A stretch of DNA of 33,541 nucleotides from an uncultured Bacilli bacterium (GTDB lineage Bacteria > Bacillota_I > Bacilli_A > RF39 > UBA660), in contig CANQSQ010000012.1 of the NCBI GenBank assembly GCA_947626565.1, forward strand, positions 1 to 33,541. Reading direction: 5' to 3'. The position numbers were made by a program, and so were the translations under genes. Shown in pieces: positions 1-33,541 of the stretch. Numbering within the stretch: position 1 is the first letter of the stretch; every line of letters starts with the position of its first letter. The notes under the pieces are model-generated. The model saw nothing but the letters and a program-made list of their open reading frames with translations, did not search any database and had not been told where the DNA came from.

Positions 1-47
1 AAGTTTAAACTTAGAAAATTATCATAAAAAAATAATAATTTTAAAAT

Positions 48-77
48 TTGACAGTTAATAAATTAAGATTATATAAT
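48..77 (+). promoter_or_regulatory. Sigma-A promoter upstream of the first gene
   Basis: TTGACA at 48-53 and TATAAT at 72-77 are both perfect consensus hexamers, 18 bases apart. Transcription would start near 84, leaving an AT-rich leader of about 110 bases before the start codon at 197. I see no stable hairpin in that leader. Confidence 0.75.
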
Positions 78-196
78 AAAATATAAGATAAAAAAATTAT
101 ATATCCATTAAAACATTTGTAACTTTGCTAAATTAATCAAATTTTTAAATTAATTTAATCCATAAAAATAAAATATTAAAATTAAAGGTGGTAAAA

Positions 197-778
197 ATGG
201 AATTTTATGATATGATTCAAAACGGTAAACTAAAACTATATGCTATATATGAAGGAGAAAAAGCACCCCGCTATGGAACTTATATCACAGAACATATGCT
301 AAAAAATATAGTCTATGCAGCAGAAAATAAAATAATTGGAGGAGAATATGATGGCAGGTCTACTACAACCTTTCACACAAGTGAAGGAAAAACGATAATA
401 CCTGTAACCAAAACGAACTGTGAAGTAGTTAAAAAAGTATTAGAAAACCGACACGAAGAAGTAACACCCACATCATTAGTCAAATGGTGTTATTTCATGT
501 ATAGTGGAAATCATTACGAAGTAAATTTAGCAAATAAAACAATAGTTAAGAAAAAAGACAATGTTATTACAGATAAAAAAGCGGAAATGGCAAGCAAAAT
601 GTTATCAGATACAGCTATTAATAAAATGATTGGTCTTGAAAAAGTAAATGAAAAAATTAAGGAATATCAAAAAGAGCCAGAATTAAGCGAAGATGAAGTT
701 AGTAAACTCCTTAATGAATGGAATGATTCAGCAGATAATTTTTATACAAGGGTAAAAGCTCAAAACAACCAACCTTAA
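197..778 (+). CDS. Hypothetical protein, 193 residues
   Basis: I do not recognise this protein. It is soluble, with no signal peptide or membrane segment. The first 110 residues look like a mixed alpha/beta domain. The last 80 or so are highly charged and likely helical, with a Lys/Glu-rich stretch near residues 140-175. A GTG lies three codons upstream in frame, but the AGGTGG ribosome binding site at 186-191 is correctly spaced only for the ATG at 197, so I use that. It has its own strong promoter and an 84-base gap to the next gene, so the two may or may not be cotranscribed. The reading frame is long and has normal codon use, so I am sure it is a gene but not of its function. Confidence 0.8.
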   Translation: MEFYDMIQNGKLKLYAIYEGEKAPRYGTYITEHMLKNIVYAAENKIIGGEYDGRSTTTFHTSEGKTIIPVTKTNCEVVKKVLENRHEEVTPTSLVKWCYFMYSGNHYEVNLANKTIVKKKDNVITDKKAEMASKMLSDTAINKMIGLEKVNEKIKEYQKEPELSEDEVSKLLNEWNDSADNFYTRVKAQNNQP

Positions 779-862
779 ATAAAGCAAATTTATCACAATA
801 TCAAATGTAATAAATAGATAAAACTTACAATGACTTTTTTTATCAATTATTAAGGTGATGTA

Positions 863-1366
863 ATGACTAATATTATAATTGGAAATATTATTGCCCTCAT
901 AGCCTCTTTATTGATGGTGTATTCAGGTATAATAAAACAAAAGAAAAAAATTTTGTATGTTCAGACAATACAAATAGGATTATCAGTTGTAAGTAATATG
1001 GTTCTAGGCGGAATTGTTGGAGCTATAATTAATGCACTCAGCTGCATTAGAAATATTTTGTGCTATAAAGATAAACTAGGTTTAAAAGAAAAAATAGTAA
1101 TAACTATACTGGCTACATTTTTATCAATTAGATTTAACAATTTAGGTTTAATTGGTATGTTACCTCTTATAAGTACAATTACTTACTTATGGCTAATGAA
1201 TATTAAAAATGTTATAAAGTTTAAAGGCTTAATAATATTTACTATGATATTATGGCTTATATATGATTTAACAATTAAATCATATTCTTCTGCCGTTTTT
1301 GATTTAATGACTGTTATTACAAATACTTATACAATAATTAAATTAAGTAAAAAAAGCAATATTTAA
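863..1366 (+). CDS. YgjV-like small integral membrane protein
   Basis: A 167-residue, very hydrophobic protein with about five or six membrane-spanning stretches (roughly residues 4-24, 33-58, 77-95, 97-110, 118-140 and 143-160). The pattern of a glycine-rich second hydrophobic stretch followed by a conserved Arg (SCIRN, about residue 63) recalls the YgjV family of inner membrane proteins, whose function is not established. The ATG at 863 follows an AAGGTGATG ribosome binding site. The family assignment rests on overall look and length, not a decisive motif, so it is tentative. No neighbour gives a functional hint. Confidence 0.6.
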   Translation: MTNIIIGNIIALIASLLMVYSGIIKQKKKILYVQTIQIGLSVVSNMVLGGIVGAIINALSCIRNILCYKDKLGLKEKIVITILATFLSIRFNNLGLIGMLPLISTITYLWLMNIKNVIKFKGLIIFTMILWLIYDLTIKSYSSAVFDLMTVITNTYTIIKLSKKSNI

Positions 1367-1549
1367 AAAAATCTATAAATAAATAATATAACAGTAAATT
1401 TTAGTTACTATTTTCAACAAAAAGCATAGTATTTAGCTTATTAAGAATAACTTTAAAATGAAGAATACTGTAATGAAGAACTTGGCATAGTATAAATAGT
1501 TCAATAACAGAAATAATAGTATTGGCTAATTAGAAATGGATACAATAAT

Positions 1550-1582
1550 ACAAGGTAGTTTATTACTTACCTTGTTTTTTTA
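1550..1582 (+). terminator. Rho-independent terminator upstream of uvrB
   Basis: ACAAGGTA (1550-1557) and TACCTTGT (1568-1575) form a perfect 8-bp stem with a 10-base loop, followed directly by a run of T. It would end transcription from the YgjV-like gene, or from an unrecognised small transcript in the gap. Confidence 0.7.
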
Positions 1583-1600
1583 TAGTAAAAATGCTAAAAT
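1572..1600 (+). promoter_or_regulatory. Promoter of uvrB
   Basis: TTGTTT (1572-1577) lies 17 bases before TAAAAT (1595-1600), which is preceded by TGC (extended -10). The start would be near 1607, about 65 bases before the uvrB ATG. The -35 element overlaps the U-tract of the preceding terminator. I saw no convincing LexA box. Confidence 0.5.
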
Positions 1601-1673
1601 AAATAAGCGAAAAAAATTATCATCAACATTAAAAATTATAATATTTATCATATATAGTAGAAAGGAGAAAAAT

Positions 1674-3629
1674 ATGTTTGACTTAGTATCTAAATTCAAA
1701 CCTAGTGGTGACCAACCCCAAGCTATTGAAAAATTAGTTCAAGGAGTTAAAGAAGGCAAAAAAGAACAAGTTTTACTAGGCGCAACAGGTACCGGTAAAA
1801 CCTTTACCATTGCCAATGTTATTAAAGAAGTAAATAAACCAACTTTAGTTTTAGCTCATAATAAAACTCTTGCTGGACAACTCTATTCTGAGTTCAAAGA
1901 ATTATTTCCTAATAATCGAGTTGAGTATTTTGTCTCATACTACGACTACTACCAACCAGAAGCCTATGTTCCTTCAACAGATACCTATATTGAAAAAGAC
2001 TCTTCTATAAATGATGAAATAGATGAATTGCGTCATGCTGCTACGTCATCGCTATTATCGAGAAGAGATGTTATCGTCGTTGCCAGTGTTTCTTGTATTT
2101 ATGGTATTGGTGAAGTTGAAGAATATAAAAGTAAAATGCTAACTCTTTCAGTAGGGGATATTATTGATCGTAATCAAGTATTAACTAAATTAATTGAAAT
2201 GCTTTATGAGCGTAATGATTTTGACTTTAAACGTGGAACTTTTCGTGTTCGAGGCGATGTCCTAGAAATTATTCCCGCTAACCAAAACACTACAGGTTAT
2301 CGTATTGAATTTTTTGATAATGAAATTGACCGTATTTCGACTATTGATACTTTAACTGGAGTTGTAACTGAAAATATTAAAAATGTTAGTCTTTTCCCAG
2401 CCAGTCACTTTGTTGTCAGTGATGAAAAATTACATCAAGCTATTATTCGTATAAAAAATGAATTGAAAGAACGATTAATAGAACTTAAAGCTGATAACAA
2501 ATTAGTTGCTGCTGAACGTTTGGAGCAACGTACTAACTATGATTTAGAGATGCTAGAAGAAACAGGCTTTTGTTCCGGTATTGAAAATTATTCAGCCCCA
2601 ATGGCTGGCCGTGGTAGGGGAGAAACCCCAACAACATTAATGGACTTTTTCCCAGATGATTATTTACTAATTGTTGATGAGTCTCACGTAACGCTACCTC
2701 AAGTTCGAGGAATGTATAATGGAGACAGAGCTCGAAAAATGAACCTCGTTGAATATGGTTTTCGTCTTCCTAGTGCTCTTGACAATCGACCTTTAAAGTA
2801 TGATGAATTTGAGAAAAAAATTAACCAAGTCATTTATATTTCCGCCACCCCTGGAGATTTAGAACTTGCTCATACTAATAATCAATATGTAGAACAAATA
2901 ATTAGACCAACCGGACTTCTTGATCCTACGATAGAAGTACGTCCAACTCTAGGTCAAATTGATGATTTAGTTGGTGAAATCAAAGAACGTATGGCTAAAG
3001 ATGAACGTGTTCTTATCACAACTTTAACAATTCGTATGGCTGAAGAATTAACTAATTATTTAAAAGAATTAGATGTTAAAGTTGCCTATCTTCATAGTGA
3101 AGTAAAAACCCTTGAACGTATGCAAATTATTCATGACTTACGAACCGGTAAATACAATGTTGTTGTTGGTATAAACCTTTTACGTGAAGGTATTGATATT
3201 CCTGAAGTATCTTTAATAGCCATTTTAGATGCTGACAAAGAAGGCTTTTTAAGAAGTAACCGCAGTTTAATTCAAACTATTGGTCGTTGTGCTAGAAATG
3301 CTCATGGTCACGTTATTATGTATGGTGATAAAATAACTGACTCTATGAAAAATGCTATTGAAGAAACTGCTCGTCGTCGTCACATTCAGGAGGAATATAA
3401 TAAAGAACATAATATTATTCCGCAAACAATTAAAAAAGAAATTCGAGAAGTTATTTCTAATATCGCTGGTGGTTCAAGTTCTAAATCATCTCCTAAAAAG
3501 TTAACTAAGAAAGAAATTGCCAAAAATATTGATGCTATTGAACAAGAAATGCGTGAAGCTGCTAAGAACTTAGACTTTGAACGTGCTATGGAACTAAGAG
3601 ATATTTTATTTGAAATGAAATCAGAATAA
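1674..3629 (+). CDS. uvrB: UvrABC excision nuclease subunit B
   Basis: UvrB is the damage-verifying helicase-like subunit of nucleotide excision repair. It is loaded by UvrA and recruits UvrC. The 651-residue product shows the Walker A motif GATGTGKT near residue 39, the beta-hairpin motif [12 protein letters not shown] near residue 90, the Walker B-like VDESH, the helicase C-terminal motifs, and a C-terminal UVR domain (about the last 35 residues) that contacts UvrC. The frame is open back to 1536, but ATG 1674 is the start: it follows AAAGGAGAA at 1661-1669 and the protein then begins [10 protein letters not shown], as in the family. It has its own promoter and terminator. uvrA, normally next, lies 5.2 kb downstream beyond an inserted three-gene cassette. 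Confidence 0.98.
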
Positions 3630-3641
3630 TTCAACAATTTC

Positions 3642-3677
3642 TGTGGAGAAAACCAAAAAGTTTTTTCCACATTTTTT
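3642..3677 (+). terminator. Terminator after uvrB
   Basis: TGTGGAGAAAAC (3642-3653) pairs with GTTTTTTCCACA (3660-3671) over 12 positions with one G-U pair and a short loop, followed by six T. It separates uvrB from the downstream cassette. Both stem arms also resemble DnaA boxes (see the separate entry). Confidence 0.75.
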
Positions 3678-3685
3678 GTGGATAA
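3642..3685. promoter_or_regulatory. Cluster of three DnaA-box-like sites
   Basis: TGTGGATAA at 3677-3685 is a perfect reverse complement of the DnaA box TTATCCACA. TTTTCCACA (3663-3671) and TGTGGAGAA (3642-3650) each differ by one base. Three sites in 44 bases is dense, but two of them are the arms of the uvrB terminator, so they are not independent of each other. Confidence 0.4.
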
Positions 3686-3705
3686 AACATTATTTATAAA
3701 AATTA

Positions 3706-3714
3706 TGATAAAAT
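3706..3714 (+). promoter_or_regulatory. Possible extended -10 for the DUF3800 gene
   Basis: TGATAAAAT matches an extended -10 (TGnTAtAAT) about 30 bases before the ATG at 3745. No good -35 hexamer is present at the right distance, so this is a weak call, but some promoter is needed here because the uvrB terminator lies just upstream. Confidence 0.35.
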
Positions 3715-3744
3715 AAAATAAAAAAAGTATTTGAGAGGTAATAT

Positions 3745-5754
3745 ATGAAAAAAACATTTATCATGTACTTAGATGAATCAGGAAGCTTTAAAAAAGATAA
3801 AGATAGTGTCAAAAGAGGTAAAAACCCTTCTTTAATTGGAGGTGTTTTATTTGAAGAAAATAACTTTACATTAAATCATATTAATCAAATTATCGGTACT
3901 GAAAGTATTCATTGTACAGAAGACAAAGATGTTGAAAAACAATTCCAACGATTTATGCAAATAAATGCCAATAATGTTCAACTGATTCTTTTTCAAAATA
4001 CTGAATGTATCTGGATTCTTGATAATAATTTAACATATTTAAATATTATGACTGAAGGTATTATAAAAACATTAACATACTTAAAACAAAAATATGGTGA
4101 TATTCTCTTAAAAGTATTAATTGCCAATCGAGTAGATACTACAGCTAATCTTCCTAAAATGGAAAGTGTTGTCCAAAAAGATGTTTATATAAAAAGACTA
4201 CAAGAAAAACTAATTCTTTCTTCTTTAGACAAACAAATAAAAAAAGATGATTGGCAAATAGAAAAAGCCTCTGCTAGAGAAGATAAACGTCTCATGATTG
4301 CTGATATAGTTTGTAATACTTTCTATATGAGAAATTTAAAATTCCCAAAACCTATGCAAGAAGAAATTACCAAAATCTACCAAGACAAAAATAAGACAAT
4401 AATCTTTTCTGTTTTAGAATCTTTTGCGGAAAAAGAGTTCACCAAATATTTATTAGAAAATCGTCTTGGAGAAGCTGTATCACTATTATGTCAACGGAAA
4501 GATGAAAATTTTATTGCTGACAAAATGCGCCTTGTCCAAGAAAAACTTCTTATCATGACCCGTTCGGAAATAGAATTACAATATCGTTTTATTGCTACAA
4601 GAATTGAAAATTTTATCGAAATTAATAATGATTTTACAGGCTGCATTATGTTTTTAAAAAATCTCTTAAAATATTTTTTGCCCAAATTAAAAAATATTGA
4701 AGAAATACAAGAACTTACTTCTAAATTAAATCTAGATATTAACTTTTATTTAATTACGGCTTATTCCCATACCGGAAATATTAAAGAAATAGAAGATTGT
4801 TTACAAACTTGTGATAAGGAAATAGAAAATCTCAGCAATAACTGGGAAAGTATCAATTATCAAATGAAATATCAAAACAGAAAAATTGTTCACTACAGCA
4901 ATTTATTTGAATTTACCTACAGTTTAAATTCTTGTAAAGACTTAGTTAAGAAATGTAAAGGAATAAAAAGTGTCTTAGAATTATGTTATGAAGATAAAAA
5001 ACCTATCAAATATGAAGAATTAGCTAAAGCTCTAGGCAATTTAGTTCAAATTTATACCTTTTTATTAAGAAGTAATCAAGCTTATTATATAGAGGCCAAA
5101 CAAGCTAGTGACGAAGCGATTGAAGAATTTGAATATCTTGAAGATAAAAAAAGACAATATTTATATCGTTGTGCTCTTGAAACAGAAGCTAATAACTATG
5201 ACAATGCTCTTGCTTTTCTTTTTCAATCTGTAGGATTAACCAAAGACCAAAAACTTGAAAACCTTGTTAAAAAACTAGAAGAATCCTCAAGTTATACACT
5301 TATGCAGTATATTCGTCTCATGGCTGAAGGCAAACTTGCCGGCTGGCAAAAAGCCGATACTATGGCTCAAGTAATTTTTCGAAGTCCCCTTTTAAATTCC
5401 AAAAATCATTTTTCTCCAAAACACCCTTACGAAATAATTAGTTGGAAATGGGCTACTTATTTAATGGAAACAGGTAACACCAAGGCTGCCATCGAAAAAT
5501 ATGATATGGCTTTATCGTTCGGTTTTGAAGAAGATAGTACTTTAAATATGATTGGTTTTGCCATTGAATTAGAAAAATATTCTTATCTTTTAAAATATAA
5601 TATAGCTAATCAACTAAACTCAGTAAAAAAATCTCTTCAAAAACACTATCAAAAAATTAGTCAAAATTTTAAAAATAATATTTTTGAAACCATTGATTTT
5701 GAAAAAGTTGATAGTCAATACTATTTTGCTTTAAGTCGAAAAATAACATATTAG
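3745..5754 (+). CDS. DUF3800-type protein with C-terminal TPR-like region (cassette gene A)
   Basis: This is the first gene of a three-gene cassette. The N-terminus carries YLDESGS (D10, E11), then an IHCTE segment (H56) and an IADIVCN segment (D187). That order of DE, H and AD motifs is what I know from DUF3800 proteins, which are suspected to have an RNase H-like nuclease fold; catalysis here is inference. Residues of about 220-669 are almost entirely helical. They include TPR-like pairs such as the stretch around SHTGNIKEIEDCL (about residue 340) and WATYLMETGNTKAAIEKYDMAL (about residue 570), which suggests a protein-interaction or sensor scaffold. At 669 residues it is far longer than a bare DUF3800 domain (roughly 200-250). 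The start ATG follows GAGAGGT. The next gene begins 9 bases after its stop, so they are cotranscribed. Confidence 0.75.
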   Translation: MKKTFIMYLDESGSFKKDKDSVKRGKNPSLIGGVLFEENNFTLNHINQIIGTESIHCTEDKDVEKQFQRFMQINANNVQLILFQNTECIWILDNNLTYLNIMTEGIIKTLTYLKQKYGDILLKVLIANRVDTTANLPKMESVVQKDVYIKRLQEKLILSSLDKQIKKDDWQIEKASAREDKRLMIADIVCNTFYMRNLKFPKPMQEEITKIYQDKNKTIIFSVLESFAEKEFTKYLLENRLGEAVSLLCQRKDENFIADKMRLVQEKLLIMTRSEIELQYRFIATRIENFIEINNDFTGCIMFLKNLLKYFLPKLKNIEEIQELTSKLNLDINFYLITAYSHTGNIKEIEDCLQTCDKEIENLSNNWESINYQMKYQNRKIVHYSNLFEFTYSLNSCKDLVKKCKGIKSVLELCYEDKKPIKYEELAKALGNLVQIYTFLLRSNQAYYIEAKQASDEAIEEFEYLEDKKRQYLYRCALETEANNYDNALAFLFQSVGLTKDQKLENLVKKLEESSSYTLMQYIRLMAEGKLAGWQKADTMAQVIFRSPLLNSKNHFSPKHPYEIISWKWATYLMETGNTKAAIEKYDMALSFGFEEDSTLNMIGFAIELEKYSYLLKYNIANQLNSVKKSLQKHYQKISQNFKNNIFETIDFEKVDSQYYFALSRKITY

Positions 5755-5763
5755 GAGGTAATT

Positions 5764-7578
5764 ATGCGTTTTTTAAGATTCTTTAAAAATAAAATAATAG
5801 AATTTGTAGTATTTTATGCAACCATTGTTATTATGGTACTTTTAATGTCTCATTGGCAAATATTAAAAGAAATGCCTGAAATGCTTTTATCAGGAATATT
5901 AATTTCCTTTATCTTTTCTTTATTTGTAGAACTTCTACTTATTTCTCAAAAAAGAAAATGGGTTATCTTTCTTTTACCAATTTATTGCTTTTTAGCCTAT
6001 AAAATATTAGATAGTGGCTTTCAAATAATCTTTCAAAAGCAACTAACTTCCTTACAAGAAAACTTCTTCACTCCTTTTTGTGTAGCCTATAGCTTTATAC
6101 TATTAATAGAAGTTATTCTATTTGGAAACTATTTGTTTTTAAAAAATAAACATTTCGTCGAAGAAAAAGCCAATAGTCTAAAATTAGCCTGGTCTAAAAT
6201 ATACTATTCATTACCAGTTTTTAGTTTCCTATCTAATATAACTCTTATTTTTACCATTGCTACATCAATCGTAAGAACAGAATTAATTCCCGAAATGTAT
6301 ATTATCTGGGTTATTCTCCATTTTATAATAATATACTTTTCTAGTTTCATTGATTTACATAGCGTTGACTTAGAGAAAGTAGAAAATTATTTCCTATATA
6401 GTACTTTTCAATATGAATTAAATCCCTTTTCTAATTTTTATACAATAGCGCTTATAACGGAAAGAAACCGCTACAGTGGTAAGCAAAAATTGTCCCTTTC
6501 TCCTCATTTAAACTATGAAGATTACAACAGTGCTATTTTAGTAAATGAATTTTATAATAGAAAATCAATCATAGGGAAAAAGAAAAATAAGTACCATATT
6601 CTCTATTTAAAAAGTAAAAAACTTAATAAATATACCCAAAAAGAAAAAGAGGCTATTTTTAAAATATTAGCAGAAGACGAAAAAGTAGGAATTCAACCTA
6701 TTATCTATGATAACTATTCCAAAGAAAAAAATTTAAATGAATTAGGCAAAGAATTATCCTTAAAATATCCTTACTACCGAAAATATATTTTATTTGATTC
6801 ACTAAATGAAATTATAAAAGATGTATTAAAAAATAAAGACAACAACTATCTTTTGGCGATAAGAGACCAAGTAAAAAAAATAATAGAAATGATTTCTTCC
6901 TACCAAAAAGAAGATACTATAAATAATTTAAAAGAAGAATTATATGATACCAAAAATGATTTGAAGTTATTTTATACAGCCATTAAAATCTGTGAATTTA
7001 CATTTTTTATAAGATGTTTAAGAGAAAATAAAGAAAAAATTTTAGATTTTGAAAAACCTTCTATCGGACAATACGTTCAACATATAGAAGATAATACAAT
7101 ATATCAAAAAGATAAGTATAAAGATTTAATTCAAAGCGCTATTTACCTAGATAAATCAGCAGTAAGAAATAATAAATCCGAACTAAAACAAAATCAAATT
7201 AGTTATAAAAAATTATGTGAAGTAATCTGCAAAGTAAGGAATCGTTACATTGGTCATGGTAGTATGATTTATTCTGTTTCATCAGAATTTGTCTATCATA
7301 TATTAATTGTTACAGAACAAATTATAAAAAGATATTATGAAACTTACACAGAACTAGAAAATATTGAAGTTTCTTTAAAAGAGTATAAGCCTCCTTTATA
7401 TATTGAATATAATGCTGCCAGATACTATTATAGTTCTCAACTAGAAAAAGATTACTTTCGCTACTTAGAGTATGAAAGTGGTAAAATTATAACTTATAAA
7501 TTATCCGAAAATAAAATCATAACCTCAATTACATTAGCAAGTGAATTTTACTTAGATAAAAGAAAAGGAGATGTGTAA
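5764..7578 (+). CDS. Six-TM membrane protein with HEPN-like RNx4HG motif (cassette gene B)
   Basis: Second cassette gene, 604 residues, not a family I can name. The first 200 residues hold about six membrane segments (near 11-28, 40-60, 66-82, 103-125, 150-170 and 176-196). About 400 residues of charged, mostly helical sequence follow and are probably cytoplasmic. Near the C-terminus, R492-N-R-Y-I-G-H498-G fits the Rx4-6H motif of HEPN ribonucleases and sits between two predicted helices, as in that fold. I infer a membrane-tethered HEPN-type effector or scaffold. It has an AGGAGGT site 9 bases after gene A, and its stop is followed one base later by the original start of gene C, so all three were translated together. 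Function is unproven. Confidence 0.7.
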   Translation: MRFLRFFKNKIIEFVVFYATIVIMVLLMSHWQILKEMPEMLLSGILISFIFSLFVELLLISQKRKWVIFLLPIYCFLAYKILDSGFQIIFQKQLTSLQENFFTPFCVAYSFILLIEVILFGNYLFLKNKHFVEEKANSLKLAWSKIYYSLPVFSFLSNITLIFTIATSIVRTELIPEMYIIWVILHFIIIYFSSFIDLHSVDLEKVENYFLYSTFQYELNPFSNFYTIALITERNRYSGKQKLSLSPHLNYEDYNSAILVNEFYNRKSIIGKKKNKYHILYLKSKKLNKYTQKEKEAIFKILAEDEKVGIQPIIYDNYSKEKNLNELGKELSLKYPYYRKYILFDSLNEIIKDVLKNKDNNYLLAIRDQVKKIIEMISSYQKEDTINNLKEELYDTKNDLKLFYTAIKICEFTFFIRCLRENKEKILDFEKPSIGQYVQHIEDNTIYQKDKYKDLIQSAIYLDKSAVRNNKSELKQNQISYKKLCEVICKVRNRYIGHGSMIYSVSSEFVYHILIVTEQIIKRYYETYTELENIEVSLKEYKPPLYIEYNAARYYYSSQLEKDYFRYLEYESGKIITYKLSENKIITSITLASEFYLDKRKGDV

Positions 7579-7579
7579 A

Positions 7580-7648
7580 ATGTCTGAAAAATTTTCTTCT
7601 TTCTCTTACAATATAATTCTTCATACCAATCTTTCTAAAATAAAATAA
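7580..7648 (+). pseudogene. Detached 5' end of cassette gene C (22 codons, then frameshift)
   Basis: An ATG at 7580 with a good AAAGGAGATG ribosome binding site, one base after gene B's stop, opens a frame of only 22 codons ending in TAA at 7646-7648. A second frame, shifted and open from 7639, continues without interruption into the 7768-8718 gene and reads as normal protein. Deleting five bases from the TAAAA repeat at 7636-7650 joins the two into one 377-residue protein. So the true start of gene C appears to be 7580, and the gene is currently out of frame. Confidence 0.75.
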
Positions 7649-7650
7649 AA
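7636..7650 (+). repeat. TAAAA x3 tandem repeat causing a frameshift
   Basis: Three exact copies of TAAAA lie at codons 19-24 of cassette gene C. With three copies the frame ends at a TAA inside the repeat; with two copies the whole gene is in frame. A unit of five bases changes the frame with each gain or loss, the arrangement used by phase-variable genes, although three copies is a short tract. Confidence 0.8.
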
Positions 7651-7767
7651 AATTCCCCGTTATTAAAAATTGTTAATTATGAAGAATTTATCAAAGAATT
7701 TGGTAAAGAAGAGTATAAAAAAAGATTATTAAATAATAGTGCTGACGATGATTATAAATTTTTATAT

Positions 7768-8718
7768 ATGAGGAAAACTAATGAAACCAATTTGGAAAAG
7801 TATATAGAATCTATTTTTGAAGAAATGAGTGACAATGGTGAATTAGTTTCCTATGGAGAAATTAAAATTGCCCTTATTCATGATGACTATACGAATTATC
7901 ACAGACCTAAAACAAAGTATAACTGGATACATAAAATTGATATTGCTCTTTTTAAAGATGAAGAAGAAGCTGTAAAATGGATAACCGATGGCCTAGACCA
8001 AAGTGCTATAAATATGGAATATTTTTTCTCTGATATTACCAAAACTGATTTTCTAGATTTTTATCCTGATGCTCATTCTTCTATATATGTCCAAGGCTTT
8101 TTTAGAAATGCTATGGTAGAAAAAGATCCTTTCCGAGCTATTATGTTAATGTATGATTTTATAGAGTTTATTCTTTATATTTACTACTATTATGGCAAAA
8201 AATGTACCAATGAAGAAGTTCATATGACCCATATAATGAGCTATGAAGATTTAGGTAAAGAAATCGAAAGATTATTTGAAAAGCATCCCATGAATTTTGA
8301 ATATTCCAAGTATGAAGTTCCTTTTGATTTAAAAAATGGTTTTAAGAAAATCAAAAAATATTTTGGATTAGAAATTACTGGTGACTACATCAACTTTTTG
8401 GGCTGTATTATGATACTACAGCAACTTAGAAATTGTACCAAAGGGCATGGTGTTATTATAGGAAAATCTGCTAAAGCTCTTCGTGAATTTTTAGTTCAAA
8501 GTATTATGTTTATCCTAGGACTTACCGAATTTAACCGTTTTGATATTATCATAAAAGAAGATAAAATTACATGTGGCTACCGCGATATCAAAATAGTAGA
8601 CATGGCTCCATACATTATTTTATGTGATAAACAACCTTATATTTTATATGAAGAGAAAAAAAGAAAAGAATATATTAACTATTTTGATGGAAAATATACA
8701 ATTCCTGAAATTCAATAA
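7768..8718 (+). CDS. HEPN-like protein, intact main frame (cassette gene C)
   Basis: This is the first ATG within the main body of cassette gene C, giving 316 residues. The coding frame is open back to 7639, and the ATG at 7768 has no ribosome binding site, so I think the real protein starts at 7580 and the reading frame is broken by the TAAAA repeat. The sequence is soluble and largely helical. R221-N-C-T-K-G-H227-G matches the HEPN Rx4-6H motif and echoes RNRYIGHG in gene B, although the two proteins are otherwise dissimilar to my eye. I do not recognise the family. By position and motif it is the third component of the cassette, possibly a HEPN RNase toxin. It ends before a hairpin terminator. 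Confidence 0.65.
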   Translation: MRKTNETNLEKYIESIFEEMSDNGELVSYGEIKIALIHDDYTNYHRPKTKYNWIHKIDIALFKDEEEAVKWITDGLDQSAINMEYFFSDITKTDFLDFYPDAHSSIYVQGFFRNAMVEKDPFRAIMLMYDFIEFILYIYYYYGKKCTNEEVHMTHIMSYEDLGKEIERLFEKHPMNFEYSKYEVPFDLKNGFKKIKKYFGLEITGDYINFLGCIMILQQLRNCTKGHGVIIGKSAKALREFLVQSIMFILGLTEFNRFDIIIKEDKITCGYRDIKIVDMAPYIILCDKQPYILYEEKKRKEYINYFDGKYTIPEIQ

Positions 8719-8753
8719 AAAAAAGAAATTCATTTAAAGGATTTCTTTTCTTT
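8719..8753 (+). terminator. Terminator after the three-gene cassette
   Basis: AAAAGAAAT (8721-8729) pairs with ATTTCTTTT (8741-8749) around an 11-base loop and is followed by a T-rich tail. The stem is AT-rich and so weak, but its position straight after the stop codon supports the call. Confidence 0.55.
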
Positions 8754-8797
8754 ATGAGATAATAAAATTAAAAAGAATAAATAAAAAGCCAGATTTG

Positions 8798-8806
8798 TGG
8801 TATAAT
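8798..8806 (+). promoter_or_regulatory. Extended -10 promoter of uvrA
   Basis: TGGTATAAT is a perfect extended -10 element about 20 bases before the uvrA ATG, downstream of the cassette terminator. No strong -35 is visible. uvrA therefore has its own promoter, independent of uvrB. Confidence 0.55.
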
Positions 8807-8824
8807 ATGAAACAGGTGAAATAT

Positions 8825-11638
8825 ATGGATAAAATAATAATTAAGGGTGCTCGTGAAAATAATTTAAAAAATATAGATCTTGAACTACCTAAAAATAAAA
8901 TGATTGTTATGACTGGTCTATCAGGCAGTGGTAAAAGTTCTCTAGCTTTTGATACTATTTATGCCGAAGGCCAAAGAAGATATGTTGAAAGTCTTTCTGC
9001 TTATGCTAGACAATTTTTAGGTAATTCTGAAAAACCTGATGTTGATAGTATTGAAGGTTTATCTCCTGCTATTAGTATTGATCAAAAAACTACTAATAAT
9101 AATCCCCGTTCTACGGTTGGAACTGTTACTGAAATTTATGACTATTTAAGACTAGTTTTTGCTAGAGTAGGAGTTCCTTATTGTCCTAATCATCATATAC
9201 CTATAACAAGTCAAAGTGTTGAAGAAATGACTAACAAAATTTTAGAATATCCACTTGGTACCAAAATGATTATTATGTCTCCTGTTGTGCACGGCGAAAA
9301 AGGGACTCATAAAGATACCTTAGAAAATCTTCGTAAAGAAGGTTATATCAGAGTACGTGTCAATGGTGAAATGTATGACTTAAGTGAAGACATAGCTTTA
9401 GAAAAAAACAAAAAAGATAAAATAGACGTAGTAATTGACCGTATTGTATTAAAAGAAGATTCTAGAAGTCGTCTCTTTGAAGCTATTGAGCAAGCTACTA
9501 AATTATCCTCTGGTAAAGTAGTCATTGAAATACTAGGAGAAAATAAGAAAGAACTTGTTATGTCTGAATCCTTTGCTTGTCCATATTGTGAATTTTCTTT
9601 ACCTGAACTAGAACCTCGTATTTTTAGTTTTAATGCTCCCTACGGAGCTTGTCCCGATTGTAAAGGTCTAGGTATGAACTTACAAATAGATGTTGATTTA
9701 TTAATACCTAATCCTGACTTATCCATAGCTGAAGGCTGTATAAAAACATTAACTGATGATGTTGAAGGAATTGATTACAAAAAATTAGAATGTGTCTGCA
9801 AACATTATAAAATAAGTATGACAAAGCCATGGAAAAAATTAACTGCCAAACAACAAGAAGTAATTTTATATGGTTCTGACGAAATTATTCATTTTCAATA
9901 TAATTCTAAAAGTGGTAATAAATATAATACTAAAGACTTTTATGAAGGTATTGTCAATAACTTAGAAAGACGTTACATGGAAACTAGCTCTACTTGGATT
10001 AGAGAATGGCTTGAACATTACATGGTAGAACATACTTGTGATACTTGCCATGGAGCTCGTCTTAATGATGATGTTTTATCTGTAAAACTTGGTGGCAAGA
10101 ATATTTTTGAAGTTACTGAATTAAGTATTAAAGAACTTATTCCTTTCTTTAGTAATCTAAAATTAAGTGCTGAAAAAAAAGAAATTGCCAATCTTGTTTT
10201 AAAAGAAATAAATGATCGTTTAACATTTTTATCTAATGTTGGTTTAGATTATTTAACCTTAAGTCGTCAAGCTGGAACCCTTTCCGGAGGTGAAGCTCAA
10301 CGTATCCGTCTCGCAACGCAAATTGGTTCACGATTATCAGGCGTTTTATACGTATTAGATGAACCAAGTATTGGTCTTCATCAAAGAGATAATGAAAAAC
10401 TAATTAAATCTATGCAAGAGATGCGTGATCTTGGTAATACCTTAATTGTTGTAGAACATGACACTGATACTATGTTAGCTTGTGACTATTTAGTTGATAT
10501 TGGACCAGGTGCTGGTGATGCTGGTGGCAAAGTAGTTGCTAAAGGTACACCTAATGAAGTCATGGCCAATGAAGATAGTATTACTGGTCAATACTTAAGT
10601 GGCAAAAAATGCATTGAAGTACCTAAAAAGAGAAGAAAAGGCAATCAAAAATGTTTAAAAATTAAGGGTGCCAAAGAACATAACTTAAAAAATCTTGACG
10701 TTAGTATACCTCTTGGAACGTTTACTTGTATTACTGGTGTTTCTGGTAGTGGCAAAAGTACCTTAATTAATGAAATTCTTTGTAAAGCTGTTTCTAGTCA
10801 ACTTTATCATAGTAAAGAAAAACCTGGTAAACATGATAAAATTCTCGGTATTGAAAATTTAGATAAACTAGTAGCCATCTCTCAAAACCCTATTGGTCGA
10901 ACTCCTCGTTCTAATCCCGCAACCTATACAGGTGTATTTGATGATATTAGAGCTGTCTTTACTAATACCAAAGAATCTAAAATGTATGGTTTTGGAAAAA
11001 ATAGATTTTCCTTCAACGTTAAGGGAGGCCGTTGTGAAGCCTGTCGTGGTGATGGTGTCAAGAAAATTGAAATGCACTTTTTACCAGATGTATATGTTCC
11101 TTGTGAAGTTTGTCATGGAACTAGATATAATCAAGAAACATTAAACATAAAATATAAAGGCAAGAATATTGCTGAAGTTTTAGATATGCGTGTTACTGAA
11201 GCTATTACTTTTTTTGAAAATATTCCTAAAATAAAACACAAATTACAAGTACTAGAAGACGTTGGTCTTGGTTATATAAAACTAGGTCAAAGTGCTCCTA
11301 CGCTATCTGGTGGCGAAGCTGAAAGAGTTAAATTAGCTAAAGAACTACAGAAAAAAGCTACCGGCAAAACCCTATTTGTTTTAGATGAACCAACTACTGG
11401 TTTACATACTGATGATATCAAACGTTTACTTGCAATTTTACAAAAAATAGTAGATAATAAAGATACCGTTGTAGTCATAGAACACAACTTAGATGTTATC
11501 AAAGTAGCAGACTATATCATAGATTTAGGACCAGAAGGTGGCGATGCTGGAGGAACCATTGTTGCCAAAGGAACACCGGAAGAAGTTGCTAAAGTAAAAG
11601 AGTCCTATACTGGTCAGTTTTTAAAGAAAATTATTTAG
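8825..11638 (+). CDS. uvrA: UvrABC excision nuclease subunit A
   Basis: UvrA is the damage-sensing ABC-type ATPase that delivers UvrB to lesions. The 937-residue protein has two ABC cassettes, with Walker A motifs GLSGSGKS near residue 33 and GVSGSGKS near residue 640, signature motifs SGGEAQRI and SGGEAERV, and paired zinc-binding cysteines (CPYC/CPDC in the first half, CEAC/CEVC in the second). The frame extends ten codons upstream, but ATG 8825 is chosen because it follows AGGTGA and gives the family's usual start, MDKIIIKGARENNLKN. It heads an operon of uvrA, a YvlD-like gene, lgt, yvcK and whiA with gaps of 10 bases or less. Confidence 0.98.
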   Translation: MDKIIIKGARENNLKNIDLELPKNKMIVMTGLSGSGKSSLAFDTIYAEGQRRYVESLSAYARQFLGNSEKPDVDSIEGLSPAISIDQKTTNNNPRSTVGTVTEIYDYLRLVFARVGVPYCPNHHIPITSQSVEEMTNKILEYPLGTKMIIMSPVVHGEKGTHKDTLENLRKEGYIRVRVNGEMYDLSEDIALEKNKKDKIDVVIDRIVLKEDSRSRLFEAIEQATKLSSGKVVIEILGENKKELVMSESFACPYCEFSLPELEPRIFSFNAPYGACPDCKGLGMNLQIDVDLLIPNPDLSIAEGCIKTLTDDVEGIDYKKLECVCKHYKISMTKPWKKLTAKQQEVILYGSDEIIHFQYNSKSGNKYNTKDFYEGIVNNLERRYMETSSTWIREWLEHYMVEHTCDTCHGARLNDDVLSVKLGGKNIFEVTELSIKELIPFFSNLKLSAEKKEIANLVLKEINDRLTFLSNVGLDYLTLSRQAGTLSGGEAQRIRLATQIGSRLSGVLYVLDEPSIGLHQRDNEKLIKSMQEMRDLGNTLIVVEHDTDTMLACDYLVDIGPGAGDAGGKVVAKGTPNEVMANEDSITGQYLSGKKCIEVPKKRRKGNQKCLKIKGAKEHNLKNLDVSIPLGTFTCITGVSGSGKSTLINEILCKAVSSQLYHSKEKPGKHDKILGIENLDKLVAISQNPIGRTPRSNPATYTGVFDDIRAVFTNTKESKMYGFGKNRFSFNVKGGRCEACRGDGVKKIEMHFLPDVYVPCEVCHGTRYNQETLNIKYKGKNIAEVLDMRVTEAITFFENIPKIKHKLQVLEDVGLGYIKLGQSAPTLSGGEAERVKLAKELQKKATGKTLFVLDEPTTGLHTDDIKRLLAILQKIVDNKDTVVVIEHNLDVIKVADYIIDLGPEGGDAGGTIVAKGTPEEVAKVKESYTGQFLKKII

Positions 11639-11647
11639 GAGAAAAAG

Positions 11648-12070
11648 ATGCATTTAGAAAATGATAAAAAGAAAAATTTAATTGTTTATTTTATAGAATG
11701 GCTAATATACATGTTAGGTTATACAATAGTTTTCATTATTGTAACTAGCTTTTTTAAAAGCGTCTATATTGACAGACATCATTTTTTCTTATGGTCATTC
11801 ATTATTGTCTTTGTCATTTATTTATTAAATCAAACAATAAAACCTATTTTAGTAACCTTAACTATTCCTATAACAGGTTTAACTCTGGGGTTATTTTATC
11901 CTTGCATAAATGTTTTTATTCTCAAATTAACTGATTGGTTATTAAGAAGTCATTTTGAATTAACCAAATTATATATCCTTTTCTTCTTAGCTATCCTTTT
12001 ATCAATAACTAAATATTTATTACAGGAAATAATCAAAAAAATTATAAAGAAGGTTAAAGTCCATGGATAA
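11648..12070 (+). CDS. YvlD-like / superfamily IV holin-type membrane protein
   Basis: A 140-residue protein with four hydrophobic segments (about 12-34, 46-62, 68-95 and 106-125). The core around NQTIKPILVTLTIPITGLTLG is typical of the YvlD family, also annotated as 'mycobacterial four-TM phage holin, superfamily IV'; despite that name these are chromosomal membrane proteins of unclear role. A yvlD gene close to uvrA and lgt is also found in Bacillus, which supports the call. The ribosome binding site AGGAGAAA lies just after the uvrA stop, and the end overlaps lgt by 8 bases. Confidence 0.75.
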   Translation: MHLENDKKKNLIVYFIEWLIYMLGYTIVFIIVTSFFKSVYIDRHHFFLWSFIIVFVIYLLNQTIKPILVTLTIPITGLTLGLFYPCINVFILKLTDWLLRSHFELTKLYILFFLAILLSITKYLLQEIIKKIIKKVKVHG

Positions 12071-12893
12071 AATAGCTCTCAATTTAGGTTTTATACAAAT
12101 ATATTGGTATTCTATAATGATTTTTACAGCTTTAGTTGTAGGCTGTATAGTTATTTTTTTAGAAGCTAAAAAACAAAAATTACAAGAAGAATTTTTGCTT
12201 AATTTAATTTTTTATTCTGTCATTTTAGGTGTTTTTGGAGCTAGACTTTATTATTGTCTTTTTAATCTTTCTTATTATTTAGCTAATCCATTAGAGATAT
12301 TTCAATTATGGAATGGCGGTTTAGCAATTCACGGAGGAATTATTACAGCTTTAATTTTTATAATATATTATTGTAAAAAGCATCAAGTTAATATTTATAA
12401 ATTGTTAGATATATTGGTTGTTGGTCTTATAATCGGTCAAGCTATTGGTCGTTGGGGTAATTTTTTTAATCAGGAAGCTTATGGTAATATAACTACTTTA
12501 GCCAAACTACAACATCTTCATATTCCGTCTTTTATAATCAATAATATGTATATTCTAGGTAATTATCGCCAACCAACTTTTTTATATGAATCTATTTTAT
12601 GTCTACTAGGCTTTCTTCTTATGCTTTGTCTTAGAAAGTTTCATAAACGAATGCAAACATCAACTCTAACCGGTTTTTATCTACTTTGGTATGGATTTAC
12701 TCGCTTCTTCATTGAAAGTATGCGCAGTGACTCTTTAATGTTAGGTCCTTTTAAAATGGCTCAATTAGTTTCCATTGTTTTCATTTTTGTTGGCCTTTTC
12801 TTTTTATTAAAAAATTTCAAAGACTATGATGAAACGCATAATTATCAAAAGATGGACATATATATAAAAAATAAAAAGCACAAAATTAAATAG
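12063..12893 (+). CDS. lgt: Prolipoprotein diacylglyceryl transferase
   Basis: Lgt is the membrane enzyme that attaches diacylglycerol from phosphatidylglycerol to the lipobox cysteine of prolipoproteins, the first step of lipoprotein maturation. The 276-residue protein has about seven membrane segments. The conserved motifs are present: GGLAIHGG near residue 85, the Lgt signature GRWGNFFNQEAYG (129-141), PTFLYES, and an MRSDS segment near residue 220. The start overlaps the upstream gene by 8 bases and has an AAGAAGG site. yvcK begins 10 bases downstream. The C-terminal tail after residue 255 is lysine-rich and cytoplasmic. Confidence 0.96.
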   Translation: MDKIALNLGFIQIYWYSIMIFTALVVGCIVIFLEAKKQKLQEEFLLNLIFYSVILGVFGARLYYCLFNLSYYLANPLEIFQLWNGGLAIHGGIITALIFIIYYCKKHQVNIYKLLDILVVGLIIGQAIGRWGNFFNQEAYGNITTLAKLQHLHIPSFIINNMYILGNYRQPTFLYESILCLLGFLLMLCLRKFHKRMQTSTLTGFYLLWYGFTRFFIESMRSDSLMLGPFKMAQLVSIVFIFVGLFFLLKNFKDYDETHNYQKMDIYIKNKKHKIK

Positions 12894-12903
12894 GAGGTTA
12901 TTT

Positions 12904-13857
12904 ATGTATAAAAAAGTTGTTGTTTTAGGTGGAGGAACAGGTATATCTTATCTACTAAGAGGTTTAAAAGATTTTCCAGTCGACATAACGGCTGTAATTA
13001 CTGTTTCTGATAATGGTCAATCTACTGGTAAATTACGTCAAGAATTTCATACCCCAGCTGTTGGTGATATCAGAAAAGTTATTACGAACCTTTCTCAAAT
13101 AGATGAACCTATCAAAGAAATGATGTCTTATCGTTTTAATACCTCAAGTGATTTAGATGGTCATGCTGTAGGTAACTTAATATTAACAGCTATGTTAGAT
13201 ATTACAGGTTCCTTACAAGAATCTATCAAAAGTCTTAGTAAAATACTTGACGTCCGTCATACGGTACTACCTATTTCTGAAGATTCTGATTTAACATTAA
13301 TGGCCATTGACAAAGATAAGAATGTAATTGAAGGTGAAGAACAAATTACTAAAGCCCATCGTCAATATGAAAGAATTTATTATAAAAATGAACCTAAGGT
13401 TTTACCAGAAGTTCTTCAAGCTCTAGAAACGGCCGATTTAATTATTTTTAGTATGGGAAGTCTATATACTAGTATATTACCAAATATTATTTGCCAAGAA
13501 GTAAAAGAAACCCTAAATAAAACTAAGGCTCCAATTATTTATTTATGTAATGCCGTTACTCAACCTGGGGAAACGGATAATTTCACCGTCAGTGACCACG
13601 TTAAATTAATAAACAAATACTTAGATAAGAAAAAAATTGATGCTGTAATTGCCAGCAACAGTAAAATTGCTGACGAAATAGCTCAAAAATATGAAACTGA
13701 AGAACAAAAAAATCCTGTCAAAATTGATTATCAAGAATTAGAAAAAATAGGAGTAGAATTAATCGAAGATGACCTATGCATAGTAGAAGATAACACGATA
13801 AGACATAATAGTTTAAAATTAAGTTCCTTAGTTTTCTCCTATTTAATGAGAAACTAA
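12904..13857 (+). CDS. yvcK: YvcK/CofD-like UDP-sugar-binding protein
   Basis: YvcK (also called gluconeogenesis factor) is a Rossmann-fold protein that binds UDP-sugars and, in Bacillus, is needed for growth on gluconeogenic carbon and for normal cell-wall synthesis. The 317 residues show the family's N-terminal glycine-rich motif VVLGGGTGISYLLRGLK, the SDNGQSTGKLR segment (about residues 37-47) and GDIRKV, typical of the CofD/YvcK superfamily. It is followed by whiA with TAATG overlap, the usual order. rapZ (yvcJ), which normally precedes yvcK, is absent and lgt takes its place. The ribosome binding site is AGGAGG. Confidence 0.93.
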   Translation: MYKKVVVLGGGTGISYLLRGLKDFPVDITAVITVSDNGQSTGKLRQEFHTPAVGDIRKVITNLSQIDEPIKEMMSYRFNTSSDLDGHAVGNLILTAMLDITGSLQESIKSLSKILDVRHTVLPISEDSDLTLMAIDKDKNVIEGEEQITKAHRQYERIYYKNEPKVLPEVLQALETADLIIFSMGSLYTSILPNIICQEVKETLNKTKAPIIYLCNAVTQPGETDNFTVSDHVKLINKYLDKKKIDAVIASNSKIADEIAQKYETEEQKNPVKIDYQELEKIGVELIEDDLCIVEDNTIRHNSLKLSSLVFSYLMRN

Positions 13858-14789
13858 TGTCTTTTACTACAACCATAAAAGAAGAAATAGCAAAAATAAA
13901 AAATACAAAGTCAGAAATGATTGCTGAACTTTCTGGTTTTGTTAGAAATAATGCTAATTATAGTGATGGGATTTTGACTTTAACTTCTGAAAATATTACA
14001 ACAATTAATCGAATTAAAACTTTCTTTAAAGATTTATACCAAGTAGATCTCCAAGAAAATATTATAAGTAATCTAAACTTTAGTAAGAAAAAATTATATT
14101 CTTTAACTATTACTCCCTCAAGTACTTTTTTTCTTCAAGATTTAGGATACTTAGATGAACAAAAGCAACGCCTTGATTCACCTCCTAACTATATAGTAGG
14201 AGCTAATGAAGAAATTAGAGCGTATTTAAGAGGTGTCTTTCTATGTGTAGGTAGTATCAATGACCCTAAAACTTCTAGATATCACATGGAATTACTTATA
14301 AACAGTCCTACTGAATCTGTTTTTGTTCAAAAATTATTAAATATCTTTGACTTAAATGCTAAAATACTTACTCGTGATAAAGGCTTTATGATTTATATAA
14401 AAGAAGCTGAAAAGATAAGTGACTTTATCAAAATCCTTGGAGCTAATAATGCTGTTATGTACTTTGAAAATGTCCGTATATATCATGAACAAAAGAATAA
14501 GACCAATCGTCTTAATAATTGCGAACAAGCTAATATTGATCGTATTGTTCAAACTGCTACGCTTCAACTTGAACAAATTCGTATCATTGAAGATACCTCT
14601 AGTATTGAATTATTAGATGATAAAACTAAAGAAGCTCTTGAATATCGTAAAAAATACCCTGAAGCTTCTCTTAAAGAACTAGCCGAAATTATTTCTTTAG
14701 AAACAGGCAAGACCATAACCAAGTCAGGCTTAAATCATCGTCTTCGTAAAATAAAAGAATTATCTGAAAGACTGCAAAAAAAATGTTAA
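13857..14789 (+). CDS. whiA: WhiA, DNA-binding regulator / cell-division factor
   Basis: WhiA is a conserved Gram-positive protein with a degenerate LAGLIDADG homing-endonuclease-like N-terminal half and a C-terminal helix-turn-helix. It controls sporulation genes in Streptomyces and affects cell division and nucleoid behaviour in Bacillus. This 310-residue copy has the LAGLIDADG-like segment AYLRGVFLCVGSINDP (about residues 122-137) and the HTH stretch with SLKELAEI and SGLNHRLRKI near the C-terminus. Its ATG overlaps the yvcK stop (TAATG), so translation is coupled. Its own stop lies inside the left arm of a bidirectional terminator. Confidence 0.95.
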   Translation: MSFTTTIKEEIAKIKNTKSEMIAELSGFVRNNANYSDGILTLTSENITTINRIKTFFKDLYQVDLQENIISNLNFSKKKLYSLTITPSSTFFLQDLGYLDEQKQRLDSPPNYIVGANEEIRAYLRGVFLCVGSINDPKTSRYHMELLINSPTESVFVQKLLNIFDLNAKILTRDKGFMIYIKEAEKISDFIKILGANNAVMYFENVRIYHEQKNKTNRLNNCEQANIDRIVQTATLQLEQIRIIEDTSSIELLDDKTKEALEYRKKYPEASLKELAEIISLETGKTITKSGLNHRLRKIKELSERLQKKC

Positions 14790-14809
14790 CTTAATTGTTA
14801 ACATTTTTT
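14778..14809. terminator. Bidirectional terminator between whiA and the minus-strand gene
   Basis: AAAAAATGTTAAC and GTTAACATTTTTT form a perfect 13-bp stem with the 6-base loop TTAATT. A/T runs on both sides let it work in either direction. The whiA stop codon is in the left arm and the opposing gene's stop codon is in the loop. Confidence 0.9.
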
Positions 14810-15630
14810 ACATGTACTTTATTTTTATCTTTTCGTGGAATTCTATCTTCATAATATTCTAAATATATTTCCTGACAAATTTTTACAGCCTTCCAAAAAT
14901 CTTGCAAATTCAAAACTTTACTTAAAGAAGAATCAGCAAACTGAATTTTAAATTTTAAACTTAAAATTCTAGAATCATCAACCATTTTTCCTTGCTCATC
15001 ATATAATAAATCATTTACAAAAAATAAAGCACTCTTAATATTCTCATTACTAATAGCTAAAAAAACAGAATTTTCCATAACATCAGTAACTCTTTTTTCT
15101 AAAGTTGCCTTATTTGTTTTTAACTCTAATATTTTTAAGTTACTATCACTAGCTAAACCATCACTAACTAAATCATATTTATCATCATTATCTTTAATAT
15201 CAATTAACAAACTATAATCCATTATTCCTTGAGCGAAATTAATACTTCGTAAAATTTCCAAACCCTTTTCACCATAATTTTTATAAACCATGGCTAACAT
15301 ATTCTGAATATTTTCTAAATCTTGTTGCTTCAAGTAACAACCCGCTGTAAAAGCCTCGCAAGCCGGATCAAAAGCCTGTACTAAAGCTTCATCCCACCTT
15401 GAATTAATTCCATATTTAAAAGCCTTTAAAAAATCCCTAGATAATAATTCTTTATTATATAAACAAAAAGAACCTTCTATATCTTCACCAAACATCTTTT
15501 CTAAGCGTTTATAAATTATTTTCATGCCATATGGATTATTATACCAAGCATCCACAAAATCCTTATCATCCCACAACAAATCACTAACCAAAAAGTTCTC
15601 TTCGTCCACTTCTGTTTTTAAATTAACCAT
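14791..15630 (-). CDS. Hypothetical protein with a possible PD-(D/E)XK-like ELK motif
   Basis: I do not recognise this 279-residue soluble protein. The start is the ATG at 15630 with a good AAAGGAGAAA site. The middle region holds DLVSDGLA followed about 9 residues later by ILELKTNK (near residues 156-178). A D...ExK pair on consecutive strands is the signature of PD-(D/E)XK nucleases, but short motifs like this occur by chance, so that idea is speculative. The rest is acidic and helical, with no membrane segment. It lies 36 bases downstream of clpP on the same strand and is likely cotranscribed with it; it runs towards whiA. Confidence 0.8.
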   Translation of the reverse strand: MVNLKTEVDEENFLVSDLLWDDKDFVDAWYNNPYGMKIIYKRLEKMFGEDIEGSFCLYNKELLSRDFLKAFKYGINSRWDEALVQAFDPACEAFTAGCYLKQQDLENIQNMLAMVYKNYGEKGLEILRSINFAQGIMDYSLLIDIKDNDDKYDLVSDGLASDSNLKILELKTNKATLEKRVTDVMENSVFLAISNENIKSALFFVNDLLYDEQGKMVDDSRILSLKFKIQFADSSLSKVLNLQDFWKAVKICQEIYLEYYEDRIPRKDKNKVHVKNVNN

Positions 15631-15666
15631 AACTATTTCTCCTTTTGTGGACTTATTCTAGCACAC

Positions 15667-16248
15667 TTAAGATTTACTTTCAATTATTTTATCAACTAAA
15701 CCATATTCTAAGGCTTCTTTAGCATCTAAATAATTATCTCGTTCCGTATCCTTTTCGATTTTTCGTAAACTTTGTTTAGTATTTTTAGCTAAAATTTTAT
15801 TTAAACGGTCTTTTAAATTATCAATTCTATCAGAAGCTATTCTAATATCTGTTGCTTGGCCCTGTGCTCCTCCTAATGGTTGATGAATCATAACATCCGC
15901 ATTTGGCAAAATTAATCTTTTTCCTATCGTTCCACTTGCTAATAAAAAAGCTCCCATACTAGCTGCTATACCCATACAAATTGTAGAAATATCACTTTTA
16001 ACAAAATTCATAGTATCATAAATTGCTAATCCAGCGGATACAGAACCACCCGGCGAATTAATATAAATTGAAATATCATCATTACTAAGAGCATCTAAAT
16101 ATAATAATTGCGCAATAACACTATTTGCTGTATTATCATTAATTTCTCCACTAATAAAAATAATTCTATCCTTTAATAATCGAGAAAATATATCATAACT
16201 TCTTTCTCCATTTATTTCTTTATCAATAACTATAGGTACAAGATTCAT
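15667..16248 (-). CDS. clpP: ATP-dependent Clp protease proteolytic subunit
   Basis: ClpP is the serine protease that forms a two-ring chamber and degrades proteins unfolded by ClpX or ClpC. The 193-residue length is normal. The catalytic triad is intact and at standard positions: S97 in [10 protein letters not shown]122 in MIHQPLGG, and D171. The oxyanion-region motif [11 protein letters not shown] (64-74) is also present. The ATG at 16248 has only a weak GGA ribosome binding site, and a stronger AAAGGAA lies about 26 bases upstream, too far away; an in-frame stop sits two codons before the ATG, so this start is forced. I saw no CtsR-type tandem heptads in the promoter region. Confidence 0.97.
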
Positions 16249-16309
16249 ACTTTAATCCATCAAAGACTACTTGATTCCTTTCTTTTAATATTTTTTACTA
16301 TCTATACAT

Positions 16310-16315
16310 AGTATA
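16310..16315 (-). promoter_or_regulatory. Possible clpP -10 element
   Basis: TATACT on the minus strand, about 60 bases before the clpP start. The matching -35 would lie close to the palindrome at 16333-16348. It is weak because no clear -35 hexamer is present. Confidence 0.35.
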
Positions 16316-16332
16316 ATGTAAATAAAAAAAAT

Positions 16333-16348
16333 TATTCCTTAAGGAATA
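16333..16348. promoter_or_regulatory. 16-bp palindrome between clpP and the kinase gene
   Basis: TATTCCTTAAGGAATA is a perfect palindrome in the divergent intergenic region. It touches the -35 of the kinase promoter and lies about where the -35 of the clpP promoter should be. It fits an operator for a dimeric regulator; which one is unknown. Confidence 0.45.
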
Positions 16349-16378
16349 TGACAAAAAACACCTTAAATATGCTATACT
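16348..16378 (+). promoter_or_regulatory. Promoter of the nucleoside kinase gene
   Basis: ATGACA (16348-16353) and TATACT (16373-16378), the latter preceded by TGC (extended -10). The 19-base spacer is long, so the extended -10 probably matters most. Confidence 0.5.
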
Positions 16379-16410
16379 AAAATATATAAAGTAAAAGGGG
16401 TTGATACCAT

Positions 16411-18066
16411 ATGATGGAATTAGTAGAAGTAACCATCAATAATAAGAAAAGACAATATAGTAAGGACATCACCTTACAAGAGATTGCGAAAGAATATCAA
16501 TCTAATTTTCGTTATCCTATTCTTTTAGCTCGTGTTAATAATTCCTTAAAAGAATTAAGTCACCCAATAAAAAAAGACTCTTATATAGAATTTTTAGATT
16601 TAACTAGTCGGGAAGGTAATAGATGTCATATTAATTGTCTAACTTTTATTATGATTTATGCCGTCAAAAAACTATATGGAAAAGATGCTGATATAAAAGT
16701 TAAACATTCTCTCGACAAAGGTATTTATATTGAATCAACGTTTAAATTAACTGAAGCTAAAGTTGATGCTATAAAAGATATGATGAAATCTATTATTAAA
16801 GCTGATATGCCTATCACTAAAGCAACTATTGAACGTTTGGAAGCTATGAAATATTTTGAAAATAATGGTGATTTTGCTAAAGCCGGAGTTATGAATTATA
16901 ATACCGACAATTATATTACCTTATATCGTTTAGGTAATTTATATAATTATTTTTATAGTCTCATGCCACCTTCCACTGAATTAGTTAAAGATTTTGATTT
17001 AACTTATATAAAGGACAATGGTTTTATTCTTCGTTTTCCAACTGTCTACATTAATGATAAAATAAAAAAATATAAACATCATCCTAATATGTTTGAAGTC
17101 TTTAAAGAATGCCGTGAATGGGCTAAAATAATGAATATTGAAACTTGTGTAGATTTAAATAGAGTCGTTTCACTGGGTAAAATTAATGATTTAATTAAAA
17201 TAGATGAAACTCTTCAAAGTAATCGACTTTTAAATGTTGCTAAAGAAATTAACCTGAAAAAAGATAAAATAAAAATAGTATTACTAGCAGGACCTTCTTC
17301 TTCTGGTAAAACAACTACTTCTCGAAAATTATGTCTCTTTTTAAAAAGTTTTGGTTTAAATCCTCGCGTTATTTCTATGGATGATTATTTTGTTGAACGA
17401 GAACAAACTCCTATCGATGAAAGTGGTAAGTATGACTTTGAAAGTCTAGAGGCTCTAGATTTAAAATTATTTGATAAACAAATGGCTAGTCTTTTAAAAG
17501 GAGAAGAAGTTTTACTACCAACATATAATTTTTCTTTAGGAAAAAAAGAATTTCTAAATAGAATTCAAATTGGTGACAAAGATATTTTACTTATTGAAGG
17601 TATCCATGCCTTAGATAATAAAATTTTGACTAATATTCCTCGTGAACGAAAATATAAAATATACATTTCCGCTTTAACTGAATTAAATATTGATAATCAT
17701 AATCGTATTTCTACAACTGATAATCGCTTATTAAGACGAATAATTAGAGATAACAGAACTAGAAATTATAGTGTGGAGAAAACTTTAATGCAATGGCCTA
17801 GTGTCCGAGTAGGGGAAGAAAAATATATTTTTCCATATCAAGACGAAGCTGATTTTACTATTAATACAGCAGCCATTTATGAAATAGGTGTCTTGAAAAC
17901 GTATGTAGAACCACTTCTATATTCCGTTTCTCCAACATCACCATATTATGAAGAGGCTATGCGTTTACTAAGATTTTTAAAACTATTTTTACCAATCACT
18001 TCCGACGCTATCCCACAAGATGCCATTATTCGTGAATTTATAGGTAATAGTTATTTTCATGATTAA
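16411..18066 (+). CDS. Nucleoside (uridine-type) kinase with N-terminal TGS domain
   Basis: A 551-residue fusion known from Firmicutes and Thermotogae. An N-terminal TGS domain (about 1-65) and a threonyl-tRNA-synthetase-like second domain (about 66-230) are joined to a C-terminal uridine kinase/PRK-type P-loop domain (from about 285). The Walker A motif GPSSSGKTTTS and the SMDDYFVER motif mark the kinase; LLIEGIHAL is the Walker B-like strand. It probably phosphorylates a nucleoside with NTP, but the substrate is not certain from sequence. The start follows AAGGGG; a second ATG is adjacent. It is monocistronic with its own promoter and terminator. Confidence 0.88.
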   Translation: MMELVEVTINNKKRQYSKDITLQEIAKEYQSNFRYPILLARVNNSLKELSHPIKKDSYIEFLDLTSREGNRCHINCLTFIMIYAVKKLYGKDADIKVKHSLDKGIYIESTFKLTEAKVDAIKDMMKSIIKADMPITKATIERLEAMKYFENNGDFAKAGVMNYNTDNYITLYRLGNLYNYFYSLMPPSTELVKDFDLTYIKDNGFILRFPTVYINDKIKKYKHHPNMFEVFKECREWAKIMNIETCVDLNRVVSLGKINDLIKIDETLQSNRLLNVAKEINLKKDKIKIVLLAGPSSSGKTTTSRKLCLFLKSFGLNPRVISMDDYFVEREQTPIDESGKYDFESLEALDLKLFDKQMASLLKGEEVLLPTYNFSLGKKEFLNRIQIGDKDILLIEGIHALDNKILTNIPRERKYKIYISALTELNIDNHNRISTTDNRLLRRIIRDNRTRNYSVEKTLMQWPSVRVGEEKYIFPYQDEADFTINTAAIYEIGVLKTYVEPLLYSVSPTSPYYEEAMRLLRFLKLFLPITSDAIPQDAIIREFIGNSYFHD

Positions 18067-18072
18067 CAAGAA

Positions 18073-18139
18073 AATATCCTTAAATAATTAAACTATCCAA
18101 CTTTTGGGGTTTAGTTCAATTAGGATATTTTTTTATCCC
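18073..18139 (+). terminator. Long branched terminator after the kinase gene
   Basis: AAATATCCT and AGGATATTT form an outer 9-bp stem that ends in a run of seven T. The roughly 40-base interior contains a smaller imperfect hairpin (AACTA/TAGTT and CCAA/TTGG). Position and U-tract fit a Rho-independent terminator with an unusually large loop. Confidence 0.6.
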
Positions 18140-18267
18140 CAAATCCTGTGTAAAAAATAAATTATTTTTTCTAGTATTCCCAATATCTGTGAATAAAAAA
18201 ATTTTTATCCTCTAAAAAGTAGAAAAAAACACCTAATTCTTTCGTTATTAACAAAATTTGTGGATAA
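18133..18267. promoter_or_regulatory. DnaA-box-like sites upstream of gapA
   Basis: TGTGGATAA at 18259-18267 is a perfect DnaA box (minus orientation). TTATCCCCA (18133-18141) and TGTGAATAA (18188-18196) each have one mismatch. The 220 bases between the terminator and the gapA promoter hold nothing else I recognise. Confidence 0.4.
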
Positions 18268-18303
18268 TTTTTACAGTAAAAGTGTCAAAAAAATTATAAA
18301 TTA

Positions 18304-18332
18304 TTGCAAGAAAAAACAGAAAAATATATAAT
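18304..18332 (+). promoter_or_regulatory. Promoter of gapA
   Basis: TTGCAA (18304-18309), a 17-base spacer and a perfect TATAAT (18327-18332), about 28 bases before the ATG. I saw no CggR-type operator repeats. Confidence 0.75.
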
Positions 18333-18359
18333 GAAATTGTAAATATAAGGAGGATTTTA

Positions 18360-19364
18360 ATGATTAAAGTTGCAATTAATGGATTTGGTCGAATCGGAAG
18401 ATTAGCCTTTCGTTTAATGGAGGAAGATAGTAATTTTGAAATAGTTGCTATCAATGATTTAACTGATGCTGAACAATTAGCTTATTTACTAAAATATGAT
18501 ACAAATCATCGTAATTATCGTATTGATGAAATTACTTTTGATAATGATTATCTAGTTGTTGGCAATAAAAGAATTAAGGTATATGCTGAAAAAGATCCAG
18601 CTAATTTACCATGGGCTCAATTAGATGTAGATGTTGTCTTTGAATGTACTGGTTTATTTACATCAGATGAAAAAGCTATGGCTCATATTAATGCTGGAGC
18701 TAAGAAAGTAATTATTTCAGCTCCTGCTAAAGGTGATGTTAAAACAATTGTATATAATGTTAATGAACAAATTTTAACAGGTGATGAAAAAATCATTTCA
18801 GCTGCTAGCTGTACTACTAACTGCTTAGCTCCTGTTGTTGATGTATTAGATAAAGTATTTGGTATTAACAAAGGATATATGACTACTGTTCATGCTTATA
18901 CTAATGATCAAGCTACTTTAGATATTCCTCATAAAAAGGGAATAAAAGCTCGTCGTGGTAGAGCCTGTGCTGCTAATATTGTACCAGCTTCTACTGGAGC
19001 AGCTTCAGCTATTGGAAAAGTTTGCCCTAATCTTGAAGGAAAACTTGAAGGCGTAGCTATGCGTGTTCCTGTTCCTACTGGTTCTGTAGTTGACTTAGTT
19101 TTAGAATTAGGACGTCCAACTACTGTTGAAGAAATTAATAACGCCTTAAAAAATGCTCAAAATGAAACCCTTCAATATACTGAAGACCCAATTGTTTCTA
19201 GTGATGTCATTGGTAGACGTTGTGGTTCCTTAGTAGATGCTCTTTCAACCTCAGTATTAGACGTTAATGGTAGCCAATTAGTTAAAGTAGTTGCTTGGTA
19301 TGATAATGAGATGAGTTATACTGCTCAAATGGTAAGAACTGCTAAATATTTAATGACTAAATAA
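18360..19364 (+). CDS. gapA: Glyceraldehyde-3-phosphate dehydrogenase (NAD, glycolytic type)
   Basis: The enzyme oxidises and phosphorylates glyceraldehyde-3-phosphate to 1,3-bisphosphoglycerate in the cytoplasm. The 334 residues match the family length. Visible features are the NAD-binding loop NGFGRIGR (7-14), D33 in IND (favouring NAD over NADP), the active-site Cys C151 in AASCTTNCLAP, H178 in TTVHAYT, and the C-terminal SWYDNE-like motif (here AWYDNEMSY). The start has an AAGGAGG site. It has its own promoter and terminator, with pgk next under a separate promoter, so it is the head of a glycolytic block rather than of one long operon. Confidence 0.98.
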   Translation: MIKVAINGFGRIGRLAFRLMEEDSNFEIVAINDLTDAEQLAYLLKYDTNHRNYRIDEITFDNDYLVVGNKRIKVYAEKDPANLPWAQLDVDVVFECTGLFTSDEKAMAHINAGAKKVIISAPAKGDVKTIVYNVNEQILTGDEKIISAASCTTNCLAPVVDVLDKVFGINKGYMTTVHAYTNDQATLDIPHKKGIKARRGRACAANIVPASTGAASAIGKVCPNLEGKLEGVAMRVPVPTGSVVDLVLELGRPTTVEEINNALKNAQNETLQYTEDPIVSSDVIGRRCGSLVDALSTSVLDVNGSQLVKVVAWYDNEMSYTAQMVRTAKYLMTK

Positions 19365-19377
19365 AATTAAGAAGTGT

Positions 19378-19405
19378 AAAAAAAGGACTAATTCCTTTTT
19401 TTTTT
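19378..19405 (+). terminator. Terminator after gapA
   Basis: AAAAAAAGGA pairs with TCCTTTTTTT over 10 bp around a 5-base loop and is followed by more T. It partly overlaps the region used by the pgk promoter. Confidence 0.8.
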
Positions 19406-19415
19406 CGTTTTTCAA

Positions 19416-19424
19416 TGCTATAAT
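19416..19424 (+). promoter_or_regulatory. Extended -10 promoter of pgk
   Basis: TGCTATAAT is a perfect extended -10, about 64 bases before the pgk ATG. The -35 position falls in the T-run of the gapA terminator, so there is no consensus -35. Confidence 0.6.
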
Positions 19425-19487
19425 GAAATTAAGACAAGAGAATATATCCCCAAAATTAAGAATTTAAAAAGAAAAGAAAGGAATTTT

Positions 19488-20666
19488 ATGAAAAAGATAA
19501 CTGATTTAGATATTGAAAATAAAAAAACTTTAATAAGATGTGACTTTAATGTACCTATCAAAGATGGTCAAATAGTAGATGACACTAGAATAGTAGGTGC
19601 CCTAAAGACAATTAATTATTGTCTTGAACATAACGCTAAAATTATTCTTTTATCGCACTTAGGTCGTATAAAAGAAGAAGCTGATTTAGCTAAAAATAAT
19701 TTAGCTCCCGTTGCTAAAAGATTAAGTGAATTATTAAATAGAGAAGTTCACTTCATTAATGCTACTCGTGGACCTGAATTAGAAAATGCTATAAATAATA
19801 TGCAACCTCAAGACATCATTTTGATGCAAAACACTAGATATGAAGACTTAGATGGTAAAAAAGAAAGTTCTAATGACCCTGAACTAGGTAAATATTGGGC
19901 TTCTTTAGGTGATGTTTATATTAATGATGCCTTTGGTACTATTCATCGAGCTCATGCTTCTAATGTTGGTATTGCTTCCAACCTTGTTGGCAAATCTGCT
20001 TTTGGTTTCCTAATTGAAAAAGAATTAACTGCTTTAAGTATTTTAGATAATCCTGAACGTCCTTTTATCGTTGTACTAGGTGGTGCCAAAGTAGCTGATA
20101 AAATTGGTGTAATAGAAAATCTTGTAACTAAAGCTGATAAGATTTTAATCGGTGGTGGAATGGCTTTCACTTTCTTAAAAGCTCAAGGTTTTAATATTGG
20201 CTCTTCTCTTTTAGATGCTGAAAATATTGCTTTTTGTACCAAAATATTAAATGACTATGCTGATAAAATTGTGTTACCAGTTGATGTTGCTGTAAGTAAT
20301 ACCTTTACCAATGATGAAAATTATCGCACTAAAGATATTACAATGCTATCTAATGATGAAATGGGCTTAGACATTGGTCCTAAAACTCTTGACCTATTTG
20401 AAAGTCATCTAAAAACAGCAGCTTCTGTTATTTGGAATGGTCCTTTAGGTGTTTATGAGTTTGATAAATATAAAGAAAATACCAATAAATTACTTCAATT
20501 TGTTGTTGACAATAATATCAAAACTATCCTAGGTGGTGGTGATATCGTCGCAGCTGCCTCAACCGCTAATTTAAAAGATAAAGTTTACCATGCCTCAACT
20601 GGTGGTGGAGCTACTTTAGAATATTTAGAAGGAAAGAAATTACCAGGAATAGAAGCTATAAAGTAG
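19488..20666 (+). CDS. pgk: Phosphoglycerate kinase
   Basis: Pgk transfers phosphate from 1,3-bisphosphoglycerate to ADP. The 392-residue protein has the N-terminal substrate-binding motif RCDFNVPIKDG (18-28), the basic-patch segment with SHLGR and RAHAS, the hinge region GGAKVADKI, and the C-terminal nucleotide-binding motif GGGDIVAA with STGGGATLEYLEGK. All expected parts are present and the length is normal. The ribosome binding site is GAAAGGAA. A GNAT-like gene begins 10 bases after the stop and is likely cotranscribed. Confidence 0.98.
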   Translation: MKKITDLDIENKKTLIRCDFNVPIKDGQIVDDTRIVGALKTINYCLEHNAKIILLSHLGRIKEEADLAKNNLAPVAKRLSELLNREVHFINATRGPELENAINNMQPQDIILMQNTRYEDLDGKKESSNDPELGKYWASLGDVYINDAFGTIHRAHASNVGIASNLVGKSAFGFLIEKELTALSILDNPERPFIVVLGGAKVADKIGVIENLVTKADKILIGGGMAFTFLKAQGFNIGSSLLDAENIAFCTKILNDYADKIVLPVDVAVSNTFTNDENYRTKDITMLSNDEMGLDIGPKTLDLFESHLKTAASVIWNGPLGVYEFDKYKENTNKLLQFVVDNNIKTILGGGDIVAAASTANLKDKVYHASTGGGATLEYLEGKKLPGIEAIK

Positions 20667-20675
20667 GTGGGATAA

Positions 20676-21179
20676 TTGAGTACTGAAAAGTTTTTTATAG
20701 CCGATCCTTTTAATGATGAACATTTAGCTTTATATACTAAATATGACGCAGATCATGGCATTAATACCAAAAGTACAGCTTACATGTTAGAATTAAGAAA
20801 ACAAACAACCAAAGCTGAATATGAAACTCTATCTAAAAAAAATAATGAGTTTACCCAAAGCCTTTTTCTTCAAGATGGTTCTAAAATAAAAGATTCTTGC
20901 TACATAAAAGGTGAAAAAGATATCAAAACTTGTAACATTACTTTTGTTCCTGTTACGTTTAAAACGAAAAATCGTCGCCTTTTGTCTCTCGCAACCGATT
21001 ATGCCTTTAATGTATTAGGTATGGAAGAAGTCTTTGTTTCCATTTCCCCTAATGATAATCATTTGGAAGAAAATTTAGCTTTAAATGGTTTTGAAAATAT
21101 TGGTGAACTAAATGGTTATAAAACTTATCTCAAAGAAAAAGAACTTGAAAGACAAGAAATTTTAGTTCCCAATCTATAA
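20676..21179 (+). CDS. GNAT-like N-acetyltransferase-fold protein
   Basis: A 167-residue protein that starts with TTG at 20676, supported by the AGGTGG site 5 bases upstream and the short distance from pgk. The C-terminal half has the shape of a GNAT fold: basic RRLLSLATDYAF at the acetyl-CoA pyrophosphate loop (about residues 100-111), then VFVSISPNDNHLEENLALNGFENIG, in which an Asn, a helix and a GF turn are typical of motif B. The classic Q/RxxGxG/A loop is not seen, so acetyltransferase activity is uncertain. A terminator follows it. I cannot name the substrate. Confidence 0.6.
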   Translation: MSTEKFFIADPFNDEHLALYTKYDADHGINTKSTAYMLELRKQTTKAEYETLSKKNNEFTQSLFLQDGSKIKDSCYIKGEKDIKTCNITFVPVTFKTKNRRLLSLATDYAFNVLGMEEVFVSISPNDNHLEENLALNGFENIGELNGYKTYLKEKELERQEILVPNL

Positions 21180-21217
21180 AAAATTTTCATAGATTTTTAA
21201 CATCAATGAAAATTTTT
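21179..21217 (+). terminator. AT-rich terminator before the glycosyltransferase
   Basis: AAAAATTTTCAT pairs perfectly with ATGAAAATTTTT over 12 bp with a 15-base loop, followed by a T-rich tail. It ends two bases after the GNAT stop and just before the next ribosome binding site, so it may act as a partial terminator or attenuator inside the cluster. I saw no separate promoter after it. Confidence 0.55.
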
Positions 21218-21235
21218 ATTTTAAGGAGGAATAAT

Positions 21236-22456
21236 ATGCGTATAGGTATTTTTACAGAAACATATACACCCTACATCAGTGGTCTAGTTACTAGTGAAGT
21301 TATGCTGAAAAAAGCCCTAGAAAAATTAGGTCATGAAGTTTATGTCGTAACGGCTAATCTGCAAAGTTTCAAATACGAATATGATGAGAAAAATCGTGTA
21401 TTTCGTATTCCCGGTGTCCCTACTGGTATTTATGACTCTAGACTAACTAGTGTATATCCCATAAAAGCCATAAAGACCATTAAAAGTTGGCACTTAGACG
21501 TTATTCATTCTCAAACGGAATTTGCCATTGGAACTTTTGCGAGAATTTTAGCTAAACAATACAATATACCTTTAGTTCATACTTATCACACCATGTATGA
21601 AGACTACATTCACTATATTACCAAACACTCTAGTAAAAAATTAGTAGAATATTTTACGAAGTTTTATTGTGAAACTACTGCCACTGAATTAATTGTTCCT
21701 ACTACTAAAACTTATAAATTATTTAAAAATAAATATAATTTTGAAAAGAATATTCATATTATTCCTACAGGTTTAGAAGTCGAACGTTTCTTTACAGAAA
21801 ACATTAAATTAAAAGATGTTCTCGACTTAAAAAAATCTCTTAATATCTCTAAAAAAGATTTTGTCATTCTTTTTGTAGGTCGCCTTGCTGAAGAAAAAAA
21901 TGTTGAATTTTTAATAAAAGCTCAAGCTACTTTAGTCCATCAAAATAAAAATATTAAACTTTTAATAGTAGGGGATGGACCAGATAAAGAAAAATATGAA
22001 AACTACGCTAAAAAATTAGGTATAGAAAAAAATTGTCTATTTACCGGCAAAGCTGCTTGGGAAGAAATGCCCTATTACTATCATGTTGCCAATCTTTTCG
22101 CTACAGCCTCTAAAACGGAAACTCAAGGCCTAACTATTATTGAAGCCATGGCTTCCAGCGTTGTACCATTATGTATTAAAGATGAAGCTTTTGAAAGTAT
22201 GGTAACTGATGAATTAAATGGTTTATTTTTTACCACCGAGACAGAATATATTCAAAAAGTTAATGACTTAATAAAAGATAAAAATAAATTAACTAAACTA
22301 AATAATCAAGCCCGTATCCAATCTGAACAATATAGCTCTAATTTCTATGCTGAAAGAGTTCTAGAAGTATATAAAAGAGCTATTAAAACTAAAAAATCTG
22401 AGAATCGTTTTGGTCTAATATCTAAAATTGCCAAACAAATAAAAGGAGAAAAATAA
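21236..22456 (+). CDS. GT4-family glycosyltransferase (probable diacylglycerol glucosyltransferase)
   Basis: A 406-residue GT-B retaining glycosyltransferase. Seen in the sequence: the N-terminal IGIFTETYTPYISGLVTS, which recalls monoglucosyl-diacylglycerol synthases; HTYHTMYEDY near residue 110; FVGRLAEEKN near residue 214; the C-terminal E-x7-E motif in TETQGLTIIEAMAS. There is no signal peptide, so it is likely a peripheral enzyme on the inner face of the membrane making glycolipid. The acceptor is inferred from resemblance only. The frame extends ten codons upstream of the chosen ATG, but AAGGAGG lies right before ATG 21236 and the upstream part overlaps a hairpin. tpiA begins immediately after the stop. 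Confidence 0.82.
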   Translation: MRIGIFTETYTPYISGLVTSEVMLKKALEKLGHEVYVVTANLQSFKYEYDEKNRVFRIPGVPTGIYDSRLTSVYPIKAIKTIKSWHLDVIHSQTEFAIGTFARILAKQYNIPLVHTYHTMYEDYIHYITKHSSKKLVEYFTKFYCETTATELIVPTTKTYKLFKNKYNFEKNIHIIPTGLEVERFFTENIKLKDVLDLKKSLNISKKDFVILFVGRLAEEKNVEFLIKAQATLVHQNKNIKLLIVGDGPDKEKYENYAKKLGIEKNCLFTGKAAWEEMPYYYHVANLFATASKTETQGLTIIEAMASSVVPLCIKDEAFESMVTDELNGLFFTTETEYIQKVNDLIKDKNKLTKLNNQARIQSEQYSSNFYAERVLEVYKRAIKTKKSENRFGLISKIAKQIKGEK

Positions 22457-23158
22457 ATGATTATCGCATTAAATAACAAATGTAATTTAACAAAAGACAC
22501 CTTTCTAGCTTATCAAGAAGACTTGGCTAAAATAACTACTACTGATCACTTAATTCTATGTCCTAGTTTTACTAATCTGGCTTTATTTAATTTAACTAAT
22601 GTTTCCTTAGGTGCTCAAAATACAAGTATTGATGACCAAGGAGCTCATACTGGTGAAATTGCTGCCCAGCAATTAGCTTCTTTTACCGTTAAATATTGCA
22701 TTGTCGGTCATAGTGAAAGAAGAACTACGCAACATGAAACTAATGAAGATATTGCTGCTAAAATAAGTCAATTATTTAAAAATGATATTACTCCCATTCT
22801 TTGTGTGGGAGAATCTTTAGAGCAACGTCAAAATAAATCTTACCCTGAAATTATTAAGACTGAAATTATTGAAGCTACTAAGTCTTTAACACCTCCTGAA
22901 AAAGAACGTCTTATTATTGCTTATGAACCTATTTGGTCTATTGGTACTGGCTTAATTCCTCAAAATAGTGAAATTATGGAAGTATTAACCATCATTAAAA
23001 ATATTCTTCCTCAAAGTAAAATACTTTATGGAGGTAGTGCTAACGATGAAAATATAGATACCTTAAAAGAATGTCCTTTAATTGATGGTTATTTATTAGG
23101 TGGCTTAAGTCTAAAAATAGACAATCTCCAAAAATTTTTAAAAAAATTGACACATTAG
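22457..23158 (+). CDS. tpiA: Triosephosphate isomerase
   Basis: TpiA interconverts dihydroxyacetone phosphate and glyceraldehyde-3-phosphate. Catalytic residues are present: N6 and K8 (in place of the usual GNWKMN stretch the protein has LNNKCN), H85 in IVGHSERR, and E157 in AYEPIWSIGTG, plus the phosphate-binding YGGS near residue 193. At 233 residues it is about 15-20 shorter than most bacterial enzymes, with the deletions mainly in the N-terminal third. It directly abuts the glycosyltransferase gene, with an AAAGGAG site inside that gene's end. A terminator follows. Confidence 0.95.
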   Translation: MIIALNNKCNLTKDTFLAYQEDLAKITTTDHLILCPSFTNLALFNLTNVSLGAQNTSIDDQGAHTGEIAAQQLASFTVKYCIVGHSERRTTQHETNEDIAAKISQLFKNDITPILCVGESLEQRQNKSYPEIIKTEIIEATKSLTPPEKERLIIAYEPIWSIGTGLIPQNSEIMEVLTIIKNILPQSKILYGGSANDENIDTLKECPLIDGYLLGGLSLKIDNLQKFLKKLTH

Positions 23159-23187
23159 ACACTTTCGACAAAAGTTGTCTTTTTTTA
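23157..23187 (+). terminator. Terminator after tpiA
   Basis: GACACTTT (23158-23165) and AAAGTTGTC (23171-23179) pair with one bulged base and are followed by eight T. The loop contains the Spo0A-box sequence described separately. Confidence 0.75.
23163..23172 (-). promoter_or_regulatory. Spo0A box (0A box) upstream of spo0A
   Basis: On the minus strand this reads TTTGTCGAAA, which contains the known 0A-box core TGTCGAA. It lies 20 bases before the -35 of the spo0A promoter, so Spo0A could regulate its own gene. It also forms part of the tpiA terminator, which is an alternative reason for the sequence. Confidence 0.5.
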
Positions 23188-23191
23188 CTCT

Positions 23192-23219
23192 TTGAAATTA
23201 TTAAAACATAGTATATAAT
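23192..23219 (+). promoter_or_regulatory. Promoter of spo0A
   Basis: TTGAAA (23192-23197), a 16-base spacer and a perfect TATAAT (23214-23219), 35 bases before the ATG. Confidence 0.65.
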
Positions 23220-23253
23220 TATACTTGCGTGGTAATAATTGAGAGGAGAGAAA

Positions 23254-24030
23254 ATGGAAAAGACAAAAGTTTTAATTATTGATGACAACAAGAATTTAAT
23301 CATGATGATAAAGGAGTATTTTAAATCTAATCCTAATATAAAAATCACCTTAGAAGCTAATGATGGTAATGAAGGTATTAGGTTAATAGAGAAAAAACAA
23401 GATGAGTATGATTTAATTTTATTAGATTTAATTATGCCAGGTAAAGATGGTGTAAGCATCTTAGAATATATGAATGAAAATAAAATTGATAAGAAAGTTA
23501 TTGTTCTTACTTCTTATAATACCCAAGATATCATAAGAAGAGTAGCTGAAATGGGTGTTAACTACTTTATGTTAAAACCTTTTGAGCTATCTGATTTAGA
23601 AAATAAAATTAATACTGTTATGACAGGCACTGTCTATGGTGGCGAATCAATTGATTTATTCCATAACAATTTGCAAATATCAATAACTAAAACTCTACAT
23701 GAGTTAGGAGTACCATCCCACATCAAAGGTTATCAATACATAAGAGAAGGCATCACCTTAGTATATCAAAATCCTGAAATTGTCGGTGGTATCACAAAGG
23801 AGTTATATCCGGAAATTGCTAAAAAATTTAATACTACAGTATCACGCGTAGAACGAGCTATAAGACATGCGATTGAAGTTAGTTGGAATCGTGGCAACTG
23901 GCAATTGATGGAAGATATTTTTGGACACAGTGTTGATATAGATAAAGCAAAACCAACTAATTCGGAATTTATTGTAACTATTGCCGATAAATTAAGATTA
24001 GAATACAACAAGCCGTTGTTATCGGTATAA
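23254..24030 (+). CDS. spo0A: Spo0A, sporulation master response regulator
   Basis: Spo0A is the phosphorelay response regulator that commits Firmicutes to sporulation. The 258-residue product has an N-terminal receiver domain (about 1-120) with D10 and D11, phospho-acceptor D58 in [10 protein letters not shown], a switch Thr in VLTSY and the conserved Lys in MLKPF. The C-terminal Spo0A DNA-binding domain follows from about residue 155, with [16 protein letters not shown] and the recognition-helix region [18 protein letters not shown]. The frame extends five codons upstream from a TTG, but GAGAGGAG fits the ATG at 23254. It is monocistronic between two terminators. The sequence shows a complete protein, although whether the organism still sporulates cannot be judged here. 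Confidence 0.96.
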
Positions 24031-24052
24031 AGACTCCAAGGAGTCTTTTTTT
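24029..24052 (+). terminator. Terminator after spo0A
   Basis: AAAGACTC and GAGTCTTT form a perfect 8-bp stem with the tetraloop CAAG, then a T run. The spo0A stop codon overlaps its base. Confidence 0.9.
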
Positions 24053-24064
24053 AGTCCCAACTTC

Positions 24065-24093
24065 TTGACTTCTAACCCAAAAAAAACTATACT
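24065..24093 (+). promoter_or_regulatory. Promoter of the AAA ATPase gene
   Basis: TTGACT (24065-24070), a 17-base spacer and TATACT (24088-24093), 34 bases before the ATG. Confidence 0.7.
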
Positions 24094-24126
24094 TAATGTA
24101 TAAAATATGTTAGGAGGATACAGTTT

Positions 24127-25404
24127 ATGGAACGTAAGATAGAAATATTTTTACAAAAATGGCAAAAAGACATCATCCGCAAACCTTTGATAATTTACGG
24201 TGCCAAACAAATAGGAAAAACCTTTACTGTTTTATCCTATGGCAAAAAAGAATATAAAAATATTGTTTACTTCAACACTGAAAATAATAGCTTTTTAGAT
24301 GAGTTATTTACCAAAGAAAAATCTACTGAAAAAATTATTCTTAACTTATCACTACAAGCTGGCGAAACTATTCTTAAAGAAGACACTTTAATAATATTAG
24401 ATAATTTAGTAAATAATAATATTGTAAAAGGTTTAAAACTATTCGGTAGTGAACATAGTAAATATCATATTATTGGTATAACTTCTAGAAAAGAAAAATT
24501 ATCTGAATTTAAAGGTGAAGAATTACAATTTAAAAGTATGTATGAAATGGATTTTGAAGAATATTTATGGGCTCACGATGAAAAATCATTAGCTGAATTA
24601 ATTAAAGAATCGTTTACTAAACATAAAACTAATCCTTTCCATAAAGTAGCCCTAGATCAATTTCAAGAATACCTAATAACAGGCGGTCTACCAGAAGTTG
24701 TATTAGCTAATCTTGAAGGCAAAAGCTTTTATGAAATAGATGCTATTAAACAAAAAATTCTTGATATATATAAAAAGGAAATTGCTAATAATAAAAACTT
24801 AATTGATATTCCTCGTGGTATTGAAGTATTAGAATCTATTCCTAGTCAGTTATTAAAAGATAATAAAAAATTTCAATATGGTCAAATGGGTTCAGGCAAA
24901 AGAGCTAAAGAATATGAAAGTACTATTAACTATCTAGTACTTAATCAACTTGCTTATCGTAGTTTTAAAGTCAAAACAATTAAGTCACCTCTTAGTAGTT
25001 GTCGTGAAAAAGATAGTTTTAAACTATATATTCCTGACGATGGTTTATTATTTTCAATGCTACATTTAAATTACAAACAACTTATAAGTGATGAAAAAAT
25101 AAAAGAAACTCTATATGAAAATCATATTGCTAAAACCTTAGTAGAATCTGAATTTGCACTTTATTATTATCAATCAGATGGTAAAGCTGAAGTTAATTTT
25201 GTTGTTCAAAATAGAATGGGTCAGATTATACCACTAGAGATAGCAACCAAGTCTATGTCTAAAGCTAAATCATTATCTGTATTTATGAAAAAATTTACTG
25301 TTACACAAGCTTATCGTATTACCGAGAATAATTTTGCTACTAAAAAAGATGTAAGATACATTCCAATATATGCTATCTTTTGTTTAAATGAAACTAAATA
25401 TTAA
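24127..25404 (+). CDS. AAA ATPase of the AAA_14/DUF4143 type
   Basis: A 425-residue protein with the layout of the AAA_14 plus DUF4143 family, often found as orphan ATPases with unknown targets. The Walker A motif GAKQIGKT is near residue 25. The Walker B strand reads LIILDN, so the usual DE is DN. The sensor region ends in TSRKE. The C-terminal domain contains AEVNFVVQ...IPLEIATK (about 353-375), corresponding to the D...ExK core of this family's nuclease-like domain, with a Glu in place of the Asp. It has its own promoter and a good TAGGAGG site; gpmI follows after 25 bases and may be cotranscribed. The role is unknown. Confidence 0.8.
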   Translation: MERKIEIFLQKWQKDIIRKPLIIYGAKQIGKTFTVLSYGKKEYKNIVYFNTENNSFLDELFTKEKSTEKIILNLSLQAGETILKEDTLIILDNLVNNNIVKGLKLFGSEHSKYHIIGITSRKEKLSEFKGEELQFKSMYEMDFEEYLWAHDEKSLAELIKESFTKHKTNPFHKVALDQFQEYLITGGLPEVVLANLEGKSFYEIDAIKQKILDIYKKEIANNKNLIDIPRGIEVLESIPSQLLKDNKKFQYGQMGSGKRAKEYESTINYLVLNQLAYRSFKVKTIKSPLSSCREKDSFKLYIPDDGLLFSMLHLNYKQLISDEKIKETLYENHIAKTLVESEFALYYYQSDGKAEVNFVVQNRMGQIIPLEIATKSMSKAKSLSVFMKKFTVTQAYRITENNFATKKDVRYIPIYAIFCLNETKY

Positions 25405-25429
25405 AAATAAATTTGAAAGGACTGTAAAT

Positions 25430-26941
25430 ATGAAAGAAACAAAACACCCCTTAATTCTTACTATATTAGATGGCTATGGCTTAAGAGAAAATCCTCATGG
25501 TAATGCCGTCAAATTAGCTAATAATAAAGTATTTAATAAATTATGGACCGAATATCCTCATGCTACCTTAATAGCTTCTGGTGAAGAAGTAGGACTTCCA
25601 GCCGGACAAATGGGTAATAGTGAAGTAGGTCATATGAATATTGGCGCTGGTCGTACAGTTTATCAACCTCTTGAGTTAATTAACAAAGCCATTAAAGATA
25701 AAAGTATTCTTGAAAATAAAGAAATTTTAAAAGTAATTAATCATGCTAAAGAAAATAATTCTAAACTACATATTATGGGTTTAATCAGTGATGGTGGCGT
25801 TCATTCGCACATTAACCATTTAATGGCTCTTTTAAGTATGTGTAAACTACATAAGGTTTCTAAACTTTATCTCCATCTATTTACTGATGGACGCGACACC
25901 TTGCCAACTAGTTCTTATTCCTATATATCTAAAGTTGAAGATAAACTTCAAGAATTAGACCTTGGCTCTATCGCCACAATTAGTGGTCGTTATTATGCCA
26001 TGGACCGTGACAACAACTATGACCGTCTTCAAAAAGCCTATGATGCTATTGTTTATAATAAAGGACCTAAAGCTAACTCTATCAAAGATTTTATTGAAGA
26101 TAGTTATAAACAAAATATTACTGATGAATTCTTAATCCCAACTATCTTTGATGAAACTGGTAATCTAGAGGAAAATGATGGTATAATTGTCTTTAACTTT
26201 CGTAAAGATCGTTTGCGTGAATTATTTACCGCTATAACCAATAAAGACTTTACCGATATGCCTGTTACCAGATTTAATAATGTAAAAGTTGTTACTATGT
26301 TACCCGTTGTTAAAACAGTCTTAGCTGCTCATGCTTTTGAAGATCCTTCGCTTTCTAATATTTTAGGAGAATACCTTGCTAAGAACAACTTATCACAACT
26401 TCGCATAGCTGAAACCGAAAAATATGCTCATGTTACCTTTTTCTTTGATGGTGGTAAAGAAATAGATTATCCTCGTGAAAAGAAAATTCTGATTCCTTCT
26501 CCTAAAGTAGCAACTTACGATTTAAAACCCGAAATGAGTGCTATCGAAGTAACTGATACTTTACTAGAAGAACTTCCTAATTTTGATGTTGTTATCTTAA
26601 ATTTTGCTAATGGTGATATGTTAGGTCATACCGGTGTTTTAGAAGCTGCTATTAAAGGTGTTGAAGTTGTAGATTCCTGCCTAGAAAGAATTTATGAAAA
26701 AATTGAACAATTACAAGGAACTATGGTTATAATTGCCGACCATGGTAATTGTGAAGAAATGCTTGATGACGACGACAATGTTTTAACATCTCACACCACC
26801 AACTTAGTACCTGTCATTATTACGAGAAAGAATTTAACTTTACGCGACGGTAAACTAGGGGATGTAGCTCCTACCATATTAGACCTTTTAAATCTAAAAA
26901 AACCACCAGAAATGACTGGTGAATCAATCATAAAAAAATAA
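25430..26941 (+). CDS. gpmI: 2,3-bisphosphoglycerate-independent phosphoglycerate mutase
   Basis: GpmI converts 3-phosphoglycerate to 2-phosphoglycerate using two metal ions (Mn) and a phosphoserine intermediate. The 503-residue protein shows the first metal ligand D14 in ILDGYG, the nucleophile S64 in QMGNSEVGHMNIGAGR, the DGRDT motif, and the metal-binding NGDMLGHTG and ADHGNCEEM segments near the C-terminus. The frame runs 14 codons further upstream into the AAA gene, but the AAAGGA site and the family start place the ATG at 25430. It closes the glycolytic block; enolase is not in this window. Confidence 0.97.
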   Translation: MKETKHPLILTILDGYGLRENPHGNAVKLANNKVFNKLWTEYPHATLIASGEEVGLPAGQMGNSEVGHMNIGAGRTVYQPLELINKAIKDKSILENKEILKVINHAKENNSKLHIMGLISDGGVHSHINHLMALLSMCKLHKVSKLYLHLFTDGRDTLPTSSYSYISKVEDKLQELDLGSIATISGRYYAMDRDNNYDRLQKAYDAIVYNKGPKANSIKDFIEDSYKQNITDEFLIPTIFDETGNLEENDGIIVFNFRKDRLRELFTAITNKDFTDMPVTRFNNVKVVTMLPVVKTVLAAHAFEDPSLSNILGEYLAKNNLSQLRIAETEKYAHVTFFFDGGKEIDYPREKKILIPSPKVATYDLKPEMSAIEVTDTLLEELPNFDVVILNFANGDMLGHTGVLEAAIKGVEVVDSCLERIYEKIEQLQGTMVIIADHGNCEEMLDDDDNVLTSHTTNLVPVIITRKNLTLRDGKLGDVAPTILDLLNLKKPPEMTGESIIKK

Positions 26942-26964
26942 TGCTTCACGCAAGCATTATTTTT
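26937..26964. terminator. Bidirectional terminator between gpmI and the XRE gene
   Basis: AAATAATGCTT and AAGCATTATTT form a perfect 11-bp stem with the loop CACGC. The stop codons of both convergent genes are inside the hairpin. Confidence 0.9.
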
Positions 26965-27217
26965 CATTGGCTTTTATTACTTCATCCATATCTATTTCAA
27001 ATAGTTTACCTGGGTCAATATCTAAGGCAACGGATATTTTCCACAAAGTATCAACGGAAAAAGATTTAACTCCTTTTTTAGATTCATTTCTTCTAATAAA
27101 TTCATGACTAACTCCAATTCTCTCAGCCAAGTCCGCTTGCGTTATTCCTACTTGTTTGCGATATTTCTTTATATTCTTAGCAATTTGTTCATATATATTA
27201 ATTTCATATTTATTCAT
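26957..27217 (-). CDS. XRE-family helix-turn-helix regulator
   Basis: An 86-residue protein consisting of one Cro/C1-type helix-turn-helix domain (about residues 12-68): IAKNIKKYRKQVGITQADLA, then RIGVSHEFIRRNESKK and LWKISVALDI. There is no added sensor or peptidase domain. The start at 27217 has GGGTGAT upstream. It is divergent from the Y-family polymerase gene, 183 bases away, and the gap holds repeated CTCTAA half-sites, so it may control itself and dinB; that link is inference. Confidence 0.88.
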   Translation of the reverse strand: MNKYEINIYEQIAKNIKKYRKQVGITQADLAERIGVSHEFIRRNESKKGVKSFSVDTLWKISVALDIDPGKLFEIDMDEVIKANEK

Positions 27218-27318
27218 CTAAATCACCCATCTACCACTATTATGTACTAAAAAATTAAAATAATATGTAAACTATAAAATTACATTACTTAAAAATGACA
27301 AAATTATAATTAAAAAAC

Positions 27319-27366
27319 TTCTCTAATTATTCTTAGAGAAACTAAAAACTTTATCAAAATCTCTAA
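27319..27366. promoter_or_regulatory. Repeated CTCTAA half-sites between XRE gene and dinB
   Basis: TTCTCTAA (27319-27326) and TTAGAGAA (27333-27340) form a perfect inverted repeat with a 6-base centre. A further CTCTAA lies at 27361-27366, just ahead of the dinB -10. It fits an operator for the adjacent XRE regulator; it could instead be a stem-loop. Confidence 0.45.
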
Positions 27367-27372
27367 ATGTTT

Positions 27373-27378
27373 TATAAT
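27373..27378 (+). promoter_or_regulatory. dinB -10 element
   Basis: A perfect TATAAT 23 bases before the TTG start of dinB. The -35 region (about 27350) matches poorly, which suits a regulated promoter. I saw no LexA box. Confidence 0.5.
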
Positions 27379-27400
27379 TACCTTAAAGAGGTGACTACCA

Positions 27401-28630
27401 TTGTCAGAAAGAATTATATTTCACGTTGACGTTAATAATGCCTTCCTTTCTTGGACCGCTGTTTACTTACTTAAAAAGGGCTATCAAATAGATATTCGTA
27501 CCATTCCCTCAATTATTGGTGGTGATGAATCTCTTCGTCATGGTATTGTTCTTGCTAAATCACCTGTAGCGAAAAAATTAGGTATAAAAACGGCTGAAAC
27601 TATTTATCAAGCTAAAAAGAAATGTCCTACCTTAAAAATCTATCCTGCTAACTATGAATGGTATTATCAAAAATCTAATGAACTTTATGAATATCTAAAA
27701 ACTTATACTCCTGTCATCGAACGTTTTTCTATTGATGAATGTTTTCTAGACATGACTGGAACTAATTATCTATATCATGATTATTTAGAACTTGCCTCTA
27801 AAATAAAAGATGATATAAAAACGAACTTTGGTTACACTGTCAATGTAGGTATTGGCAACAATAAACTATGTGCTAAAATGGCTTCTGACTTTGAAAAGCC
27901 TGACAAGGTTCATACTCTCTTTAAAGATGAAATTGCCTCTAAATTATGGCCCCTTGACGTAGGTGATTTATTTATGTGTGGCAAAAAGACTAAGGAAGTA
28001 CTAAATAAACTAAACATTTTTACCATAAAAGATTTAGCTCATGCCAATGACAAAGTACTTGAAAAAAATTTCAAAAATCAGGCCATCTATTTAAAAAATG
28101 CTGCTCTTGGACTTGATGATTCTAAAGTTGGACCTAAAACTAGTAAAAATAGTAGTATAAGTATTTCTGAAACCTTATCTTATGACTACACAGATGAAGA
28201 AAAAATAAAAGAAGTTCTCTTTCGTCAAACCCAAGAAATAACCAGACAATTACGAAAACAAAAACTTTATACTAAGACAATTGCTATTACTTATAAGAAT
28301 AATCAATTCATATCCTATTCTGCTCAAATGCCCCTACCAAATCCTACTAATAACACTAAAGAAATTTACGAATTAGTTTTAGCTATTTTTGCTAAAAGTT
28401 ACAAAAAAGATCCTCTTCGTCTCATTGGCATCAGGCTAGCAGATTTAAAAGCTAGTAAAGAAACACAAATATCTTTATTTGATGAAGACTCCTCTTTACA
28501 AAAAGAAAATAATACTGAAGAATTTCAAAAAACTATTGATACCATCAACGAAAAGTTTGGTAAATCATTAATTGCTCCTGCCTCTTTAAAAATAATAGGA
28601 GAATCTAAAACTAAAAATAAATATAAATAA
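27401..28630 (+). CDS. dinB: Y-family DNA polymerase (DNA polymerase IV type)
   Basis: A translesion DNA polymerase. The 409-residue protein has the catalytic HVDVNNAF motif (D10, likely steric-gate F15), the palm motif SIDECFLD (D112, E113), the little-finger domain from about residue 245, and a C-terminal beta-clamp-binding motif QISLF (356-360). The start is TTG at 27401 after GAGGTGA, with no better ATG nearby; the protein then begins SERIIFHVDV, as the family does. It may be DinB or a close UvrX/YqjW-type paralogue; DinB is the safer name. It is divergent from a small XRE regulator that may control it. Confidence 0.9.
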   Translation: MSERIIFHVDVNNAFLSWTAVYLLKKGYQIDIRTIPSIIGGDESLRHGIVLAKSPVAKKLGIKTAETIYQAKKKCPTLKIYPANYEWYYQKSNELYEYLKTYTPVIERFSIDECFLDMTGTNYLYHDYLELASKIKDDIKTNFGYTVNVGIGNNKLCAKMASDFEKPDKVHTLFKDEIASKLWPLDVGDLFMCGKKTKEVLNKLNIFTIKDLAHANDKVLEKNFKNQAIYLKNAALGLDDSKVGPKTSKNSSISISETLSYDYTDEEKIKEVLFRQTQEITRQLRKQKLYTKTIAITYKNNQFISYSAQMPLPNPTNNTKEIYELVLAIFAKSYKKDPLRLIGIRLADLKASKETQISLFDEDSSLQKENNTEEFQKTIDTINEKFGKSLIAPASLKIIGESKTKNKYK

Positions 28631-28728
28631 AAGACTAATAATTGACTAGTACTGCTTCTTTTTCTACCTAAAATGTCAAATTAAATTAGTTTTTTTCTTT
28701 TATTTAAAAAAAATCTTCAAAAAAACAC

Positions 28729-28758
28729 TTGCAAAACGTTGATATACCATGCTATAAT
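28729..28758 (+). promoter_or_regulatory. Promoter of the S10 ribosomal operon
   Basis: TTGCAA (28729-28734), an 18-base spacer ending in TGC, then a perfect TATAAT (28753-28758). The start would be near 28765, giving a leader of about 120 bases. Confidence 0.8.
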
Positions 28759-28764
28759 TAGATA

Positions 28765-28883
28765 CGTGTGACTGCTTAGATGTGCAAGGTTGTCGATACG
28801 CCAGGTTAAGTTGTTAATTTGCTATCGGGTTATTTGCACGGAGCAAGTCTATACTAGATATAGGCGAAGGGAGGATTTAAAAC
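28765..28883 (+). ncRNA. Structured 5' leader of the S10 operon
   Basis: The leader is much richer in G and C than its surroundings and folds well. GACTGCT (28770-28776) pairs with AGCAAGTC (28842-28849) with one bulge. Inside, TGTGCAA (28781-28787) pairs with TTGCACG (28834-28840), and CGATA (28794-28798) with TATCG (28823-28827). Separately, 28847-28853 pairs with 28859-28865 (stem around CTATA/TATAG) just before the AAGGGAGG ribosome binding site, sharing bases 28847-28849 with the outer stem. It looks like a ribosomal-protein leader with two exclusive states; the protein ligand is not known to me. Confidence 0.55.
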
Positions 28884-29195
28884 ATGGCAACAGAAAAGAT
28901 TCGTATCAGAATTAAAGCATATGATCACAGAATTCTAGATAATGCTGCTACTAAGATAGTTGAAACTGTTAAAAGATCTGGTGGACAAATCTCAGGTCCT
29001 GTACCACTTCCAACAGAAATTGAAAAATTTACTATTCTAAGAGCTGTACACAAATATAAGGATTCTCGTGAGCAATTCGAAATGCGTACACACAAAAGAC
29101 TTATTGATGTCAAAAATCCTAGCAAGGAAACTATTGATGCATTAGCTCATTTAGATTTACCAAGCGGAGTAGAAATTGAAATCAAAACAAAATAA
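28884..29195 (+). CDS. rpsJ: 30S ribosomal protein S10
   Basis: S10 of the small subunit, which also acts as NusE in transcription antitermination. The 103-residue length is standard. The family motifs [28 protein letters not shown] and [15 protein letters not shown] are all present. It is the first gene of the S10 operon, with an AAGGGAGG site and a long structured leader in front. rplC follows 15 bases after its stop. Confidence 0.99.
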
Positions 29196-29210
29196 TAGGA
29201 GGAAAAAGTA

Positions 29211-29963
29211 ATGAAAGGAATCTTAGGTAAAAAAATCGGAATGACTCAAGTATTTACTACTAATGGTAAATTAATTCCGGTTACTGTTATTGAAGTAGAG
29301 CCAAACGTTGTTACTCAAATCAAAACAGTAGAAAAAGATGGTTATGATGCTATTCAACTTGCTACAGAAACAATTAGAGAAAAAGCTAGCAACAAACCAA
29401 AAATGGGTCATACAAATAAAGCTAACACAACACCTAAGCGCTTCTTAAGAGAGATTAGAGGAGTAAACGTTAACGATTACACTTTAGGTCAAACAGTTAG
29501 CGTAGACATATTTGAAGCAGGGGAAATTGTTGATGTTACAGGAACTTCTAAAGGTAAAGGGTTCCAAGGCGTTATTAAACGTCATAATCAATCAACTGGT
29601 CCTATGGGACACGGTTCACAATACCATAGAGGTGTTGGATCACTAGGTACTATGTTACCAATGCACGTATTAAAAGGTAAAAAGATGCCTGGTCAAATGG
29701 GTAATGTTCAAAGAACAGTTCAAAATCTAGAAATAATTTCTGTAGATACTGAAAATAATGTCATTTTAGTAAAAGGTAATGTACCTGGAGCTAAGAAATC
29801 ATTAGTTATGATTCGCACTGCTGTTAAAAAACCAGATGCTAAGAATGACCAAGCTGAATTAATCACCTATGTTCAAGAAGCACCTGAAACAGCTGAAGAA
29901 CAACCAGTTGAAGAAACTGAAGAAAATAATGCTGAAGTAACTGAAGAACAAGCAGCTGAATAA
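29211..29963 (+). CDS. rplC: 50S ribosomal protein L3 with an acidic C-terminal extension
   Basis: L3 is an early assembly protein of the large subunit that reaches the peptidyl transferase centre. The core is clear: [47 protein letters not shown] and KMPGQMG. The protein is 250 residues, whereas L3 is usually about 205-215. The extra 35-40 residues form a low-complexity acidic tail rich in Glu, Ala, Thr, Pro and Val. The frame and codon use are continuous, so the tail is real and not a frameshift. A hairpin (29966-30007) separates it from rplD. Confidence 0.98.
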
Positions 29964-29965
29964 AA

Positions 29966-30007
29966 TCATCACAAAAAACTAACCAATGTATTAAGTAATA
30001 GTGATGA
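29966..30007 (+). promoter_or_regulatory. Hairpin between rplC and rplD
   Basis: TCATCAC (29966-29972) pairs perfectly with GTGATGA (30001-30007) across a 28-base loop, and the stem ends right at the AAAGGAGG ribosome binding site of rplD. There is no U-tract, so it is not a terminator. It may tune rplD translation. Confidence 0.4.
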
Positions 30008-30022
30008 AAGGAGGAATCGTTG

Positions 30023-30649
30023 ATGAAAAAAGTAGAACTTTTAAATCTAAAAGGTGAAAAAGTAAAAGACATTAATTTAAACGAAGAAATATTTGGAATT
30101 ACCCCAAACAAAGCTGTCTTAAAAGATGCAATCGTTTTAGCAATGGCATCCCTAAGACAAGGAACACATAAAACAAAAAATCGTTCAGAAGTAAGTGGTG
30201 GTGGTAGAAAACCATGGAGACAAAAAGAAACTGGACGTGCTCGTCAAGGCTCAATTAGAGCTGTTCAATGGGTAGGTGGAGGAAGATATGGAACTCCAGT
30301 ACCTAGAGATTATAGTAAAAAACAAAATCGTAAAGAAAGAAGAATTGCTCTTAAATCAGCTTTATCAGAAAAAGCTATGGAAAAAGCAATTATTGCTATT
30401 GAAAACTTAAAAGTATCAGCACCAAAGACAAAAGAAATGCTTAGCATTTTAGAAGCTTTAAAAGTTGCTGATAAAAAAGTTCTATTAGTTGTACATGAAT
30501 TAGATGATAATATGATTTTAGCAACCAGAAACTTACCAAACGTTATTTTAATCTTAGCTGATGAAATAAGCGTTTTAGATGTTGTTGGAGCTGATGTCAT
30601 CGTTGCAACTGAAGAAGCTTTAAAATTTATCGAGGAGGTGCTTAAATAA
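30023..30649 (+). CDS. rplD: 50S ribosomal protein L4
   Basis: L4 of the large subunit, a regulator of the S10 operon in some bacteria. The 208 residues contain the tunnel-lobed loop with [25 protein letters not shown] (about residues 48-74) and the [16 protein letters not shown] segment. A TTG lies one codon upstream, but the ATG at 30023 is better spaced from AAAGGAGG. Its TAA overlaps the rplW ATG (TAATG), giving translational coupling. Confidence 0.99.
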
Positions 30650-30933
30650 TGCAAGACACTAAATATTTAGAAATAATAAAAGCACCAGTTATCACTGAAA
30701 AATCCCAAATTGCTAAAAGTGAAGGAAAATATACTTTTAAAGTTGATCCTAAAGCTAAAAAACCAGAAATTAAACAAGCAATTGAAAAAATATTTAATGT
30801 TAAAGTTACATCAATTAGAACAATTAATGTAAAACCTAAAAAAAGAAGAGTTGGTCGTTATACAGGATTAACTAATCGTTCAAAAAAAGCAATTGTTACT
30901 CTTGCAGAAGGACAAACAATTGATCTTGGTTAG
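30649..30933 (+). CDS. rplW: 50S ribosomal protein L23
   Basis: L23 lies at the exit of the peptide tunnel and docks trigger factor and SRP. The 94-residue length is normal and the motifs [35 protein letters not shown] and KPKKRRVGR are present. Its start overlaps the rplD stop, and the GAGGAGG site lies inside the end of rplD. Confidence 0.99.
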
Positions 30934-30949
30934 AAGGAGGAAATAAATT

Positions 30950-31780
30950 ATGGCAATCAGAAATTATAAACCTACTACACCAGGACGTAGAAAGATGAGT
31001 GCATTAATTAACGATGAAATAACTAAAAGCACTCCTGAAAAATCTCTTACCGTTACCATTAAAAAGAATGGTGGACGTAATAATCAAGGTAAGATAACTG
31101 TTCGTCATCAAGGTGGCGGAGAAAAAAGAAAATATCGTATCATTGATTTCAAAAGAAATAAATTAAACGTACCTGGTACAGTAGCAAGTATCGAATATGA
31201 TCCAAATAGAACTGCTAATATTGCATTAATTAACTATGCAGATGGCGAAAAAAGATATATTATTGCTCCTAAAGGCTTAACAGTAGGAACTACTATTGAA
31301 GCAGGAGAAAATGCTGATATTAAAGTAGGTAACGCATTACCTATTATGAATATTCCAGTAGGTACAATGATTCATAACATTGAATTACGTCCTGGAAAAG
31401 GTGGCGAATTAGCTAGAAGTGCTGGTTCATCTGCTCAAATTCTTGGTCGTGAAGATAACTATGTAATGATTCGTTTAGCAAGTGGAGAACAAAGAAAAGT
31501 TTTAGGAACTTGTATGGCTACAGTTGGTGAAGTTGGTAATGAAGATTCTTCACTAGTTAAAGTAGGAAAAGCTGGTCGTAAACGTCATATGGGAATTAGA
31601 CCTACGGTACGTGGATCAGTTATGAATCCAAATGACCACCCACATGGAGGTGGTGAAGGTCGTGCTCCAGTTGGACGTAAAGCACCAATGACACCATGGG
31701 GTAAACCTGCACTTGGATTAAAGACACGTAAGAAAAAACAATCTGACAAGTTCATAGTACGTCGTCGCAATACTAAATAG
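30950..31780 (+). CDS. rplB: 50S ribosomal protein L2
   Basis: L2 binds 23S rRNA near the peptidyl transferase centre and is needed for subunit joining. The 276 residues are the usual length. The sequence has the [11 protein letters not shown] start, [22 protein letters not shown], and the C-terminal signature [20 protein letters not shown] with the conserved His residues. The ribosome binding site is AAGGAGG. It lies within the S10 operon, with rpsS 17 bases downstream. Confidence 0.99.
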
Positions 31781-31797
31781 GAAAGGATGATTAAAAA

Positions 31798-32067
31798 ATG
31801 GCAAGAAGTTTAAAAAAAGGACCTTATGTTTTTGATAGATTATTAAAAAAGGTTCAAGAAATGAATAAGTCTGGAAAAAAAGAAGTCATTAAAACTTGGT
31901 CACGCCGTTCCACTATTTTTCCTGATTTTATAGGACACACTTTTGCAGTACATAATGGAAAAGAATTTATTCCAGTATATGTTACTGAAGACATGGTTGG
32001 ACATAAATTAGGTGAATTTGCATTAACACGTAAATTTGGTGGACATGGTTCAGATAAGAAAAAATAA
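31798..32067 (+). CDS. rpsS: 30S ribosomal protein S19
   Basis: S19 of the small-subunit head, binding 16S rRNA together with S13. The 89-residue protein is typical: [49 protein letters not shown] and [14 protein letters not shown]. The ribosome binding site is GAAAGGATG. Confidence 0.99.
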
Positions 32068-32091
32068 AATAATGACTAGGAGGGTAAATAT

Positions 32092-32427
32092 ATGGAAGCA
32101 AAAGCAATTGCTAAAGGACTTAGAACATCACCACTAAGAGCTCGTTTAGTAGCTGACATGATTCGTGGTAAAAGTGTTCAAGAAGCATTAACCATATTAA
32201 ATAATGTTAATAATAAATCAGCAAAACTTACAAAAAAAGTTTTAGATTCTGCTATTGCTAATGCTGTAAATAACGAAAGTGCAGATGTTAATACACTTTA
32301 TGTTAAAGAAGCAAGAGTAGATGCTGGTCCTACAATGAAACGTCACTTTTTTGATTCACGTTCACATATAGGACATAGAGATCATAGAACTAGTCACATA
32401 ATCATAGTAGTGGCTACAAAAAACTAA
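32092..32427 (+). CDS. rplV: 50S ribosomal protein L22
   Basis: L22 lines the peptide exit tunnel, and its beta-hairpin tip is a site of macrolide resistance mutations. The 111 residues include the start EAKAIAKGLRTSPLRARLVADMIRGK and the hairpin region VKEARVDAGPTMKRHFFDSRS. In place of the common RGRA at the tip it has HFFDSRSHIGHRDHRTSH, which is more divergent than usual. The ribosome binding site is AGGAGGG. Confidence 0.98.
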   Translation: MEAKAIAKGLRTSPLRARLVADMIRGKSVQEALTILNNVNNKSAKLTKKVLDSAIANAVNNESADVNTLYVKEARVDAGPTMKRHFFDSRSHIGHRDHRTSHIIIVVATKN

Positions 32428-32443
32428 TAAGGAGGTTACATAA

Positions 32444-33094
32444 ATGGGACAAAAGGTAAATCCTAATGGACTAAGACTTGGTATTAATAAAGATTGGCAA
32501 GCTAAATGGTACAGTGATAAAAAAGACTTTTCTAAATACTTAGCTAAAGATGTTAAAATTCGTGAATACTTAGAAAAGACTTTAACTAATGCTGGTATTG
32601 CCAAAGTTGAAATCGAAAGAAATGCTAAGAAATGTGAAGTTGTCATTCATACTTCAAAACCAGGTGTTATGATTGGCCATGGTGGCGAAGAAATTGAAAA
32701 ATTAAAGAAACAACTATCAAAAATTGCAGATGAAAATGTTCAAATCTCAATTGTTGATATTAAAAAAGCAGATTTAAATGCTCAATTAGTAGCTGATTCA
32801 ATCGCAAATCAAATAACTAACAGAGCATCATTCCGTATGGCTCAAAAACGTGCTATTAGAAATGCTATGAAAGCTGGAGCTAAAGGAATTAAAACATCAG
32901 TATCTGGACGTTTAGGTGGAGCTGAAATGGCTCGTCGCGAAGGATACACTGAAGGAACTATTCCTCTACATACTTTAAGAGCTGATGTTGATTATGCTAT
33001 CTCAGAAGCAGATACAACATTTGGAAAAATTGGTGTAAAGGTATGGATCTATAAAGGGGAAATCCTAAACAAAAAGGCTAAAGGAGGTAATTAA
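32444..33094 (+). CDS. rpsC: 30S ribosomal protein S3
   Basis: S3 lines the mRNA entry channel of the small subunit. The 216-residue protein has the [14 protein letters not shown] start, a KH domain with [17 protein letters not shown] (the GxxG loop reads GHGG), and the C-terminal [22 protein letters not shown] and KVWIYKGEI signatures. The ribosome binding site is AAGGAGG. rplP starts one base after its stop. Confidence 0.99.
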
Positions 33095-33095
33095 T

Positions 33096-33527
33096 ATGTT
33101 AATACCGTCAAGAACTAAATATCGTCGTGTTCATAGATTACCTTACGAAGGAAGATCACGTGGAAATAGAGAATTACATTTTGGTGAATACGGACTTCAA
33201 GCTAAAGAAGGAGCTTGGATTACAGCTAATCAAATTGAAGCTGCTCGTATTGCTATGACTCGTTACATGAAACGTGGTGGTAAAGTTTGGATTAACATCT
33301 TCCCACATATGCCATTAACTAAAAAACCTATTGGTACAAGACAAGGTAAAGGTAAAGGTAATGTTGAAGGATGGGTTGCTGTTGTAAAAGAAGGAAAGAT
33401 TATGTTTGAAATAGCTGGTGTTGATGAAGCAACTGCTCGTGAAGCTCTACGTCTTGCCTCTCATAAACTACCAATAGCAACAAAATTTGTAATGAAAGAA
33501 AATGGTGGTGAACAAAATGAAGGTTAA
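33096..33527 (+). CDS. rplP: 50S ribosomal protein L16
   Basis: L16 sits near the A site of the large subunit and helps position tRNA. The 143 residues match the family: [52 protein letters not shown] and [20 protein letters not shown]. The AAAGGAGG site lies in the end of rpsC. It overlaps the start of rpmC by 11 bases. Confidence 0.99.
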
Positions 33528-33541
33528 AGAAATTAGAGAAT
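33517..33541 (+). CDS. rpmC: 50S ribosomal protein L29, start only (cut by window end)
   Basis: An ATG at 33517 inside the end of rplP reads MKVKEIRE before the window ends. L29 normally begins this way and follows rplP in the S10 operon. A GGTGGTG ribosome binding site precedes it. Confidence 0.85.

Follow-up and report, generated by a model that had tools for sequence, protein, structure and literature searches.

The interval between a dinB-like gene (27401-28630) and rpsJ, which starts at 28884, raises the question of what kind of leader precedes the S10 cluster in this genome and whether this leader acts as a switch. The window, i.e. the whole stretch of 33,541 nt that was analyzed (contig CANQSQ010000012.1 of an uncultured Bacilli bacterium; all coordinates refer to it), had been described in a first-pass annotation as carrying an S10-operon leader with two competing folds that could not be placed in any known leader family.

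Locus and transcription start

The gene rpsJ (uS10) is the first gene of the S10 cluster and was located at 28884-29195 on the + strand by ORF reading and by rpsJ homologues found with tblastn. It is followed up to the contig end by rplC, rplD, rplW, rplB, rpsS, rplV, rpsC and rplP, all named from their ORFs. A Shine-Dalgarno (SD) sequence GGGAGG was read from the sequence at 28869-28874 (+).

A promoter (TTGCAA, 18 nt, TGC-TATAAT; 28729-28758, + strand) was predicted by a consensus scan, which gave 2 promoter-like sites in the region compared to 3.1 expected in shuffles. Among the 66 distinct leaders of the window's order group there are 53 in which the -10 element ends 17-19 nt 5' of the end of the conserved GC of the proposed kink-turn described below. 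This spacing points to a probable transcript start at about G28766, within the 5' arm of the outer stem. Within 28500-29250 no terminator-like site was found. Attenuation by an intrinsic terminator is therefore not suggested and control of translation is favoured; a terminator-based switch was rejected on the same ground.

Elsewhere in the window, a full Spo0A-type sporulation regulator is encoded at 23239-24030 on the + strand (Response_reg and Spo0A_C, E 1.6e-41); the genome is a 1.3 Mb draft. Four genes of glycolysis, gap, pgk, tpi and gpmI (named from ORFs), are scattered along one stretch from 18360 to 26941 (+). Between them lie a short ORF without assignment, an ORF resembling glycosyltransferases, the Spo0A gene and a gene for an AAA_14/DUF4143 ATPase, the latter two assigned by Pfam matches. 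Between uvrB and uvrA, three successive ORFs of 669, 604 and 316 aa (3745-8718, +), none of them above the Pfam cut-off, look like an inserted accessory block.

Family membership of the leader

At its gathering threshold, Rfam gave no match in the window. Below the threshold the leader matched RF03136, the S10-Clostridia ribosomal protein leader, with 34.2 versus the required 35.1 bits (E 3e-5). The match falls 0.9 bits short, runs from end to end of the model (1-81 on 28769-28867, no truncation), includes both conserved helices and lies directly upstream of rpsJ. With this match, and with close relatives as well as Bacillus passing the cut-off, the statement that the leader could not be matched to a known family was not upheld, and the label of an unclassified leader was dropped. 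The first-pass annotation had itself named a match to a described leader family as what would speak against novelty, and RF03136 is such a family, so the claim of novelty fails. According to Eckert and Weinberg 2020 (PMC7247131), where Clostridia examples were added, the Firmicutes S10 leader is attributed to Yao et al. 2007.

In the window's order, RF03136 was found in 129 of 193 genomes at E 0.001, with 61 of the 193 at or above the cut-off, which B. subtilis passes too. Samples of the phylum and the class gave matches in 121/392 and 110/296 genomes, respectively. The leader is the only copy found in its genome, with B. subtilis and L. lactis positive as controls.

A model (R1) was built from 33 leaders, including that of the window and those of several order members. 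It found the leader in 186 of the 193 genomes that make up the sample of the window's order and scored the window, as a member of the training set, with 110.1 bits; 44 leaders outside the training set reached 41 to 109 bits. As this one model, built from the window's leader together with above-threshold members of RF03136, finds the window and leaders outside its training set, the two are taken as homologous. The seven remaining order genomes (G061, G069, G072, G095, G103, G110 and G154) had neither the leader nor a detectable rpsJ; the search for rpsJ/S10 in these genomes, run without a positive control, found nothing. Both are probably missing due to assembly gaps.

The element precedes rpsJ across Bacilli. 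All 140 leaders with sufficient downstream sequence were followed by an S10 motif; about 80 of them had been found via rpsJ, and only the rest are independent. The window's leader thus belongs to RF03136, the S10 leader family of Firmicutes, as a slightly divergent member that scores below the threshold. The reading of its layout as that of a ribosomal-protein leader held up, based on this match, on its place ahead of rpsJ, shared by every relative examined, and on the covariation of three helices (P1b, P2 and P4) presented below.

Folding of the leader

The predicted transcript 28766-28886 folded with -32.5 kcal/mol (z -2.5), and 1 of 200 dinucleotide shuffles was as good. For the longer stretch 28740-28900 the result was weaker (z -1.48, 16/200 shuffles as good). 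The arms of an outer stem, GACUGCU (28770-28776) and AGCAAGUC (28842-28849), can pair, and a hairpin of 7 pairs (GUCUAUA-CUAGA-UAUAGGC, 28847-28865) uses the same bases GUC 28847-28849. Both competing folds are therefore present exactly where the first-pass annotation had placed them. Enforcing the hairpin in 28766-28886 gave -31.6 kcal/mol, i.e. the alternatives are approximately 1 kcal/mol apart. Additionally, GUGU 28766-28769 can pair with AUAC 28851-28854, so the competition is wider than claimed and most of the 5' arm of the hairpin can be taken.

We divided the outer stem into two parts. The 5' strand of P1a (GUGUGAC, 28766-28772, +), derived from the MFE fold, can pair with 28847-28854 and then clashes with the hairpin, here named P4 (28847-28865, +), which lies beside the ribosome binding site, shares its 5' arm with P1a and was assessed by folding and pairing counts. 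P1b consists of UGC (28773-28775, +) and GCA (28843-28845, +) and, other than P1a, does not overlap P4. While the outer arms can pair largely as proposed, the last pair, U28776-A28842, is better read as a part of a kink-turn: on the sequence, the pairs G28779.A28842 and A28780.G28841 are preferred there over Watson-Crick pairing.

The bulged strand of this putative kink-turn (28776-28781, +) comprises UUA (L1-L3), GA and U (3b) and was delimited by conservation among leaders, and the non-bulged strand (28840-28842, +) comprises G (3n), G and A according to the leader alignment. P2 is formed by GUGCAA (28782-28787, +) and UUGCAC (28834-28839, +) and was defined by covariation. Between its strands lie the P2/P3 internal loop with a conserved GGUUG and P3 with a variable tip (28788-28833, +), as seen in two leader alignments.

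Comparative support for the helices

For the comparison 202 leaders were collected: that of the window, 80 found via rpsJ with tblastn, 61 via RF03136 searches and 60 from genomes of many families. L142 was dropped as its anchor was not found, leaving 201 leaders, of which 188 were distinct; L024, L111, L168, L169, L170 and L200 were anchored by hand. Lineage groups (window's order, Bacillales, other Bacilli) were assigned from record descriptions and not from a taxonomy. A GAG in the 3' strand and a GGTT in the 5' strand served as anchors of the alignment, so the conservation of these motifs is not independent evidence; this includes the conserved GGTTG at the start of the P2/P3 internal loop, whose GGTT is the anchor.

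P2 had the strongest covariation of the element, with five of its six pairs changed on both sides. In 177 of the 188 leaders P4 reached at least -2 kcal/mol; 97.2% of its cells were paired, and it was supported by covariation as well. It most often ended 3 nt before the SD sequence (116/188). The SD sequence was at least half paired in just 9 of the 188 leaders, so sequestration of the SD by P4 was rejected as a general mechanism.

The 5' strand of P1b is drawn unpaired in RF03136. Among all column pairs between the two outer strands (A and B), A14-B3 of P1b was the best by corrected mutual information, ranking below the P2 pairs. All six standard pair types were present at this position (UA 89, AU 13, UG 9, GU 6, GC 6, CG 6; 59 unpaired). 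When strands were swapped between leaders, the native P1b combinations were better than the swapped ones in 75 clusters (z -6.6, 0/2000 swaps as good), with the same outcome at each clustering; a reversed-strand control, carried out on whole strands, gave 523/2000. On the core tree, 10 of 14 co-substitutions at A14-B3 were pair-to-pair compared to 3.7 expected, the highest count of 208 pairs, and at A15-B2 it was 5 of 5 compared to 0.29 expected. Taken by itself, P1b was better than shuffles in an alignment of 31 order leaders (11/500 as good for cells paired, 6/500 for the covariation score).

P1b is short. Three contiguous pairs were possible in 101, two in 51 and one in 36 of the 188 leaders, and in Bacillales there was no swap signal for it. 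With P1b included in the model, 32 of the 44 held-out leaders scored higher and 12 lower. Taken as a comparative result, P1b is a well-supported short helix and a new structural addition to the family model.

One could object that the strands were kept for promoter function and ribosome binding and that the outer stem is accidental. P1a is indeed located right at the predicted transcript start and had no covariation in the window's order. However, the covariation and co-substitution in P1b and the covariation in P2 and P4 argue against a chance origin, and we regard this explanation as quite improbable.

A proposed kink-turn between P1b and P2

According to PMC5061560, a standard kink-turn joins two helices by way of a bulge of 3 nt, after which come a G.A and an A.G pair. 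The leader has this order in its sequence, with P1b as the C-stem and P2 as the NC-stem. Its 5' side between the two helices reads NNN-GA, where G and A were found in 188 of 188 distinct leaders and L1-L3 were variable. The 3' side reads G-GA; 3n is a G in 162/188 leaders, and the GA is part of the anchor, so that its invariance is not independent. The 3b.3n pair was U.G in 83 and A.G in 77 of the 188 leaders; the window has U.G. A published rule states that kink-turns with 3n = G or 3b = C fold upon addition of ions (PMC4382518). By this rule, the G at 3n in 162/188 leaders would allow folding in metal ions. There is thus a strong sequence case that the S10 leader carries a kink-turn which is absent from the RF03136 model.

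The literature searched, which lay outside Yao 2007, Weinberg 2017, Deiorio-Haggar 2013 and Irnov 2010, contained no report of a kink-turn in the S10 leader or of its control by uL24.

Competition between P1a and P4

The mutually exclusive pairing of P1a and P4 is real for this sequence. As a description of the window's order it stood only in part: P1b, P2 and P4 covaried, while P1a was paired in 91.2% of cells with no covariation beyond shuffles (128/500 as good). Within the outer stem, covariation in the order thus backs P1b at its base and no more, a part that has no clash with P4, and the proposed layout of a switch is supported by exclusive pairing on paper, without covariation of P1a.

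We considered a strict two-state switch, in which the ligand closes the whole of P1 (P1a and P1b) and destroys P4, which would serve as the expression platform. The energies are compatible with it, since the two folds are about 1 kcal/mol apart in the window and within 2 kcal/mol in 48 of 66 order leaders (median -0.4 kcal/mol). There was also support from strand swaps in Bacillales: when the 5' strand was swapped against the P4 arm, 1/2000 combinations was as good without clustering and 8 and 9/2000 at clustering levels of 0.85 and 0.80, respectively. Covarying examples of P1a are AUGAAC/GUUCAU in Thermoactinomycetaceae and AUGGAC/GUCCGU in Aneurinibacillus. On the other hand, in Bacillales P4 was favoured by a median of 4.0 kcal/mol, and in most leaders P4 leaves the SD uncovered. 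In the same test the window's order was indistinguishable from swaps (242 and 539/2000), where P1a has no covariation either, and the other Bacilli had no swap signal with the P4 arm (1324 to 1657/2000).

In the latter group P1a is often replaced by a local 5' hairpin (P0), which also speaks against the strict switch. Tested family-wide, P0 was better than shuffles mainly in other Bacilli (34/66) and was for this reason rejected as a family-wide feature. Leaders in which a local hairpin directly 5' of the kink-turn strand replaces P1a include L113-L128, L144-L146 and L153-L159, i.e. many of those that belong neither to Bacillales nor to the window's order.

In two families, represented by L183 (74-198) and L147, the SD itself is a possible pairing partner of the strand that in other leaders makes up P4. 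In L183, GUCCU can pair with AGGAC of the SD according to the fold. Such pairing would amount to direct sequestration of the SD and is in favour of a two-state switch for these leaders. Taken together, a strict two-state switch appears rather doubtful to us, whereas a switch in some lineages, not family-wide, is plausible.

Proposed mechanism

Our proposal starts from what comparison gives, namely the family match, the position, the pairing of P1b, P2 and P4 and the kink-turn signature, and extends from there to binding, repression, the level of control and the ligand. We consider it likely, with a probability of roughly 70%, that the leader is the operator for feedback repression of the S10-spc mRNA by a protein of the cluster, acting via the domain of P1b, kink-turn, P2 and P3. 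A ribosomal protein of the cluster in excess over rRNA would bind this domain, and initiation of translation would then be lowered at rpsJ, the ribosome site of which follows directly.

In leaders like that of the window, an extension of P1 into the 5' arm of P4 costs almost no energy. P4 therefore probably competes with the closing of the outer stem of the kink-turn. Where P1a invades P4, P4 would raise the protein level that is needed to close P1 and in this way probably set the threshold of the response, although not family-wide. Counting against the operator, P4 does not sequester the SD in the window's leader, P1b is weak or without swap signal in part of the family and lowers the model score of 12 of the 44 held-out leaders, and P1a has neither covariation in the window's order nor a swap signal in other Bacilli.

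Candidate ligands

The usual partner of such a leader is a protein encoded in the operon that it precedes. The classical candidate is uL4, which controls the S10 operon of E. coli (PMC10931766) and whose gene rplD is the third gene of the cluster in the window. The kink-turn would then be mere architecture. Nothing in the present data points to uL4, and we see it as a serious possibility somewhat below even odds.

The kink-turn itself suggests a ligand that holds a kink-turn in rRNA. Members of the YbxF/YlxQ type bind kink-turns in Bacillus, and B. subtilis, used as a control, has the corresponding domain PF01248. For the related L7Ae, kink-turn binding is described in PMC5061560. In the window's family, PF01248 was found in 0 of 7 genomes, all 7 of which carry the leader. 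This makes an L7Ae-family ligand unlikely in the window's order; it was dropped as a candidate there and is, in our estimate, extremely improbable.

In the ribosome, L24 binds to Kt-7 of 23S rRNA, where the 3b.3n pair is U.G in 92% of sequences (PMC5061560). The 23S rRNA of G001, a genome of the same family as the window, reads AUGC-UUU-GA-U / G-GA-GCA at Kt-7, and the window's leader reads CUGC-UUA-GA-U / G-GA-GCA. Both share the core GC-NNN-GA-U / G-GA-GC. In contrast, G001's own leader (L194, AGC/GCU) and its 23S have different third pairs in the C-stem. With the models R1 and R2, this 23S rRNA (L204) gave no match up to E 1. The likeness thus stops at the Kt-7 core, and the idea that the leader mimics 23S rRNA extensively was rejected. 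Another 23S region that the leader presumably might resemble lies around GUGAACCGUGAGGG.

The gene rplX (uL24) was present in 7 of 7 genomes, and in the 6 with the leader on the same contig it lay 5.7-5.9 kb downstream on the same strand. In the window's genome rplX is on another contig; the window's contig ends after rplP. This makes uL24 our boldest candidate for the ligand, and we name it as a candidate and not as a finding. The most far-reaching version would be that the S10 leader of Bacilli imitates Kt-7 with its kink-turn, that uL24, encoded about 6 kb downstream, is the feedback ligand of the S10-spc mRNA and that outer stem and P4 form a protein-controlled two-state switch in the window's order and in Bacillales. 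As a whole we hold this to be unlikely.

The S10 leader stands in front of one of the largest clusters of ribosomal genes, and the ligand of the Firmicutes S10 leader is not stated in the literature consulted. A kink-turn in this leader would restrict the choice of ligand to proteins known to hold such motifs in rRNA and offers a direct binding test with uL24 and uL4.

Comparison with known systems

The leader is, judged by its sequence relatives, ordinary in kind; the addition of P1b to its structure is well supported and the case for the kink-turn is strong. With the E. coli S10 leader (uL4) it shares the operon and feedback by an encoded protein as the presumed principle; it differs in that the Rfam search of the window matched no leader family besides RF03136.

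The leader of rplJL bound by uL10(L12)4 is a ribosomal-protein leader with a kink-turn, as proposed here. This kink-turn resembles the rRNA site of the protein, and competing folds are described for B. subtilis (PMC10931766). In B. subtilis this leader acts by transcription attenuation with an intrinsic terminator, whereas none was seen in the window's leader. A further structured 5' UTR of rpsJ is the motif RLC-47-1, which PMC11109978 reports from three genera of one family, the Peptostreptococcaceae; the likeness drawn here is by description only.

Closest is RF03136 itself, with which the window's leader shares the position before rpsJ, P2 and P3 and the hairpin proximal to the ribosome binding site. 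The model draws its 13 positions at the 5' end unpaired, while P1 and the bulged strand of the kink-turn would lie exactly there. An inclusion of the 5' helix in the Rfam model is therefore suggested: with the current cut-off, 61 of 193 order genomes are recovered, versus 186 of 193 with R1, which contains this strand and was trained partly on the window's order.
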